Position numbers and translations under genes: made by a program. A stretch of DNA of 64,000 nt from a virus. Shown piece after piece: positions 1 through 64,000 of this stretch. The notes under the pieces were generated by a model that saw nothing but the letters and a program-made list of their open reading frames with translations, did no database searches and was not told where the DNA came from. The number at the start of each line of letters is the position of its first letter. Within the stretch, counting starts at the first letter, position 1. The DNA lies in the IMG/VR virus record IMGVR_UViG_3300009370_000018, positions 1 to 64,000 of that record. The stretch is one strand, 5' to 3'.

Positions 1-26
1 GATCCGCCTAGTCTTGGTAGTGCCAT
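1..26 (-). CDS. 5' end of a gene cut by the window edge (predicted tape-measure/hub protein)
   Basis: On the minus strand an ATG at 26-24 directly follows the TAA of the short ORF behind gp26 (stop at 29-27), so the two genes abut as TAAATG. Only MALPRLGG can be read before the window ends, so homology cannot be judged. The gene immediately downstream of a frameshifted tail-assembly chaperone pair is normally the tape-measure protein; in T4-like phages that would be a gp29-type hub/tape-measure protein. This assignment is inference from position only. Confidence 0.4.
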
Positions 27-209
27 TTATCTTGCCGTCCTTTTCATTTTATCTTCTTGGGCTTTTGCTTCTTCGTTCTTTTTTTCTATATGTCTTTTCA
101 GTAGTTCTATGTATATTTCTCTTTCCCAGGGCATCATGTCATCAAGTTCTGTAAGGCTGTACTTATGTTCTTGCATTAATATAAAATTGAGATCATAATA
201 GTTCTTCAA
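27..209 (-). CDS. Short ORF in the -1 frame of gp26; probable frameshift extension of a tail-assembly chaperone
   Basis: This 60-residue frame has no convincing start of its own. Its first possible codon is TTG at 209, with no Shine-Dalgarno sequence ahead of it, and the first in-frame ATG is at codon 12. The frame stays open upstream to the T TTT TTT heptamer at 239-233 near the end of gp26. A -1 slip there would add eight residues (YIGLSHDS) and then this segment, giving a fusion of about 309 aa. The segment is helical and charged, with an MMPWEREIYI motif near residues 25-34. Short W/E/R-rich tails of this kind occur in the T part of lambda gpG-gpGT and in P2 gpE-E' chaperones. Independent translation from TTG is the alternative. 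The frame relation is seen directly; the chaperone role is inferred. Confidence 0.6.
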   Translation of the reverse strand: MKNYYDLNFILMQEHKYSLTELDDMMPWEREIYIELLKRHIEKKNEEAKAQEDKMKRTAR

Positions 210-226
210 TGAATCATGAGAAAGCC

Positions 227-955
227 CTATGTAAAAAAATTCTGCAACCCTTCCACCTCCACGGTATCTTCGTATTTACAGTCTGTGCATTTAAATTTAA
301 TGTCTTGTTTTATCTTTGGCATCGTGTCAAAAAACAATTGAATTTTCCCAAACTGCTCTTCTGTCATGTCAGATAAAAACTCTTCTAATTCTTTGGGTGT
401 GTAGTCGGATGAACTATAGGTGTTATCGGCATCATATATTTGTTCTATACATTCTCCTATCATATTAAAGACTGTGGTCATTTCTGATTGGCCATTAGTG
501 CTATCAATAGAGTTGATTTTGGGATGTTTCATTAGAACACCAATGTCTTTTGTTAGTTTTATTTTTGGATTATGATTTTTGTTTTTTATAACTTTCGTCT
601 TGGTTAAGTCAACTTCAATTTCGGTTTGATTTTTTGCAGGTTTGTTATCATTTTTTGGACACTCTTGATGCCTAAAAAGCAGTCTGACTTTTTCACCTAC
701 AGACTTAGACCTAAGTTGTAAGAAAAAATATTCAATATCAAACAAAGGCAATTCATCTATCTTGATGTTTTCTGTCAGGCAACAGTTTGATAAAATTTGT
801 GTTAGTGCACCAACGGTTTCTTTTTCATCCTCTCCTTCATGGGCAATCATTAATATTTTTTGTTCTTTGACTAGGAATGGTCGGTATTTAATTGTCTGTC
901 CGTTTGATGGAAGCTCCAATTCATATTCAGGTGCATTCAGTTTAGGTAAAGCCAT
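227..955 (-). CDS. 26: T4 gp26-like baseplate hub / tail-assembly chaperone
   Basis: This 242-residue protein resembles the T4 gp26 baseplate family found in marine T4-like phages; T4 gp26 itself is about 208 aa. It opens with MALPKLNAPEYELELPSNG, followed by a helical core. Paired cysteines near residue 99 (HQEC) and at residues 223 and 226 (CTDC) may form a zinc-ribbon-like fold that closes the chain just before the stop. A good ribosome-binding sequence (AAGGAG) lies upstream, between the end of gp54 and the ATG at 955. The gene ends at a T7 slippery run, so it probably makes two products: this short form and a longer form carrying the -1 frame segment. That is the arrangement of tail-assembly chaperones that coat a tape-measure protein. 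Family assignment is by recall. Confidence 0.75.
   Translation of the reverse strand: MALPKLNAPEYELELPSNGQTIKYRPFLVKEQKILMIAHEGEDEKETVGALTQILSNCCLTENIKIDELPLFDIEYFFLQLRSKSVGEKVRLLFRHQECPKNDNKPAKNQTEIEVDLTKTKVIKNKNHNPKIKLTKDIGVLMKHPKINSIDSTNGQSEMTTVFNMIGECIEQIYDADNTYSSSDYTPKELEEFLSDMTEEQFGKIQLFFDTMPKIKQDIKFKCTDCKYEDTVEVEGLQNFFT
233..239 (-). promoter_or_regulatory. Predicted programmed -1 ribosomal frameshift site (T TTT TTT)
   Basis: Seven consecutive T residues on the minus strand lie in the correct phase for a canonical X XXY YYZ slip: the third base of AAT followed by codons TTT TTT. In the zero frame gp26 stops two codons later (ACA TAG). In the -1 frame there is no stop until position 27, after the helical segment. 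No strong downstream stem-loop or pseudoknot was evident by eye. Confidence 0.6.
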
Positions 956-976
956 AATAATTTTTAACTCCTTGTG

Positions 977-1957
977 TTAAAATAATGATGCAAATTTGTT
1001 TCTAATTGCGATTTCGTTTCCGCTAACTGCCTCTGGACGGAAATTACGAGACGCAGTTTTCATCCATTCTGGTAATGAATCTGTATATAGATCAACCTTT
1101 TCTAGGGTGTCGGCTGTCCAACTTAGAAAGTCGGCCAAGGAGGGACCTTGTTCTGTTTCTTCATCTTTGGCTGAATCTAGAATGTTTCTATACCCGGTAA
1201 CATTTTGTGCTACCCATTGTCTGTATGTAAATGTTACGTCTAGCCTCATGATTTCGTTTTGCGTTCCCCAGTCTAGCGCAATAGGTTGAATGTTCATAGG
1301 ATAGGCATTATACAATTTTATTTTATGGGTTGCATATAAGCCTGTTTTTACAGCTTCCATAAAATCGTCAGATATACCTTTTGCAAAGGCGTCTATGTGC
1401 GCTTGCTGATCAGGAGATAAGGTTCCACGTCCTCGATATGGACCCTCTACTTGTCCTCCTTGGGCCCAAGACTTGGAAGCCTTTTTATTGTATTGTCTGG
1501 CCGACTCTGTGCTCTGTGGTGAGTAGCAAGTAATTTCTATAGGGTGGGTATACTCATCATAGAATCTCCATTCGTTTTTGCTTTTGCTGTGAATTAGATT
1601 TTGCCAAGCATCAAAGAATTTTCTTTCTGTTAAATTGACACGACAATACATTGACACTTGAAGCTCATCATATATTGATTGATAGGGCATCTTGCGAATT
1701 GGGCCGTATGTATTGATTTCGTTTGTGGCAAAATGTCTACCTGATAGAACGGCCCGATTGCATAAAAACATTAGATCTTTTTCAAACCCATCGAATTGTC
1801 TGTCGCCAACTATTGCATTGGCTGGTTTTTTTATTTCTAGGGTCCAGAGTGAGGGAACTGCAAACCCTAACGGCGCCTTGGCTTTGAAATCGTCTATATT
1901 TGGGTCGTGAGGATAGGCATCTTTAAAAGCTGACTCAGGTAATATTCTTTGTGGCAT
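977..1957 (-). CDS. 54: gp54-like baseplate tail-tube initiator
   Basis: T4 gp54 (320 aa) sits with gp48 on top of the baseplate and starts polymerisation of the gp19 tail tube. This protein is 326 aa. Its C-terminal half has the tube-protein-like stretch YNAYPMNIQPIALDW followed by an IMRLDVTFTYRQW strand, which is typical of tube-fold proteins where a beta-strand sequence ends in FxYRxW. The N-terminal part carries EFTEST-like tube-fold strands (FLCNRAVLSGRHF). It lies between an unassigned gene and gp26, and T4 also clusters its hub and tube-cap genes. The ATG at 1957 overlaps the end of the preceding gene by 23 bases. A gp48 assignment was considered, but the plus-strand gene at 3108 fits gp48 much better. 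Confidence 0.7.
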   Translation of the reverse strand: MPQRILPESAFKDAYPHDPNIDDFKAKAPLGFAVPSLWTLEIKKPANAIVGDRQFDGFEKDLMFLCNRAVLSGRHFATNEINTYGPIRKMPYQSIYDELQVSMYCRVNLTERKFFDAWQNLIHSKSKNEWRFYDEYTHPIEITCYSPQSTESARQYNKKASKSWAQGGQVEGPYRGRGTLSPDQQAHIDAFAKGISDDFMEAVKTGLYATHKIKLYNAYPMNIQPIALDWGTQNEIMRLDVTFTYRQWVAQNVTGYRNILDSAKDEETEQGPSLADFLSWTADTLEKVDLYTDSLPEWMKTASRNFRPEAVSGNEIAIRNKFASLF

Positions 1958-2597
1958 TAGTGGTTATTTCCTTTTTACTATTGTCCCAAACTTTTCTTCG
2001 GTTTGCTTTTTTAAATCTCTCTGTTGGTAAAAATAATACATTGTCCCATTCTGCACTTTCGACTTTGAGGAATTGTGATTTTACATTTGAGTTAAGATAC
2101 CTTTTTATGCAAGGGCGAAAGTAACTATATTTAGACACTCCTTTTAAAATTTCATATGTCAATTTTAGCTTAGTTTTTTCATCATAGTTCTCGTCGCTAA
2201 CGGTGTCATATAGCCCGTCCATTAATCGGGCTCGGTCACGAGGATCAAGATAGTGCATATTGATTCCTAGAAACCCATCCGAATAATCGTCAATAGGAAA
2301 CACAAGAGGAAACTCATCATAGTATTCGAGAGTGTCTTTTCCTTTTGGTTCATAGGTAAACATGAACATATGTCCTAGCATGATTTGACTTTTTAATGAT
2401 TCGGGTGTTTTTAGTTTGCGGAGTAGTACCTGTTCGTTCATGTTTCTTAGCTTTGACGTGCCGATTCTTCGTTGTTTGGCTTCTCGGGCCTTTCGTAAAA
2501 GCCACTTTATAGATGCGCGAGCCTTTCTTGGATAGCCCCCAGAGTGGACTTCTCGTTCTATCATCTTCGTGAATACGTTTCTTGGTCGTCTAGGCAT
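1935..2597 (-). CDS. Conserved T4-like phage protein of uncertain role (possibly DNA-end protector gp2)
   Basis: This 220-residue protein has a very basic N-terminus rich in R and K (residues 1-55). A core follows with HMFMFTYEPKG, then EYYDEFPLVFPID, a DGFLGINMHYL stretch and DPRDRARLMDGLYD. This core pattern recurs in T4-like phages of marine bacteria. The gene is directly downstream of gp4 on the same strand. In T4, gene 2 (DNA-end protector) and gene 4 are neighbours, so gp2 is a positional guess, but I could not confirm it from recalled sequence. The length is a little below T4 gp2 (about 274 aa). The basic N-terminus would suit a DNA- or portal-associated protein. The role remains open. 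Confidence 0.45.
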   Translation of the reverse strand: MPRRPRNVFTKMIEREVHSGGYPRKARASIKWLLRKAREAKQRRIGTSKLRNMNEQVLLRKLKTPESLKSQIMLGHMFMFTYEPKGKDTLEYYDEFPLVFPIDDYSDGFLGINMHYLDPRDRARLMDGLYDTVSDENYDEKTKLKLTYEILKGVSKYSYFRPCIKRYLNSNVKSQFLKVESAEWDNVLFLPTERFKKANRRKVWDNSKKEITTNATKNIT

Positions 2598-2610
2598 ACA
2601 CCTATTTATC

Positions 2611-3054
2611 CTATTTCAGGATTTTTATGCCTAAACTGCGAAGGGTATCCTCGGTCCATATCTGAAATTCCCAGCCTCGATCCTTTGCATATTCTTCGGC
2701 ATACTTCCATTTTGAGGTATTGATACCATAGGATACGACTTCTTTTAAGTATCTTCGAGATCTTCGAGACTTCTTTTCGGGGGGTTTTGTCTGGCGTTTG
2801 GGTTTGATTTCGACCAGAAGTGTTCGCCCGTCATTGAATGTGATCTTGAGATCGACGAAGTAACGATGATATTTGCCGTCTACTTGTGAACGATAAGGGA
2901 CGACAACCGATTCGCTGGACCATCGTTTGATGTTGTCGTTGTCGTCGCACCAACGAAAAGCCTGTCGTTCCCATAGCGAACGATAGACAATCTTGTTGGG
3001 ATTGCCTTCATACTTGTTTCTATTCTTTGGTCGCCATTTACCTTTGTAACTCAT
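2611..3054 (-). CDS. 4: gp4 head-completion protein (TnsA-like nuclease fold)
   Basis: This 147-aa protein closely matches T4 gp4 (150 aa) along its length. It shares a YKGKWRPKN N-terminus, a KYEGNPNKIVYRSLWE segment, and SSESVVVPY. The nuclease core is D68 in YFVDLK and ExK at residues 82-84 (VEIKPK), followed by the C-terminal TEDTLRSLGIK. The E29/D68/ExK pattern is that of the TnsA-like PD-(D/E)xK fold. gp4 acts in head completion, closing filled heads before tail joining. It is the first gene of the leftward set and is divergent from gp48, from which it is separated by 53 bases. The ATG at 3054 fits the conserved N-terminus. Confidence 0.9.
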   Translation of the reverse strand: MSYKGKWRPKNRNKYEGNPNKIVYRSLWERQAFRWCDDNDNIKRWSSESVVVPYRSQVDGKYHRYFVDLKITFNDGRTLLVEIKPKRQTKPPEKKSRRSRRYLKEVVSYGINTSKWKYAEEYAKDRGWEFQIWTEDTLRSLGIKILK

Positions 3055-3063
3055 GGTAATATG

Positions 3064-3071
3064 TATAAATA
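3064..3071 (+). promoter_or_regulatory. T4-type late promoter (TATAAATA) before gp48
   Basis: An exact TATAAATA octamer lies 36 bases before the gp48 ATG, in the divergent gap between gp4 and gp48. In T4 this motif is the whole core late promoter, read by RNA polymerase carrying gp55. A good Shine-Dalgarno (AGGAG, 3095-3099) follows. Confidence 0.75.
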
Positions 3072-3107
3072 GTTGAAGCAGAATGTTCTGTTTTAGGAGA
3101 TAATTTT

Positions 3108-4247
3108 ATGAGTTTTGATCCCGGGTACTCGGCATATCCGAATCCAGAAGCAGAAGGTAGTGTGACTGGCCAGGATACTGTAAGAGATGTTACTACTGCC
3201 ACTGTTGCTCCTCAATCTCCAGAGGCTATAATTTCTCAGGAGGTTCTTCGCAATCAAACGTATGATTTTGCGTTTCCGGAGGATTATGATACTGAGGGGG
3301 AACACGATCAGCCCGGGCTTCATGGACATTATATAGAGTTTTTGGTTAAAAAGTTTGAAGGGTCTACGTTCAGAACTGGAACCGATAGTAAAAGATTCTA
3401 TGATAATACTACACTTGATCCTGGGAATGTTTCGGCGATAGTAAACCAGGTGGGCGATTTCTTTATAGGCTTAGGATCTGAGTTTGTTGAATGGGGAAAA
3501 GAGGTAGTTTTTCAAGATATAGCCGGTGTTGAAGGATGGCCTCAATTTCAGAGTGATTACATAACAGGCGGCCGCAAGGCATCCCCTCCGTTGATTAAAC
3601 TTGCGGGATCTATTCGATTGTTTCTACCTCTTCAGATACAAGAACAATTCTCGCCTCTATGGCATTCTACTGATGTTTTTGAGGGAGGATCGGCATGGGA
3701 ACAAGGTGGTGTGGCATGGCTGCAACAATTGCAGAGAGCTTTTGATACTGCTGGATCTGACGAAATAATGGGACGCTATCTTAGCGCAAAATTTGCTTCT
3801 GCGGCTTTGCCTGAACTTGCGACAAGAGGTGAGGGTGTTGCCGTTAATAATCACTTAGAGCATTTTTTTAAGGGCCTTGGTTTTAGAAAATTTACTTATA
3901 CCTTTGCAATGGCTCCTAAGAGTTTGAATGAGGCACAAGAGATTGAGGATATTGTGCGGGCATTTAAAGTCTCTGCCGCTCCTGAGTTAGCGGATCAGAA
4001 GGCGGGATTATTTGGAAGATATTGGGTGTATCCTAATGTCTTTGAAATTAAATATCATGGAGTAAGGGCTCACAAGATAGGAACATGTGCGTTAGATAGT
4101 GTACAGGTAAATTATAGCGGTGCCCCAACAAACCAGACATTTAAGGGTGGGTATCCATTACAGACAGACCTTACATTAAATTTTACAGAAATGGAACTCA
4201 TGCATAAACATAGAATGTTATCAGCCGAAGATGGTGGCGGATACTAA
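3108..4247 (+). CDS. 48: gp48 baseplate tail-tube cap protein
   Basis: This 379-aa protein has the size of T4 gp48 (364 aa), which caps the hub and works with gp54 to start the tail tube. Diagnostic segments lie in the C-terminal half: a LEHFFKGLGFRKFTYTF stretch, AMAPKSLNEAQEIE, FKVSAAPE, then GTCALDSVQVNYSG and the terminal GGYPLQTDLTLNFTEMEL. The last segments are the tube-like fold shared by the gp48/gp54/gp19 group. The N-terminal 60 residues are polar and probably flexible. It is the first gene of the long rightward unit, with a late promoter and AGGAG upstream, and its stop overlaps the gp53 start (TAATG). Confidence 0.85.
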   Translation: MSFDPGYSAYPNPEAEGSVTGQDTVRDVTTATVAPQSPEAIISQEVLRNQTYDFAFPEDYDTEGEHDQPGLHGHYIEFLVKKFEGSTFRTGTDSKRFYDNTTLDPGNVSAIVNQVGDFFIGLGSEFVEWGKEVVFQDIAGVEGWPQFQSDYITGGRKASPPLIKLAGSIRLFLPLQIQEQFSPLWHSTDVFEGGSAWEQGGVAWLQQLQRAFDTAGSDEIMGRYLSAKFASAALPELATRGEGVAVNNHLEHFFKGLGFRKFTYTFAMAPKSLNEAQEIEDIVRAFKVSAAPELADQKAGLFGRYWVYPNVFEIKYHGVRAHKIGTCALDSVQVNYSGAPTNQTFKGGYPLQTDLTLNFTEMELMHKHRMLSAEDGGGY

Positions 4248-4867
4248 TGGATTATTTTCAAACATTACCTAAACTGGCATACAGAGAAAGAGATAGCACT
4301 TCTTTAAAGGTGGTGTCTAATGTCTTTAAGCGAGCACAGATTACACTTGAGTCTAAGATTAACAGAACTTTATATTATCCATATGATATAAAAGAGGGAG
4401 AGACGCCTGAGTTTATTGCCACGGCTTATTATGGATCGCCTAAATTTCATTGGGTAGTTCTTTTAACCAACGAAATGACAGATCCACATTGGGATTGGCC
4501 ACTGCCTTCTGTTCAATTTGAAAAGTATATAGTTGCCAAGTATGGAAGTCTTGAGGCTGCATCTACGACAACACACCATAACGAGACAATAGAGTTGAAG
4601 GCGGAGGTTTCTGGTTATGGCTATGAAGTGGGTGATGTTTATTTGGCTGGGGGAGTACATTGTAACAGCGACTTTACATTTTCTGTTGCCGGAGAGTCTG
4701 TAGCTGATTTTCAAAAACATCAATGTGTAAAAAATGTGTCGAATTATGATTATGAACATAAGTTGAACGAGAGTAAAAGGAAAATTAAATTATTAGACAG
4801 GCAATATTTGGGTAGTTTGGTTGAGCAGTTTGAAAGAATAGTGGGATCTACAGTCGGCCGAGGATAA
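4247..4867 (+). CDS. 53: gp53 baseplate wedge protein
   Basis: gp53 is the T4 wedge component that joins wedges around the hub. This protein is 206 aa, against 196 in T4. It shows the family signature of a tyrosine-rich start (YPYDIKEGETPEFIATAYYG), then KFHWVVLLTNEMTDP, DWPLPSVQFEKYI and KYGS. In this family that region has a lysin-motif-like fold. The C-terminal third (KHQCVKN, YEHKLNESKRKIKLLD) is the usual tail ending in a link to the hub. Its start overlaps the gp48 stop by one base, which implies translational coupling. Confidence 0.9.
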   Translation: MDYFQTLPKLAYRERDSTSLKVVSNVFKRAQITLESKINRTLYYPYDIKEGETPEFIATAYYGSPKFHWVVLLTNEMTDPHWDWPLPSVQFEKYIVAKYGSLEAASTTTHHNETIELKAEVSGYGYEVGDVYLAGGVHCNSDFTFSVAGESVADFQKHQCVKNVSNYDYEHKLNESKRKIKLLDRQYLGSLVEQFERIVGSTVGRG

Positions 4868-4869
4868 AC

Positions 4870-6201
4870 ATGGCGTTTAAAGAAGAAAGATTACAGAGGC
4901 CTGGCGAACCAAAGGTCACAAATATTGACATACATGTACCAAGAGGTGATTTGGTTGATGTAATAGGCTTGTTTGGAAGTCTTACATTAACAGAAGATTT
5001 ATTCACACCTCATATAGCAGGAAGAGTTGAACTTTCCGATTCGATTAATTTACTTGATAGTTATAACTTAACAGGCGAAGAAAGAGTTCGCGTTAGATTT
5101 GGCACTCCAACTTTGCCTGTTATTGATTTTGAAGGATCTGTTACGGGATATTCTCCTAGGATTATGCCCACTGATGCTGCAATGATTTATTCATTTGATT
5201 TTATATCACCGGAAGCTATTTCATCTATAACAAGAAGGGTTCGTAAAGGATATCATAAATTATCTTATTCTGATATGGCCAAAAAAGTGTACAGCGCATA
5301 TCTGGCTAGTGTTGGTTCTGTTACTGATCGGCCAGTTAAAAAATTTAGATCTATGCCTTCGACAGGACTTGCTACTATTGCCATTCCTGGTTGGAGGCCG
5401 CTCGACACATTAAGCAAATTGGCTGCTCGGGCTACAGATGTAGTGCCTTATAAAAATTCTACGTTTACATGCACTGAACTTTGCGACGATGGAACAGGAA
5501 CAATAGGAGGATATTATTTTTATTCGTTAGAAAGGTTATGGGAAGATCCCAAGATTTCTGCGAAATATGTTTGGTCGCCAAAAGGTGCTGACACATTTAA
5601 TCAACATAAAAACGCAGACGATTTTTATTCTGTTAATCGTTGGACAGAAAAAAAGAGAATGAATACGGTTGATAATATTTTATCTGGAATGTATTCTAGT
5701 AGAGTTGTTACCCACGATTTATGGAAGAGAGTTTTATATTACACGGATCATAATTATAAGTCATTTTTTGAAAGGTCACTTCATTTAAACACTAGCACAT
5801 CTGGACATTCGGCTGCTCATACTAGGACTAAAGAGTTGACCGAAAGGCCTGAGAGTCGTGAATTTTATGTTGTAAAGCAGAAGGCATATGGCGATTCATT
5901 TGGTCCCACAATGGACGCTTTTAATGAGGTTGATCTTTTGAATCGAAATGCAACAATGCAGGCGTTATTTGGAAATCAAGTCATTGAACTTTCTGTTCCT
6001 GGAGATAGTCGCCGAAGATGTGGAGATATTATTAATTTTTCTATTCCATCGCCCGGATCACGTGGAACGGTTTCAGGAGGAACGCCTTCTAAGGACAAGT
6101 ACATCACAGGTAATTATTTGGTGACTGCCGTGACACATAAAATACTTTCTGATCCGTCGTCATATGAAACTGTTATGGAATGTTGTAAAGAGTCGTCTTA
6201 A
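4870..6201 (+). CDS. 27: gp27-like baseplate hub protein
   Basis: This 443-aa protein sits between gp53 and gp5, where the hub ring protein that binds the gp5 spike belongs. N-terminal strands (DLVDVIGLFGSLTLTEDLFTP, GRVELSDSINLL) and a tube-like barrel are followed by LKPH-like segments and the motif NTVDNILSGMYSSRVVTHD near residues 267-285, which recurs in hub proteins of marine T4-like phages. The C-terminus (GDIINFSIPSPGS, then YLVTAVTHKI) looks like the end of a gp27/VgrG-type barrel. T4 gp27 is 391 aa, so this one is slightly longer. The gp27 call rests on position and the family pattern, not on overall identity to T4. Confidence 0.7.
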   Translation: MAFKEERLQRPGEPKVTNIDIHVPRGDLVDVIGLFGSLTLTEDLFTPHIAGRVELSDSINLLDSYNLTGEERVRVRFGTPTLPVIDFEGSVTGYSPRIMPTDAAMIYSFDFISPEAISSITRRVRKGYHKLSYSDMAKKVYSAYLASVGSVTDRPVKKFRSMPSTGLATIAIPGWRPLDTLSKLAARATDVVPYKNSTFTCTELCDDGTGTIGGYYFYSLERLWEDPKISAKYVWSPKGADTFNQHKNADDFYSVNRWTEKKRMNTVDNILSGMYSSRVVTHDLWKRVLYYTDHNYKSFFERSLHLNTSTSGHSAAHTRTKELTERPESREFYVVKQKAYGDSFGPTMDAFNEVDLLNRNATMQALFGNQVIELSVPGDSRRRCGDIINFSIPSPGSRGTVSGGTPSKDKYITGNYLVTAVTHKILSDPSSYETVMECCKESS

Positions 6202-6218
6202 AGAAAGGATTTACATCT

Positions 6219-7826
6219 ATGGAAGTATGGAAAGGTGTAGTAGAAAATCGAATGGATCCTGAATTTTTGGGAAGATGCCAGGTGCGTATAACTGGATATC
6301 ATTCTCAATCTAAAGAGGAGACACCGACTAGTACATTACCTTGGGCATATCCTATGATTCCTTTTAATTCCGACCAAGGAAGCGTTAAGGCTCCTAAAGA
6401 AGGAACATGGTGTGTTGGTTTTTTTCAGGATCCTGATTGTGAGCATCCTCTTATTTTGGGGCAATGTGATACAGGACTTGCTAATTTCATGCCAGATCCA
6501 GATGACCCTAAACGTCCATTGGCCATATTACCAGATGGTGCAGTTCCTGGTGTGACTAGCAGACAATTTATGAGCGAGGCAGCTAATAGCGTGTCAACTT
6601 CAAGTCAAGGAGAGGCAATTATTCGTGATGCTGGTGCAGGTGAGAGCAATGCCGCAAAAATTAGAGGAGTTACATCACAGGTAATTAAGTCTGGTTTGCG
6701 AGCAACTGTTGGTGACCTACCTCGATTGATATATGATGCGACTGGGGAAGAGGACTTTACAACAAGCCAGTATATGGAAGTAAAGGGTATGTTTGAATCT
6801 CTTTCTGAAGAGGATTTAAATAAATTGAATCCCAATGACCGAAGTATAGTAGACGCTGTAATACAGACTACCACAGAAGAATTTTTAGATGCGATGACAG
6901 GTAAGATAAATTTAGTAGTTAATGAGTATAAACGGGTAGGTGATTATGTTGATGTTACAGATGATGGGGGAAGTGTTTATCGTGTTGCTGTAGCTAGAAC
7001 TGCGTCACAGTTAGAGAAAGATGCACTTGAATTAAAGCTCGCCGAAGATGCTTTACAGGGAGATGGAGTTTTAAGTAAGGAAATGGGGAAGTCTCGTCCT
7101 ACCTTAGATGAAATTGTGGATCATCTTCGTGCCAAAGATGCAGAAGCTGTTAATATAGAAGCTCCGTCTAGTGTAGAGGGGGAGGTGGTAGAGCCGGGAA
7201 TTGTAGAACCGGGAACTCCAGTAGGATCTGGTGCGTCATTGCAAAAGGTTGGACAGGTGGCGTATAATGCAGCAGAACTCATAGGAGGATTAACAACGGC
7301 TACTGCCTCTCTTGTTACCTTGGATGTTGGGGGAGATAAATTAAAGGCTACGAGTCAGGTACTAAGTGCCACAATTGCTGTGGGGAACCTTGCTCTTCCG
7401 GCAATAGATGCAGGGGTAGCAGTTGTAGATGCGCTAGATGCAGAAGCATTAAGTGCATATGGCGCAGAGATTGAAGGTTGGCTTGCAAATGCTGGAGAAT
7501 TAGCCAACCAGGGTGTTGAATCGATTGAAAATGTGGGGAGAAATGTTTTGGAGACTTTTTCAGATGCTCCTGATGTTCTTGATAAGATTGTTAGTGGGGA
7601 GTATGAATGGGATGATATAGAAAAATCAGTAGCCGAATTTAGCACTTCAGGATTAACTGGTGCCGGAATTAGAGTTGGAGTTGTCATTGCATTACAGCAA
7701 CCTGAAGTTCAAAAAGCATTAGCCAGAACACTTCAAGTTATTTCTATTCTTCAGAAAATACAACAAGTTATTAAATTGGGTAAGGTTATTCAGGTTAAGC
7801 TCAAAGCACAGAGCCTCATATCATAA
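6219..7826 (+). CDS. 5: gp5 N-terminal part: OB-fold hub protein without lysozyme
   Basis: Residues 1-100 carry the gp5/VgrG OB-fold: VENRMDPEFLGRCQVRITGYH, PWAYPMIPF, PKEGTWCVGFFQDPDCEHPLILGQ. This domain docks on the gp27 ring. The remaining 430 residues are alanine- and glutamate-rich and largely helical or hydrophobic (a long LITTATASLVTLDVGG-type stretch, ending VISILQKIQQVIKLGK). No T4-lysozyme active-site pattern was found, although the middle domain of T4 gp5 is a lysozyme. The gene ends in a double stop (TAATAA) and the spike gene follows with its own strong ribosome-binding site, so gp5 is two genes here. The function of the long C-terminal part is unknown. Confidence 0.75.
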   Translation: MEVWKGVVENRMDPEFLGRCQVRITGYHSQSKEETPTSTLPWAYPMIPFNSDQGSVKAPKEGTWCVGFFQDPDCEHPLILGQCDTGLANFMPDPDDPKRPLAILPDGAVPGVTSRQFMSEAANSVSTSSQGEAIIRDAGAGESNAAKIRGVTSQVIKSGLRATVGDLPRLIYDATGEEDFTTSQYMEVKGMFESLSEEDLNKLNPNDRSIVDAVIQTTTEEFLDAMTGKINLVVNEYKRVGDYVDVTDDGGSVYRVAVARTASQLEKDALELKLAEDALQGDGVLSKEMGKSRPTLDEIVDHLRAKDAEAVNIEAPSSVEGEVVEPGIVEPGTPVGSGASLQKVGQVAYNAAELIGGLTTATASLVTLDVGGDKLKATSQVLSATIAVGNLALPAIDAGVAVVDALDAEALSAYGAEIEGWLANAGELANQGVESIENVGRNVLETFSDAPDVLDKIVSGEYEWDDIEKSVAEFSTSGLTGAGIRVGVVIALQQPEVQKALARTLQVISILQKIQQVIKLGKVIQVKLKAQSLIS

Positions 7827-7847
7827 TAAAAAGGAGGAAGAAATCGA

Positions 7848-9173
7848 ATGGCTGCTCCGCATAAAAACACAACAGAGTTGCAAGAAAAAATTAATGATAC
7901 TTTTAGTCCGCCACCACCTCATAGTTGGGGCCATACTGATGGCGGACCGATTAGTCAAGTTGACCTTGATTCAATAAATATAAGTATTTCAACTTTACAA
8001 GAACAGGTTTTTGGCACCACTAAGGCTTTGCAGTCGCTTATAGAGGCTACCAAATTAGGGCTTATATCCATCCCTACTGATGGCATTACCGAAGGTCCTG
8101 CAAAGGATGCTGTCCTAAATGCCATTGAAAAATTTGGTAAAGCGGAACAAGAAGATGTTGCAGCCACTAAAACTTCTACTAATTTTATTGAGCGAACAGC
8201 AAAGATACAAGATAGATTAAATGAGGCAACTGATGTATTGAGTTCTATAGATCATCTTCAGAGACTTAGTGAGTTTGTTGACAGGGATGATTATCCTACC
8301 AACCGTCCTGTTCCTGGACTTCCTGCTGCTTCTTTTGTGGATGTTAATGACGCAACAGGAACAGTTACGATTGCAGATGTTCATGATAGTGCTCCATATG
8401 AACCAAATGAAGTTAATGTTCCTAGGTTGGCGCGTGGTGTATCGAAAGGAACTATAACAGAATCGCATATGGGTAGTAAGGGGCTTGTGATTACTCCGTC
8501 TGGTAGGATTGGAAAAGAACCAGACAATCCTTTCGCGGCAGTTTATCCTTTTAACCGAGTTGAGTTGTCTGAGAGTGGGCATGTTCGTGAGACAGATGAT
8601 ACCCCAGGGGCCGAAAGGATCAAGGAGTCGCATCGCACAGGAACTTTTTATGAAATTCATCCAGACGGAAAAAAGGTGAGCAAAGTCATGAATGATCATT
8701 TTAAGGCAACCATGGGAGACGATTGGCAGAAGGTTGAGGGATCGAGTGCTCTTCATACAGGGGGAGATGCCGAAACGTTTTCTCAAGGCTCGGCTTCAAT
8801 AATGGCTGTTGGAGTTGCGTCTATGTTTGGTATGGGGGCAGTTGATATTACATCGGTCGGAACTTTGCAATGCATGGGATATGCCGATGCTACCTATGGT
8901 TCTTTGGGGATTACAACTGTAGGAGGTGGAGCAGCCCTTACGTTGAGTGCCGATGGGGTTACAGATATTGGAGGCACGGGAGGAGTACATATAGGATCGG
9001 TTGGTAATATAGGTCTTAAATGCGGTGCCGCTTCGGCAGTACCAGGAGGCCTTGCGGCTGGTTCCAATATTGTTTTATTTCCTGCTGGTATAATGCTTCA
9101 GACGATAGGAGTTATAACACTCTCTGATAGTACCGATCCGTTAGCAGTTGGTGTGAAATCATTAACAGTTTGA
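7848..9173 (+). CDS. 5: gp5 C-terminal part: central spike protein
   Basis: This 441-aa protein starts after a strong Shine-Dalgarno (AAGGAGG, 7831-7837). The first 150 residues are helical and probably form a coiled coil. Residues 200-290 contain the gp5/VgrG motif before the needle: FNRVELSESGHVRETDDTPGAERI, SHRTGTFYEIHPDG. From about 300 the chain is glycine- and valine-rich with short repeats (GAVDITSVGTLQCMG, GSLGITTVGGG, GGVHIGSVGNIGL), as expected for a trimeric beta-helix spike. With the preceding gene it makes up one gp5 equivalent that pierces the outer membrane. It is in the same frame as that gene, but the TAATAA and separate ribosome site argue for true separate translation. It ends with TGA. 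Confidence 0.8.
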   Translation: MAAPHKNTTELQEKINDTFSPPPPHSWGHTDGGPISQVDLDSINISISTLQEQVFGTTKALQSLIEATKLGLISIPTDGITEGPAKDAVLNAIEKFGKAEQEDVAATKTSTNFIERTAKIQDRLNEATDVLSSIDHLQRLSEFVDRDDYPTNRPVPGLPAASFVDVNDATGTVTIADVHDSAPYEPNEVNVPRLARGVSKGTITESHMGSKGLVITPSGRIGKEPDNPFAAVYPFNRVELSESGHVRETDDTPGAERIKESHRTGTFYEIHPDGKKVSKVMNDHFKATMGDDWQKVEGSSALHTGGDAETFSQGSASIMAVGVASMFGMGAVDITSVGTLQCMGYADATYGSLGITTVGGGAALTLSADGVTDIGGTGGVHIGSVGNIGLKCGAASAVPGGLAAGSNIVLFPAGIMLQTIGVITLSDSTDPLAVGVKSLTV

Positions 9174-9181
9174 TTAATTAG

Positions 9182-9189
9182 GATAAATA
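9182..9189 (+). promoter_or_regulatory. Possible late promoter variant (GATAAATA) before gp25
   Basis: GATAAATA differs at one base from the TATAAATA late core and sits 22 bases before the TTG start of gp25. It is weaker than the exact copies and could be chance. Confidence 0.3.
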
Positions 9190-9211
9190 GAACAAACGAA
9201 GGAAAATTAAT

Positions 9212-9607
9212 TTGGCCTATCCATCAACAAAAACATATCACGACTTGGATCTTAATTTTACAGCCCATCCTAATACCAAGAAACTAAATATCCTTACAGG
9301 AGAACAGTCCATAAAGAGGGCAGTCAGAAATTTGATATTGACAGAGCATAATGAAAGACCCTTTCATCCTGATCTCGGTTCTAGCGTCACGTCATATTTG
9401 TTTGAAAATGCAGACACACGCACGGCCACTAAAATACAACATGAAATAGAATCTGTATTAAATAATTATGAACCTAGAATAAATTTAAATAGGGTTAGTG
9501 TTCATGTGAGTCCTGATCAGCATGGTTTTTATGTTACGTTATATTATTTTATTGAAAGAGTACCAGCCGAACAAGTGTCAGAACTATTTTTAGAGAGAGT
9601 AAGATAA
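9212..9607 (+). CDS. 25: gp25 baseplate wedge (lysozyme-like fold)
   Basis: This 131-aa protein is the length of T4 gp25 (132 aa). It contains the EPR motif near residues 87-89 (NNYEPRINL) that is conserved in gp25/TssE proteins and places gp25 in the sheath-initiation interface. Other family features are LNILTGEQSIKRAVRNLI, NERPFHPDLGSSV and the terminal beta-hairpin (GFYVTLYYFIE). The start is TTG at 9212, preceded by GAAGGAAAA; no closer in-frame ATG gives the full N-terminus (AYPSTKTYHDLDLNF). It is followed after one base by gp6, as in T4-like clusters. Confidence 0.9.
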   Translation: MAYPSTKTYHDLDLNFTAHPNTKKLNILTGEQSIKRAVRNLILTEHNERPFHPDLGSSVTSYLFENADTRTATKIQHEIESVLNNYEPRINLNRVSVHVSPDQHGFYVTLYYFIERVPAEQVSELFLERVR

Positions 9608-9608
9608 C

Positions 9609-10214
9609 ATGGCGACTACATCAGTAACAAATGCGTTAAAGGTATCTGAACTTGACTTTGATCAAATAAAGGCTGCCTTTAAAACTTTTTTGAGAAATCA
9701 GGATCAATTTACCGATTATGATTTTGATGGTTCTGGCATGTCTATTCTGTTAGACATTCTTGCATATAACACACACTATAATGCATTTTATGCCAATATG
9801 CTGGCCAGTGAAATGTTTTTGGATAGTTCTGTTGTTCGTGATAATGTTGTATCAAGAGCAAAACAGTTAGGTTATACACCTAGGTCGATGAAAGGTTCTG
9901 TTGTCGATGTGAGCTTATCATTCATTAGTTCGACTCTTGGTGAGACAGGATCTGCAACACTTAATATTCCTAAGTATACGCCATTTGTGACAACAATAAA
10001 TGATGAGACATATACTTTTTTGACAACTAAAATAGAATCTGCAATAATGGTAGATCCTAATACAACCAGATCTACTTATATTGCCACAAATGTTCAGTTG
10101 AAGGAGGGTGTGGCATTTAGTGAAAGTTATATTTCTACAGGACAGTCATCTCAAAAGTTTATTATACCTAGTGCAAATGTGGATATTAGTACCTTATCTG
10201 TTACTGTAGATTGA
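9609..10214 (+). CDS. 6: gp6 baseplate wedge, N-terminal half, ended by an in-frame TGA
   Basis: The 201 residues match the start of gp6-type wedge proteins: LKVSELDFDQIKAAFKTFLR, DYDFDGSGMSILLDILAYNT, HYNAFYANMLASEMFLDSSV, AKQLGYTPRS, and then a beta-rich segment. Translation stops at TGA 10212-10214 (VTVD-stop), in the middle of a domain. The frame then remains open in the same phase to 11564. Read through, the product would be 651 aa, nearly the 660 aa of T4 gp6, which is essential for every wedge. A nonsense mutation, a sequence error, or suppression of TGA are all possible. TGA ends several other genes here, so the genetic code is not simply altered. Confidence 0.85.
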   Translation: MATTSVTNALKVSELDFDQIKAAFKTFLRNQDQFTDYDFDGSGMSILLDILAYNTHYNAFYANMLASEMFLDSSVVRDNVVSRAKQLGYTPRSMKGSVVDVSLSFISSTLGETGSATLNIPKYTPFVTTINDETYTFLTTKIESAIMVDPNTTRSTYIATNVQLKEGVAFSESYISTGQSSQKFIIPSANVDISTLSVTVD

Positions 10215-10274
10215 AACAATTTTAATAAAAAAGAAAATTATACTGAATTTGGGGCCACTAGTAATGTCTTCTTT

Positions 10275-11564
10275 GTGCAAGAGGTAGCGAGTCAGCACCA
10301 TGAGATATATTTTGGTGATGGGGTTGTGGGTAGAGGTTTATTGTCTGGGCAGGTTGTGAGGGCTGAATATGCAGTATCTATGTTGGGTCCGGAAGGAAAT
10401 AATATAAGAACCTTCACCTTAGGTGATACTTTTTATGCCGAAGATGTTTTAATTAGTTCGGCTATCGTCAACTTGACTGATCCTGATTCCTCATCTAATG
10501 GTGGTGAAGAAAGAGAGACAGTAGATTCAATTAAATTTTTGGCGCCTTTGAATTTTGAATCCCAAAATAGATCGGTGACTACTGGAGATTATCGTTCTCG
10601 GGTATTGAATGATGTTGTGGGAGTAGATGCCGTTAATGTCTGGGGAGGTGAGAATAATAGTCCGCCCGAATATGGCAAAGTTTATATATCAGTTAAGCCA
10701 AAAGAAGGATATGTTTTTTCAAATATAGACAAACAAAACATAAAGACCACAATAAGGGAACAAAATATAGCATCTATTACTCCTGTAATTGTAGAACCGG
10801 AATATCTATATCCTGCATTAACTATTCAGGTTATGTATGATCCATCTGAGACATCTTATTTGGCGACAAATTTAAGAGGACTTGTTCTTAGTACAATTAC
10901 CAACCATTCGGCTACTGCATTAAATAAATTTAATAGTTATTTCAGGTCATCTATTTTAAGTGGATTAATTGATTCCACAGAGAGGTCTATTAAAAGTAAT
11001 TTGATGGATGTGCAATTAAGAAAACCTTTCACACCATCCCTTAATATAAATTTGGATTATGTTATAGGGTTTTCTAATCCAATATATCATCCTCACGATG
11101 GCCATAAGCCTGTATTAAGATCTACATTGTTTTCTTATCTTCACAATAATTCTATATATTTGGATTGTTCTTTGGATGATACTGATGGTGTCGTGAGGGT
11201 TATTCAAATACGAGTAGACGGCAGTAGAAGAATAATTACAAATGTTGGTACAGTTAATTATTCTACTGGTGTTGTTGTGTTGGAGGACTTTGTTCCCTTT
11301 TCTATTAATAATGGATTGAGCACCATTAGTGTAACAGTAAAACCGAATGCTCGCGATCTTATTCCTTCGTTTAATCAAATTATCACAATTGATCCATCTG
11401 ATATTACTATTACTATGGTTGACGATACTTTATTAACATCTACTAATAGACAAGATATAACTGATGTGTTTAGTGTGTCTAGGGGATTGTATTCTACCGA
11501 TATTGATTCTGGATCTGATAGTGGAGGCGGAGGTGGAGGATCAGGATCTGGCGGGACATATTAG
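10275..11564 (+). CDS. 6: gp6 baseplate wedge, C-terminal half
   Basis: This is the continuation of gp6 in the same frame, open from 10215. The first usable start is GTG 10275, with no Shine-Dalgarno before it, so independent translation is doubtful. Just after the stop it reads NVFFVQEVASQHHEIYFGDG, then GPEGNN, TGDYRSRV, VWGGENNSPPEYGKVYISVKP and a terminal domain. This is the normal order for gp6/gpJ-type wedge proteins (FGDG loop, VWGG motif, KVYISVKPKEG). The C-terminus is an unusual glycine-serine tail. It belongs with the N-terminal half at 9609. Confidence 0.8.
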   Translation: MQEVASQHHEIYFGDGVVGRGLLSGQVVRAEYAVSMLGPEGNNIRTFTLGDTFYAEDVLISSAIVNLTDPDSSSNGGEERETVDSIKFLAPLNFESQNRSVTTGDYRSRVLNDVVGVDAVNVWGGENNSPPEYGKVYISVKPKEGYVFSNIDKQNIKTTIREQNIASITPVIVEPEYLYPALTIQVMYDPSETSYLATNLRGLVLSTITNHSATALNKFNSYFRSSILSGLIDSTERSIKSNLMDVQLRKPFTPSLNINLDYVIGFSNPIYHPHDGHKPVLRSTLFSYLHNNSIYLDCSLDDTDGVVRVIQIRVDGSRRIITNVGTVNYSTGVVVLEDFVPFSINNGLSTISVTVKPNARDLIPSFNQIITIDPSDITITMVDDTLLTSTNRQDITDVFSVSRGLYSTDIDSGSDSGGGGGGSGSGGTY

Positions 11565-11576
11565 GGTGATATTATA

Positions 11577-14500
11577 ATGGTAACTGCTAATGCAATCATA
11601 CGACAAACTTCATTTTTAATCAAGGATCAAGTTCCTGGTTTTGTTCGTGATGATCATCCGCAGTTTATTTCTTTTTTGGAACGATATTATGAGCATCTTC
11701 AAAGTGCCAATACTGGAATTTATGATTCCGTATCGAACACTTATTTTATGGGCCCTGTATATTTCAGTAAGAATGCTCTTGAGTATGTGGATCTTGATAC
11801 GGCTGATTTTGAGAGATTTCTTGATGGTTTTAAAAAAGAATTTTCGCCTAATATACCAAAGCAATTAGACTCTGTTGTAGACACTTCTACTTTCTATAAG
11901 AATATTTTGGATTTTTATCGGGCCAAAGGAACAGAAAATTCTTTCAAATTGTTGTTTCGTCTTTTATATAATGAAGAGATTGAACTCTATTATCCAAATC
12001 GAGATATCCTAACGGTTAGTGGGGGATCTTTTTCTCCAGAAGTTCGTATCCGACTTGGGACCACTGATAATATTGAAGATATTGTGGGGAGAAGAATCTA
12101 TGGCGCGACCTCTGGTGTCTATGCGACAGTCGAGCGTATTGAAAGAACCTATGATAACATTCAATTTCCTTGGAGAGATCCTGCGGATAGAGATGATGGC
12201 ATCACCTTTGTATATTTGAATAAGTTTTCTATTGGTAACACTACAGTGACACAGACAGAGTTTGATATAGGTGAACTGATCTATACAGGAAACGTGACGG
12301 GGAATCATGTCAACACGATCATTCATGCATCGCCCACAAAGGCTGTTTTCTATGACGACTTTAGTGGATATGCCAATGCCAATTATTTTCTCGCGCCTTC
12401 TGATAACAGGGGTTCATTGACAGACTCAATAGAAAGGCCTAATGGTGAGTATAGTTTGGTCAATTCAATTTCTACCATCACAGGGTCTTATGGTAGTCGG
12501 TGGTATGATAGATGGAGTAAGAGAGGAGCGAATGTTTATTCGTATGTTCCGTATGGGGCAAGTAATAACTATGTTAATCCAGCCATATCATTTATAGAGG
12601 ATGTATCGGCCTCTGGCGGGAAAGTTTTGGTGGTTGGCAATGAGGGCACAACACATGGTCCTATTCTTAATGGGAGTTTAGGTAAAGAAGACCGTGTAAA
12701 TTTAATCCATAACGATAATATTTTAATAGACAAGAATAAGTTGTATAGATTTTCTGTGCGCGTAAAAGATCCACATTCAGATAATTTTGATTTGAATTAT
12801 CGTTATGGCGAAGCCTTACAATTCAATAGTGGGTATTCGGCGTTAGGATCGGATGGCGAGTCCTATATTAAGAGTGGTTATATTCATCCTGGAGATCATT
12901 TTATTCTTAGTTCTGAATATCCTTCTGGGGCAATGTCTGCCAATGGAGCAGATTTAACTGGAAATAATCCTTCGTGGACTACAGATTGGAGAGTTTTTCA
13001 ATCATATGCGACAGGTTCAGGAGCGGGTCAGTTGGCTGGCCACGGAAACGTCATGGAATTCTCTAATACTGCCGCATCAAATTTTGAATATCCTAGGCGC
13101 GTCTTTTCGTATCCAAACGAAACGGCATCTTTTGGTGCAGATACGACATATATACGTCCTATTATTGATGTCGAGCATACTCATAATTATGTGCATAGGG
13201 CATATTCTGTGTTCGATGCGCCTGTAAGTTCTTATGAGATAGAGGAAAGCCCTTCTGCGTCCAATACCTATCCGATCCACATTCATGGTCCTAGTTATGG
13301 TGGTGGGTGGAGGGGTTATATCAATACGATTTCGAGTCTCATAACAGCATGTACCGATGGGTTTTCTACTGCAAATTCGTTCGAGGTAGAACTAATTGAC
13401 GATCTTTCTACCCAGTCAGCCTGGCCAAAAGCGACAGTATTTGCAAATGCCCATATCTATACGAGATCTGCTTTTGTTTCTAATACGACATACAATAAAG
13501 ATGCTCCCTTTATTATACAAATTCCAAAGGGAAAGCGTTGGGTCTTGTCGTATTATGCCTCTACGAATAATCATACTCAGACGGAATGTCGTATGGAGGT
13601 TTGGTTTAAGGATTCGACGCAGCCTAGTTCAAATATTTTTATGATAACCGACGGAGCGCCTACTAATTCTGCTGATGCGGGTTATTTTCATGCAACAGAT
13701 GCATGGGAAAGAAGGCACCTTGTTTTTAATTTTGCAAATACTACCTCTCCAATTCTTGGTGATGGTACAACTGATGATACAAATGTTACGCTCGTAGAGC
13801 ATTACGACCAGGGCCCTAATAGCTTCTCTTCTTTCGTGGGAGGAGGGGGAGGATTAAGATTTGCTAAAGATAGGACAAGTTCAGATGGGGCTGCCGATCC
13901 TTGGTCTGGTGATACCTATGCCGCAAATGTAGATACTATTCTATTAAAGCTCGCCTCTGCAAATTCGTCGGGTGCCTATGGTACTGTTTCGGTTAGAGTC
14001 GCAGGTATTCAATTAGAAGAGGCTGCTAATAATACTACAGTAAATGCCTCTCCTTTTAGATCTCAAGGCGACGACTCTGGTGGCAGTCAGATCTATGTGG
14101 ACTACTACAAGATCGAAGAGATGGGAACGATAGAACCTTTGACAGATGCTCCACAGTATCTTGACGAGTCGTCTCATCTGTCCACAAAGAGTGCAGTCAT
14201 GCAGGACAACTATTACTATCAGCAGTATGCCTATGACATCAGATCGCAACAGGACTTTAAGGACTATACGTCTATTGTAGAGGCGGCCGTGCATCCGGCT
14301 GGGTTCAAGAGATTTGGAACAAAGGTTGTGTATCCTGATGATGTTGGGCCAGGCACCAGTGGAACAGCTGGCTATAAAATGGCACCGGATGAGGAGGGTG
14401 GTGGTGATGATGAGAGTGGCGTTGCAATGAAAACATCATTCATTAGCAATCAAGACGATCCTTTTACTCCATATTCTGTCAACTCGTTAGCAGGCTGGTG

Positions 14501-17198
14501 GAGTGCGGATGCTATTTCGCCTATGCATATTGATTATAGAAAATTTTCTTCTGATAGCACGGCAAATGGACTTTGGGGATCCACTAGGAATCGTATGGTT
14601 ACTGGACTGATACCTTGGGGTCCGGTGTTGCCGTCTGGTGTATGGGCGAATGATTCGTGGCTTCATACGGGAGATAGATTTGCGACTTCTAATCCTGGGG
14701 TTTTTGGTGGTCCTGCTTCAGGGTTGCTCGCAAATCTTGTAGTGGAGAAAACAGCATTAAAAGGCGGGATTAGTGGGTTAAATTTGCCTGGGCCTCTTGG
14801 TAATTCATTGCGATTAACAGAGATGCATGATTCTGTTGGATTTTTGAGAATGTGGGGGCACACCGACACATTTACTGGGTTTGAGTACGCTAATAAAGAT
14901 ATGTTCCTTGACGACCATCATTTTTATCAGGTACTAGAACCATATAAGAAATGGTTGGTTAGTTGTTATGCAATGACATCTAATGTATTATCAGACACTT
15001 CTGAGAATTCTATTCTTATACGATTCTCTTTGGCAAATACTACGGGCTTTGATGTTGCATCTGCCGGAGGAGATGGTATTGTACAAGGAAATATGACTCT
15101 GTTTACTGAAGAAAATAAATGGGAAAGATTGTCTACAGTAATAGATCTATCTTCTTTGCCCCATACAAGAAGTTCTATGATAATTCAAATGGCAGATAGA
15201 ACATCACATGCTGATGCCGGGTTGACTACAGGAAATACTGTATATCATATTGAAGGTATGATGATCGAAGAATATGATCCTGTAATACACGGAACAGATC
15301 CTAACCTCACTCCGTCTCCATATATTGCTCCTGGAGTAAGTGCCGCTAATGTTTATATGTGGATGGATAAGAGTATTAATGAACATCATCTTTTTGCAAA
15401 TACACATAAAGGACTTTATTATCCTCCGCAGTATGTGGCTAATTCAGCTAATGGATATCCTGCTCTTCGATTTGCCGCAAACACAGTAAAGAATGATGCC
15501 AACGTCTATGCATACTCTTCTATTGGCGGTACGGTCAATTCTATTGCATTGGATCATGGAGATTCGACTGCAAGAAAGCTCCCGACATCTGGTCTACAGG
15601 CTCTAACGAATCTTTCAAATACTGCTCTTCCTCGTCCTGTGTCGAATGCATGGACGATTTTTGCAGTTGCAAAGACGAATCTTGCAGTCAATTCGACATC
15701 ATATGATACCACACTCAATCCAACTATTTTCAATTCTGGTTATGGTGGTAATAGAGATACTAATGTTCTTGTTCCAAATAAAGCCAGGGCAACCATGCAT
15801 CTTGGATATGATGTGGTTGGAGAAACAGGCGCAATTGTTACGAATATTGCAGGGGGCAATGAGGAACTGGCTCAGAGAGATGTAATGGCGCAGGCTAATA
15901 CAATCGAGGTGACTCATCTCGGCGTGATGGGTTCGGACTGGAGCGGACTTTCTTCTGCAAACACATCTTCTTCGTTCCGAATTATTGGTATGTCTATTCA
16001 AGCATCTCAACACGATGGAACCGGTGATCTTTTAAACTTTCATTTAGATGGGAGACGATTTTCAAATTCAGTCATAGGTTTCACGGAAGACTTCTCGACA
16101 GTACACCTTAGTCGGGCGGCATTAGTTGAAGAAGATCAACGTCCTTTTGTGACCTCGATAGGAAAATGGAAGCCAGTAAAGACAGGTTTGTTTCCCTTCC
16201 CTGTGTATCCAGAAGCCAATGGAATCATGGGTGTTGGTGCGACAGGGAATATTGTTTTCGACGTAGGCGTTTCTAATACAAATATACCTCCGCATACAGA
16301 GGAGGTCCCGAATCAAGGAGAAATTTGGGTTCGGAATGAAGGAGGAATTGATTTTGTTTCTCCTAATGGTTCTATTATTCCTATAGTAGATGGTGATTTT
16401 GGAGTCCCGGCAGGTTATAGCGCCAGCCATAGTAGGATGTATACTCCTTATGAATATGGTACGGGGTCGACTGTGGGCTTCGGAGTCACACCAATAATAG
16501 GAACCGGATCAGAATCATATATTATGTACTCAAACATGAATGCTGCTGCGAGATTTGGTGTGGCAACGGGAGAAGCACATTCGACGGCCTTTGGGTTTAA
16601 TGAACATTTTGTTCCTGTTGAATGGGATTCTGCAAATAATTCATGGTATGTGATATATAATGGAAAAACAATAACTCCTGCTCCATATACGGGTACCTTT
16701 GGGGTTCCTTTTATTCCTGATGCCGCAAACGGAGACTTTATTGTTGCAAGATTTACAAGGGACTCTCTCCTTGCCTGGTTCACAGATACGTTCGAGTCTT
16801 TTGTTTTCGCAAATAATGCAGACACCGCGGGCTACACTAATGCAGTAACGGCCGTTGTCGGAAGATTTCATTTTGATCCTCCTGGTACCGGTTATCAGAC
16901 CCAATTTGTCCATCAGACCAGAGAAGTTAAGGTACTATCTACAAATAACTTTGTTTCTGATTCATATAGAGATCTTGTTACAGGAACGGCAGACTGGGAC
17001 GGAGACATTGCCGAGGTTCTTGTGTTCAATGAGAAGCTGGCCAATACAGAAATTGCAAAGGTTGAAGGATACCTTGCATGGAAGTATGGCCTACGAGAAA
17101 ATTTGATTGGTAAGGATGGACTTGATTTTCATCCATATAGGTTTGAAGTTCCGCTTGCTGCCGGGGGCATTGCAAATAGCTTTTTTGCAGATTATTAA
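11577..17198 (+). CDS. 7: gp7-like baseplate wedge protein with LamG and carbohydrate-binding-like domains
   Basis: This 1873-aa protein lies between gp6 and gp8, the place of gp7 in T4 (1032 aa). Residues 1-190 are the N-terminal domain of this marine phage family (FLIKDQVPGFVRDDHPQFISFLERYY split by short loops, FYRAKGTENSFKLLFRLLYN, EIELYYPNRDIL). From about 640 there is a jelly-roll module with PKGKRWVLSYYAST and a VAGIQLEE ending; a weaker copy with KKWLVSCYAMTS and MMIEEYD follows near 1120-1230. Residues 970-1840 form a LamG/concanavalin-like region, opening with SLAGWWSAD, then WTIFAVAKT, and ending in TEIAKVEGYLAWKYGL. It is probably a wedge protein that also carries decoration or receptor-binding domains. 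The gp7 name rests on position and N-terminal recall. Confidence 0.65.
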   Translation: MVTANAIIRQTSFLIKDQVPGFVRDDHPQFISFLERYYEHLQSANTGIYDSVSNTYFMGPVYFSKNALEYVDLDTADFERFLDGFKKEFSPNIPKQLDSVVDTSTFYKNILDFYRAKGTENSFKLLFRLLYNEEIELYYPNRDILTVSGGSFSPEVRIRLGTTDNIEDIVGRRIYGATSGVYATVERIERTYDNIQFPWRDPADRDDGITFVYLNKFSIGNTTVTQTEFDIGELIYTGNVTGNHVNTIIHASPTKAVFYDDFSGYANANYFLAPSDNRGSLTDSIERPNGEYSLVNSISTITGSYGSRWYDRWSKRGANVYSYVPYGASNNYVNPAISFIEDVSASGGKVLVVGNEGTTHGPILNGSLGKEDRVNLIHNDNILIDKNKLYRFSVRVKDPHSDNFDLNYRYGEALQFNSGYSALGSDGESYIKSGYIHPGDHFILSSEYPSGAMSANGADLTGNNPSWTTDWRVFQSYATGSGAGQLAGHGNVMEFSNTAASNFEYPRRVFSYPNETASFGADTTYIRPIIDVEHTHNYVHRAYSVFDAPVSSYEIEESPSASNTYPIHIHGPSYGGGWRGYINTISSLITACTDGFSTANSFEVELIDDLSTQSAWPKATVFANAHIYTRSAFVSNTTYNKDAPFIIQIPKGKRWVLSYYASTNNHTQTECRMEVWFKDSTQPSSNIFMITDGAPTNSADAGYFHATDAWERRHLVFNFANTTSPILGDGTTDDTNVTLVEHYDQGPNSFSSFVGGGGGLRFAKDRTSSDGAADPWSGDTYAANVDTILLKLASANSSGAYGTVSVRVAGIQLEEAANNTTVNASPFRSQGDDSGGSQIYVDYYKIEEMGTIEPLTDAPQYLDESSHLSTKSAVMQDNYYYQQYAYDIRSQQDFKDYTSIVEAAVHPAGFKRFGTKVVYPDDVGPGTSGTAGYKMAPDEEGGGDDESGVAMKTSFISNQDDPFTPYSVNSLAGWWSADAISPMHIDYRKFSSDSTANGLWGSTRNRMVTGLIPWGPVLPSGVWANDSWLHTGDRFATSNPGVFGGPASGLLANLVVEKTALKGGISGLNLPGPLGNSLRLTEMHDSVGFLRMWGHTDTFTGFEYANKDMFLDDHHFYQVLEPYKKWLVSCYAMTSNVLSDTSENSILIRFSLANTTGFDVASAGGDGIVQGNMTLFTEENKWERLSTVIDLSSLPHTRSSMIIQMADRTSHADAGLTTGNTVYHIEGMMIEEYDPVIHGTDPNLTPSPYIAPGVSAANVYMWMDKSINEHHLFANTHKGLYYPPQYVANSANGYPALRFAANTVKNDANVYAYSSIGGTVNSIALDHGDSTARKLPTSGLQALTNLSNTALPRPVSNAWTIFAVAKTNLAVNSTSYDTTLNPTIFNSGYGGNRDTNVLVPNKARATMHLGYDVVGETGAIVTNIAGGNEELAQRDVMAQANTIEVTHLGVMGSDWSGLSSANTSSSFRIIGMSIQASQHDGTGDLLNFHLDGRRFSNSVIGFTEDFSTVHLSRAALVEEDQRPFVTSIGKWKPVKTGLFPFPVYPEANGIMGVGATGNIVFDVGVSNTNIPPHTEEVPNQGEIWVRNEGGIDFVSPNGSIIPIVDGDFGVPAGYSASHSRMYTPYEYGTGSTVGFGVTPIIGTGSESYIMYSNMNAAARFGVATGEAHSTAFGFNEHFVPVEWDSANNSWYVIYNGKTITPAPYTGTFGVPFIPDAANGDFIVARFTRDSLLAWFTDTFESFVFANNADTAGYTNAVTAVVGRFHFDPPGTGYQTQFVHQTREVKVLSTNNFVSDSYRDLVTGTADWDGDIAEVLVFNEKLANTEIAKVEGYLAWKYGLRENLIGKDGLDFHPYRFEVPLAAGGIANSFFADY

Positions 17199-17204
17199 AA
17201 TCAT

Positions 17205-17212
17205 TATAAATA
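17205..17212 (+). promoter_or_regulatory. T4-type late promoter (TATAAATA) before gp8
   Basis: An exact TATAAATA lies in the short gap after the gp7-like gene, 31 bases before the gp8 GTG start. The ribosome-binding sequence AGGGGA lies between them. Confidence 0.75.
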
Positions 17213-17243
17213 AGGGAACAATATATAACAGGGGAATCATGTA

Positions 17244-18950
17244 GTGGCTGATCCGTTAGTAACAAAACAATTTTCATATCATGCAGCCAAGGCTTTTGCA
17301 AATTCGTTTCTGGCTGATTCTGTTTATTTTTATGCAGGAAAACCTGATAAATGGGGAGAAACTGAAAGCGTAGAGCACGATCCTCATGCCGCCAATGATG
17401 TCCACCTTAATCATATTTCGATTTGGAATGCAATGGCCGGTGCGGTAAGGATTACCAGAAATGATGTTGCCGTTGGAGTCCATCGTTTTGATTGGGAAGT
17501 AGACACTATTTACGACAAGTACACAGATACCATGTCAAGTTCATATGGATCTGGTGCAAATGGATATTATGTTATGGCTGGACCATCAGGAATTTTTGGT
17601 ATTAACCATATATACAAGTGCCTAGATAATAATGGTAATGCCTATTCTACGAGTATGCCTGTCCATACTGATGTAGTGGCCAAGCGAGAACCTGATGGAT
17701 ACATATGGAAATATATGTATACAGTGAAATTGGTTGATCGTCTGAGTTTTGTGACCACAAATGTGATTCCTGTTGCGACTGATACAGGAGGAATTATGTC
17801 AGCAGGGCCAGGGACAATCCTCAACATTCCTCTTCCTGCAAATAACCTAGTAGGAATAGGAGAGAAATATAGAGGTACTGGTTATTCAAATGGAACCTTG
17901 GGGGTTTCACTCGATACATTAGATGCAACTGCGAATATTAAAACGGCCGTCACAACTGCATGTAATAAGTTACAATTTCAAGCAGAGGGTGGTATAGGGG
18001 AAGCTGATTTTTATAACAATTGTTCGATTATGATTACGAGTGGATCCAGCAAAAATAAGATATATGACATTACAGATTATGATGGAACAAATCTTCTTAC
18101 TATAACACCCAATGCAAATAAAATTGCGGTAGGGGACACATTCAAGATTGGTCCTAAGATTACAGTAATAGGTGATGGTTCAGGATTAAAAGCCATTGGT
18201 AATGTCAATGGATATGGTAATGTAGTTTCGATTGATGTGGGTTCAATTGGTTCTGGATACTCAAATGTGAGTTCGGTAACTATTGAAGGAATATATGATG
18301 GGGATAATGGAACAGACGCCTATGCAAATGTTTATATTCCTCCTTTCTCTGGGCATGGATTTAATCCTGCGTCTGAACTTCGGGCTAGATATGCGATAAT
18401 TAATCCCAAATTACCTATAGCGGGGTCTTCTGTAGATGGTGATGGATATTTTGTTGGTATTGATTCAGAGTATCGTCAGGCGGGCCTCTTGAGAAATCCT
18501 TTGACTATTGATAATGCTAGGGCTAAAGGCACTTCATATGATCTAAGGACACATTTATATTTTAATTCGCAGGACGTTAGTTATTCAGATATACCTACTT
18601 ATTTTCCAGCAAATACTATTGTCACTAATTCAAATACTGGGGCAACCGCAATGGTTTGGAATCATCCAGATACAGGGGCAGGAAGTAGGCATATTACATT
18701 AGTTAATGTGGTGAGTAATAATGGACTGACATTTTCAAATGGTCAGTATATAATTGGTACGGGTGGAGTTGGTGTTGTTTCGTCTGCTAATTTGGATCAG
18801 TTTTTGTACAAAGGAATCTATCCAATTTCTCCTTCTCTTCCTGGGCAATTGGCTAAATATAGTGGAGACATAGTTTATCACGAAAACCAAAAGGTTACAT
18901 ATAGAACAGAAGGTTCATCATCAGATATAAAACTTGTGTTTGAATTTTAA
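17244..18950 (+). CDS. 8: gp8 baseplate wedge protein
   Basis: This 568-aa protein carries gp8 family features. These include the N-terminus LVTKQFSYHAAKAFANSF, FYAGKPDKWG, VAVGVHRFDWE, then HIYKCLDNNGNAYST and DGYIWKYMYTV. T4 gp8 is 334 aa, so this version has insertions. One, near residues 235-305 (FYNNCSIMITSG, YDITDYDG, FKIGP), resembles modules in the DUF4815 protein and gp15. The start is GTG at 17244; the nearby ATG at 17239 is followed at once by a stop. gp8 joins wedge proteins at the baseplate periphery and is translated just after gp7. Confidence 0.85.
   Translation: MADPLVTKQFSYHAAKAFANSFLADSVYFYAGKPDKWGETESVEHDPHAANDVHLNHISIWNAMAGAVRITRNDVAVGVHRFDWEVDTIYDKYTDTMSSSYGSGANGYYVMAGPSGIFGINHIYKCLDNNGNAYSTSMPVHTDVVAKREPDGYIWKYMYTVKLVDRLSFVTTNVIPVATDTGGIMSAGPGTILNIPLPANNLVGIGEKYRGTGYSNGTLGVSLDTLDATANIKTAVTTACNKLQFQAEGGIGEADFYNNCSIMITSGSSKNKIYDITDYDGTNLLTITPNANKIAVGDTFKIGPKITVIGDGSGLKAIGNVNGYGNVVSIDVGSIGSGYSNVSSVTIEGIYDGDNGTDAYANVYIPPFSGHGFNPASELRARYAIINPKLPIAGSSVDGDGYFVGIDSEYRQAGLLRNPLTIDNARAKGTSYDLRTHLYFNSQDVSYSDIPTYFPANTIVTNSNTGATAMVWNHPDTGAGSRHITLVNVVSNNGLTFSNGQYIIGTGGVGVVSSANLDQFLYKGIYPISPSLPGQLAKYSGDIVYHENQKVTYRTEGSSSDIKLVFEF
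17955..18160 (+). other. Shared beta-module, copy in gp8
   Basis: Residues about 238-305 of gp8: CNKLQFQAEGGIGEADFYNN, CSIMITSGSSKNKIYDITDY, DGTNLLTITPN, DTFKIGP. It has the same turn and strand order as the gp15 and DUF4815-protein segments. Confidence 0.4.
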
Positions 18951-18965
18951 AGGATAGCTAATCGA

Positions 18966-21900
18966 ATGGCAAATTTTAATAAGTCACCATATTATGACGA
19001 CTATGATGAAAATAAAAAGTTTCTCAGAATTTTATTTCAGCCTGGGCGTCCTGTCCAAGCCAGAGAGTTAACACAACTTCAGTCTATTCTTCAGACTCAA
19101 ATTGAGCGTGGTGGTGCTCATATTTTTAGGAGTGGGTCTAAAGTTTTTGATGTTGGTGTGTCTGGAGGAGAAGAAAATTTTGACCCGATGAGCGTTCGAT
19201 ATGTCAAACTGAATCGAAATGACAAGTTTGGTAATATTGTAGATGTTTCAAATTTTATTGGAAAACAAATTAGGACTGAGAATTTTTCTGAAAGTTCGTC
19301 AATTGGTACGGTTGTGTCCGGTTCTGCAAATGCAGGAGGTGATCCTACAACATTATTTGTTAAATGGGATGAAGGTGAGCCAGAAGGGCTTATTCAAGAT
19401 AATCTTGTTTTAAGAACGTGGGATCCTGATGGTACCGGTTCTTATTATACTGCAAACGTGGCACCAGAATCTGATGTTTCTGGGCCATGTTCGGTGTATG
19501 AAACAAACGATGGTGTGTATTTTGTAAACGGTAAGTATGTGAAGGCCGATGCCCAGACTCTTGTGTTGGGAAAGTATACTTCAAATGTTACATATAGAAT
19601 TGGGTTCGATGTCATAGAAGAAACTGTCACTAGTGCGACTGATAGTTCTTTGTTGGATCCTTCTGCTGGATTTAGTAATTATACAGGGTCTGGTGCAGAT
19701 CGTTATAAAATAAATTTGGTTCTAACAAAAAAGGGTGATGGTACTACCATATCAGAAGTCCAGGCGTCGAGTACCATATCGACTGAAATAGGACAACTTG
19801 TTTCTACAAATAACTTTTTTGAAATTGCAAGAGTTGATGATGGACGACTAGTTCGGCAAGTAAAGACACCTTTTTATGCCGAGTTAGAAAATACGTTAGC
19901 CAGAAAGCTATACGACCAGTCTGGTAATTTTACAGTTGACCCACACATAGGTACTATAAAAGAAAAGACACCCGCAGGAGATGCTGGATTAGCAGGATCG
20001 GATGAGTATATCCTTACAATTGAGGGCGGTAAATCATATGTTCATGGATTTGAATATAATAATATAGGCCAGTCTCTTAAAGTTTCAATACCTAAAGCCC
20101 GAGAGACTGAAGTGGTGGAGCAAAGAGTTCCTATTATTTACAACAACTATGTTATGGTTCATGATATTCAGAATACCTCACCGCTCACTAGTTCTGGTGT
20201 TGGGACGGGTGGACTTCCTGCAAAAGGATTTTTTGATGTAGTTGCACAACCTCTTGTTTCATTGTTCTCGCAAGATAGTTATATCACAAATAGTTTATTT
20301 GGTGCAAATAATAATATTGATACTTTCCAAGGTGTGTCAAAGGCGGCCAATCTTTATAATTCTATTTTTGTGGGTACTGCAAGAGCAGAGGCATTGATTT
20401 ATGATAGCGGGGCCACCACTAGTGCGAGAAATCATCAATGGGATCAAGGGCGTTCGTATAGGTTATACCTTACAGATTTTCGGCCTAATTATGTAGACGG
20501 AGCAGCAAATGGAGTCAATAGAGCAGACATTGATGCCGTTTGGTATGACACAGCAGAAAGTTTAACCTACTATAAGTTTAAGAGTTTGGTTCAGAATGAA
20601 CACGGATTTAGTAATAGTAGCGATACTTCTACAGGCATAGAAGATTTTTCTTCAGGAGCCGATCATGTTTCTATTCAAGGGTTTACTGTAGACGGCGGCT
20701 ATTGGAATATTGAAAAGGGGAAGGTTGAGGCTGCAAATTCTACTTGGATTGGAGTACGAAGCCTTACTAACTCTACAAACAATTTTTATGCAAGAAGTTC
20801 ACCTCCTGCTTCTAATGGTTTTATTTCTAGAACTACGCGCAATGGAATTTCTTCTAGAAGAATGATTCTATTAGACGAAAGGACCAGGGCTCTGTGGTCG
20901 GATGCATATAATGGAGCAACGATTACGATTACTGGAGGCCCTGGAGAAGGTGATCGTAGAACTATTGTAGATTATATTGGAGGATCTACTGCAAATCAAG
21001 TATATGATCTTCAGGCTGCTGGTGACGAGACATTTATTCCTACTAATAATTTAGATGGAATTGCAAAACGAGGATTGGCTATTGTTGATCGTGAGTTTAG
21101 TGCGCCTCCTACGCGCGAGACGACATATCGTATTGATTTTAGTATGAAGAACGCAAGGTCTGTGGGCATTAATGCGAATACAAATGCGAATGGTTATGCC
21201 ACATCAGACTATAAGTATTACCGACAGCGAGAACAAGACACAAATATGGCGGCTGGAACTCTTACTCCTTTTACTAAAGGTGCGACTCCAAATTTCACTA
21301 CGCTTTGGAATATTGATGCTGTTAGTGGTGTCGAGCCTAAGGGAAGTCTTGGTGCCTTTACCAGAGACGGAATCTATTTAGGAACAAGAATAGACGGAGA
21401 TACAATTTACAAAGGGCCGCAAGCCGGAACTTTGTTAGGAGCAACAGGCCGGGCCGGGGTCCAGAGTCTTAATGCCCATGGATCAGGAACTGCAACAAGT
21501 AGTAATACTCATTTTACTGCACAGCGGACATTTAAAAATCAAACCTTTGCTGGTGTTGGGACTGGTAATAAATTGTCAATTGCTATAGGCCAGGTTCTTT
21601 ATGATCATGGTCAAAGATTCTTTCCATATGATGGAGCCAGTAATGTTTTAGAGGAAGATGAATTAAATAGATTTGTTCATGTTGTAGAGCAGACTACTGG
21701 GCGCGTTGTTGATTTTTCAAAAGGAGACGGAGATGGAAAGGTAGACATAAAATATGTGGCGGCCACTGGTCATTCTGCACATACATTGGATGTGACACTA
21801 CCTACGGGTGATGGATTTGGTGCAGGCGATTATGATGTCATTGCGACTATGCTTCACGAAAACATTGCTCCCAAGAAGAAAACATTAATCAAGGCTAACA

Positions 21901-24900
21901 CAGTTGATTTGGCGCCTGGGTTATTGACAACAGGACACAATTTGTCCAATGGACAGATTATAATTAAAAATAATTCTGGAAACAATGCTCTGATCGAGAA
22001 ACCCTTTGGCCAGACAGATGATCAGGCACCTCCTAGTTATGTTTTTCAATCATTAGGAATTGCCGATGTTCATTCTGTAAAGATTCTTGATACATGGGCT
22101 GAAGGAAATCCAACTTCTGATATGATCAAGGCCTTGGCCAATAATAATGCAGAAGCCTTGACGGCAACAGGCGCAAATAACATTACGACAAACTTTATAT
22201 TTGATTCTGGCCAGAGAGATCATATTTATGACCATGCATCCTTGAAATTAAAGCCTGATGCTCCTGTTCCCAACGGCCAATGCCTGGTTCTTTTTGATTA
22301 TTGGGATCACCAAACTTCGGAGATAGGTGCAGGATCTGTTGCAGGATTGCCTTCATATTTTTCTGTGGATTCTTATCAGCACACAGAAGACTTGACTATT
22401 ACGGATGTAACTGGAACGTTTTCTGTTGGCGATATTATTAAGGGCAATACTACTGGTGTGTCTGCAAAGGTGTTTGATGTTCCTGATAGTTCTACTAAGA
22501 TTCGGGTTGTAAATTTAGATCCTTTTGAGGGGAATACACATTTTACTTCAGAGGATTTTATTCATAAGGTTTCGGGTGTGGCTTCTTCAGATGAAGCAAA
22601 GGTGACTGCCGTAGCTAATCTACAGATTAGATACGAAAACATTCCTAGTTTTGTGGGAACTAGTAGAGTTTATTCTTTAACTGATGTGATTGATTATCGA
22701 CCAGCAAAAAATAGAGCCGATGTATTTAGAGCAAATTCGACAGTAAATAATGTAGTTATTCCTGTTGATGCTTCGGCTTATCCTTTGGGCCAATATCAAG
22801 ATTTGATGCCTAACTATAAATTTAAGGCATACATGGGGAGAATCGATAAGGTTTATTTGACCCCAGGTAGAGCTATAGAAGTTGCCAATGGTGTTCCTTC
22901 TTCTTATCCTGGGCCTCCTCATGTTCCTGAAAGCCAGGGCATGGTATTGTTTGAAGTTTTCTTGCCCCCATATGGTAGAAGAGATCGACAATATGATAAG
23001 GGAATTCCTTTACTTAATACGGTTACGAATAGGCGTTATACTGTAAAGGATATTGCTCGAATTGATAATAGGGTTAGAAATCTTGAATACTATGTGGCAT
23101 TGAATGCGCTAGAACGTGCAGCCAAAGATGATGTCGTTACTGATTCGCAAGGAATGACACGATTCAAGAATGGAATTTTGACTGATAATTTCAACGCATT
23201 TAATACGGTCAAGAGGCAGGTCGATGAAACTGTAAATATTGTAAATGGAGTTAAAGAGCCTACTTATTCTCTTGACATTAAGGAAGGTCATTTAAGACCG
23301 GCCACAACAGTTAACAGTACATCTTGGTCGTTTCAGTATAGTGATGGATCATCATCTGAAACTACTGCGTCTGGTACAGCAGATGACGCAATTACTATAA
23401 ATTATAATAGTGTTGTATGGTCTGATCCAGATGCTCCTTATCAGTTGTCGGCATCTGAATCGTCTGAATTTATTCAGGAGGAAGACGGTTCAACTGTGCT
23501 AGACGGTACTGGTACTGGAAGTGGTAAGGTCAATATTAATCCATTTAATGTGATGAGCTATCAGGGATTTATGGAAATAAATCCGAACTTTGATAACTTT
23601 ATTGATACAATAGATTCTGGTGAGGTTAGATTTGTCGATTTAACGACTGGTCAAAATGCCTTAGAACATATTGGTATTACTGAAGATGACGTGAGAAGTA
23701 GTGATTTTGTGGGAGGAACATACGAAGAAACATCTCAGATAACTAATCAAGAAATTTTTGGAAGTTGGACTAATACTGATGGTACTCCAGAATTTACTGC
23801 CGAGACAGAATATGATATTGATATGGCTGCAATGGGAGCCAGAATAACACAGTCAGGAACGCAAGGTGCCTGGGGCGATCTTAGTGACCACTATCATGTT
23901 ACGTTTACAGAACCACAAAAATTTACAGTAGAGTTGGGGGAAACTTATTTTAGATCATTTGCTAAGATTCCTAATATTCCTAAAGTCACAATACAAAAGA
24001 CTGAAAATTCTATTGTTGATATAAGGATCGCCACATATATGAGATCAAGAGATATTAGTGTGGTTGCTCGTGGATTGAAACCGAGAACGCCTGTCTATGG
24101 ACATTTTGATGGGTTGAACGTGAGTGGATATATGTCTTCGGCGAGTATGGTTAGGTTTGAAGGTAGTGGAAGAGGTGCCGATGCTATTAGTTTAGGGAAA
24201 CGTACTGGAACAAGAAGTGGTCAGAGAATACATGAATGGGTTTCTATTGATGTAGAGCCTAATGCCAAGGCAAAGTTAATTGGTGTGCGCGGGAACACTG
24301 CCTTCCTTACTGAAATAACTTACGGAACAGCTACTCCTAATAAGAAGTTTTCGGATAGTGGAATTACACTTGTGGGAAATACAACAGGGCCTTGTAATAA
24401 GAAAACAAATCAAAATGATATAGGTGTTTCTCAGAACATGATGTTTGATCCATCTCTCCCAGATGATGTTCAATACCGACCAATTACACCAAACCCAGGG
24501 TATGAACATAGGTCTGGATATGCCAGACCATTAGTTGCAGATGGTGATAATCGAAATCCTACGACTTGGATTACATTAGACCATGATGCTCCTTCAAGAT
24601 CAAATGCCTTGGCGTTACATTTTGCAGATCCTAGTACAGGAGATCCGGTCGAACTTACCGATACAGAATCGCTAACTACCTTTGGGAATATGATGACATC
24701 AATTAGTATTGTCAAAGGTAAAAATGCAGGAGCGCATGGTACAATTGTTGAATATGATGGTGCCACTAGATCGGCAAGAGTTGAATGGGGGACGAGCATG
24801 ACATCGAATGGTCCTGGTGCGGCTATTGTTGGTACTCTTGGCGCAGATGATAGAGATTATTATACACTTGCAGGTCCATGGAGTCCTGTATCATATGGTC

Positions 24901-27689
24901 CAGGTTCACTTTATACGTCTCCATATGGGGAGTATTATGGCACATTCCACCTTCCTAAGACCGATACGGCTAAGTTTACCGTAGGAACTAAAGCTCTGAC
25001 TATCAATGATCGTGGAGATAATAATCCATTCTTAGTTAGTTGTAGGGCATCTGCGCCTTATTTTTCGAGTGGATCTATTCATAGTCTCGTTGATGAGGCT
25101 TTTGCCACACGCGATGTGATACAAGGCGAGATTGTAAATGATACCCAGAAAGGTGTGAAGATTGCTACTGATGGATCGAATCAACTTTGGGCTACTAGAC
25201 AAACAGATGGCCAGCGTGGTATTTTATGGGTTACTACAGGAATTGATGTTTTACAAACAGGGGGTGTGAATTATCCTTATGTTACTTATGACCGTAAAAC
25301 GAGTAGTAAATATCTTCGTGGAGAAATGGTAGGTGCTTATTATAACTCCACAACAAAACAATGGACGTATTCGCCTAAACCTACACAATTACCTGACGGA
25401 AGTGGTAGTCTAGGTTCTATTACTTGGGATGAATTTTATGATGCACAATATGGAACTGCCGCTGGTTTTAGTACAGGTGAAATATCTAATATGAAATCTA
25501 GAAAGATAGGTCAGAGGCATAGTCTTGTGCGTGCTGGTGATGATGGAGGAACAGGGAACGGTAGGCAGGATTATTGGAGATTCCATGATCAGCATAGTAG
25601 ATTCCCCTCTATTGTTCCTTCTGGCGGAACTATTGCTGCCTCTAGGGGGTTTGCCACAGTAAAGGATGGAGAAATTATAGCGGCAACAGTTACGGATCAT
25701 GGTGCATGTATACAGAATGAGGGTGTGGAACCCAAACCTTCTAAATGGACTGCATTATGGACTGGTAATCAGCCTTATGGTAAGGCGGTTTCTGGCGGAC
25801 TAGAAGGTACGAGATCTAGTCATCAATTCGTGGGCGAATCAAGAATGTCCTCAGATATTAATGATATTAGAAATGCTCTTCCATATGTGGATGAAATTTT
25901 AACTGATATTGAAAACGGAACACCTGGAACAATTCCGTTTAACTTTTTGACTGATCCTTTGGCGCAATCATTTACTGTGTCGAAAGAGAAATATACACAT
26001 GGAATATTTTTAACTGGTGTAGATTTATGGTTTGCTGAAAAGGGTTCTTCTGCCGCAGCAGATGTTTTTGTTGAAATGAGAAAGATGGTCAATGGTTATC
26101 CTGATCAAGGGCCTATGAATTGTGTTGGTGGTGCCGATCAGGCGATTGCAAAAGTTGATTGGGATGACATAAACCATAAGAATGGTGTAGTGGAAGGTGC
26201 TGGGGCAACTGGATTGCCAAATGCGAGTGATGCAGATATGAACACAGAGGGATCAAGTGTGACTACATTTATGTTCCCGGCTCCTGTATATTTGCTTCCT
26301 GGTCATGACTATTGTTTTGTTGTGCGACCTATGCCAGCAGTTAATAAATCTATTTACTTATGGTCATCAGATCTTCGTGGAAATATATTGGGAAGTTATG
26401 AGAGTAATGCTCCTACTTCTATAGATTTGCACAAGGCCGGGAAGCATTTCAATGGATCTCTTTTCTTGTCGCAGAATGCAAGGACATGGGAACCAGATCA
26501 GTATAAAGATTTGATGTTTAGACTTAGAAGAGCCGAATTTACACAGTCTCAAGGAGAGGCGGTACTCCGAGCAGGAACAAAGAGGTGGGCAATTTTACGC
26601 GATGCAGACGGAAAACGTATTTCTGGCCAACAAGAAATTCCTCTTACGGCAAATGTGGATTTTGATTTCTTCCATTTTACTTCCGAGTCTGTACTTCCAT
26701 TCGGGTATGATAAGCAATCTGGAGGAATAACATATCAATATACTGCGCCAGATACTGATGATGTCACATCGGGATATACTACTATTCTTCCTAAGACGGA
26801 TATATATCCCGACAGAACATTAAGATTGGAGAAGAATAAAGAACATGATTTGGGTTCTTTTGAAGTTAAAGTTCTTCTAAGATCACCTGGTGACACTAAA
26901 GTTAGTCCTGTTCTTGATCGATCTACGATGCAATTAATCGCCTTGAAGAATAATATTACAGACGGACGAATTCAAAATGAGCAAATTGTGTTTTCGGGTT
27001 CTGGCGGACAGGGTTATACAGTAGGCGATAGATTTAAGTTGGTTCCTTCAAATTCAGATCATGCCAATAGTGATATAGGATATGTTGAAGTGTCAGAAGT
27101 TAATGCAGAGGCTAGCGATGCGATTACAAAATTAGTAGTAAGCTCTGATTATCCAGGAAGGAATTATTCAGAAACGCCTACTGTTGTGCAGCACACTTCT
27201 GGAGGTACTCTTCTTCCTGATAATGCGATTATTATTCAAGGAGAGACAGGTGCCATAGGAGGCAATTCTAAGTTCCGATATGTGACAAAGCCTGTGAAGT
27301 TAAGAAGCGGATTTGATGCAATGGACTTAGAAGTCAAGATGGACATTCATAAGCCATTTGGGTCAAAGGTGCATGTATATTATAAGGTGTTGCACAAAGA
27401 TGATGCCGATCCTTTGGGATTTGATAATAAGAAATGGGTTAAGATGGAGCAGGATAGTCCAAACAACGAGAGGCATACTATTTCTAAGAATGATTGGAGT
27501 TCAAAGAATCGGCTTGATATGATGGAGCATACTTTTGGGACTGGAGATAATGATATGATTTCTTATAAGGATTCCCGTGGACATAATTATGATGGATTTA
27601 AATACTTTGCAATCAAGATTGTTGGATTTGCTGATAATGCTACGCAAGTCCCTGTTATAGGAAACCTAAGAGTTGTTGCCGTAACATAA
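18966..27689 (+). CDS. DUF4815 baseplate/fibre-attachment protein (gp10-like position)
   Basis: This 2907-aa protein opens with the DUF4815 signature (NFNKSPYYDDYDENKKFLRIL, GRPVQARELTQLQSILQ, GGAHIFRSGSK). T4-like phages of marine bacteria usually encode such a protein next to gp8. Later hallmarks are VYSLTDVIDYRPA around residue 1240, IARIDNRVRNLEYYV, and a C-terminal region from about 2320 (FLTDPLAQSFTV, FLTGVDLWFAEKG, FVVRPMPAVNKSIYLWSSDLRG). An insert near 635-700 (YNGATITITGGPGEG) resembles modules in gp8 and gp15. It probably sits at the baseplate rim and anchors fibres, the place of gp10 in T4; the exact role is not known. The ATG at 18966 follows AAAGGA. Confidence 0.7.
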   Translation: MANFNKSPYYDDYDENKKFLRILFQPGRPVQARELTQLQSILQTQIERGGAHIFRSGSKVFDVGVSGGEENFDPMSVRYVKLNRNDKFGNIVDVSNFIGKQIRTENFSESSSIGTVVSGSANAGGDPTTLFVKWDEGEPEGLIQDNLVLRTWDPDGTGSYYTANVAPESDVSGPCSVYETNDGVYFVNGKYVKADAQTLVLGKYTSNVTYRIGFDVIEETVTSATDSSLLDPSAGFSNYTGSGADRYKINLVLTKKGDGTTISEVQASSTISTEIGQLVSTNNFFEIARVDDGRLVRQVKTPFYAELENTLARKLYDQSGNFTVDPHIGTIKEKTPAGDAGLAGSDEYILTIEGGKSYVHGFEYNNIGQSLKVSIPKARETEVVEQRVPIIYNNYVMVHDIQNTSPLTSSGVGTGGLPAKGFFDVVAQPLVSLFSQDSYITNSLFGANNNIDTFQGVSKAANLYNSIFVGTARAEALIYDSGATTSARNHQWDQGRSYRLYLTDFRPNYVDGAANGVNRADIDAVWYDTAESLTYYKFKSLVQNEHGFSNSSDTSTGIEDFSSGADHVSIQGFTVDGGYWNIEKGKVEAANSTWIGVRSLTNSTNNFYARSSPPASNGFISRTTRNGISSRRMILLDERTRALWSDAYNGATITITGGPGEGDRRTIVDYIGGSTANQVYDLQAAGDETFIPTNNLDGIAKRGLAIVDREFSAPPTRETTYRIDFSMKNARSVGINANTNANGYATSDYKYYRQREQDTNMAAGTLTPFTKGATPNFTTLWNIDAVSGVEPKGSLGAFTRDGIYLGTRIDGDTIYKGPQAGTLLGATGRAGVQSLNAHGSGTATSSNTHFTAQRTFKNQTFAGVGTGNKLSIAIGQVLYDHGQRFFPYDGASNVLEEDELNRFVHVVEQTTGRVVDFSKGDGDGKVDIKYVAATGHSAHTLDVTLPTGDGFGAGDYDVIATMLHENIAPKKKTLIKANTVDLAPGLLTTGHNLSNGQIIIKNNSGNNALIEKPFGQTDDQAPPSYVFQSLGIADVHSVKILDTWAEGNPTSDMIKALANNNAEALTATGANNITTNFIFDSGQRDHIYDHASLKLKPDAPVPNGQCLVLFDYWDHQTSEIGAGSVAGLPSYFSVDSYQHTEDLTITDVTGTFSVGDIIKGNTTGVSAKVFDVPDSSTKIRVVNLDPFEGNTHFTSEDFIHKVSGVASSDEAKVTAVANLQIRYENIPSFVGTSRVYSLTDVIDYRPAKNRADVFRANSTVNNVVIPVDASAYPLGQYQDLMPNYKFKAYMGRIDKVYLTPGRAIEVANGVPSSYPGPPHVPESQGMVLFEVFLPPYGRRDRQYDKGIPLLNTVTNRRYTVKDIARIDNRVRNLEYYVALNALERAAKDDVVTDSQGMTRFKNGILTDNFNAFNTVKRQVDETVNIVNGVKEPTYSLDIKEGHLRPATTVNSTSWSFQYSDGSSSETTASGTADDAITINYNSVVWSDPDAPYQLSASESSEFIQEEDGSTVLDGTGTGSGKVNINPFNVMSYQGFMEINPNFDNFIDTIDSGEVRFVDLTTGQNALEHIGITEDDVRSSDFVGGTYEETSQITNQEIFGSWTNTDGTPEFTAETEYDIDMAAMGARITQSGTQGAWGDLSDHYHVTFTEPQKFTVELGETYFRSFAKIPNIPKVTIQKTENSIVDIRIATYMRSRDISVVARGLKPRTPVYGHFDGLNVSGYMSSASMVRFEGSGRGADAISLGKRTGTRSGQRIHEWVSIDVEPNAKAKLIGVRGNTAFLTEITYGTATPNKKFSDSGITLVGNTTGPCNKKTNQNDIGVSQNMMFDPSLPDDVQYRPITPNPGYEHRSGYARPLVADGDNRNPTTWITLDHDAPSRSNALALHFADPSTGDPVELTDTESLTTFGNMMTSISIVKGKNAGAHGTIVEYDGATRSARVEWGTSMTSNGPGAAIVGTLGADDRDYYTLAGPWSPVSYGPGSLYTSPYGEYYGTFHLPKTDTAKFTVGTKALTINDRGDNNPFLVSCRASAPYFSSGSIHSLVDEAFATRDVIQGEIVNDTQKGVKIATDGSNQLWATRQTDGQRGILWVTTGIDVLQTGGVNYPYVTYDRKTSSKYLRGEMVGAYYNSTTKQWTYSPKPTQLPDGSGSLGSITWDEFYDAQYGTAAGFSTGEISNMKSRKIGQRHSLVRAGDDGGTGNGRQDYWRFHDQHSRFPSIVPSGGTIAASRGFATVKDGEIIAATVTDHGACIQNEGVEPKPSKWTALWTGNQPYGKAVSGGLEGTRSSHQFVGESRMSSDINDIRNALPYVDEILTDIENGTPGTIPFNFLTDPLAQSFTVSKEKYTHGIFLTGVDLWFAEKGSSAAADVFVEMRKMVNGYPDQGPMNCVGGADQAIAKVDWDDINHKNGVVEGAGATGLPNASDADMNTEGSSVTTFMFPAPVYLLPGHDYCFVVRPMPAVNKSIYLWSSDLRGNILGSYESNAPTSIDLHKAGKHFNGSLFLSQNARTWEPDQYKDLMFRLRRAEFTQSQGEAVLRAGTKRWAILRDADGKRISGQQEIPLTANVDFDFFHFTSESVLPFGYDKQSGGITYQYTAPDTDDVTSGYTTILPKTDIYPDRTLRLEKNKEHDLGSFEVKVLLRSPGDTKVSPVLDRSTMQLIALKNNITDGRIQNEQIVFSGSGGQGYTVGDRFKLVPSNSDHANSDIGYVEVSEVNAEASDAITKLVVSSDYPGRNYSETPTVVQHTSGGTLLPDNAIIIQGETGAIGGNSKFRYVTKPVKLRSGFDAMDLEVKMDIHKPFGSKVHVYYKVLHKDDADPLGFDNKKWVKMEQDSPNNERHTISKNDWSSKNRLDMMEHTFGTGDNDMISYKDSRGHNYDGFKYFAIKIVGFADNATQVPVIGNLRVVAVT
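20866..21060 (+). other. Shared beta-module, copy in the DUF4815 protein
   Basis: This segment reads ILLDERTRALWSDAYNGATI, then TITGGPGEGDRRTIVDYIGG. It has the same plan as segments in gp8 (17955-18160) and gp15 (60190-60410): a strand, an F/Y-x-N-x-x-I-x-I-T-S/G-G turn, a charged loop and a final D-Y strand. It looks like one small beta-domain inserted in three unrelated virion proteins. Confidence 0.4.
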
Positions 27690-27698
27690 TAATACTAT

Positions 27699-27947
27699 AT
27701 GTCTTCCAATAGTGACAATGAGATTAAAACAGAAGACCCTGGTTTTGTTAAGGACTCTTATAGTAGTGCATTGCTATCGGTGGATACGTCTGCCCGCGAT
27801 GAGGTTCTTATTAGGAGAAAACAAATGCAAAGGAGCCAATCTACCGAGAACGATATAAATAGTATGAAACGAGAAATTGATCATTTGAAGAGTGACGTTG
27901 GAGAGATAAAGGGATTAATAGCACAACTGTTAGATAAGATTTCTTAA
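27699..27947 (+). CDS. Small coiled-coil protein between fibre genes
   Basis: This 82-aa protein has a polar N-terminal half (DPGFVKDSYSSALLSVDTSA). Residues 48-82 form a heptad pattern (INSMKREIDHLKSDVGEIKG, then LIAQLLDKIS) that should make a short coiled coil. Small proteins of this shape occur between fibre genes in T4-like phages of marine bacteria, but I do not know a function. It lies between the DUF4815 protein and the giant fibre, so a linker or assembly role is possible. A TATAAATA sequence inside its 3' half may drive the next gene. Confidence 0.6.
   Translation: MSSNSDNEIKTEDPGFVKDSYSSALLSVDTSARDEVLIRRKQMQRSQSTENDINSMKREIDHLKSDVGEIKGLIAQLLDKIS
27854..27861 (+). promoter_or_regulatory. 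Possible late promoter (TATAAATA) before the giant fibre
   Basis: An exact TATAAATA lies within the coding sequence of the small coiled-coil gene, 107 bases before the ATG of the 4822-aa fibre gene. Being inside a gene makes chance occurrence more likely. Confidence 0.4.
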
Positions 27948-27968
27948 TACACAGAGCGCGAGAGATTA

Positions 27969-30900
27969 ATGGGCAAATTAGTATTAGATATTGATGTTGA
28001 GGGTAGAGGATTTCAATCCTCAAATAATACACCTAGCAATGGTATGTATTTCAAGACTGGATATCAGCCCGACTATCCTGAATATTCCAATAGCGTGATG
28101 ATGTACATTTCTAATAAGCGTAGGATTGGTATTAAGACTCAGAATCCTAGAGCAGATTTTCATGTCGATGGTACTATTCTAGCCAAGAGTATTATAACTG
28201 AAGGGTTTGGTTCTGAACCAAGTGTTCAAGTAGTAGATAATGAATTGTTTGTTCAAGATGGACCTGATTGTGGAGGAACTATTCCAACCTCTGTTTATCC
28301 TGGTGATATTTGGATTGATACCTGTGCAGATGAGAGTGGTTTTCCTAAGATATATACTGCGGCAATAGGTGGTGCAAGCATAATTGCTACTGGGCACTGG
28401 GTTCTTGGGGAATCGTCTGGTTTAATTTCTTCAGATGTGAATATATTTGTCCAGACAGAAGCACCAACAGCGACTAATATTGGTGACATTTGGTTTGATT
28501 CTGATAATTTTTATTTTGCATATCGCGCCATTAGTCTAGGGACAGATGGTTGGGAACCGGCCGACGATCTTAATGCTGAGTTTGGAGATAATTTTACTAC
28601 TATTGTAGTTACGCTCACTGGAGCAATGGCCGATTCAGAAATCATTGGTTATTTTAATGACGAAGATCCGTCGAAAGGATTTATTCGTGGTCGCGTTGGA
28701 GCACATACTAATGCATCGTTTGGTGATGTTTGGATTGATACATCCGCACATAATAAACTTCCTTCTGGTGAATTAAAAACCAATGCCATCAATCGATGGC
28801 AGAATAGTACGGGAGGTTTTATTAATAGTTCTGCCGTGACTGTTGTCGAAGGCGAACTATATGGTCAGGGTCTTGCCTGGAGGTATGCACCTTCTGATGC
28901 GACGGGGCAAGTATATCTCGAAACATATTTGACCAGAAATATTGCAGACAGAAAGTCTGTCACATACTACACGAATAGTTATACGACCACTACGGGTGCG
29001 GCCGATGGTGGCGGAGTCTATGGTCCTAATGTTGCATCCACTCCAACGGGACAAGACAATTTTAATCCTCAATATGATACCTGGGTAGACATTACTCCTA
29101 TTGGCGACGAGGAAGGAATACCTGAGTTTAATCCTTACATATATTTGGTTAATAGTTCGTTTGATTACACCTATAGCGATTCACTGGCTGCGGCCAATGC
29201 CTGGGCCCGGCATATCTATCCTGGTGGTGGGTTTGATTTTGATACTAGTGGAACGGGTTGGTGGAATATTCGGGACACTGGAATACTCAGAGTCAATAGT
29301 GCATTCCAAACTTTGAATGGATATTTTACGGGACTAGAGGGGGAGTTTGCTTCTCTTTCGGGTGACTTTAGTTCTCTTGAAGCTCAGCTTGATGCGGGGG
29401 CGTTTACAATTCCTTTTGCAGATAAGGAAGTTCTTTTATTCATTGGTGATTTTACTAAAGATTTTGGAACAGCCGGTAATAAAAGGCCAGACGCATCAAG
29501 TAATAATGATGTTTGGATTGTAACAGACTATCTTCTGAATCCTGATGGGTCTGCAAATTCAAATTCAATTTTTGTTTCGACAGCTAACACGACGGCTGGG
29601 GCGGGGCATGAACATGAAACAGATCCGCTTGAGTATGATGAAGGTGGTGTGACAATTAATCACCATTGGACGCAATCACCAAATAATGCTGTTGGTGGTG
29701 TTTTTCTTGACTTATATGCGCGGGGTACCTTAGGAGAGTTTGATCGTGGTGTGAACATCATGCCACGCGGTTACTCGATGTGGGATGCCAATCCGAATGA
29801 ATATAAATTTGATTCGTTTGATGAGACGACACCATATCAAATTCAAGTTAGACAAGACGTGCTCACGCCTGCTTTGGGCCTTGTAAATACTACATTCGGA
29901 GCAGTTTCGCTTGGTTCTCTTCAACTCTCAAGTGGAGGAGTTGCTGGCGAAGGAGATGCCGAAGAGGCATATGCGACTCTTGCAAATACAGGTGGATCGA
30001 CCACTAAGGCAATAATACGCAAAGGGCCTCCTGCTGTCACACTTAGAATCCCAGAAGGAAAGAAATGGATCTTTTCTTATTATGCATATTCAAATTCGAC
30101 AGCAGATGTTAGTGTTCTTCCAAATCATGAACTTGTCATATATTTGGACGACACCAACAATCCCACTTCTAATATTGTGTATTTTGATAATTATCATTTG
30201 GCAGATTTTACTGCACGAAATACCTGGGAGCGATTTGAATATGTCATAGATCTCTCCAACACACATATTCATGCAAATGCTTCTAGTTATACTGATCTTT
30301 CGCCTAGACCGTGGGGTGTGGTAGGAGAAAAGATAACGTATGAGGCAACTCCTCCTTCAGATCCTCTTATAGCTCCAACTCATGCAAGACTCTCAAATTT
30401 GAATTCAATGACGATTCGTCTTGATAATAATTCATTTGGTGGTCCTGGAAATACAATTTGGTTTGACGGATTACAATTAGAAGAAGTCGGGCCATATATG
30501 ACCACGGCATCGAATTTTAAAGAGCCTGGTGATCATGCCTCCCTTCTTTTTGGCCGGGCTCTTACAGATGGTAAGATCGTTGTGCATAGCAGTCCAGAGT
30601 TCGATGAGGGGGACGAGGCCTATCCAGGAGGGCCTACTGTTTATGGTCCAGAGCCACATCTTACTCCTAGAGATAGACGACCAAACCCAGAGCCTCACGG
30701 CGACCTTTGGATCAACACATCCAATAATGATATTATATTCAGGTATCACCAGAACGCCATCAACAATACTGCACAGACGGCATATTATTCATACGAATCA
30801 AACCTGACACAGGCCTCTAATTCTGGTTGGTATTCTACACAAGACGAAAGATTTGGATTGTTCTTTGCAAATATCGTTACATTGAACGCACAGATTTATG

Positions 30901-33900
30901 ATGCTCTGGCCAATGTAGATTCGTTGAGAACTGTTGCAGATCATGACATTATTACGTTCTTTGTTCCCGAAGATGGTTCTCTTTTTGGAAACACACAATC
31001 AAATCCCTCGGCTAATTTTGGCGACATTTGGATAAACACTTCTGATTATAATGCAAACTTGACACATGGTGGGTTGGCTCCGAATGCAGTTTTCAGATAC
31101 CAAAACGGCACGTCAATTACGACTGCTCCTGATCTTCTTTGGGCTCGGTCAAGTCCTCCTGTTGGGTCGGCAGGCACCTTGGCTTGGCATCATGCTCCAG
31201 AGGATAGCTTTGGAAAATTATATCTCTCGACCACTTTTAATAGAAACGTAGCCGATCAAAAGTCTGTTACTTATTTCGAGGATGGTACGACTTCTGGTGT
31301 TCCAACTAGTCAATATTCTGGTCCTAATGTTGCAGTCACGCCTCTTGGTGTTCTAAATCTAAATCCAAAAGACGACTTGTGGTTCGATACTGGAAATGGA
31401 TATGTGCTGCATGTATACAAGGCAAACAACACTTTTGCCGATGAATATTCTGGAATTTCTCTTGCAGTAGGGAATAGGTATTGGGATCGAACTCGTCGTG
31501 CAGGCGTTTGGGAAACAGATGGTACCTCACCTTCTGGATGGTATGATGTACAAGACACACGAATTGGTACTATAGCAGCGGATCTTGCTGGAAATGCACT
31601 ATCTGTTGGGTATGCATTGGCCAATTCTGTAGATGCAAAAGCCATTGCCGACCATGAGATCATAAGTCATTATGCATATGAAGGTGGAAATTTTATTGCA
31701 CAATCGGCTCCTGGTAGCACGGGAGCAGGATTTACTATTCCTGCTGGGTATGGTGACATTTGGATTAATCAGAGTCATTGGAATACACAAGGTGATGGTT
31801 CTCTGAGCGCAAATGCAATCTTACGATTCCAGAATTCGTCTGGCGGATCAATGAACACCGTTGGAGGAGTTTCTACTGGTGCCACGTCTAATCTTTCGTG
31901 GAATTTTGCCCCAAACAATGCAGTCGGTAGAGTTTTTCTTGATGCCTACCTGGCTAGGAACATTGCAGATAGAAAGACTGTCGTGTTCTATGCTCCCAAC
32001 ACTGGTTCTCCTGGAGCTTATTTTGGACCTAATCCAAACACCACTCCTTCTGGTCTGAATAATCCAAATCCAGAAGGTGATCTTTGGATTGACACAGGAG
32101 GCATTCCAAGTTCTAATAAACTCTATGTCTATAAGACGAATGGTTCATTTCTTATAGGACAGTATGTCGAGCCAACGCTACCTATGGATGCCAAGGCTTG
32201 GTCCCAGACAACCTACTCGGGAACTATTTGGGATGTGGGGGGTTCAAGCCCAACGGGTTGGTATGATGCACAAGATTCAGAGATTGCCGATCTTAGAGCA
32301 AACGTAGGCAATATCTTGAATCGAGTGGGAATAGTAGAAAGTCAAGGTGACAGAGAGATTCTTGCATTCTTCCAGGATCTTGGTGACGCCACAGAAATTC
32401 CAGACGCATCAGGTAATAATGATGTCTGGATTCAGACTGATTATGCAGTTCAGATACCAAGCGGTGCACCCAATACGGCTGCCATTTATATATCAAATTC
32501 ATCGGCCTCGATTGCACTTTCGGGAGGAGAGTATTGGTCAGATGGTGGAGATGTAAACACCAAGAGATTTTTTACAGATCCAGGCGCTGTTAATGGTATT
32601 CATTATTGGATTCCCTCTCCGTACAATGCCATAGGGCTGTTCTATCTTGAGGCCTATTCTGCTGGGATTAGAGGGCAGTTTTATCGTGGGCCCAACATCA
32701 TACCTCGTGGCTACTCGATGTGGGATGCTAATGAAAATGACTATTTGATTTATAATAATGGCGGCGTTGGCGATACGCTAGATTCAGTCACGCCTTATCA
32801 ACTATTCAATTATGAAGGCGGGCTTTCTGTCAATACGACATTTGGTGCTCCAGATGTTCCTGGCACGTCTTCTATTGAATATACGAATATTCGTTCAGGC
32901 ACTTATAATGCAACACTCTTTGCAAACACCAATGAATACGATAGCAAACAAGTATATAGCAATAATTATCCCGGGATTATATCCCTTCCAAGAGGAAAGC
33001 GGTGGGTATTTTCTCATTATGCAACTTCAAATTCTATAGACACACCTGTCAGTAGTTTGCCAGATACGAGATTTTATCTCTATTTTAGTGACATTGACGA
33101 TCCAGGTGCAAATGTTGTCCAATGGGCTGTTGGTACATCTGACTTTACTACAGGATTGTCAAATAATACATGGCAACGATTTGAGTATGTTGTGGATCTT
33201 TCAAACACAAGCCCAAGTGCCGTTCCGTCAAACACACTAGACGAGAGTGTGAAAGGTATAACAACTACAAGCGATCTTAGCACTCAACTTCCATCATATC
33301 ATGAATCGCGAGTTGCCAATCTTAATTCAATGATGATTCGTCTTGATGTTATAGGGAGAACTGGAAATACTATTTGGGTCGATGGTATATCGATGCAAGA
33401 AGTGGCGAATGATATTTCGACTGCCGGGCCATTCAGAGAACCTGGCGAACATGCAACTATTGTCTTTGGCCGTCAGATCACAGACGGAAAAGTTGTTGCG
33501 TTTTATAGCCCACAAATTGGTGATAAGGGGCCGGTTGCAAATGTGACCCCAACTGGTTTGCCAAACCCTGAACCACATGGAGACTTCTGGATCAATACAA
33601 GCAATCTCAATATGTTGTTTGTATACAACCAGGTAGGCACCAACACTAGCGCACACACAGCCAACTATTCATATTATGATACTGATGAATATGATACCAT
33701 AACCGAGTCTGGATGGTATCTTTCACAAGATAGGCAGATTGGATATTCATATGCGAATCTTGTAACGCAGGCCCAAAACGTAGAGCACTTGTTTGCCAAT
33801 GTCAACTTTCAAAGAGGGCTGATAGATCGTGATAGGGTTATATTTTTTGAAGCTCATCCTGGAGGGGTAGGAGATTCAGAATATAGTGATGGCGATTTTG

Positions 33901-36900
33901 TTCGTGATGGGGCATCAGCAGGTTCAGGCGCACAGTTTGGTGACATTTGGATTAATATTCATCCAGATAATCAACATGCAAATGGTTCTCTTCTTGCCAA
34001 TGCAATTCATCGTTATGCAAATGGTTCGGGAGGTGCGAGCACCACTCCTCCTCATGGAGATTCTTTGCGTTGGGAGTTTGCTCCCGACGATGCAATTGGT
34101 AAAATATATCTAGAGACATGGTATACAAGGAACACAGCCGACCGCAAGACTGCCATATTTTATGAGTCTAATACATTTTCAGGGGGACGATATTATGGTC
34201 CCAATGTATACTTTACTCAGGGTGCTATTGTTAATCCAAATCCAGACGGGGATCTTTGGATTGATACAGGCGGCGCCAATCGTCTTTATGTCTATAGGAC
34301 AAATACTAGTTTTGTGGTTGGAAGTCATCCTAAGGATGGGGGTTGGGCACAAACAACGCACAATTCAAGTGCAACCGGAGCCGGGGGTAATTTTGATCCT
34401 ACTAGGTCTGATGCCAGAGGTCGAGGTGGTTGGTGGGATATTCAAGGATTCGATTCGACTGAGATTGAAGAGAGTATTCTTCTTAATGCATGGGAGGCCG
34501 CGAACGCTCTTGCAAATGCACAGTTTGCACAGCAACTTGTGGCCAATACACAGGCTATTATAGATGGAGAGATCATATCGTTCTATGCCCCACATGATGG
34601 TGGAGATTTTGATCCTGGAGAGGATCATCCTACTGCAAAATATGGTGACATCTGGATTGATACACATCCTAATAATCATTTGGCCAATGGTGCCTTAGAT
34701 CCAGCTGCAATTTATCGATATTCTAATTCAGAAGGTGGGTCTTCGACTCCTTCTTTAACTGCTCCTACGAATCTTGGATGGTATCAGGCTCCTAACAACG
34801 CAATAGGCAAAGTGTTCCTTGATTCATGGAAGTCTCAGAACACAGCCGATTCAAAGGTTGTCACATACATTCAGGCTGGCACTCCACTAGGAACTGTCCC
34901 TGCACTCTATGGTCCTAATCCTGCAAACACCCCAAGCGGAGCCTACAATCCAAATCCAGAGAACGATCTTTGGATTGACACTCAGGATAATTATCGCATC
35001 TATCGCTATCAGGTGATTGGCAGCGATGTCACGACAAATACTGCCTATCAGACTCCGAACACAACCCATTCTGGTTGGGCCGATGTTCGCGATGCACGAA
35101 TAGGAGACTTCCCGTTCAGCGAGAGCCGAAAGGCCCATTTGTCCATGACCGAATGGGCCATCGAGGATGTGAGCCATTTGGAAGGTGGCAGCAGCGAAGA
35201 GTTGGTCTTGTATGACGACAGCGGAAACAGGAATCATGCAAGGCAAAGTCTGTCATATAGTAGTAATTTTACCGGCGACACAAATGACTTTGTGGCCACT
35301 ACCATTAAAGGTATTTCTACAAAGGCATTGAATAGAGTTAATAGTAGTACGATGGGTTGGCCGCCGGAGACCTCCGCTGCCGGAAAGTATTATAAAGATC
35401 TTGCACTTTTAGATCACGATGCAATTAGGAATGCGAATCAGCAATCATATGCCATTTGGTTTAAACCTTCGGGTCTGGCACAAAGACACGATTGGAGAAT
35501 TATTACTAGAGACCAAAATGAATATTGGTCATTAAATATCGGTGGTAATACGACACACCTCTATGGCGGAAGTGAGACGCCGCATGATTATTTCTTTCCT
35601 TCTGATGGATCATATGTAAATGCCATAATCAAAGGTTCGGTTGAATCGACACCAGGTGCAGGGGCAGTAGGTACCGACGGCCGCAAACGTGAAAATATAT
35701 TAAAATACAATACATGGAATTTTATTGCATTTACTCTTGATTACAAAGGTGATAATGAAGTAGGAAATTCTGTATGGTATTTCGCAAATGAAGATGATGG
35801 TTGGGAAAATGCAAATGTATTTTATTATTCGTTAGATAAAGATGCTAGTGCAAATCTTTCTTATAGTGGTGATTGGGGAGAAGATAGGGGCCGAGGTGTA
35901 GGGCTACAGAATAATGAATCTCCTGGTGCCGGTGCCGATCTTGCTGAAACAGGAGGAGGTTATGCAGCCCCAGGCCACTATGCCGAGTTCAAATACTTCG
36001 ACACCTATCTGAGCCAGAGTTCGATCAAGAAACTCTATGACTTCCCGTTCGGTGTAGAAGATACATCGCGGAACATGTTGCAGACTGTTCGTTCGCAGGC
36101 CATTGCAGACGGGGAGATCATATCGTTCTATGCTCCTGAGTCTTCTCCGGGAGGGGGATTTGTTCGCGGTGAGACTCATCCAACAGCCAACTTTGGTGAC
36201 ATTTGGATTGACACTTCTGAATCCAACGCAAATTTGACCCATGGTGGTCTGGTTGTAGATGCAATTAACAGATACCAGAACACTTCATTTGGTCCTTCAC
36301 AGTCAGAAGGAATACTTGTATGGGAGGCTGCACCTACCAATGCAGTAGGTAAAGTTTTTCTTGACGCAGCCTTGGCCAGAAATGTGGCCGATCAAAAGAC
36401 GGTTGCATATTACATAGGTAATGATGCGGTTGGTACTACAGGATATGGTCCAAATGTTGCAGTCACTCCGTCAGATGTTCTTAATCCAAATCCAGATCGG
36501 GACTTATGGATCGACACCTATGGTGGCAATAGACTTTATATCTATTTGACAAATTCTGAATTTTCTAGCGTCTATGTAAATCCAGATAGTGGAACCGACA
36601 AGTCTGCCTGGGCTCAGACGATTCATTCCGGAATTTTTGCTCTTGATGGTAGTAGTTTTAGTGGTTGGTGGGATGTTCAGGATACAGAACTAAGAGATTT
36701 GATACGTGTAAACGAATGGTCGGCTGCAAACGCTCTGGCTGATGCCGCAAATGCACAGTCCTCTGCGGATCATGAGATTCTTGCATTTTTTGAACCAGAG
36801 GCGGCCGTTGGTCCTGACGCAACAGGCAACGGAGACATCTGGATCTTTACTGGTTACCCTGTCGATCTAGATGGTACACCTAATATTGCTTCTATCTACA

Positions 36901-39900
36901 TTGCAAACACATTAGGCACAGGTATACCAGATCATGTATCAGCGCCAGACCATTGGTGGAACCCTGCTCCGAACAATGCAATTGGTAGAATGTATCTTGA
37001 GAGCTATTCAGCAGGGGTGAGTGGGCAGTTTGCAGTTGGATCAAACTGGTGGCCCAGAGGATACTCTACGTTTGATGCTCCTGCGTCAGACTATTCTAAT
37101 AATACATTTACCATAGGGGAGTTTGCATATCCATTTAGAGTGGCGGATTCTACTACACCACGACTTACTGATGTGGATATTGTTGATGATGGAGAATCGC
37201 CCATTGGTGGAAATAATAAGGTTCTTCGTCTGAAGAAAGCTAAGGCTGCCGCAGTTCTATATAAGTCTTCCCAAACGTCTGGTACTTATCATAGTGATCC
37301 GACAGTTATAATTCCAAAGGGAAAGAAGTGGATTCTTTCTTGGTACGCCAAGATTGATACTGTTTATCCCGACACACTAAACTCTGGTGTCTTTGTTATA
37401 CCAGCAAATTCGTCAGGGCTTCAAGGAGGAAAAACTACTTTTGCAAGTAAAGAACACCCCTTAGACGATGGCGACTCTACTTATTACCTCAATACAACTG
37501 ATTGGGAACGAAAATGGGTCAATATTGACCTAAGAACAGAAGCCAATACGTTATGGCAGCATGGTGATGGAACACATCGATGGTATTATGCTAAGGGCAG
37601 TGGCGCTGGCGAAGTGAACATGACAGCCAATCTTCAATTGATTAGTGCAAATACAATAGATCGATTAATTCTTCGGATAGATGCTGGCGGTTGGAATGAT
37701 TCAACTAATGAAAATATTGTCGGTAATACTGTTTACTATACTGGCTTTCAATTAGAAGAAGTCCCGGCTGATAGATCTACCCCAACAGATTTTAAAGACC
37801 CCTCTGATGCATCTGCGGTTGTCTTTGGCAGACAGATCACAGACGGAAAGATCGTCACGCACTATAGCCCAGACTTTGACAACGGAGCCTATGGTCCGCA
37901 GCCCAATACCACACCAACTGGTTTGCCAAACCCAGAGCCTCATGGCGACTTCTGGATCAACACATCCAATGGTAACATGATCTTCAGGTATCACCAGAAT
38001 GATGACAACAACAGCGCACAGACTGCCAACTATGCATACTTCCCGGTGCTGTCAGGCGATGATTATTCTGGTTGGTATACAGGACAAGATACACAAATAA
38101 TCTACAATCTTTCAAATACACAACAGCAATGGCTTGACATCGCCAACACATTGGCCCAGACTGCATTTGCACAGAGCAGAATCGACAATGACATTGCTGC
38201 ATACTTCTATCCATCGGGCACTAGTATAAGTGGTATAACTTTTGCTACTGATGGTGTTTCTGGTGCGGCTGAATTTGGAGACATTTGGATCGATACAGGT
38301 GGCACTCATATGCTGGCCAACGGAACATTAGGTGCCGCGGCCATTCATAGGTCTCAAAATGGAACGAGTGGGGGTGGTGGCGATTTAGTTGATACACTAT
38401 ACTGGAGGCAGGCTGCCGGTAATCAACTCGGCCGCGTTTATCTAGAAACTTGGGCCACAAAGAACTCGGTAGACAGACAGACAATAACCGTCTTTAGTAA
38501 CTCGTTTGGCGAGACTGCACACGGTACGCATGGTCCAAATACATGGTTCACACCAGACGGTGTTCTTAATCCTTATCCACATGGAGATTTCTGGCTGAAC
38601 ACAAGAAACGATGGGCCAGATGGCGCATCGAATAATCAACTGTTTATATATCTGACAAATTCTACCTGGAGTGCTGATCAGACTGAATCATTGATTAATT
38701 CATCTAAGAAAAAGGCATGGGCCCAGACAATTCTTTCTGGAGTCTTTACGCCTGGTGATAGTCAGACTGGTTGGTGGGATGCAACAGATTCGCGTGTCAA
38801 TACGGCACTTGTCATTGCCGAAGGGGCTCAGTCTACACTTTCTACAGATGTTTTTGGTCCTGGTGGTCTGAGCGCACAGACAATTTGGGCTCTTCAAAAT
38901 ACGGTATTCAATAGAACCGAAGCAGATAATGATAGAGTCATTTTGTATTATTCCTATGGGGCTTCGTCGCCCAGCCCTTCTTATAATTTCCAGACATCTA
39001 TTAGTAGTAGTGGGGCTCCAGATTTTCCTGATGCCCAGGCTTCGTTTGGCGACATCTGGATTAATACATCAGGATTGAATCAAAATGCAGATGGATCTCT
39101 TCACACAAATGCAATTCATAGGGCTCAAAATAGCACAAGTGGTGCCGCCGGATCTTTAGGATGGTATCGAACACCAACTAATCAGTTGGGCTTGGTTTAT
39201 CTTGATGCATTTTTGACAAGAAATGTTGCAGATAGAAAAGTTGCTATTTTTGTGAGTAGAGGGTTCACAGCAGGCGATGATGCTCCAACTAGATTCGACG
39301 GAACTGGAGATTTGGTAACTACGTTGGGTTACTTTGGTCCTAATGTGGCGTACACAGACATTGATGATCAAGAGATTTTTAATCCAAATCCGGATGGTGA
39401 CCTGTGGTATGACACTACAATTCCAACAGGAACTAGTAGTCCTCGTAATGTTCTGTATGTCTATAAGACAAACGCTGCTTTCCATATTGGAGAGAATATA
39501 CACGACTATACGAACCAGGGAGTTTGGGCCCAGACAGTTCATCGAGATACTGTATTTGATTCTACGAAACCAACTGGTTGGTATGATGTAACAGACACTC
39601 GATTAAGCTCGGCAGGGATTGCAGCAGACCGAGAGATCATTTCATTCTTCCAGACATCTAGGGCCGGCCAGCCAACTGGATCAGGAAATGGTGATATTTG
39701 GATTGTGACAGATTGGGTAAACGGTGGAGCGAACACTGGAGCGATTTATCGTTTTGATACTCGCGTTGGTCCTGGTTGGACTGGTCCAACTGTCTTTGGA
39801 GGAGTTAGTGGTACAACTAATCAATGGGTGTTGGCCGAGGAAAATGCTCTTGGTCTGATGTATCTCAGTTCATATGCTGCTGGAACAACTTTGGGTTTAA

Positions 39901-42437
39901 ATATTTTACCGGCACCCTATTCAGATTTTAGTGCACCAAAAGATGATTATGCATTTAGTTCGGTGTCTGCTGGTGATGTAGTTTCCGGAACAGGAGTTCC
40001 GTATCCTATTTGGAACAAAAATATAACACGACTTGTCATGAATCTTAATAGTGATGTAGGGTTCACTACTAGGGGCGCTTCTATTGAAGCTACTATGACA
40101 CCCACTAATCTGGCGTGGCCCACTGAAGAGTTTTCATTCAGTAATAATCAATTGAGTAGTGATGCCACTTCTAGAGTGACAGATTGGACGGCTCCGAATT
40201 CTCCTCCTGGTTCACCCTTTATTGTAAATATTCCTAAGGGGAAGCGTTGGATCTTTTCTTATTATGCAAGGTCAAATAATTATCTTAAAGCGCACACTAG
40301 ATGCGATTTAAGGATTAAAGATTCCACGCAACCCACTTCTAATACGTTCTTCATTCATGATGGAAATCCTTTCAATTCTGGATCATCTGGGGGCTTTTCT
40401 GCAAATAATGAATGGAATCGAAGATGGGTTATTTTTGATCTATCTAATACGACACACATTATGTACGGGAATAAAGACGACGAAGGGGACCAGCAGGCGC
40501 GCGTAGTACAAAGTTATAATCAGGGTGTATCTTATCCCGCAGATGGGAATTTTACTTTTAATCCAAATTCAATTAGTTTTAAAGAATTTCCAAAGAATGA
40601 TTCTCCTAATTCTACAGGTGCTGCTGGAGCACATACATATCCTGCAAATGTAGATCAGATTATGATAGGATTTACACTATCAAATACTTCTAGTTATTGG
40701 TTTGAGGCTGGAGGTGATCCGGCATCGCATGGAATTGGGAGTTCCTCTGATCCCGCAGATGGACAGGCACTTGATTCCCCTGTTTCAGTCTTCTATGATG
40801 GCCTTCAGTTAGAAGAAGTTGCTCTTGATGTTTATGAACCGACGCCATTTAAGGAACCATCTGGTTCATTTGGTGCTTCTTTTGGCCGCGTAATCGCCGA
40901 TGGAAAGGTAGTGGCCCACTTTGCAGATGGAATAGAGGACGATACCGGCGCTGGAATATATTTGTCAGATAGGCTTGGTCCTCCGCCGAACACAACTCCA
41001 GCAGGACTTCCTAATCCTGATCCTAATGGTGACATGTGGATTGATACTGCAAATGGCCATGCCGTATACCAATACTATGCAAATAGTGTCTATGGAACTG
41101 GGCTCCCGGGAGACATTGCAGACACCATAGATTCACAGAGAGTTTTTTATGTCAGGCCTCCTCTAGCCGGTGAACGCGATAACGTCTATGTTGGTTGGAT
41201 TTCAACACAGGATACAGGCATCGCCGCTGCAAACCTGGCTGCATATGAAGGAATTGCGCGAGGCGAATGGGCCCAAACTAATCTTAGTACAGTATTTACG
41301 GTTCCGTATCCTCCTGATGATATTCCAACGGCATATAAGGCAAATGACATATGGTTCAATACATCAGATCCAAACGACTTTCTTGATGGAGCCGGAGTTC
41401 CGACACATGCCGGGCACTATTCTAATGCACTAACCTATGGAATGAATAGACAGTACAGAGCATTTGCGGCAGAGGTCGATCATATTGGACCTGAGGGATG
41501 GATAGAAGCCAGAGACAATGCCACCTTGTTTAGTTTGGCTGGGGATGATCCCTTTGACCTGAATCCCTTCTTTGCCAAGTGGGGTAATCGTGTAGGAACA
41601 GTTGCCGATGGAGCTCCTGATGGTTGGGTTTTTAGTCAGCATCTTGGTACCGGAGAAATTGTTGCAAATAATACAATATATCAATCAGGAGATGCAGATA
41701 ATAGACTTAGTGTGCAAATTACAGGTGGTGGAGAAAGTAGATATATCTATCGGACAATTAGATTCCCAACTCCTCTCTTTGCAAATAGTTTTATTACAGG
41801 TGCCTATGTGGGAATGGTTGGTTCGGGAGATGGACAGGGATATAATACTGGCGTCGGCGGGCTTGTTATTACTGTAGAGCATCAGCCAGCAGGGGGAGGT
41901 ACAGTTAGAACAGATGACTTCCAGGCGTCACTCGGAAATAACTTTTCGGGGGGTTCTAGTAGTTGGGAAGTTGTTCCGTTTAGGGCCACCACAGATCAAG
42001 TGTTTGGAGGTCCAGGTGGATCAAGAGAAATCACGGCGGTCACCTTTCATTTAGGGGTATTTGCAAACTCTTCTGAACATACAGGTGGTAGTGGCGAGGA
42101 CATGAAACAAGGAGCCACCACAGTAAACTTTGATCAAATTTATTTTGACATTTTACATCCATTCTTGCGACTAGACGCAAATGGATCTATCAAGGGTACA
42201 TATCTAGAAGATGCGACTATTACGACTGCAAAGATAGGCGACCTTCAGGTTACAAATGAGCTACTTGCTGCTGATATTGATGCAAGTAAGATTACCACAG
42301 GAACCTTACAGGTAGGCACCACGGTGTCAATAGGTGGGCATTTCAATTCTGCAATAGGAGTCCAGGCTGCCGCAGAGACTGCAAAGATTGTCATTGATGG
42401 AGTTAATGGACGAATTATTATTAGAGATTCAAATTAA
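27969..42437 (+). CDS. Giant modular tail fibre (4822 aa)
   Basis: The N-terminus (residues 1-100) looks like an attachment domain: YISNKRRIGIKTQNPRADFH, which is common at starts of fibres. The rest is built from repeated modules. Type A (about 200-230 aa) contains GDIWIDTS, NAIHRYQN, NAIGKVYLE, NxADRKxV, GPN, NPNPxGDLWIDT, YVYKTN, WAQT, and GWYDVQD. Type B is a NNDVWIxTDY segment followed by a jelly-roll module with PRGYSMWDAN, KGKRWIFSYYAxSN and GLQLEEV. A LamG-like domain is inserted near residues 2380-2700. The C-terminal 90 residues (YLEDATITTAKIGDLQVTNE, ASKITTGTLQ) resemble ends of phage J-type tip proteins. It is probably a host-binding fibre. No clear enzyme motif was seen. Confidence 0.75.
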   Translation: MGKLVLDIDVEGRGFQSSNNTPSNGMYFKTGYQPDYPEYSNSVMMYISNKRRIGIKTQNPRADFHVDGTILAKSIITEGFGSEPSVQVVDNELFVQDGPDCGGTIPTSVYPGDIWIDTCADESGFPKIYTAAIGGASIIATGHWVLGESSGLISSDVNIFVQTEAPTATNIGDIWFDSDNFYFAYRAISLGTDGWEPADDLNAEFGDNFTTIVVTLTGAMADSEIIGYFNDEDPSKGFIRGRVGAHTNASFGDVWIDTSAHNKLPSGELKTNAINRWQNSTGGFINSSAVTVVEGELYGQGLAWRYAPSDATGQVYLETYLTRNIADRKSVTYYTNSYTTTTGAADGGGVYGPNVASTPTGQDNFNPQYDTWVDITPIGDEEGIPEFNPYIYLVNSSFDYTYSDSLAAANAWARHIYPGGGFDFDTSGTGWWNIRDTGILRVNSAFQTLNGYFTGLEGEFASLSGDFSSLEAQLDAGAFTIPFADKEVLLFIGDFTKDFGTAGNKRPDASSNNDVWIVTDYLLNPDGSANSNSIFVSTANTTAGAGHEHETDPLEYDEGGVTINHHWTQSPNNAVGGVFLDLYARGTLGEFDRGVNIMPRGYSMWDANPNEYKFDSFDETTPYQIQVRQDVLTPALGLVNTTFGAVSLGSLQLSSGGVAGEGDAEEAYATLANTGGSTTKAIIRKGPPAVTLRIPEGKKWIFSYYAYSNSTADVSVLPNHELVIYLDDTNNPTSNIVYFDNYHLADFTARNTWERFEYVIDLSNTHIHANASSYTDLSPRPWGVVGEKITYEATPPSDPLIAPTHARLSNLNSMTIRLDNNSFGGPGNTIWFDGLQLEEVGPYMTTASNFKEPGDHASLLFGRALTDGKIVVHSSPEFDEGDEAYPGGPTVYGPEPHLTPRDRRPNPEPHGDLWINTSNNDIIFRYHQNAINNTAQTAYYSYESNLTQASNSGWYSTQDERFGLFFANIVTLNAQIYDALANVDSLRTVADHDIITFFVPEDGSLFGNTQSNPSANFGDIWINTSDYNANLTHGGLAPNAVFRYQNGTSITTAPDLLWARSSPPVGSAGTLAWHHAPEDSFGKLYLSTTFNRNVADQKSVTYFEDGTTSGVPTSQYSGPNVAVTPLGVLNLNPKDDLWFDTGNGYVLHVYKANNTFADEYSGISLAVGNRYWDRTRRAGVWETDGTSPSGWYDVQDTRIGTIAADLAGNALSVGYALANSVDAKAIADHEIISHYAYEGGNFIAQSAPGSTGAGFTIPAGYGDIWINQSHWNTQGDGSLSANAILRFQNSSGGSMNTVGGVSTGATSNLSWNFAPNNAVGRVFLDAYLARNIADRKTVVFYAPNTGSPGAYFGPNPNTTPSGLNNPNPEGDLWIDTGGIPSSNKLYVYKTNGSFLIGQYVEPTLPMDAKAWSQTTYSGTIWDVGGSSPTGWYDAQDSEIADLRANVGNILNRVGIVESQGDREILAFFQDLGDATEIPDASGNNDVWIQTDYAVQIPSGAPNTAAIYISNSSASIALSGGEYWSDGGDVNTKRFFTDPGAVNGIHYWIPSPYNAIGLFYLEAYSAGIRGQFYRGPNIIPRGYSMWDANENDYLIYNNGGVGDTLDSVTPYQLFNYEGGLSVNTTFGAPDVPGTSSIEYTNIRSGTYNATLFANTNEYDSKQVYSNNYPGIISLPRGKRWVFSHYATSNSIDTPVSSLPDTRFYLYFSDIDDPGANVVQWAVGTSDFTTGLSNNTWQRFEYVVDLSNTSPSAVPSNTLDESVKGITTTSDLSTQLPSYHESRVANLNSMMIRLDVIGRTGNTIWVDGISMQEVANDISTAGPFREPGEHATIVFGRQITDGKVVAFYSPQIGDKGPVANVTPTGLPNPEPHGDFWINTSNLNMLFVYNQVGTNTSAHTANYSYYDTDEYDTITESGWYLSQDRQIGYSYANLVTQAQNVEHLFANVNFQRGLIDRDRVIFFEAHPGGVGDSEYSDGDFVRDGASAGSGAQFGDIWINIHPDNQHANGSLLANAIHRYANGSGGASTTPPHGDSLRWEFAPDDAIGKIYLETWYTRNTADRKTAIFYESNTFSGGRYYGPNVYFTQGAIVNPNPDGDLWIDTGGANRLYVYRTNTSFVVGSHPKDGGWAQTTHNSSATGAGGNFDPTRSDARGRGGWWDIQGFDSTEIEESILLNAWEAANALANAQFAQQLVANTQAIIDGEIISFYAPHDGGDFDPGEDHPTAKYGDIWIDTHPNNHLANGALDPAAIYRYSNSEGGSSTPSLTAPTNLGWYQAPNNAIGKVFLDSWKSQNTADSKVVTYIQAGTPLGTVPALYGPNPANTPSGAYNPNPENDLWIDTQDNYRIYRYQVIGSDVTTNTAYQTPNTTHSGWADVRDARIGDFPFSESRKAHLSMTEWAIEDVSHLEGGSSEELVLYDDSGNRNHARQSLSYSSNFTGDTNDFVATTIKGISTKALNRVNSSTMGWPPETSAAGKYYKDLALLDHDAIRNANQQSYAIWFKPSGLAQRHDWRIITRDQNEYWSLNIGGNTTHLYGGSETPHDYFFPSDGSYVNAIIKGSVESTPGAGAVGTDGRKRENILKYNTWNFIAFTLDYKGDNEVGNSVWYFANEDDGWENANVFYYSLDKDASANLSYSGDWGEDRGRGVGLQNNESPGAGADLAETGGGYAAPGHYAEFKYFDTYLSQSSIKKLYDFPFGVEDTSRNMLQTVRSQAIADGEIISFYAPESSPGGGFVRGETHPTANFGDIWIDTSESNANLTHGGLVVDAINRYQNTSFGPSQSEGILVWEAAPTNAVGKVFLDAALARNVADQKTVAYYIGNDAVGTTGYGPNVAVTPSDVLNPNPDRDLWIDTYGGNRLYIYLTNSEFSSVYVNPDSGTDKSAWAQTIHSGIFALDGSSFSGWWDVQDTELRDLIRVNEWSAANALADAANAQSSADHEILAFFEPEAAVGPDATGNGDIWIFTGYPVDLDGTPNIASIYIANTLGTGIPDHVSAPDHWWNPAPNNAIGRMYLESYSAGVSGQFAVGSNWWPRGYSTFDAPASDYSNNTFTIGEFAYPFRVADSTTPRLTDVDIVDDGESPIGGNNKVLRLKKAKAAAVLYKSSQTSGTYHSDPTVIIPKGKKWILSWYAKIDTVYPDTLNSGVFVIPANSSGLQGGKTTFASKEHPLDDGDSTYYLNTTDWERKWVNIDLRTEANTLWQHGDGTHRWYYAKGSGAGEVNMTANLQLISANTIDRLILRIDAGGWNDSTNENIVGNTVYYTGFQLEEVPADRSTPTDFKDPSDASAVVFGRQITDGKIVTHYSPDFDNGAYGPQPNTTPTGLPNPEPHGDFWINTSNGNMIFRYHQNDDNNSAQTANYAYFPVLSGDDYSGWYTGQDTQIIYNLSNTQQQWLDIANTLAQTAFAQSRIDNDIAAYFYPSGTSISGITFATDGVSGAAEFGDIWIDTGGTHMLANGTLGAAAIHRSQNGTSGGGGDLVDTLYWRQAAGNQLGRVYLETWATKNSVDRQTITVFSNSFGETAHGTHGPNTWFTPDGVLNPYPHGDFWLNTRNDGPDGASNNQLFIYLTNSTWSADQTESLINSSKKKAWAQTILSGVFTPGDSQTGWWDATDSRVNTALVIAEGAQSTLSTDVFGPGGLSAQTIWALQNTVFNRTEADNDRVILYYSYGASSPSPSYNFQTSISSSGAPDFPDAQASFGDIWINTSGLNQNADGSLHTNAIHRAQNSTSGAAGSLGWYRTPTNQLGLVYLDAFLTRNVADRKVAIFVSRGFTAGDDAPTRFDGTGDLVTTLGYFGPNVAYTDIDDQEIFNPNPDGDLWYDTTIPTGTSSPRNVLYVYKTNAAFHIGENIHDYTNQGVWAQTVHRDTVFDSTKPTGWYDVTDTRLSSAGIAADREIISFFQTSRAGQPTGSGNGDIWIVTDWVNGGANTGAIYRFDTRVGPGWTGPTVFGGVSGTTNQWVLAEENALGLMYLSSYAAGTTLGLNILPAPYSDFSAPKDDYAFSSVSAGDVVSGTGVPYPIWNKNITRLVMNLNSDVGFTTRGASIEATMTPTNLAWPTEEFSFSNNQLSSDATSRVTDWTAPNSPPGSPFIVNIPKGKRWIFSYYARSNNYLKAHTRCDLRIKDSTQPTSNTFFIHDGNPFNSGSSGGFSANNEWNRRWVIFDLSNTTHIMYGNKDDEGDQQARVVQSYNQGVSYPADGNFTFNPNSISFKEFPKNDSPNSTGAAGAHTYPANVDQIMIGFTLSNTSSYWFEAGGDPASHGIGSSSDPADGQALDSPVSVFYDGLQLEEVALDVYEPTPFKEPSGSFGASFGRVIADGKVVAHFADGIEDDTGAGIYLSDRLGPPPNTTPAGLPNPDPNGDMWIDTANGHAVYQYYANSVYGTGLPGDIADTIDSQRVFYVRPPLAGERDNVYVGWISTQDTGIAAANLAAYEGIARGEWAQTNLSTVFTVPYPPDDIPTAYKANDIWFNTSDPNDFLDGAGVPTHAGHYSNALTYGMNRQYRAFAAEVDHIGPEGWIEARDNATLFSLAGDDPFDLNPFFAKWGNRVGTVADGAPDGWVFSQHLGTGEIVANNTIYQSGDADNRLSVQITGGGESRYIYRTIRFPTPLFANSFITGAYVGMVGSGDGQGYNTGVGGLVITVEHQPAGGGTVRTDDFQASLGNNFSGGSSSWEVVPFRATTDQVFGGPGGSREITAVTFHLGVFANSSEHTGGSGEDMKQGATTVNFDQIYFDILHPFLRLDANGSIKGTYLEDATITTAKIGDLQVTNELLAADIDASKITTGTLQVGTTVSIGGHFNSAIGVQAAAETAKIVIDGVNGRIIIRDSN
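28620..41240 (+). repeat. Tandem protein modules of the giant fibre (A and B types)
   Basis: Approximate unit starts, taken from the recurrent D-x-E-I-I-x-F-F linker or its equivalent, are: A 28620; B 29400; A 30930; A 31640; B 32340; A 33810; A 34560; LamG insert 35100; A 36100; B 36760; A 38160; A 38920; B 39620. The order is close to A-A-B repeated, with units of about 650-800 bases (A) and 1300-1600 bases (B). Several pairs are still similar at DNA level, for example 30681-30790 with 37926-38035. Confidence 0.7.
35100..36090 (+). other. LamG/concanavalin-like domain inserted in the giant fibre
   Basis: This segment breaks the A-A-B pattern. It reads like a LamG jelly roll: ELVLYDDSGNRNHA, QQSYAIWFKPSG, WSLNIGG, YNTWNFIAFTLDYKG, AEFKYFDTYLSQSSIKKLYD. 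The central part is AT-rich, while the flanks (about 35095-35230 and 35970-36070) are visibly richer in G and C, which suggests a mosaic origin. Confidence 0.55.
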
Positions 42438-42439
42438 TT

Positions 42440-45400
42440 ATGTCGTTTACAGATAGGATAATACTAGGTAATCATCCAGCAATAGATGATAATTCTGGGG
42501 TATGGGTTTCTAAACCCAACGTAAATGTTAGTGCCGTGGCCGGAAATACTTATTTGGCAGGGCTTTCTGATTGGTATTCATGGCATGAGGAGTTTGATTT
42601 TACAAATTTGGTTGATGGTAGCTATGTATATGAAGATGCCGAACCTTATGGATCTGGTTTTGCTACAATTCCAAATTCGTCAGGCGTGACGGACACAAAT
42701 CTTATTTCTAAAATTGCAAGACAACCCGAAGGAACATTAAAATTTACTGCTGCTCCTGGGGTTCAAAATCTCTATACAAAAAGAGCAGTTATAAATGGGA
42801 AGCCTTCTTCTGATGATTCTATTTTAGGAGTTCATTATCCAACAGTAGAAATGAGATTGAGAAGAACCAGTGATTCTCATCCAGCACTTCCTAATACTAG
42901 CCTGAAACTTTATTGGACATTAATGACTATTGATGGGGAGCATGAAATAACAGGAGATGGGGATTATAGTGTAAATACTCCCACGATTGATGGATCAACT
43001 ATTAGCGATTATGCAGATATAGATACGCTATTTCCTGTTAATACATGGCGTTCTTTGGAGTGGGATTTGTCGAGTCATAATGGTTGGATTGATGCGGCTC
43101 ATGCTGCACATCCTGTACCAGGAGGGGCATATTCATCTGGGGAGTATAGGGCTATTCAATTAAGGTTTGATCTTATAGACGATGATGCATATACAAACCC
43201 TGGAGCAGAGAAGAATGATATTCCTCTTTTTGAAATAGACTATGTGCGAGTAAAAAGACCTAGTATTCCTAGAAATTTTAGTCCGCATGATAATTCAAAA
43301 GATTCTATGTTCATAGACACAGATGCCGTACGCTATGGATCTGTTCATCAGTCTGGATTTGTTCAGATAGGAACAGGGCGAGCAAAGATTGATGGATTGG
43401 CCGAAATAACAAACGGAAAAGACAGAGCCGATCCTGATGCCAGAGGAACAAATGGTTGTTATTTGGGACATGTAGAGTTTCAACCTTTGCCTTATGTTCC
43501 TGTGGTTATTTTTCAAAGGTATGATCCTAGTTCTAATACTGTGTATCCTGCGGGAGAAAAAGAGTTTTCTTTCCTGACGACAACTGGAACTGATACGATT
43601 CCTAGTACAGAGGTTAGAACTTTTGCATATGTTAGATCGGGTAGATCGTATTTTGAAATAACATGTCGTGGAGCACTTGCGCGCGATGGTCTGGAATGGG
43701 CATTTAATTATGCAAATCAATATCCGCCATCGGCCGAGCTGGATAATCCAGGAGAAGTGACGTTTGCCAATACTGGGATATGGGGAACAAGAGGAGACCA
43801 ATTAAGAAAGATAAGTGATAATACAGTAGTGACTACAACTCCTTCCCCAAATACAGCAGGCATATTCAGAAACGATATGTGTGATTGGGGGTTGTTTCCT
43901 TTTTCGAGATTGTTGCATGAACCTGATTGGTTAAGCGATATTAATGCATTGGGTAATGATCCTAAAGGTAATTCTTATCGTAATGAGTATTTCATAAACG
44001 ACAAACATTGGCTAGGCCTTCCTTGGGTTCCTAATGGATTTACTAAACAGCCTGTCTACGATGCCACTACTATAGGAGAAGGGGGTACGGTATTTGATGA
44101 TTCTGAGATTGTAGGTGATAGTGCTGGAAAGTCTAGTACCGGAAGTGGATTGCCAAATCTTTCACTTACTGGAGATAACAAACAACCTAAGCGGGATCTT
44201 TGGGTGAAGAGATCAAGTATGCAAAATGATTTTCGGGAATTTAGGGCTAGAGATCATGGTCCCAGAGGAAAAGGACATGATGCCGAATCTTCAATAAACT
44301 TGGCATCAATAGGAATTACAAGCGGCGAAATGCCTGGTACTGATGTAGAATCTACAGCTTGGGAGCTTTGGGAAAGATCTAAACGTAATTCACATCCCTA
44401 TTCTATACCAGATCCTAGTTATATGCATGGCCCTATGCAAACATGGGCCGATGGGTATTCAGATATTAGGAGGTCTGGTGATTTTGTGCTGGGGGATGGC
44501 TCTATTGTGACCCAAAACGATCCTGCGATTGTTCCTATTGGTTTTCCTGGATATGTAGATCCTCAATCTTTATCGGGGGCGTATATGTATACAGGTCCTT
44601 GGGAAATTCCCTGGAATACTCCAAGGGCTAGTACAATTAATAGTTTTTGGGGTAGCAGAGTAACACAAGGAGTGATGGGTTATTGTTCGCAGACGATATA
44701 TAACAGACATCAGGGAGTTTTGTTTTCAGGAGGGAAACATTGGATTCTTGGTGAATATGTTAGCAGTAAAGTAGGAGGAATGAGTAATACAAGTTTTTAT
44801 TATAACGATGTCTACATTCCAGCCAAATTTAATTTTAACGGGTCTGATGCCGATATAGCATTTGATGATGTAGTAGATTCGTCGGTGCAACCTGCGGATA
44901 TGGGAACACCTCAGGCATGGAGGCCTTCTACTCCATCTTTAGGAGAGGCGCATTATCTTCCTCGTTGGTTGTCTACTGAAGGAAATGCCTATGAAGTTGC
45001 ATTTGGTAGCGATGGAAACCAATCGGCTCATGTAATGGCCATGCACGATGATATGCCACCAGAAATTTGGATGTTATCATTTGCCGATGGTGCAGTTTCA
45101 AAATGGAACACTAGTTTTAAAGATCCTACATATTCAAGGTTCGATATAAACCATGATCTATATTTTAAGGGGGAAGGTCCTTCGTATAATATTCCTGCGA
45201 GTGCCACTAATATGTTTACGCAAAAGATAGGAGCTAATACTTCGGGTGTCTGCCATCCATATGGTGTTGTTCCTTTTGATGGAACAACAAATCAAAATGA
45301 GGCGTTACATGATACGGGCGTTACAATAGATGGAACACCAAATATTTCTACCTATTTTGCCAATTACTCTGTCACGAATAATCAGTCTACATATATAGGA

Positions 45401-45559
45401 GGGGCACCATATAAAGATGTGATTCAATACGAGGCAGATGGAACGACAACCAAACCGTTGAGCGGTCAGACCAATCCCGGCTCAGACGCCTACAATCACG
45501 ATGGGGCGCCTTGGTATAAATATTATGTCATGAGGATTCCAGCAGAGTATGTTCCTTAG
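42440..45559 (+). CDS. Fibre-associated structural protein (1039 aa)
   Basis: I do not recognise a family over the whole length. The N-terminus (MSFTDRIILGNH, then GVWVSKPNVNV) matches a short start motif found on fibre and adhesion proteins of marine phages and is shared with the next two genes. It may be a common docking peptide. Residues 30-280 are beta-rich, with possible jelly-roll features (LKLYWTLMTIDGEHE, WRSLEWDLSSHNGW, LFEIDYVRVKRP). The remainder is rich in W, Y and G, with HWILGEYVSSKVGG and YNDVYIPAKF, typical of an adhesin. It begins two bases after the giant fibre stop. The role as a virion adhesin is inferred from neighbours and motifs. Confidence 0.55.
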   Translation: MSFTDRIILGNHPAIDDNSGVWVSKPNVNVSAVAGNTYLAGLSDWYSWHEEFDFTNLVDGSYVYEDAEPYGSGFATIPNSSGVTDTNLISKIARQPEGTLKFTAAPGVQNLYTKRAVINGKPSSDDSILGVHYPTVEMRLRRTSDSHPALPNTSLKLYWTLMTIDGEHEITGDGDYSVNTPTIDGSTISDYADIDTLFPVNTWRSLEWDLSSHNGWIDAAHAAHPVPGGAYSSGEYRAIQLRFDLIDDDAYTNPGAEKNDIPLFEIDYVRVKRPSIPRNFSPHDNSKDSMFIDTDAVRYGSVHQSGFVQIGTGRAKIDGLAEITNGKDRADPDARGTNGCYLGHVEFQPLPYVPVVIFQRYDPSSNTVYPAGEKEFSFLTTTGTDTIPSTEVRTFAYVRSGRSYFEITCRGALARDGLEWAFNYANQYPPSAELDNPGEVTFANTGIWGTRGDQLRKISDNTVVTTTPSPNTAGIFRNDMCDWGLFPFSRLLHEPDWLSDINALGNDPKGNSYRNEYFINDKHWLGLPWVPNGFTKQPVYDATTIGEGGTVFDDSEIVGDSAGKSSTGSGLPNLSLTGDNKQPKRDLWVKRSSMQNDFREFRARDHGPRGKGHDAESSINLASIGITSGEMPGTDVESTAWELWERSKRNSHPYSIPDPSYMHGPMQTWADGYSDIRRSGDFVLGDGSIVTQNDPAIVPIGFPGYVDPQSLSGAYMYTGPWEIPWNTPRASTINSFWGSRVTQGVMGYCSQTIYNRHQGVLFSGGKHWILGEYVSSKVGGMSNTSFYYNDVYIPAKFNFNGSDADIAFDDVVDSSVQPADMGTPQAWRPSTPSLGEAHYLPRWLSTEGNAYEVAFGSDGNQSAHVMAMHDDMPPEIWMLSFADGAVSKWNTSFKDPTYSRFDINHDLYFKGEGPSYNIPASATNMFTQKIGANTSGVCHPYGVVPFDGTTNQNEALHDTGVTIDGTPNISTYFANYSVTNNQSTYIGGAPYKDVIQYEADGTTTKPLSGQTNPGSDAYNHDGAPWYKYYVMRIPAEYVP
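45515..45522 (+). promoter_or_regulatory. Possible late promoter (TATAAATA) before the 454-aa fibre gene
   Basis: An exact TATAAATA lies within the last codons of the preceding gene, 59 bases before the ATG at 45582. It encodes part of WYKYY, so chance is plausible. Confidence 0.3.
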
Positions 45560-45581
45560 TACAAGGCAGTGAGTGTATAAA

Positions 45582-46946
45582 ATGACAGATCGAGCGATTT
45601 TAGGAAAAAATTTAAAGAAGCCTGTAGAAAATTTAGGTTCTGGTGGATGGGCATTTGCGACTACTAGAGACGTAACTACATATCCTGGTGGTACAGGAGT
45701 TAGAGGAGATGGTGGTGGACTGACTACTTATAGGACTAATGGACAAGATGCCGAAGATTATGATACGACCGACCCGCTAGGGAATTTGGGTTTAGTGTCG
45801 CTTATGACTGGATTGACGGAAGGTGGTGCGGGAGAAGTTGCATATACCTCCACTAATACTATTTCTGGTGTGCAGCTACAAGGAAATGCCTGGAAGAGAA
45901 GTGGGATTAGACTGAAAGATTTCCAATCAGAAGGTCTTGGTTATGCAGTAGATCATACAGCGCAGACTTTTGTTTATACGACAGGAATGTATATGTCACT
46001 TGACTACAAACAAGAGGGGCGCGAGGCAGAAATTCAGGGAATAACATTTGTCGCAAATGACAATGCAACAGGAAGTACATTAGGGGGAGTAGGGGAAGGG
46101 AAATCTGATATTTTTTGGCAGTTTGGAGGTACAGAAGATTATGGAACATCAACACCTAATCCGTACTACCGAACTTATAAGACATCTGATTTTGGTACCT
46201 GGAAAACATATTTTTTTGAATTAACAGGATTGGCCGAAGGCGAAACATATAATATAGTATTAGTGCAAGATGCTGATACTATCACAACGACTCAAGATTC
46301 CGTGGTTGACGTTCCTGCAAATCCTGGTCAAGGTATACCAGCAATCCCAGTTCCTAGAACTTATTTTAAAAACATAAAAATTGGAACACCAAATACTGGA
46401 CTATATATTTCTGCATCTGGGTCGTCAGTAGTGTCAGATAGTCCAGGAGATTTTATATTTTCTAGTGATGATGGTTTTTTTCAGCCATTGAAATCTGGAA
46501 GAGTTGCGATTCCTCCTGCTTCAGAGGACTCTATCGGAAAAGAAGGGGTTGCGAATGTGTATACTGGAATCGTGTCGCCACATTATGACGACACACCTTT
46601 GATGGTTTCGTGGAATATTGTTGTGGAGTCTGCCAATATTCATCCTTTGTATAACGGTGCGTTATTTGGAGGAATTTTTCCGTATACAGGGCCTGTCGAG
46701 GTAATATCAAACCTTTCATCTATAGGAACACAGTTTATTGATGATGTGAACCAATGGCAATCTGAAATTGAATCGCAAAATAGAGTAATTCCTCAGGTCG
46801 GCTTGAGTTGTATATCGATTGCGAATACTACCACAGATCCCAATTCAATAGATTTGCAATTTAGAAATGGTTCTACGTTAAACACACAATTAGTTTTTTG
46901 GACTGTATATAGGGAAAGAGGAATGCCAGAGGTCAAGGAGCTATAA
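45582..46946 (+). CDS. Fibre-associated structural protein (454 aa)
   Basis: No known family was recognised. I start it at ATG 45582, which gives MTDRAILGKNLKK and aligns with the N-termini of the genes before and after. A GTG at 45573 would add three residues and sits six bases after AAGG, so it is a real alternative. The protein is beta-rich; the middle (MYMSLDYKQEGREAEIQGITF, FWQFGG, TYFFELTGLAEGETY) looks like a jelly roll. The last 120 residues (MVSWNIVVESANIHPLYNG, GLSCISIANTTTD, QLVFWTVYRERG) could be a small receptor-facing domain. It begins 22 bases after the previous gene, and the next gene follows after one base. Confidence 0.55.
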   Translation: MTDRAILGKNLKKPVENLGSGGWAFATTRDVTTYPGGTGVRGDGGGLTTYRTNGQDAEDYDTTDPLGNLGLVSLMTGLTEGGAGEVAYTSTNTISGVQLQGNAWKRSGIRLKDFQSEGLGYAVDHTAQTFVYTTGMYMSLDYKQEGREAEIQGITFVANDNATGSTLGGVGEGKSDIFWQFGGTEDYGTSTPNPYYRTYKTSDFGTWKTYFFELTGLAEGETYNIVLVQDADTITTTQDSVVDVPANPGQGIPAIPVPRTYFKNIKIGTPNTGLYISASGSSVVSDSPGDFIFSSDDGFFQPLKSGRVAIPPASEDSIGKEGVANVYTGIVSPHYDDTPLMVSWNIVVESANIHPLYNGALFGGIFPYTGPVEVISNLSSIGTQFIDDVNQWQSEIESQNRVIPQVGLSCISIANTTTDPNSIDLQFRNGSTLNTQLVFWTVYRERGMPEVKEL

Positions 46947-46947
46947 A

Positions 46948-49900
46948 ATGGATAGAGTTCTTGTAGGAAATGGCATCACTTCTTCTCAAGGGAGTGGTCT
47001 ATTTGCTTCTAGATTGGGCGCAAATGTTTTAGACCCTGATCAGGCTCTAACTGGAAATTTGTCATTTGATTCTAGTGATTTTACAGATGGTTCGTTGGAA
47101 GTTATTCAATCGGGACAGTTTACTCTTACTTGTAAAAGAGAAGTAATTCCTGCAAACTTTCCTTCTGGGATCAATTATATGGAAACTGCGGGAGTAGAAA
47201 TTGAAATTGAACCGGCAAATAGAGATGGAACGATTCCAGAAATTGCAATATGGTATGCAGTAGGCAATTCTTCTGGGTACTTTCATCCTTGGTATACAGA
47301 TGTTGCGGTAGACCAAGATAGTTTAGGATCAAATGGTTATGGGCATGATAATGCAACATTTACTGATCGTACAAAAATTAAACATATGGACTCTGCACAA
47401 TTTCGCGGAAAATTTAAAAATCAGGCTCAGGTTGGTTATGTAGATCCTAGTATTGAAGTTGTTTCTGATATGAATAGATGGCCGTGGACATACCTAGGAA
47501 TAACAGGAATTACAGAGTACAGAGGTTGGGATGATTTTTATTTAGAACCATCAGACGGAACATTTGCAAAGAATGTGGTTGATTGGGTTTGCGAAACCAC
47601 AGGATCTGTGCATGAAGGAACGACAGATAGTACCGTGTTTGGGGATACGTTAGCAGGATATGAAACTTCTCCATTGACCCCATCTTATTCGGTATTTAAT
47701 CATCCAAATAGATCAGGATATACTCATATTAACGAAGGTCTTTATCAAGGTGAAGATATTAAGAGGTCGCCTATTGAAAAGGAGCGTGCAGGGGGAACTA
47801 GATATGCAACGTTGGCAGATTTTCGTGGTGGCGGAGGCGCAAATGTGTCGGCTCTATGGAGCCCTATCATGCAGGCTCGTTTTGGAATTGCTGCCGAGGA
47901 TGTAGTATACAGAGCCAATAGTCTAGTTTTTAATACTCCATCAAGAATTAATGCAAATGATTATCCGCACAGTATATTTTCGCAAAATAGTGGGCTTGTG
48001 GGCGTAGTTTATTTTGCAGACAATACAAGATTGATTGTCAATGCATTTATGACGCCCACTTATACTTCAATGGATGGACCCTCACATGAAACGGCAACAT
48101 ATGAAGAAACGCAGGCAGATTTTACCACACTATATGCTACTGTGGCGCAAGGCGGTTTTGGTGGAAATAGTTATTTGGTTGCATCTAATACCATGTATCA
48201 ACAATTGGATCCAGATCGCAGAAAATGGCCACTTTCAAAATTTCATTCGCACACTATCTGCCCTCCAAAAGGAAGAGATTCGTTCTTTAACCCATATTCA
48301 AATAATTATATTCAGCATGTTAATTGTTTTCCCGATAATTATTCTTGGTATGATCTTTATGACACTTCTTATTATTTGCAAAGAGTGCAAGAAGCTGGGC
48401 AGGATACATCTAGCGGGAGCAATGATTTAACTAATATTGGTCAGTATTTTAAGGCTGGGCCTACGGGCTCTCCTTTTTACTGGGAAGTAAGTGATCCATG
48501 GTGTTATGATGGCGCCACCAGTGGAGATCCTTTGAATCCTGGTGGGCCAGGAATCCAAGGAGCAGGTAGTGCTCTTGAATATGAATATCTAGATTGGATG
48601 GATATGGATGGACCCTCGTGGCCCTATCCCCCTCATTTTGATCGAACTTATTGGCTTACAAATCACATTGGGCTTACTTACAATAAAATTGGATGGCAAA
48701 CTTATATTGATTCCGTTCTAGGAGCGGGTTTTCGTTTTGGGATAAACGCAGCAAATAATACATTTCCTGCTGGGGATCCTGGGCCTAGTACAATTGAATA
48801 CAGAACAAGACCTTATTTGCAATATGCCAATGCTACTTTAACTGATATGGTTGCGCCAGAAGGACATCCTGAATGGGATGCAATTGCACAGAGCCCTGCC
48901 TTAGGTGGTGCAAGCTGGACATATGACCCTGTTTGGGGTCATTTTGAAGGTCAGGCTGGTTGGCATACAACAGGGCCCATACTCCAACCATATACTGATG
49001 TAGATGGACGGCCTCATTGGCCGGGTGGTGTAATGGGGTTTGGTGACGGGACTAACAATTCTGAACAACCTGCTGTGTTTGATGATATTGATATTATTTC
49101 TGATGATGATTATGGATTGTGGGCTCATTATAATCACTTATTACCGACTAATTTACAGACATTATATTTTGATCCAGAAAACTTTGAAACAACTGGACAC
49201 GAAAAGGGTCTGAGTGTTGGATCGTATCCGGCATGGAAGAATGCCGATGGTACGCTAAATGAAAATTGGAGTCCTTATGGTTCAAAGCCTTGGAATAAAA
49301 ATCCTTCAAAGGTGGTTGCAGCCATGTTCTATCGACATGGTCCGTGGGATAGATTCCAATGGAGAAAAGGATTGTATTCGCCATGGCGCCCTGCGGCAGA
49401 GTGGGGTCCTGGAGGTACACATGGATTTGGACCAGGGCTTGGTGGAGCAGGATCTGTCGATGCGCTACAAGGTGATCAAGACGTATATGATACCTATTAC
49501 TGTAAATATATCATGTATCGTTCAGGAACGACAGGCATAAAAACTCTTGATCCTCCTGTTGTTCCTCAGACGTATAATTTCGATGTCAGGCCGAGATGGA
49601 TACCTGCCCAATTGGAGGGAGGCTCCGTACTGGTAGCCAATACGGGTGGAGATATAACGATTCTGAGCAAAACATACAAGGATTATAGAACTCCCACTAG
49701 AACAACAATAGGGGAAGGAGCTACCTTTAGTGGTCTCCTTCCCGGGATTGAATCAACAGCCCAGAATCTTGCGTTAACTAATTCGCTTACAGAACAACCG
49801 CTTTCAGATGGCGAGGTTCTTCTTGCATATCCAGAAGACCTAAAATTTAAAAAATCATCTACGTCTGATCGTACTAAATTTCGTACTGGCACCTCGCCGG

Positions 49901-52900
49901 CGCTTTCCCAAATTAATGATCATAGGGGTTATTATGGATTAGTTTTTCCTGATGATTTTGTAGAAGAAATTGGAGTTGAAGGAAGAGATCCATTTTTTGA
50001 TAGACGAGATCCTTCAGGAAGAATATATGGAAATATCGTCATCAATTTTAATATTCCACGATATGTAAATGCCCATGCCAACGGAAAACTTCTCGATACT
50101 TCTGGAGGTTCCCATCCGGGCTCTGGTAATTTTGACTTTGGTCCGGGTTCTGAAAATATTTTGCGTCATATTAATTTTTTTGGATCAGATAATTATTTAC
50201 ACGGAACTCTAAAGGGCGCAGAACAACAGCCAACTCCGGCTATTACTTTTGATTTTACAGACAGCAAATGGTATTTTGGGCCCACCACAAAGAGCATTTC
50301 GTTAACCGTTAATAATGCAGGAGTAATTGTTGGTGGTGGAGGTCCTGGGGGATGGGGATCTAGGTCGAGAACATTATCAGTAAGCGGGTCGGTTTTATCT
50401 CCTAAACTTGCGGGGTTTATTGAAACAACAGACGCTACTGTAGGAGGAGGAGGAGGTGGAGCAGGAGGAGGAACAGGAGGAACCGATAAAACAAAGGATC
50501 CTAGTGTAATGCCAATTCCAGAGATAGCCTCTAAATATTATTGGTCGTCATATATTGAATCTGGTGCGAACGAACCCCAATTACCTCCTTCTACATTTTC
50601 GCAACAATATGGTTATAATTATCCTTATATGGCAGAGTTGAGACTAACACATTTTGATTTAGACGGCGAGCCTAAGGCAGGAGCAGGTACAGTCACGGGA
50701 GGATATTCATATAAAGGGGTGGGAGAGGGTGGATATGGTTGGGCTGATACTTCTATAGGACCAGAATATATTAATGATATTTTTAATGGTGTTCCGTGGC
50801 CAGCAATTTCAGGAAATCGAGAAGATCTTCCCGGAAAAGAAGGATCTGATTCTTCCTTTGAGGTGGTGGATTTTACATCCGAAAGATCGCAATTTCTTGG
50901 TAGCTTTACTGGAACTCTTTCTGATGTTGAAGACCCTAATAATTGGCCAAGATTTGAAGATCAGCAGAGCAGTTTTGGTGGTCCCGGAGGTGCTGCGGCA
51001 ACTATTCCATTCAACGAGTTTATTACCCAAGATGATCCTTTACAAGGGTATTCATTGGACGGAAGAGTTCGTTTACCTTATGATGGTTCTGATGGAGGAG
51101 ATGCCATTAAGATCTTGGCAGATTTTAAGGCCACAGACATAGATGTCCAAATTATAAATCAAGATGGTGGTTACATATATGGAGGAGGCGGAGGAGGTGT
51201 TGGTGGTTATGGGGGTGATGTTACGGCCCAAGATGGTAAATCTGGTGTTGATATTGCAAGGGATAATCCACAGACGGCACCAGGTTCAAACTCTACAGGG
51301 CAGGCAACCATTACAAGGAATTCAGGCTATGCAGGACATTTGGTGGGTATGCATTGGTTAGGAACTCACAACTCTTCTATTCGAGTGTATAATTATGGAT
51401 CAAATACATCTGTGGCTGGAAGATTTGCAAATACATCTATACCCCGAGCAGGATCACAAGAATGGGGAGGCCCCTTTAGGTATGAAGGAGAGAGAGATCT
51501 TGTAAATCTTCAGACACACAACCCAGAAGGCGAATATGGTTGGGTTTCTAACGGAGCAGCAACGTCTGGAGAGGTTGGTGTAAAGGAATATCCGACATCA
51601 TTTTCGGATTGGGGAGCAAATGTATTACCAAGATTTAAAGCCAATCTAATTCAAGCAACCGGAAGCGGAATACCTGGTGAATATCCATATCACGGAGGTG
51701 ATGGTGAAAATTATAGTCAATTTACAGGGCGTCATCAAGAGCACTTAAATCCTACATCTGCGGCAGATGGGTTAACTCCACTTATCGATACCGGGTTTAA
51801 TGCGTCTCAAGTTGTGAATATATCTTTCTCGCCTGATGCCGGTCATAGACATGTGGCTGTGACTATGTTAGATCCATTCAGATTTTCTTTTCGTGATGTG
51901 TTCATCCTTAATCGCGACGAACTAGAACATCCAAACCAGTTGACTGGTGTTGTAAGATTGATGGGTGGTCATTATGAAGATGGGCTTGGTGACCAACATA
52001 GTAATGAGACGGACCCTGTCACTGGTGGTGTCTTTGCAGATGGGCATAATCACGAGATCCTGCCTCAAAATTCTACTGAGGATAGCACTTCCGGTGGCGG
52101 TAACCACCACCGGCAGGTATTTGCGGACTATCCAGATGATATAGTTTTTGCTCCGACGCCAAATTTTGAAAAGTCTGGATATAGAAGGTCGATAGGACAT
52201 GCAAATTGGATGATCGATGATTTTGGTGGTGTTTCCATAGTTGTTTCTGGTAATAGGCATGGTGGTGAGCCCGGAGTAGGTAGCTATGATTATCCAAATA
52301 GGCTTTATCTTCTTTCTCTTCTTAGAGGTATACCTGATTTAAATTTAACTGGTTCTCCTGGTGTTTTTCATCAGATTAGTTACTATGATAGTGTTTGGAG
52401 AGGTGGTTTACCAACGGCGTCGGGAATTTCAGAAATAAAACAGATTGACCATGTAAATCCAAAGCCACATCCAACACAATATGGTATTGTTATTTTTCAA
52501 GGTAAAACAACAAATGTTGGTGAACCAACGGTTCAGAATTGGAGCCTTTTTGTTTTATTTCATAAATCATTAGCTCAATCCTCAGTTGCAACTAGTTCAC
52601 GATTTCCAACTTGGTGCGGTCGTTATGGGCGAGGAGCCAGCACTTTAGAAGAAAGCCCAGGTTCGGCGCCTAATCATCCTGATGGATTATCTTTAGTCTC
52701 GGTAAACACTTATGATGCCTCTTGGTCTCCTGATGGGACTAAAATTGTTTGTGTCAAAAATGGATATCTATATACTTTAGATTTTGATATTGATGCGATG
52801 GCTACTGATCCTCCTGCCAGTAATCCGACATTTATAGGCGGAGGAGCACCTGGAGCCAAAGTACACCATCCTATTTTTACACCAGACGGTAAAAAGATTA

Positions 52901-53217
52901 TTTACATAACCGATAAAGAACCAGATCCTACAGACCATCCTACTACTGTTTCTAGCGATGGGGAATATCAACTTTGGATAATGTATTTAGGCGATGATGG
53001 ATTACCAGATCCTAGTAAACCAGAAAGAAGACTCACTAGTCCTGAGAACCTTCCTTGGGATGAAGGGGTTGGGAATCGAGTTAGAATGAGTAGTGATTGC
53101 CCTCCGACAATATATCCTGGCCTTTCATCTGAATATGGGGGCGGTGGAAAGGTATTATTTGCAGGCGACTATACTGTTTGGGGGACTGGTGGCGTATATT
53201 CTGTAGATTATTATTAA
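46948..53217 (+). CDS. Large fibre/adhesin with glycine-rich region and C-terminal beta-propeller (2089 aa)
   Basis: The protein starts MDRVLVGNGITSSQGSGLFAS, related to the two preceding genes. The body up to residue 1100 is W/Y/G-rich and unassigned. Glycine-rich stretches lie near 1128-1185 (GGGPGGWGSRSRT, GGGGGGAGGGTGG) and 1408-1425 (YIYGGGGGGVGGYGG), like the polyglycine segments of phage adhesin tips. From about 1625 to the end it resembles a TolB/PD40-type beta-propeller: VNISFSPDAGHRHVAV, DASWSPDGTKIVCV, PIFTPDGKKIIYITD and QLWIMYLGDDG. This is unusual for a phage fibre. The gene ends the block of large fibre genes. A host-surface binding role is inferred. Confidence 0.6.
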   Translation: MDRVLVGNGITSSQGSGLFASRLGANVLDPDQALTGNLSFDSSDFTDGSLEVIQSGQFTLTCKREVIPANFPSGINYMETAGVEIEIEPANRDGTIPEIAIWYAVGNSSGYFHPWYTDVAVDQDSLGSNGYGHDNATFTDRTKIKHMDSAQFRGKFKNQAQVGYVDPSIEVVSDMNRWPWTYLGITGITEYRGWDDFYLEPSDGTFAKNVVDWVCETTGSVHEGTTDSTVFGDTLAGYETSPLTPSYSVFNHPNRSGYTHINEGLYQGEDIKRSPIEKERAGGTRYATLADFRGGGGANVSALWSPIMQARFGIAAEDVVYRANSLVFNTPSRINANDYPHSIFSQNSGLVGVVYFADNTRLIVNAFMTPTYTSMDGPSHETATYEETQADFTTLYATVAQGGFGGNSYLVASNTMYQQLDPDRRKWPLSKFHSHTICPPKGRDSFFNPYSNNYIQHVNCFPDNYSWYDLYDTSYYLQRVQEAGQDTSSGSNDLTNIGQYFKAGPTGSPFYWEVSDPWCYDGATSGDPLNPGGPGIQGAGSALEYEYLDWMDMDGPSWPYPPHFDRTYWLTNHIGLTYNKIGWQTYIDSVLGAGFRFGINAANNTFPAGDPGPSTIEYRTRPYLQYANATLTDMVAPEGHPEWDAIAQSPALGGASWTYDPVWGHFEGQAGWHTTGPILQPYTDVDGRPHWPGGVMGFGDGTNNSEQPAVFDDIDIISDDDYGLWAHYNHLLPTNLQTLYFDPENFETTGHEKGLSVGSYPAWKNADGTLNENWSPYGSKPWNKNPSKVVAAMFYRHGPWDRFQWRKGLYSPWRPAAEWGPGGTHGFGPGLGGAGSVDALQGDQDVYDTYYCKYIMYRSGTTGIKTLDPPVVPQTYNFDVRPRWIPAQLEGGSVLVANTGGDITILSKTYKDYRTPTRTTIGEGATFSGLLPGIESTAQNLALTNSLTEQPLSDGEVLLAYPEDLKFKKSSTSDRTKFRTGTSPALSQINDHRGYYGLVFPDDFVEEIGVEGRDPFFDRRDPSGRIYGNIVINFNIPRYVNAHANGKLLDTSGGSHPGSGNFDFGPGSENILRHINFFGSDNYLHGTLKGAEQQPTPAITFDFTDSKWYFGPTTKSISLTVNNAGVIVGGGGPGGWGSRSRTLSVSGSVLSPKLAGFIETTDATVGGGGGGAGGGTGGTDKTKDPSVMPIPEIASKYYWSSYIESGANEPQLPPSTFSQQYGYNYPYMAELRLTHFDLDGEPKAGAGTVTGGYSYKGVGEGGYGWADTSIGPEYINDIFNGVPWPAISGNREDLPGKEGSDSSFEVVDFTSERSQFLGSFTGTLSDVEDPNNWPRFEDQQSSFGGPGGAAATIPFNEFITQDDPLQGYSLDGRVRLPYDGSDGGDAIKILADFKATDIDVQIINQDGGYIYGGGGGGVGGYGGDVTAQDGKSGVDIARDNPQTAPGSNSTGQATITRNSGYAGHLVGMHWLGTHNSSIRVYNYGSNTSVAGRFANTSIPRAGSQEWGGPFRYEGERDLVNLQTHNPEGEYGWVSNGAATSGEVGVKEYPTSFSDWGANVLPRFKANLIQATGSGIPGEYPYHGGDGENYSQFTGRHQEHLNPTSAADGLTPLIDTGFNASQVVNISFSPDAGHRHVAVTMLDPFRFSFRDVFILNRDELEHPNQLTGVVRLMGGHYEDGLGDQHSNETDPVTGGVFADGHNHEILPQNSTEDSTSGGGNHHRQVFADYPDDIVFAPTPNFEKSGYRRSIGHANWMIDDFGGVSIVVSGNRHGGEPGVGSYDYPNRLYLLSLLRGIPDLNLTGSPGVFHQISYYDSVWRGGLPTASGISEIKQIDHVNPKPHPTQYGIVIFQGKTTNVGEPTVQNWSLFVLFHKSLAQSSVATSSRFPTWCGRYGRGASTLEESPGSAPNHPDGLSLVSVNTYDASWSPDGTKIVCVKNGYLYTLDFDIDAMATDPPASNPTFIGGGAPGAKVHHPIFTPDGKKIIYITDKEPDPTDHPTTVSSDGEYQLWIMYLGDDGLPDPSKPERRLTSPENLPWDEGVGNRVRMSSDCPPTIYPGLSSEYGGGGKVLFAGDYTVWGTGGVYSVDYY

Positions 53218-53233
53218 AAAGGAATGTGTAAAG

Positions 53234-53488
53234 ATGAACAGATTTTCTGCGAACATACATAGTATAAACACATCAAAAGAACAATGCATCGTGACAATTA
53301 TGGATCGAGAATCCGATACCTATATCCTGGATAACAAAAATATTGGGCTTGTATTGAATCCTGATGGGGAGGCCAATACGGCATGGATTAAAGAAAAGGT
53401 GGAGCACATTATTAAAACTAGAATAACTCCAGCGATTAAAAAGAATAAAATTCCTATTAACATAAATGAGAAAGAATCGTCATCATGA
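53234..53488 (+). CDS. Small conserved protein, copy 1 (84 aa)
   Basis: The function is unknown. It has TIMDRESDTYILDNKNIGL, then VLNPDGEANTAWIKEKVEH. The pattern N-x-G-L-x-LNPDG-x-ANT-x-WIKE-x-V also occurs in the 88-aa gene at 56649, so these are paralogues. Similar DG-x-x-NT-x-W segments occur in small virion proteins of other tailed phages. A good Shine-Dalgarno (AAAAAGGAATG) precedes the ATG, and its stop overlaps the next gene by four bases (ATGA). Confidence 0.6.
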   Translation: MNRFSANIHSINTSKEQCIVTIMDRESDTYILDNKNIGLVLNPDGEANTAWIKEKVEHIIKTRITPAIKKNKIPININEKESSS

Positions 53489-53976
53489 GAATACACACGA
53501 CAGTAGTAACCAAGGATCATTTTCTTGTTGTATTGCAATCTACACATAGACATGACGAGTTATATGCGGCCGAGAATTATCCTTCTGAAAATCCAATAGG
53601 TTTTTTGGCCGAAGGAAGTGCAATAACTTTCAAGAAAGATTCAACGACCAAGCCTTGGGTCAAATATGCAGATTCCCTAACTGGACCGATTTTACATATT
53701 CGTTCAGTGTTTTCTTTGTTTGGTGCCGTGGCATCAGAAAATAAAGACCTTACTTACTTGACTATTATGCCTAGAAGCGACAATTCAATGGCGCTTTTGA
53801 AAAAGTTGGGACAGGAAATAACGCCTAAAGAAAGTGAAGAGATTGAAACTTCGGACAATTCATTTCAGCTTGGTCTGCAATGTAGGCATCCTTTACAGAG
53901 AGATTTGAATACTTTTGCGCTTGGTTCTTTTGATGTGGCCGAAGACGTGGGCGAAATAGATTTTGATGGAATATAA
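53485..53976 (+). CDS. Small conserved protein, copy 1 of the partner (163 aa)
   Basis: The function is unknown. It is translationally coupled to the preceding gene by an ATGA overlap. It shares TVVTKDHFLVVLQ near the start, GAVASENKDLTYLTIM in the middle and LQRDLNTFALGSFDV near the end with the 161-aa gene at 57430. The similarity is moderate but runs along the whole length in the same order, so the pair is a paralogue. Because its partner is also duplicated, the two genes probably act together. A structural or fibre-assembly role is inferred only from place. Confidence 0.6.
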   Translation: MRIHTTVVTKDHFLVVLQSTHRHDELYAAENYPSENPIGFLAEGSAITFKKDSTTKPWVKYADSLTGPILHIRSVFSLFGAVASENKDLTYLTIMPRSDNSMALLKKLGQEITPKESEEIETSDNSFQLGLQCRHPLQRDLNTFALGSFDVAEDVGEIDFDGI

Positions 53977-53991
53977 TAGGAGATAGTAGAG

Positions 53992-54459
53992 ATGTCCAAA
54001 ACAATATATGTATATGATCCTAGTACAGGAAAGATTTCGTATACTATAGAAAATGCAAAGACCGAAAATGCGATTTCATTAAAAAATAGAGGAATTAATT
54101 TTTTTGCCGATACGATCAATCATAAAATAATTGGAACTTATGTAGTAAAGCATGAGGTTACGGGGCAGCCCATTGGGATTGAAAATATTAAAGAGATGAC
54201 GAGTGTGATAATTAATAAGACACAGGTCGTGGCCGATGGAAATGATACTGTAATTATTGCCCCTTTATTAGAAGGAACGACAGTAAACATATCTAAAGAG
54301 AATTTTAGTTTTGTCTCTGATTTAGAGAATAATTCAGTAGAGATCACCGCAGATGGATATTCATTGGACGAAACTGAAAATGTTATCTATGTGAGTTTAT
54401 CTAAATATGGGTATAAGAACAAAGGGTTTATGATTAATATAATCCCAGATGTAGTTTAA
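53992..54459 (+). CDS. Unassigned small protein (155 aa)
   Basis: No family was recognised. It begins MSKTIYVYDPSTGKISYTI, like the N-terminal motif of small tail-fibre-associated proteins. The second half (TVIIAPLLEGTTVNISKENF, NSVEITADGYSLDE, NVIYVSLSKYGYKNKG) reads as a beta-sandwich of Ig-like type. It follows AGGAGA at good spacing and lies between the first small cassette and the coiled-coil gene. Confidence 0.5.
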   Translation: MSKTIYVYDPSTGKISYTIENAKTENAISLKNRGINFFADTINHKIIGTYVVKHEVTGQPIGIENIKEMTSVIINKTQVVADGNDTVIIAPLLEGTTVNISKENFSFVSDLENNSVEITADGYSLDETENVIYVSLSKYGYKNKGFMINIIPDVV

Positions 54460-54474
54460 TGGGAGTCTTATAGC

Positions 54475-54810
54475 ATGAAGTTTCAAAAAGACAATACGAA
54501 AAACAGATTGACGGCTGAGATTATTACCAAAAGAAAAGAGAATGCGGAAAATAAACGAAAGGTGGAAGAGGAAAAACAAAAAGAACAAGAACAATTAAAA
54601 GCCAAGTACATAGAAGAATTGAAAAGGCGTGCAAAAGAAAGAGAGCCTTATGTTAATAGAATAGCTGCATATCCAGAAATAACACATCAATTAGACATGC
54701 TATGGCATGATATGGATAGTGGAATAATTAAAGTAGACAAAAGAAAAGCAAATACTTGGTATCAAATGATAAAAACTGTAAAAAAAGAAAATCCTTTACC
54801 AACTAAATAG
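54475..54810 (+). CDS. Probable tail-fibre assembly chaperone (111 aa)
   Basis: The N-terminal half is highly charged and helical (RKENAENKRKVEEEKQKEQE). The C-terminal half carries a motif frequent in small phage fibre-assembly proteins: YPEITHQLDMLWHDMDSG, followed by KANTWYQMIKTVKKENP. That pattern (YP-x-x-x-x-QLDxLWHDxDxG...WYxxIxxVK) is usual for proteins that help fold or attach fibres. Its position behind the large fibre genes agrees. The family is by recall; no enzyme activity is expected. Confidence 0.6.
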   Translation: MKFQKDNTKNRLTAEIITKRKENAENKRKVEEEKQKEQEQLKAKYIEELKRRAKEREPYVNRIAAYPEITHQLDMLWHDMDSGIIKVDKRKANTWYQMIKTVKKENPLPTK

Positions 54811-54832
54811 TATGTAAAAAGGAAGGTATAAT

Positions 54833-55243
54833 ATGGCCAGTAGGTATCAAAATATCACTATAGACCAGGGAGCAGATTTTGTAATGAATGTTGTTGCCTA
54901 TAGATCCCAGTCAGAGACATCGGCATCTCTTGTTCTTACTACTGGTGGCGGAGCCCAGCCTAATTTTTATTCCAATGCACATTTACGAAAAAGTCATTAT
55001 CATGCAAATGCCACATTAGAATTTTCTACGTCAATAATTTCTGATGGAGACGGCTCGGCTGACCCAGTAATAGAATTTTCCCTTCATAGAAATAATACTG
55101 CCATATTAACACCAGGAAGATATGTTTATGATGTAGAACTAACTTCTCCGACAACTCATGGTGAGAATCCAGATGCAGATGATGATAAGAGATGGAGAAT
55201 CCTGGAAGGCATTGCAACAGTAACACCGGAGGCGACGAAGTAA
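54833..55243 (+). CDS. BppU-like virion structural protein (136 aa)
   Basis: The sequence matches a recurring small baseplate/virion protein: YQNITIDQGADFVMNVVAY at the start, LRKSHYHANATLEFST in the middle, then AILTPGRYVYDVEL and RWRILEGIATVTPEATK at the end. This arrangement is found in BppU-like N-terminal domains and in small virion proteins of tailed phages. It follows AAAAAGGAAGG. It is followed after two bases by the spike-base protein, so the two are probably made together. Confidence 0.65.
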   Translation: MASRYQNITIDQGADFVMNVVAYRSQSETSASLVLTTGGGAQPNFYSNAHLRKSHYHANATLEFSTSIISDGDGSADPVIEFSLHRNNTAILTPGRYVYDVELTSPTTHGENPDADDDKRWRILEGIATVTPEATK

Positions 55244-55245
55244 AA

Positions 55246-55542
55246 ATGGCCAGAAATTTTGACGATCCTTTTACTACCTATCGATCTGATTTAGATAGTC
55301 CGGCTCAGTATGCCGTAGAAATCACGCCAACAGATGCTACGGTTTTAACTACTTCTATTAGGGGATTATATGTCGGGGTTACAGGAAATGTGTCGTGTAG
55401 ATTAGTTGGAAATGCAAGTGCAACACAAACCCAAGCCAATGTTAAATTTGCCTTTATTCCCGCAGGAACTATTCTTCCTGTTCGGTTAGAGGGAGTCTGG
55501 GCAACCGACACAACAGCAGATGATCTTATTGGATTGTACTAA
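55246..55542 (+). CDS. Spike base protein, RCAP_Rcc01079-like (98 aa)
   Basis: I start at ATG 55246 (MARNFDDPFTTYRSDLDSP), which gives the conserved N-terminus and avoids a 52-base overlap with the preceding gene. The pattern DLDSPAQYAVEITPTDATVL, then RGLYVGVTGNVSCRLVG, FAFIPAGTILPVRLEGVWAT and the ending TTADDLIGLY is that of the small spike-base protein first named from a gene transfer agent in Rhodobacter. In that agent it supports a head spike. The next gene, a glycine-rich protein, may be the spike it holds. The ribosome site is GGAGG at 55229-55233. Confidence 0.7.
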   Translation: MARNFDDPFTTYRSDLDSPAQYAVEITPTDATVLTTSIRGLYVGVTGNVSCRLVGNASATQTQANVKFAFIPAGTILPVRLEGVWATDTTADDLIGLY

Positions 55543-55557
55543 AAGGGGTCTACACCA

Positions 55558-56628
55558 ATGAGGCTTGGTAACCTTGGTATAAGATTAACAAATCCTGGAT
55601 TGCCAGTTATTGTGGCCGAAGAAGAAGATGATGGCCGCACAGCCATCATCTTGAATGCCCAACACACAGATTTTGGAGGGGATAGTTCAGGAATCTATCA
55701 CACCGGAGAAAATAAGCATCTCAATCTAGCTTTTCCTAGAGATTTTTTGCTTTCAAGCAAATTAGATGACCACTTAGACGGATCAGATGTATTTACTACA
55801 GCTAATGTAGACCTTACTATTGTAGTTCCGGCAGGAAATACATTTACTTCAAATACAGCATTAGACTTTGGTGAGTTTGGGAAATCGGGTGTGGCGCCCA
55901 CCCCAGCGCGTAATACACAAGGATGTATTGTCATTGATCTTCAGACGAGTAGTATATCTACTGCCTCTGCAAATACAATGAATGTGACTATCGATAATTC
56001 TGGGACCTTGTATGCTCCTGGAGGTTCTGGAGGAAAAGGAGGAGGTGTTAAATCCGGTGTCTTCGGTGGTGGCGGTGGTGGAGGTCAAGGAGGCCATTTG
56101 ACTCCTTCGGATACATGGGATAATACTGCCGCTGATAATAAAGGAGGTCAAGGCGGCTCGCCGCACTCTTCTTCTAATGCCCCGGATGCTGATGGTGATC
56201 CCGGAACTGCCGCGGCACCTGGTGCCGGAGGTGATTGGGGCGGCAGCGGAGCAGGTGGTTATACCGGTACCTCAGGAGCCTATGGAGGTTCGGTTGTGCA
56301 AATTGCCGCAAAATCCGGCACTACAGAAGTAGATGGATTTCACATTAATATGATCAATCGAACAGGTGGAGTAATGATAGGTGGCGGCGGCGGTGGTAGC
56401 GGAGGAACTGGAGCAGATGGCCAGGTAGGCGGCGCAAATGGGGTATATTTAGGAGAATATACATCTGGATCCTACGCCGGTCTAGGGGGAAGAGTTATTC
56501 AATGGAATGTTCCGGCCGCCTGGGGCGGAGATAACGTTGGAAACCAGCCTACTAATTCTACGAACACAATTATAAATATGGGTGCGACCGGAAGTGTAAT
56601 GGGATATGATGGAACCTTTGATCCATGA
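55558..56628 (+). CDS. Glycine-rich tip/adhesin protein (356 aa)
   Basis: Residues 1-140 start MRLGNLGIRLTNPGLPVI and then form a beta-rich domain (LTIVVPAGNTFTSNTAL). From about 155 there are long glycine-rich runs (GGSGGKGGGVKSG, GGGGGGGQGGH, GGGGGGSGGTGADGQVGG) separated by polar loops. Alternating glycine-rich strands and variable loops suggest a polyglycine-II sandwich, the fold of the T-even gp38 adhesin. The last 40 residues are ordinary. It sits directly behind the spike-base gene. Receptor binding is inferred. Confidence 0.55.
   Translation: MRLGNLGIRLTNPGLPVIVAEEEDDGRTAIILNAQHTDFGGDSSGIYHTGENKHLNLAFPRDFLLSSKLDDHLDGSDVFTTANVDLTIVVPAGNTFTSNTALDFGEFGKSGVAPTPARNTQGCIVIDLQTSSISTASANTMNVTIDNSGTLYAPGGSGGKGGGVKSGVFGGGGGGGQGGHLTPSDTWDNTAADNKGGQGGSPHSSSNAPDADGDPGTAAAPGAGGDWGGSGAGGYTGTSGAYGGSVVQIAAKSGTTEVDGFHINMINRTGGVMIGGGGGGSGGTGADGQVGGANGVYLGEYTSGSYAGLGGRVIQWNVPAAWGGDNVGNQPTNSTNTIINMGATGSVMGYDGTFDP
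56571..56578 (+). promoter_or_regulatory. Possible late promoter (TATAAATA) before the second small cassette
   Basis: An exact TATAAATA lies near the 3' end of the glycine-rich gene, 70 bases before ATG 56649. Confidence 0.4.
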
Positions 56629-56648
56629 TCATCTGGAGCAATAGATAA

Positions 56649-56915
56649 ATGGCAATAAAAACAGAAATTGTTTCTATGAATACTGATAACCGGTCGTGTG
56701 TTATTCGGGTATATGATGACCCAGAAATATCATCTTTGGCACTAGAGGATAATCTTATAATTGATAGAGTAAATATAGGCCTTGAATTAAATCCAGATGG
56801 ATCTGCAAATACGACATGGATAAAAGAACGAGTAAAAGATAAAGTTTTTTATAATAGAAATTATAAACCCATAACGTATTCTAATACAATTTCTTTCAAC
56901 GTGATTGGAGACTAA
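56649..56915 (+). CDS. Small conserved protein, copy 2 (88 aa)
   Basis: Paralogue of the 84-aa gene at 53234. It shares the core RVNIGLELNPDGSANTTWIK with the same spacing as the first copy, and a comparable leading strand (CVIRVYDDPE). Function unknown. It is not directly followed by its partner; a 167-aa gene intervenes, unlike the first cassette. Confidence 0.6.
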   Translation: MAIKTEIVSMNTDNRSCVIRVYDDPEISSLALEDNLIIDRVNIGLELNPDGSANTTWIKERVKDKVFYNRNYKPITYSNTISFNVIGD

Positions 56916-56922
56916 AAAAATT

Positions 56923-57426
56923 ATGGCGAACATAAAAACGACATTTGATCCAAAAAGTTTGGTGATTGCAAATATATTAACAGCAGGCGAAACAATTGTT
57001 CATGACTGGTCGATTGATGAGATGTATCAAATTGTGGTTACAAAAGGACTTGTTTCTATTAATGGGATTACAATGTCGGTGCCTATAGCAGGGGCCACCT
57101 ATAGTGCAATTTCAGTTAATGATGTTCCGCCAAATACTACGCTCTCAGTAGAGGCTATTACAGATGCTTCTTTTTTGATCTTGCTCAGATCGGATAATGA
57201 ATCTGTCGTCAATCAGTTATTACCCGGAGACGGAAACGTTTCATCATACTATGAATATATGAGAGATTTTCTTCCTTCTTGGCACAGTCAGGGTTTTCCG
57301 CCTAATCCACCAGACACCATTACAGATGATATAGACGACACAACCTACCCTGGCTGGCATATTTCTGGTACTTTGACAATATCCACGGATCGTCTAAAGA
57401 CCTTGATTCTAGAGGGTTGGGTTTAA
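56923..57426 (+). CDS. Unassigned small protein (167 aa)
   Basis: No family was recognised. I start at ATG 56923 (MANIKTTFDPKSLVIANIL), preceded at 12 bases by GGAG; a TTG at 56905 inside the previous gene is the alternative. The first 95 residues (AGETIVHDWSIDEMYQIVVT, NTTLSVEAITDASFLILLRS) read as a small beta-sandwich. The second part (YYEYMRDFLPSWHSQGFPPN, then PGWHISGTL) is aromatic- and proline-rich. Its place between the two paralogous genes suggests it belongs to that cassette. Confidence 0.5.
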   Translation: MANIKTTFDPKSLVIANILTAGETIVHDWSIDEMYQIVVTKGLVSINGITMSVPIAGATYSAISVNDVPPNTTLSVEAITDASFLILLRSDNESVVNQLLPGDGNVSSYYEYMRDFLPSWHSQGFPPNPPDTITDDIDDTTYPGWHISGTLTISTDRLKTLILEGWV

Positions 57427-57429
57427 GGT

Positions 57430-57915
57430 ATGAGAAATATTACATTGGTATCTACTAAAGACCATTTTCTTTTTATTATTACATGCGAATTTGAACAAGA
57501 GGAGTTATGGATTGGAGAAGTAGAATCATGCATTGGGTTTTCACCTACTGGATCTATGAATAGTTTTTTCGGAAATGACACTATAGGATGGACACCATGG
57601 ACAGCCAATTCAATTGTAGATTCGCCGTTTCTTCATTCTTCCCCAATAAACACTAATCTTGGTGGAGTTGCCTCTAGCAATAACACTACATGTTTTACAG
57701 TTATGGCAAAAGAAAATGCATTTGCTGGTGTGATGGAAGAACAAACTACTACATTAGCAAATACGACAGAACGAGAAATGGTCGAACAAGATTCGGAGTC
57801 TGTATTTGTTATTATGGAGCAATGTCACTTTACTTCTCTTCGTGACGTTGATACTTTTGCACTAATACCAGATCCAGTAAATCCTATTACCGTAGACGAT
57901 GTAGAAATTATATAA
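57430..57915 (+). CDS. Small conserved protein, copy 2 of the partner (161 aa)
   Basis: Paralogue of the 163-aa gene at 53485. Shared landmarks in order are STKDHFLFII near the start, GGVASSNNTTCFTVM in the middle, and TSLRDVDTFALIPDPV near the end. Function unknown. It follows the previous gene after three bases. Its stop codon overlaps the late promoter octamer that precedes gp13. Confidence 0.6.
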   Translation: MRNITLVSTKDHFLFIITCEFEQEELWIGEVESCIGFSPTGSMNSFFGNDTIGWTPWTANSIVDSPFLHSSPINTNLGGVASSNNTTCFTVMAKENAFAGVMEEQTTTLANTTEREMVEQDSESVFVIMEQCHFTSLRDVDTFALIPDPVNPITVDDVEII

Positions 57916-57918
57916 ATA
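57911..57918 (+). promoter_or_regulatory. T4-type late promoter (TATAAATA) before gp13
   Basis: An exact TATAAATA overlaps the end of the preceding gene, 39 bases before the gp13 ATG. This spacing is close to those before gp48 and gp8. Confidence 0.75.
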
Positions 57919-57957
57919 GGGGTAGGTAGATTATAGAAAAAGGGGTTTTAAGTAAAA

Positions 57958-58770
57958 ATGCCTAAACCATCGACTAGAGAAGAACTAAAGACATATTGTC
58001 TGAGAAAACTTGGTCATCCAGTTATTGACATCAATGTAGACGACCTTCAGGTAGAGGATCGTGTAGACGATGCACTACAGTTTTTCCAAGAATATCATTT
58101 TGATGCAGTCGAAAAGGTATACGAAAAACATCAAATAACACAGACCGATATAGATAATCAGTATATTAGTGTGCCTTCTGTTGGTTGGTCAAATACTTCG
58201 GGAGGGTCTATTTCTGAAGATCAATTGCCAGATACTTCTGATTCGTATATAGGAATCACAAAGATTTTTAGGCCCACTAGCTCTACGATTGGTATGTGGG
58301 ACATTAGATACCAAATGAGATTGAGCGATCTGACGACTTTTGGTACCTATCTGGGAGGGTATCAATTATTGACATATGAAATGAGAATGAAAAATATTTC
58401 TCTCATTGAAGAGTTATTAACGGGCCAAGTTCCAGTTAGATTTAGTAAAAATATGAATAAATTATACGTTGATTGGGATTGGAAAAATGATGCTCAGCTT
58501 GGAGAGTTTCTTATTATCGAAGCCTTTAAGATAATTGATCCGGCCAATTATACTGATGTGTATAATGATCATTTTCTAAAACAGTATTTGACATCATTAG
58601 TAAAAGAGCAATGGGGAATGAATCTTAGTAAATATGATGGAGTTCAATTGCCAGGAGGTGTAACTCTAAACGGAAGAGCTATTCTGGAAGATGCCAGGAC
58701 GGAATTAGAAAGACTACGAGAAGAAATGTCACTCAAATATGAGCTTCCTGTTGATATGATGATGGCTTAG
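57958..58770 (+). CDS. 13: gp13 neck protein
   Basis: This 270-aa protein (T4 gp13 is 309 aa) shows family features. They include STREELKTYCLRKLGHPVI, VEDRVDDALQFFQEYHFDA, GITKIFRPT, WDIRYQMRLSDL, and NKLYVDWDWKNDAQLGEFL. gp13 forms, with gp14, the neck between head and tail; its helical N-terminal part binds the portal. It is followed in order by gp14, gp15, gp16, gp17 and gp18, the T4 order. The ATG at 57958 gives the expected N-terminus. Confidence 0.9.
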   Translation: MPKPSTREELKTYCLRKLGHPVIDINVDDLQVEDRVDDALQFFQEYHFDAVEKVYEKHQITQTDIDNQYISVPSVGWSNTSGGSISEDQLPDTSDSYIGITKIFRPTSSTIGMWDIRYQMRLSDLTTFGTYLGGYQLLTYEMRMKNISLIEELLTGQVPVRFSKNMNKLYVDWDWKNDAQLGEFLIIEAFKIIDPANYTDVYNDHFLKQYLTSLVKEQWGMNLSKYDGVQLPGGVTLNGRAILEDARTELERLREEMSLKYELPVDMMMA

Positions 58771-58784
58771 GGAGGGAAGCTATA

Positions 58785-59480
58785 ATGCCTACTAATCTCT
58801 ACATTAATAATTTTGAAAACGTCCAAGAACAAAATCTATTAAACGATTTAGTCGAAGAGTCTATTAGGTTTTACGGAATTGATGTCTATTGGATGCCTAG
58901 ATCTCTTGTAGTTGAAGATAGGATATATGGGGAGGATCTTTTTTCACAGTTTAATCATGCCTATGTAATTGAAATGTATGTTAAAAATGTAGAGGGATTT
59001 GAAGGGGAAGGTGATTTCCTTTCTAGGTTTGGATTAGAGATTCGCGATCAAATTACATTTACAGTTTCGCAAAGAAGATTTGACAGTATGGTTTCTGGAT
59101 ATTCAACACTTCCTGCAACACAAGCCGACTATTCCAGACCAAGAGAAGGCGATTTGATATATTTCCCATTGAATAAAAAGATTTTTGAGATAAAGTTTGT
59201 AGAACACGAAGAAAGATTTTATCCGTTGGGAACATTGCCTGTATATGATTTAAAATGTGAATTGTTTGTCTATGGTAGTGAGAAGATTGATACTGGTATT
59301 TCAGAGGTTGATAAACTCGAAACAGACTTTACATATGCCAACACTGATGTTGATAGCACGACAAATGAAGCTACTGCGATAGAGACTTTTAGAAACCCTG
59401 AAGATGACAATATTTCTATCGAGAACGCGGCCGATAATATTCTTGATTTTAGCGACGGCAATCCGTTTGGTAATTTCTGA
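58785..59480 (+). CDS. 14: gp14 neck protein
   Basis: The protein is 231 aa, compared with 256 in T4. It begins PTNLYINNFENVQEQNLL and carries ESIRFYGIDVYWMPRSL, DLFSQFNHAYVIEMYVKN, GFEGEGDFLSRFGLEI and TFTVSQRRF, the usual gp14 sequence. Later it has DLIYFPLNKKIFEIKFVE. It closes the filled head with gp13. A strong ribosome site (GGGAGGGAAG) precedes it, and its TGA overlaps the gp15 ATG (TGATG). Confidence 0.9.
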   Translation: MPTNLYINNFENVQEQNLLNDLVEESIRFYGIDVYWMPRSLVVEDRIYGEDLFSQFNHAYVIEMYVKNVEGFEGEGDFLSRFGLEIRDQITFTVSQRRFDSMVSGYSTLPATQADYSRPREGDLIYFPLNKKIFEIKFVEHEERFYPLGTLPVYDLKCELFVYGSEKIDTGISEVDKLETDFTYANTDVDSTTNEATAIETFRNPEDDNISIENAADNILDFSDGNPFGNF

Positions 59481-60664
59481 TGTTAGGTGTAACATATGGC
59501 CACGGAATATTAAGAGACTATGTTGTTGCCTTTGGAACAATATTTAATAATGTTTCTGTAATTAGAGAAGATCCTAATAGTGTTCAAGCTACAAGATACC
59601 TTCGGGTTCCTCTTTCTTATGCTCCTCAAGAAAGATTTTTGGCTAGATTGACACAAGATCCAAATTTGACAAGACAGCCTGCGATTGTTCTTCCCCGTAT
59701 GAGTTTTGAGATGACTACTATGAATTATGCAGGGGAACGTAAACTAAGTACCGTTAACAAGTTTAGAAAATATACTAATTCTTCAAATGCGACTCATCTG
59801 TCATCGGTTTTTTCTCCAGTTCCATATGACATAGGATTTTCTTTACATATCTATTCAAGAAATACCGAAGATGCATCTAATATTGTGGAGCAGATTCTTC
59901 CCTTCTTTACTCCAGAGTTTACTGTATCTATTGCAAGTATGACAAGTTTGGGGATACAGTCCGATGCTCCTATTGTTCTAAATGGTATAAGTAAAGAGGA
60001 TAACTATGAAGGAGGGTTTGAGGAACGACGAATATTGGTATGGACGCTAGATTTTACACTAAAGGGTTATCTGTATGGACCAGTAAAGGAAGGCGGAGGG
60101 CTAATCAAGAAGGCTTATATAGAATTTTACACTCCGTCACAATATTCAGTCGAGACTGCAACTGCCAGGTCTACTAATACTACTGCGATCAATCAAATTA
60201 GGTTGGCTAATACTGCCTCTATTGTAGGCGACTTCTATAATGGAGCAACTATAAACATCACTTCAGGAACAGCAAAGGGAGTTTTTGGAACAGAAAGAAA
60301 AGTTGTTGGATATGATGCGTCTTCACAGACTGCAAACGTTTCACCTGCGTTTAGTACAATACCAGACGCCACATCAGTTTATAAACTTTCGTTCAATATT
60401 CCAGACGGTGAATATGATGCGGGGGATATTAGCCAAGGAGCACAAAATGCATCCAAGTTGGCTTCTAGAGTTTATCTACAGCCTGGGTTAACATCGAATG
60501 GTTTACCAACTTCAAATAGTTGGAGCAGCAATGCCAGTCCATATATTCCGTCAATAGCAGTAGATCTTATTGATGCTAATGATGATTGGGGAATAATCGA
60601 GACAACCACATTCTTTGATGATGGAAGAAGAAGAAATTTGACAACAGGAGATGATGAATATTAA
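59480..60664 (+). CDS. 15: gp15 tail terminator / sheath stabiliser, with a C-terminal extension
   Basis: Residues 1-205 fit gp15: GHGILRDYVVAFGTIFNNVSV, RYLRVPLSYAPQERFLARL, RMSFEMTTMNYAGERKL, IGFSLHIYSRNTEDASNI, EQILPFFTPEFTVS and WTLDFTLKGYLYGP. gp15 caps the tail after it has reached length and binds the neck. T4 gp15 is 272 aa; this one is 394. The extra part is a beta-domain near residues 230-310 (DFYNGATINITSGTAKG, ERKVVGYDASSQTANV), similar to inserts in gp8 and the DUF4815 protein, followed by about 80 polar residues. Its start overlaps the gp14 stop by one base. Confidence 0.85.
   Translation: MLGVTYGHGILRDYVVAFGTIFNNVSVIREDPNSVQATRYLRVPLSYAPQERFLARLTQDPNLTRQPAIVLPRMSFEMTTMNYAGERKLSTVNKFRKYTNSSNATHLSSVFSPVPYDIGFSLHIYSRNTEDASNIVEQILPFFTPEFTVSIASMTSLGIQSDAPIVLNGISKEDNYEGGFEERRILVWTLDFTLKGYLYGPVKEGGGLIKKAYIEFYTPSQYSVETATARSTNTTAINQIRLANTASIVGDFYNGATINITSGTAKGVFGTERKVVGYDASSQTANVSPAFSTIPDATSVYKLSFNIPDGEYDAGDISQGAQNASKLASRVYLQPGLTSNGLPTSNSWSSNASPYIPSIAVDLIDANDDWGIIETTTFFDDGRRRNLTTGDDEY
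60190..60410 (+). other. Shared beta-module, copy in gp15
   Basis: Residues about 237-310 of gp15: QIRLANTASIVGDFYNGATI, NITSGTAKG, KVVGYDASSQTANVSPA, DATSVYKLSF. The arrangement matches the gp8 insert at 17955-18160 and the DUF4815 protein insert at 20866-21060. Confidence 0.4.
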
Positions 60665-60665
60665 A

Positions 60666-61034
60666 ATGGCAGAACAAGAATTGGAAATAGTGGAAGACTT
60701 TACTGAGAAGGCAAACGCCGATGTAGACCAAGACTATAATTACACACGAGACAATCTCAAAGAAATTATCACAAAGGGTTCATCTGCACTTGATGGAATA
60801 TTAGAACTAGCCCAAGAGAGTGAGCATCCAAGAGCCTATGAGGTTGTGGGGCAAATCATCAAGAACATGGTAGAGGCTAATCAGCAGTTGATCGAACTAC
60901 AAAAGAGTATGAAGACATTGAAAAAGAAAGAGAATGCCAACCCAAGAACAATCAAAAACGCTCTCTTTGTAGGAAGTACACATGAACTCCAGAAACTTCT
61001 TAAAGGAGATAAACTAGATGGCGCAGACGAGTAG
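60666..61034 (+). CDS. 16: gp16 terminase small subunit
   Basis: The start is placed at ATG 60666 (MAEQELEIVEDF), just after the gp15 stop. Two earlier ATGs at 60651 and 60654 lie too close behind AGGAG to be favoured. The 122-aa product is shorter than T4 gp16 (164 aa). It contains the helical core YTRDNLKEIITKGSSALDGI, ESEHPRAYEVVGQIIKNMVE and QLIELQKSMKTLKKK, then the C-terminal ALFVGSTHELQKLLKG. gp16 forms the ring that regulates gp17 and recognises DNA for packaging. It overlaps gp17 by 17 bases. Confidence 0.85.
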   Translation: MAEQELEIVEDFTEKANADVDQDYNYTRDNLKEIITKGSSALDGILELAQESEHPRAYEVVGQIIKNMVEANQQLIELQKSMKTLKKKENANPRTIKNALFVGSTHELQKLLKGDKLDGADE

Positions 61035-62670
61035 TAATGACGCCTATCTAGGCAATCCTTTACTAAAGGGAACAAATGCTCCACATGAATTCACAAAAGA
61101 AGAAGTTGAGGAGTATGTAAAGTGTTCAAAGGATCCTATATATTTCATTGAAAATTTTATCAAAATTGTCAATGTGGACCAAGGTATTATTCCTTTTGAT
61201 TTGTATGACTTTCAAAAAAAGATTGTCAATACAGTCCACAGCAACAGATTTACGATTGCAAAGCTCCCGAGACAGTCCGGAAAGACGACCACGGTTATTG
61301 CCTACTTCTTGCATTTCATTTTGTTCAATGAGAATGTCAATATTGCCATCCTTGCAAATAAGGGGTCGTTGGCCCGAGAGATTCTAGGCAGACTGCAACT
61401 GGCCTATGAGAATCTTCCTAAGTTCCTACAACAAGGAATCAAGATTTGGAATCGTGGGGACATGCAGCTAGAGAACGGTTCTAAGATTGTTGCTGCTGCA
61501 ACCTCATCTAGTGCAATTCGTGGTGGGTCGTTTAACATGATTCTGTTAGACGAGTTTGCCTTTGTGCCTCGAAATATTGCAGACGAGTTCTTTAGTTCTG
61601 TCTATCCTACAATTTCTTCTGGTGAGTCCACAAAGGTCATTATTGTCAGCACACCTTATGGTATGAATCATTTCTATAAACTCTGGTGTGATGCCGAAGA
61701 AAAGAAGAATGACTATGTACCAATCGAGGTTCATTGGAGAGAAGTACCAGGGCGTGACGATAAGTGGCGCGATGAAACGATTAGAAATACGAGCAAGGAG
61801 CAGTTTGCCCAAGAATTTGAGTGTGATTTTGTTGGATCAATAAACACACTCATCAGCGCAGCCAAGTTAAAGACAATGCCATTCAAAGAACCTGTCGAAG
61901 TCAGACAACACTTGGACATCTATGAACAACCGAAAGATGGAAAGGCCTATGTCATTGTTGTCGATGTATCACATGGCGAAGAGTTGGACTATTCTGCATT
62001 TTCTGTCATCGACTCATCGCAAATACCATATAAACAGGTGGCCAAGTACAGAAGTAACTCGATTGCCCCTATGTTGTATCCCAGTATCATTCATGACGTG
62101 GCCAAAAAATATAATAATGCCTATGTCTTTATCGAAATAAATGACATCGGGCAGCAAGTGGCCGATATTATGCACTATGAACTAGAGTATGAGAACATGT
62201 TAATGGTCACGCAAAGAGGTCGAGCCGGCCAATGCCTTGGAGGGGGATTTGGTGCCGGGCAGTCGCAGTTGGGAATAAAGACGACACAGAAGGTAAAGCA
62301 GGTGGGGTGTCTCAATCTCAAGAACGCAATCGAGGATGATAAGCTGCTCATTGAGGATTTTGATACTATATCGGAATTAACCTCTTTCATCTCAAAAGGA
62401 TATTCCTATGAGGCCGATGCAGGATACAATGATGACTTGGTTATGACGCTGGTTCTTTTTGCATGGCTGACAACCCAGCCTTACTTTACCGAGATGACCA
62501 ATCTCGATCTGCGTCGAAAGATGTTAGAAGAAAAGGCTTCTCTTGAGATGGAAAACATGCTTCCCTTTGGAATCATAGACGACGGAATGTATATGGTAGA
62601 GGATAGCTTTGTCGATAATAGCGGAACTCTATGGCAGACAGTAAAACCCTTGAAGGATGACTTCTATTAG
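61018..62670 (+). CDS. 17: gp17 terminase large subunit
   Basis: This 550-aa protein (T4: 610) has the ATPase and nuclease domains of the packaging motor. The Walker A motif is PRQSGKTT at about residues 84-91, and Walker B with the catalytic glutamate is MILLDEFAF near 174-182. The motor coupling motif is STPYGMNHFYKLW. The RNaseH-like nuclease has D in VVDVSHGEELDYSAF near 315, E in FIEIND near 372, and D in YNDDLVMTL near 470. It drives ATP-dependent DNA translocation and cuts at headful. The ATG at 61018 follows AAAGGAG inside gp16. It is the last gene before the tail sheath. Confidence 0.97.
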   Translation: MAQTSSNDAYLGNPLLKGTNAPHEFTKEEVEEYVKCSKDPIYFIENFIKIVNVDQGIIPFDLYDFQKKIVNTVHSNRFTIAKLPRQSGKTTTVIAYFLHFILFNENVNIAILANKGSLAREILGRLQLAYENLPKFLQQGIKIWNRGDMQLENGSKIVAAATSSSAIRGGSFNMILLDEFAFVPRNIADEFFSSVYPTISSGESTKVIIVSTPYGMNHFYKLWCDAEEKKNDYVPIEVHWREVPGRDDKWRDETIRNTSKEQFAQEFECDFVGSINTLISAAKLKTMPFKEPVEVRQHLDIYEQPKDGKAYVIVVDVSHGEELDYSAFSVIDSSQIPYKQVAKYRSNSIAPMLYPSIIHDVAKKYNNAYVFIEINDIGQQVADIMHYELEYENMLMVTQRGRAGQCLGGGFGAGQSQLGIKTTQKVKQVGCLNLKNAIEDDKLLIEDFDTISELTSFISKGYSYEADAGYNDDLVMTLVLFAWLTTQPYFTEMTNLDLRRKMLEEKASLEMENMLPFGIIDDGMYMVEDSFVDNSGTLWQTVKPLKDDFY

Positions 62671-62768
62671 AAGAATATTGTACTCAAATCTTGCTATTTT
62701 ATAAATATCAGCAGAAGTGCAAAATATACTTTTGATATACAATATTTTTTACTACAAGGAGTTTTAAA
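62671..62768 (+). promoter_or_regulatory. gp17-gp18 gap: late promoter TATAAATA at 62700-62707, ribosome site and inverted repeat
   Basis: An exact TATAAATA at 62700-62707 lies 61 bases before the gp18 ATG, and AAGGAG at 62756-62761 gives a strong ribosome site. Nine-base inverted arms AATATTGTA (62674-62682) and TACAATATT (62738-62746) surround the promoter, with a T-run after the second arm. Whether the arms pair is unknown; a long loop of 55 bases makes a terminator unlikely. Confidence 0.65.
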
Positions 62769-64000
62769 ATGCCATTTCAAGTTTCACCAGGCGTAAGCGT
62801 TAGAGAAATTGACTTGACTACCACTATTCCCTCTGTTTCTACTACAGACGGAGGTACTGTAATCGATGCCCAATGGGGCCCGGCTGAAGTAGTCATGCTG
62901 GTTTCAAGTGAACAAGATTTAATCAGTTTATTTGGACGCCCTACTTCAAATTCACAGGACACGACTCAGGAGTCATGGTTATCAGCGGCTCAGTTTTTGA
63001 AGTATAGCAATAAATTAAGAGTTGTCAGAGCAAATAATAGCTCAAATAATGCAGCTTCTGGAGCAGATGCTCCCAAAATCAATCACCATAACCAGTTTAA
63101 TGAATCGTATGCAAAGAAAGCTGGTGTTAAATGGGTGGCTAGGTATCCTGGGGTTTTAGGAAATTCATTAAAAGTTTCTATGGCTACGGGTGCGGCTGCA
63201 TATTCAAATGCCGCTGCAAATTATGCAAATGCTTCCTATAAGGGTGGGCCAATAGTTACAGGACAAACTTCATTTAATTTTGGTGGCGACTATGCTACTG
63301 CTTCGGCTATGGATAAGGGAGCAATTAAGGTGGGTGATATTATTTCATTCCCGGCACAAACTTATCCTAGCCAAACATATAGAGTTACGGCACTTGCCGC
63401 AGGGCCTGATAACTACGGGAATACTGTAACTGTTTTCCCTGGCCTTGTTGAAAATATTACAGACACGGCTGCAATCAAGAGAGAATGGGAATATGCAAGA
63501 TATTTTGATGCCGCACCCACTACAACAACTTGGGGCAAAGGATTCAATGTAGACGGCGTGAACAATGTGGTTGCGGATGCTCTACATATTGCTATTGTAG
63601 ATGAAGACGGGGGAATCACGGGCACTAAAGATACGGTTCTTGAACTTCATACAGGACTCTCAAAAGCCAAGAACGCAACAGATCCAGAAACAGGAAGAAG
63701 ACTTTATTATGCAGATTCGATTAATGAAAGGTCTGCCTGGGTTTACTGGGGCGATACTGTCCATCCTGGTGGAAATACTACCGAATGGGGAACGACAGTC
63801 AATGCGGCCGCTGTAGAATTTGGGATCGAGCCCAATTCAAATGCAGAATCGTTAACTGGAGCATCTTCAGGATCTGCCACCGATGGTGGTAAGAAACTTG
63901 CCTATGACTTGTATCGAAATACAGAGGATATTGATCTTTCTGTTATCTTTACTGGTGATGCAAGCGCAACAGTTTCTAAGCATGTTATTGAAAATATTGC
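62769..64000 (+). CDS. 18: gp18 tail sheath protein (5' part)
   Basis: The frame starts at ATG 62769 after AAGGAG and runs open beyond the window end; 410 residues are present (T4 gp18 is 659). The N-terminus FQVSPGVSVREIDLTTTIPS is the sheath signature, followed by GTVIDAQWGPAEVVMLVSS, LISLFGRPTS, WLSAAQFLKYSNKLRVVRA and YPGVLGNSLKVSM. The middle (residues 170-380) is the exposed insertion domain, which varies between phages. As a contractile sheath it fixes the virus as a myovirus. The sheath gene has its own late promoter, as suits a very abundant protein. Confidence 0.95.
   Translation, partial: MPFQVSPGVSVREIDLTTTIPSVSTTDGGTVIDAQWGPAEVVMLVSSEQDLISLFGRPTSNSQDTTQESWLSAAQFLKYSNKLRVVRANNSSNNAASGADAPKINHHNQFNESYAKKAGVKWVARYPGVLGNSLKVSMATGAAAYSNAAANYANASYKGGPIVTGQTSFNFGGDYATASAMDKGAIKVGDIISFPAQTYPSQTYRVTALAAGPDNYGNTVTVFPGLVENITDTAAIKREWEYARYFDAAPTTTTWGKGFNVDGVNNVVADALHIAIVDEDGGITGTKDTVLELHTGLSKAKNATDPETGRRLYYADSINERSAWVYWGDTVHPGGNTTEWGTTVNAAAVEFGIEPNSNAESLTGASSGSATDGGKKLAYDLYRNTEDIDLSVIFTGDASATVSKHVIENI

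Follow-up and report, generated by a model that had tools for sequence, protein, structure and literature searches.

Phages lambda (gpG/gpGT) and P2 (E/E+E') produce a short and a long chaperone: ribosomes slip by -1 close to where the short gene ends, and this gene is situated between the tail-tube and tape-measure genes. The order of tail tube, chaperone and tape measure is the V-G/GT-H order of lambda, and the lambda slip site is G_GGA_AAG. Frameshifting in dnaX makes use of an upstream stimulator. For T4-like phages, the tail assembly chaperones were reportedly identified by Vladimirov, Gautam and Davidson (Virology 2022), whose abstract is said to name T4 genes 26 and 51 and to describe frameshifting as conserved in several T4-like groups.

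T4 gp26 and gp51 have been listed as hub assembly chaperones, and gp51 is needed for assembly yet missing from the particle (PMC3004832). Sullivan et al. reported that the gp51 of cyanophages is only ~20% as long as other gp51 proteins, to which it is alike at the C-terminal part (PMC3037559). A search for a frameshift in gp26 of T4-like phages and cyanophages found no paper directly, and the prior work came to light through references cited in PMC10885494 and PMC12846349. The PRFect paper (PMC10885494) cites Vladimirov, Gautam and Davidson (Virology 2022, 566:9-15) for some T4-like phages that, in place of frameshifting, have one short gene and one long, fused gene, and the phage Adele paper (PMC12846349) cites the same work for poly-T -1 signals in T4-like TAC-N genes. 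As far as these citing statements go, the work of 2022 concerns the same genes (26 and 51) and the same short and long forms, and nothing essential differs from the locus described below. The first-pass annotation, which was not aware of such a frameshift as standard annotation for T4-like gp26, missed this earlier identification of the T4-like chaperones. Since the T4-like chaperone forms were published in 2022, the main finding is known in kind and the present locus is a further example.

The locus lies at the start of a stretch of viral DNA of 64,000 nucleotides (the window), which begins at base 1 of an IMG/VR record of 68,395 bases. A gene at 955..227 on the minus strand encodes a gp26-like protein of 242 aa, the putative short form of the tail assembly chaperone (TAC-N). 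The gene belongs to the T4 gp26 family PF12322 (T4_baseplate); in a profile search its product scored 199.1 bits against a curated cut-off of 24.5, with residues 9-241 aligned over positions 2-218 of the 219 in the profile. The protein also matched phrog_150 "baseplate hub" (E=2.6e-65). The -1 frame that overlaps the end of the gene matched positions 60-120 of the 121 in phrog_634 "baseplate hub assembly catalyst", the gp51 family (E=4.8e-25), and in addition the tail end of phrog_150 (positions 236-279 of 282, E=3e-5); some members of the gp26 family therefore hold the extension in one chain. The best identity to cultured phages is 43%, and the phage is a T4-like, Kyanoviridae-related, divergent marine member.

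Read from the sequence and its open reading frames, the 3' end of the gene is CAG AAT TTT TTT ACA TAG. The heptamer T_TTT_TTT (minus strand, 233..239) is in the X_XXY_YYZ phase that a tandem -1 slip needs, and a single sense codon, ACA, separates it from the zero-frame TAG stop that ends TAC-N (227..229, minus strand). The -1 frame (27..233, minus strand), termed "gp51" in the annotation of relatives and the putative C-terminal part of the long form (TAC-C), comprises 68 aa past the slip and a TAA stop at 29..27. The codons past the slip, TAC ATA GGG CTT TCT CAT GAT (the stretch YIGLSHDSLKNYYDLNFILMQEHKYSLTELDDMMPWEREIY), read YIGLSHDS and onward. Past the in-frame stop that precedes it, this frame offers a single start, a TTG at 209, for which no ribosome-binding match was found (best 2 of 6). 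An ATG at 26..24 abuts the TAA and opens the next gene (1..26, minus strand), the expected tape measure, which is cut by the contig end; because the window and the record share their first base, about 8 codons are present and the gene is unreadable here. The in-phase heptamer at the end of gp26, the open frame through YIGLSHDS to position 27, the TTG as sole start without a ribosome site and the TAAATG junction had all been described in the first-pass annotation, and each is found as described.

Runs of seven T occur 13 times in the window (both strands), as against 30.1 +/- 7.1 in dinucleotide shuffles. Such runs are thus rarer in the window than the shuffles lead one to expect. A run of seven T carries little meaning alone, and it is the conservation that exceeds chance. 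Related gp26 loci were compared, as had been proposed earlier. Among 80 relatives of 36-71% identity from an IMG/VR scan, T_TTT_TTN is present in phase near the gp26 stop in every one, as is a homologous open -1 frame; 3 of the 80 are cut by a contig end. The heptamer was further observed at the gp26 end of six of the eight cultured phages examined, namely S-SM2, Melnitz-3, HTVC008M, Vibrio Va3, Delftia PhiW-14 and Sinorhizobium phiN3. Taken together, T_TTT_TTN occurs in 87 of 89 IMG/VR and cultured loci, or in 33/35 once loci more than 80% identical are removed (the non-redundant set), and its spread includes Kyanoviridae, Melnitz, HTVC008M, Sinorhizobium phiN3, the Vibrio Va3/KVP40 group and Delftia PhiW-14. 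For the residues encoded and at the observed codon usage, all 33 loci would be slip-competent with a log10 probability of -12.9, an optimistic value because lineages are counted as independent despite shared descent. The base that follows the six T is A in 16, C in 8, T in 6 and G in 3 of the 33 non-redundant loci; it is therefore the six T that are kept, while the seventh position is free. Relatives that lack a slippery run had been named beforehand as evidence against a frameshift. The heptamer is present in 87/89 loci, but the Ackermannviridae and an Aeromonas group, discussed below, are without it.

The -1 frame itself behaves as a coding sequence. Its dN/dS is 0.10-0.11 between the window and the two closest relatives and 0.05 between those two, and no stops occur over 58 codons, whereas each of the other frames has 6-8 stops and is without such constraint. 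These substitution patterns indicate purifying selection on the -1 frame. The locus combines a slippery heptamer with a conserved, protein-coding -1 extension, two of the features of a frameshifted tail assembly chaperone.

We consider it very likely that 955..227 is the chaperone gene of a T4-like tail and that a slip on T_TTT_TTT yields a short and a fused long form. The majority of ribosomes would terminate at the TAG and release the gp26 short form (TAC-N). A fraction would move back one base on T_TTT_TTT, probably aided by an upstream Shine-Dalgarno-like stretch, and would read the -1 frame, so that a single fused protein (TAC-NC) with an added helical domain of ~68 residues would result. 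By analogy with lambda gpG/gpGT, the tape measure would be coated by both forms, which would also bring in tail-tube subunits. The direct basis consists of the sequence, its conservation, the selection on the -1 frame, the similarity in fold and the order of genes, from which we infer the slippage, its rate and the chaperone action. The frameshifted-chaperone reading of the first-pass annotation is upheld by the conserved slip site and -1 frame, selection, relatives without a start, the fold and a tape measure in relatives.

The extension could instead be a separate small gene, a short "gp51" with its own start or with re-initiation past the gp26 stop. Public records annotate it so, with starts inside the segment; the window has the TTG at 209, and an early ATG, GTG or TTG is possible in the -1 frame of 16/33 non-redundant loci. 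In the other 17, however, the interval between the preceding in-frame stop and the end of the conserved LSHDS motif holds no such codon; a separate gene therefore could not make the motif there, while a frameshift can. The candidate starts are mostly without a ribosome-binding site, and conservation of the frame begins with the very first codon past the slip. A short gene with a clear own start had been put forward as a finding that would speak against the frameshift; possible starts do occur in about half of the loci, mostly lacking a ribosome-binding site. In addition, T4 gp51 has the segment fused, and a separate gene leaves the conservation of the heptamer unexplained. We regard this explanation as improbable.

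The same fused product would arise if RNA polymerase, rather than the ribosome, slipped on the T run and added one T to the transcript. The window does hold seven consecutive T, and an extra base gives the same frame; in 27/33 non-redundant loci, however, just six T are followed by A, C or G, and a run of six T is short for polymerase slippage. The codon phase of the T run is fixed, and the Shine-Dalgarno bias upstream points to the ribosome, which leaves the polymerase a marginally smaller chance than the separate gene. That chance or an assembly error is responsible, a homopolymer miscall having cut one gene into two, is least credible of all, at a negligible probability. Homopolymer runs are prone to errors, but the break is at the identical position in 80 contigs and in finished genomes of cultured phages, and the six T precede four different bases. 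The conservation of the break across contigs and cultured genomes refutes a miscall.

The proposed slip by the ribosome would probably be assisted from upstream. A Shine-Dalgarno-like stretch, GGAGGTGGAAGGG (248..260, minus strand), has a synonymous-shuffle z of -3.4 at the window locus, and its AAGGG ends 8 nt 5' of the heptamer. Over 33 loci, synonymous codon choice next to the slip favours anti-Shine-Dalgarno pairing (mean z -1.64; 58 control offsets within these genes give 0.00 +/- 0.18). These codon patterns make the stretch a probable stimulator of the slip, resembling the upstream stimulator of dnaX, and the codon bias upstream of the slip is possibly unreported before. No structured RNA was found downstream of the slip, where folding does not exceed that at other positions of the gene (mean z -0.35); this is a point against the frameshift reading.

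Comparison with T4 relates the two forms to known genes. T4 gp51 carries the -1-frame segment in-frame, and its C-terminal end aligns with the -1 frame of the window; T4 gp26 ends RGLKEFFELL, at the place that corresponds to the slip. With a short gp26 and a gp51 that consists of the same domain plus the extension, T4 thus appears to hold both forms as two genes, and these genes, 26 and 51, are divergently transcribed. T4 would therefore obtain without frameshifting, from two genes, what related phages make from one. In the divergent marine phage of the window and ~80 related contigs, gp26 and "gp51" would accordingly be one chaperone gene read in two frames. The frameshift would also account for the cyanophage gp51 being ~80% shorter than T4 gp51 (PMC3037559).

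An AlphaFold2 model of the gp26-like protein of the window, built with 23 relatives in the alignment, has a pLDDT of 86.7. In VIA-align, residues 1-86 of the model match the HK97 tail assembly chaperone 2ob9 with Z 7.7 and an rmsd of 3.8 over 84 residues, at 8% sequence identity. The other matches are 3fgx (8.0), 3klu (7.4) and 5ir0 (5.2), and the first clearly unrelated row has Z 3.2. Foldseek against the PDB gave nothing at E <0.001 (a weak match at E 0.96), and a sequence search of solved structures gave no relevant match (best E 0.11). A search of a viral structure library returned gp26 proteins from many myophages. On the basis of the model, the N-terminal domain of gp26 is predicted to fold like the HK97 chaperone, relative to which gp26 carries an additional domain of ~150 residues. 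The first-pass annotation had called the locus an analogue of the gpG/gpGT chaperones; the same job is supported, but the shared HK97 chaperone fold suggests a relation closer than that of an analogue.

As far as the window and two relatives show, the gene order agrees with that of other frameshifted tail assembly chaperones. Directly upstream of gp26 is a gene of the tail-tube family (977..1957, minus strand), which matched phrog_45 "tail tube" (E=3.4e-32) and PF23849 Phage_TTP_2 (E=1.2e-6). Downstream, evidence comes from relatives. In the related contig L003, the gene in the next-gene position matches tape-measure PHROGs weakly (best 6e-8). HTVC008M has one small gene between the chaperone and the tape-measure gene, which is annotated as putative tape measure and matches tape-measure PHROGs at 8e-12. 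The earlier assignment of the next gene as the tape measure is supported in these two relatives; the copy in the window is cut off. Lambda gpG/gpGT would have both the -1 slip and the gene order in common with the present locus and differs in the slip site, which is T_TTT_TTN here and G_GGA_AAG in lambda.

Two groups retain the -1 extension without the heptamer. The Ackermannviridae, represented by Det7 and 15 relatives (L086:5001-5965, L091-L105), have no T6 heptamer. Clades of 70% DNA identity share their longest exact match within the gene, 32-35 nt, across the junction ATTTTCATTTAATTTTTGAAATTG, suggesting a conserved slip signal of another kind. In the Aeromonas TSW001 group (L090:3989-4941, L108), the extension follows CTTTTCACTGT before the stop. 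TSW001 and L108 have ACTTTTCACTGT in common 5' of the stop, inside an exact match of 41 nt that is the longest over the 3' part compared. Just past the stop is a possible conserved hairpin, CCCCTC...GAGGGG, read by eye. TTTTCA is common to the Ackermannviridae and Aeromonas junctions and would permit a single-codon slip from TTC to TTT, which we offer as a lead; these groups may use a different slip site. It is conceivable, at slightly less than an even chance, that the type of slip site changed along the lineage. In most T4-like phages the site would then be T_TTT_TTN, with a Shine-Dalgarno-like stimulator upstream, as in dnaX, and without structure downstream, and the Ackermannviridae and the TSW001 group, with their -1 extension lacking the heptamer, would use a single-codon slip at TTTTCA, perhaps aided by the hairpin in the Aeromonas group.

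We also note that most records still split the locus into a "baseplate hub" gene and an "assembly catalyst" gene, and the start given for the latter would be wrong. Examples are GU071095, MZ577098, NC_020484 and NC_028945, where two genes stand for the long form; the internal start of the second annotated gene in those records omits the conserved first residues of the extension.

Follow-up and report, generated by a model that had tools for sequence, protein, structure and literature searches.

The window analysed here, a 64,000-nucleotide stretch of viral DNA, comprises bases 1-64000 of a 68,395-base record. The record carries T4-type structural genes for the baseplate (gp25, gp6 and other wedge and hub subunits), head closure, terminase, sheath, tail tube and portal; because the rest of the T4-type genome is absent, it is probably a fragment. 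Translation of 9609-11564, which encodes the T4-type baseplate wedge protein gp6, revealed one in-frame TGA at 10212-10214, as the initial annotation had stated. The gene starts with the ATG at 9609 and consists of 201 codons, the TGA, and 449 codons closed by a TAG at 11562-11564. With the TGA counted as one codon this gives 651, the combined length proposed earlier. The features of the locus are as follows.

9212..9607, plus strand: gp25-type baseplate wedge gene, directly upstream of gp6; TTG start, TAA end; intact; phrog_261 (E 1.4e-41)
9609..10211, plus strand: gp6 N-terminal part, 201 codons; PF21379; phrog_219 positions 4-189
10212..10214, plus strand: in-frame TGA, codon 202; in the predicted model, a turn between strands 191-200 and 203-207
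10215..11564, plus strand: gp6 C-terminal part, 449 codons, TAG end; PF21387; phrog_219 positions 199-597; close to its beginning, no start codon is preceded by a ribosome site
10275..10277, plus strand: first in-frame GTG past the gp6 TGA, without a Shine-Dalgarno sequence; its use would lose the conserved TSNVFF block

Both parts of gp6 matched the family phrog_219 ("baseplate wedge subunit"), the N-terminal part with an E value of 2.4e-60 and the C-terminal part, which reaches position 597 of 598, with 3.7e-95. The flanks of the TGA are adjacent stretches of this one profile, with no gap and no frameshift. The order of the profile matches and the alignment of the nearest relatives across the TGA (see below) bore out the view that the two parts share a frame without a gap. 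A frameshift was rejected as an explanation, since one frame is used on both sides. The interruption exceeds chance only in a trivial sense: 449 open codons carry the family profile onward in frame.

A PDB search with a profile of 56 gp6 sequences returned T4 gp6 (E 6.3e-87), and the best solved Foldseek matches of the predicted gp6 model were gp6 chains from the baseplates of KP1 and T4. As in T4 gp6 (phrog_219; PF21379 and PF21387; PDB 5iv5 and 5hx2), both halves follow the profile order and the gp25 neighbor is in place. The gp6 start lies just past the end of the gp25 stop at 9607, with equal spacing in the contigs of loci L040, L122 and L124. The gp25 product is 66-68% identical to those of five nearest-clade contigs and 54% identical to that of L124. 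Its match to the whole profile and its place after gp25 among baseplate genes mark it as T4-type gp6, and we read it as an ordinary gene present in a single copy. It differs from T4 gp6 in the TGA at codon 202 and in a Gly/Ser-rich C-terminal tail. A single uninterrupted frame is usual for T4-type gp6, although it is not part of the definition by sequence; here it is broken at 10212-10214. In T4, gp6 is described as a 12-copy baseplate ring, and a missing component halts wedge assembly (PMC3004832). That gp6 would be indispensable here as well is carried over from T4 by analogy.

Relatives at the stop site

Two scans of viral contigs yielded at least 118 gp6 loci (38 plus the best 80), with at least three contigs present twice (L007/L106, L008/L108 and L010/L110). 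The 118 loci were read in frame from the first to the last matched base (66,771 codons), and 101 of them extend across query residues 15-550. Among these listed matches, none of the 118 contained an internal stop; the TAA of L066 is its natural end. The TGA site is covered by 114 of the loci (all except L017, L020, L026 and L063), one of which, L028, is gapped there. When 19 further loci, several of them on re-fetched contigs, were compared, 17 were matched, and none of these had an internal stop within the match.

The nearest clade comprises six contigs, about 55-59% identical to the window in gp6. All six align gaplessly across the TGA, and all have a sense codon there, which answers how close relatives read this position: Ser in 3300009129_000129, 3300009370_000581, 3300001680_000688 and 3300033144_005645, Asp in 3300048886_001588, and Gly in 3300049901_000588. 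Their gp6 genes are intact, four being full length (646-648 aa) and two remaining open as far as the contig reaches (350 aa). Many other residues occupy the site elsewhere, and none is conserved. An intron, intein or insertion was rejected, since the nearest relatives align at the site without extra sequence.

A DNA pattern search for a near-identical sibling contig gave no match in collections that may omit near-identical records. Neither the gp25 scan nor the genome-contig scan provided a closer relative, and blastn of 9212-17198 against cultured phages returned only short matches, covering at most 3% of the query among the matches listed. With identities of just 55-59% to the nearest relatives, the comparison would be compatible with a functional TGA confined to this lineage.

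The identity of gp6 to L040 is 122/201 (60.7%) before the stop and 257/442 (58.1%) after it. The corresponding values are 55.2% and 56.1% against L124, and 55.2% and 57.7% between L040 and L124. Judged by these identities, the two halves have evolved alike, and the C-terminal part is not decayed. In a simple neutral simulation, the median number of substitutions before a second in-frame stop was 21 (1.6% of sites), and 95% of runs had such a stop by 91, so a truly dead gp6 allele must be young. A long-standing pseudogene was rejected, given a C-terminal part conserved like the N-terminal part and no second stop. The intact C-terminal part fits an error, a recent mutation and continued use by readthrough equally well and does not separate them.

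Possible decoding of the TGA or restart downstream

With a recoded code or a suppressor tRNA, the TGA would encode an amino acid in the phage or its host. There is precedent for this: phages that use table 4 (TGA = Trp) have been predicted, and 11 of 73 carry Sup-TCA tRNAs (PMC11210395). Phages with table 4 or table 15 (TAG = Gln) resemble the present case in having an in-frame stop in a structural gene. However, a TGA-recoded phage would be expected to have many in-frame TGAs and not to use TGA as a stop, whereas here one such codon was seen, compared with 364 TGG codons across 37 ORFs (37 of the 42 listed, with gp6 counted as two and five small or terminal ORFs omitted). Moreover, TGA ends 6 of 36 ORFs of at least 90 aa when the gp6 N-terminal part is counted, that is, five others, and one ORF of 84 aa. 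The annotated use of TGA as a normal stop at 9173 and 59480 was seen at both positions, the latter within a stop/start overlap, and also at 56628, at 53488 and in two minus-strand ORFs. A suppressor tRNA on the phage side, raised earlier as something to look for, was not found: ARAGORN detected no tRNA genes on the 68,395-base record, itself a fragment. Recoding was rejected because TGA ends other ORFs, and we assign it a near-negligible probability. Selenocysteine was likewise rejected, as no hairpin follows the TGA and no Cys occupies the site in the relatives examined.

Readthrough under the standard code could be programmed or incidental. A programmed event would yield the full gp6 protein alongside an N-terminal fragment of 201 residues, comparable to phage Qbeta, in which A1 protein is made through stop readthrough in a structural gene (PMC12469967). 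The frame, the conservation and the intact C-terminal part are compatible with this, and the Qbeta coat/A1 arrangement is alike in that a stop is followed by a long in-frame extension. Yet the Qbeta short form is the complete coat protein, whereas the fragment here would, on the predicted model, end within a beta-domain. The stop is conserved in none of the 118 loci listed and in none of the nearest six. No stimulatory or SECIS-like fold was seen after the TGA (z +1.95 for 60 nt and +1.64 for 111 nt, weaker than shuffled sequences, with pseudoknots outside the method). We regard programmed readthrough as highly improbable, and the same low standing applies to the idea that a T4-type lineage recently placed its essential baseplate ring protein under UGA readthrough. 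If true, gp6 dosage or a short N-terminal form would be set by the UGA leakiness of the host, and a translational timing or host-dependence switch would act on baseplate assembly. Incidental, non-programmed readthrough would instead require that the TGA is real, that the host tRNA-Trp misreads UGA often enough, and that the residue is tolerated in a variable turn. The site is such a turn, the downstream frame is intact, and a luciferase reporter showed about 12% UGA readthrough in Escherichia coli, but for two species of Pseudomonas the values were only 0.08% and 0.04% (PMC9481147). The level is therefore host dependent. In addition, the T4 baseplate requires 12 copies of gp6 (PMC3004832), and no relative among the matches listed uses such readthrough. 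We consider sufficient background readthrough unlikely.

The predicted gp6 model (overall pTM 0.55, mean pLDDT 77.6) supports the local fold better than the domain arrangement. It places the stop in the two-residue turn of a beta-hairpin within a beta-rich region, where relatives often have a longer loop. Because of this position, the protein would probably accommodate a residue at the site if the codon is read, and a chain end at the site would be predicted to cut a domain.

The latter prediction bears on translation of gp6 as two separate proteins that assemble. Split baseplate proteins do occur, since the same clade truly encodes gp5 (baseplate hub, "tail lysozyme" family phrog_430) as separate genes:

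6219-7826: gp5, first ORF; phrog_430 profile 19-104
7848-9173: gp5, second ORF; phrog_430 profile 322-470; ATG 7848 behind AAGGAGG, -11.6 kcal/mol

Neither of these two ORFs matched the phrog_430 profile between 104 and 322. Homologous gp5 pieces are also found on separate ORFs in the L040 and L124 contigs, and the split looks like a clade trait. The ATG at 7848 contrasts with GTG 10275, the first in-frame ATG, GTG or TTG past the gp6 TGA, which scored +0.7 kcal/mol; the gp6 start scored -4.8, and random positions had a median of -2.9. This agrees with the earlier remark that the C-terminal part lacks a ribosome site. Later start candidates at 10341 and 10356 look stronger (-6.5 and -7.1 kcal/mol, close to -7.4, the 5% tail for random positions), but they lie beyond the conserved YFGDG block. 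The gp5 arrangement has the look of a functioning multi-gene split, and gp6 is without such features. A split gp6 with its own downstream start was rejected on the lack of a start or ribosome site close to the break and on the break inside the predicted beta-domain; we judge it extremely unlikely.

A probable isolated nonsense codon

We consider it likely that the gp6 TGA is an isolated, non-programmed nonsense codon without a dedicated decoding mechanism. Our first choice, for which we see about an even chance, is that a single base of the metagenome consensus is wrong there. It is also possible, although we hold this only tentatively, that it would be a real, recent substitution in the assembled genotype, in which case the genome would be dead or carried by complementation. 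The options listed in the initial annotation therefore fared differently: error or an isolated allele, recent or defective, is favored, and code reassignment, two-part translation and conserved readthrough are disfavored.

In support of an isolated defect, there is one lesion: apart from gp6, the family-matched ORFs show no sign of disruption by a stop or frameshift (gp5 being two proper genes). This comparison with PHROGs covered 33 ORFs or ORF parts, 25 of which matched; outside it were five tail-region ORFs, including those of 4822, 2907, 2089 and 1039 aa. Against an error, the 68-kb consensus does not seem generally error-ridden, as the ORFs of 4822, 2907 and 2089 aa are all open. Stop-making changes account for 4.4% of all single substitutions in 21,987 codons. 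The probability of at least one stop-making error in a record of this length would be 25% at 1e-4 errors per base and 2.9% at 1e-5, both rates being assumed. These odds are ordinary, because the gp6 feature was picked out of many, and as a defect the TGA is not statistically remarkable. The literature on UGA readthrough in phage structural proteins, on in-frame stops in viral genomes and on assembly errors yielded mainly general background. Errors of long reads are the subject of the work on Kastor (PMC12007338), on which none of the present argument rests.

As an error or an isolated allele, the TGA would be a warning that a lone nonsense codon in a metagenome contig needs checking against the reads before any mechanism is put forward for it. 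Were it real and fixed, gp6 would stand out as an essential structural protein of a tailed phage that is made only through stop-codon readthrough, a rare situation, and the UGA leakiness of the host would be a testable limit on infection.

Other genes on the record

The tail region contains three very long ORFs, of 4822 aa (27969-42437), 2907 aa (18966-27689) and 2089 aa (46948-53217). In Pfam, the 4822-aa ORF had no match, the 2907-aa ORF matched DUF4815, and the 2089-aa ORF gave only a weak PD40 match; all three are possibly tail-fibre-like proteins. A piece of the 2907-aa ORF was found in one of four records, the window's own, and was absent from three clade contigs.

The minus strand encodes, at 977-1957, a tail-tube family (phrog_45) protein of 326 aa, and an ordinary tube protein lies at 64823-65413 of the record. 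We take the former to be perhaps a tube initiator of the gp54 type. The tail sheath protein (668 aa, record positions 62769-64775, with its start inside the window) seems, from the alignment, to have a large insertion, because its residues 3-666 match positions 22-474 of the 496-position phrog_23 profile. Finally, two tail-fibre-type ORFs, 54833-55243 (assembly protein-like) and 55192-55542 (tail fibre protein), overlap by 52 bases.
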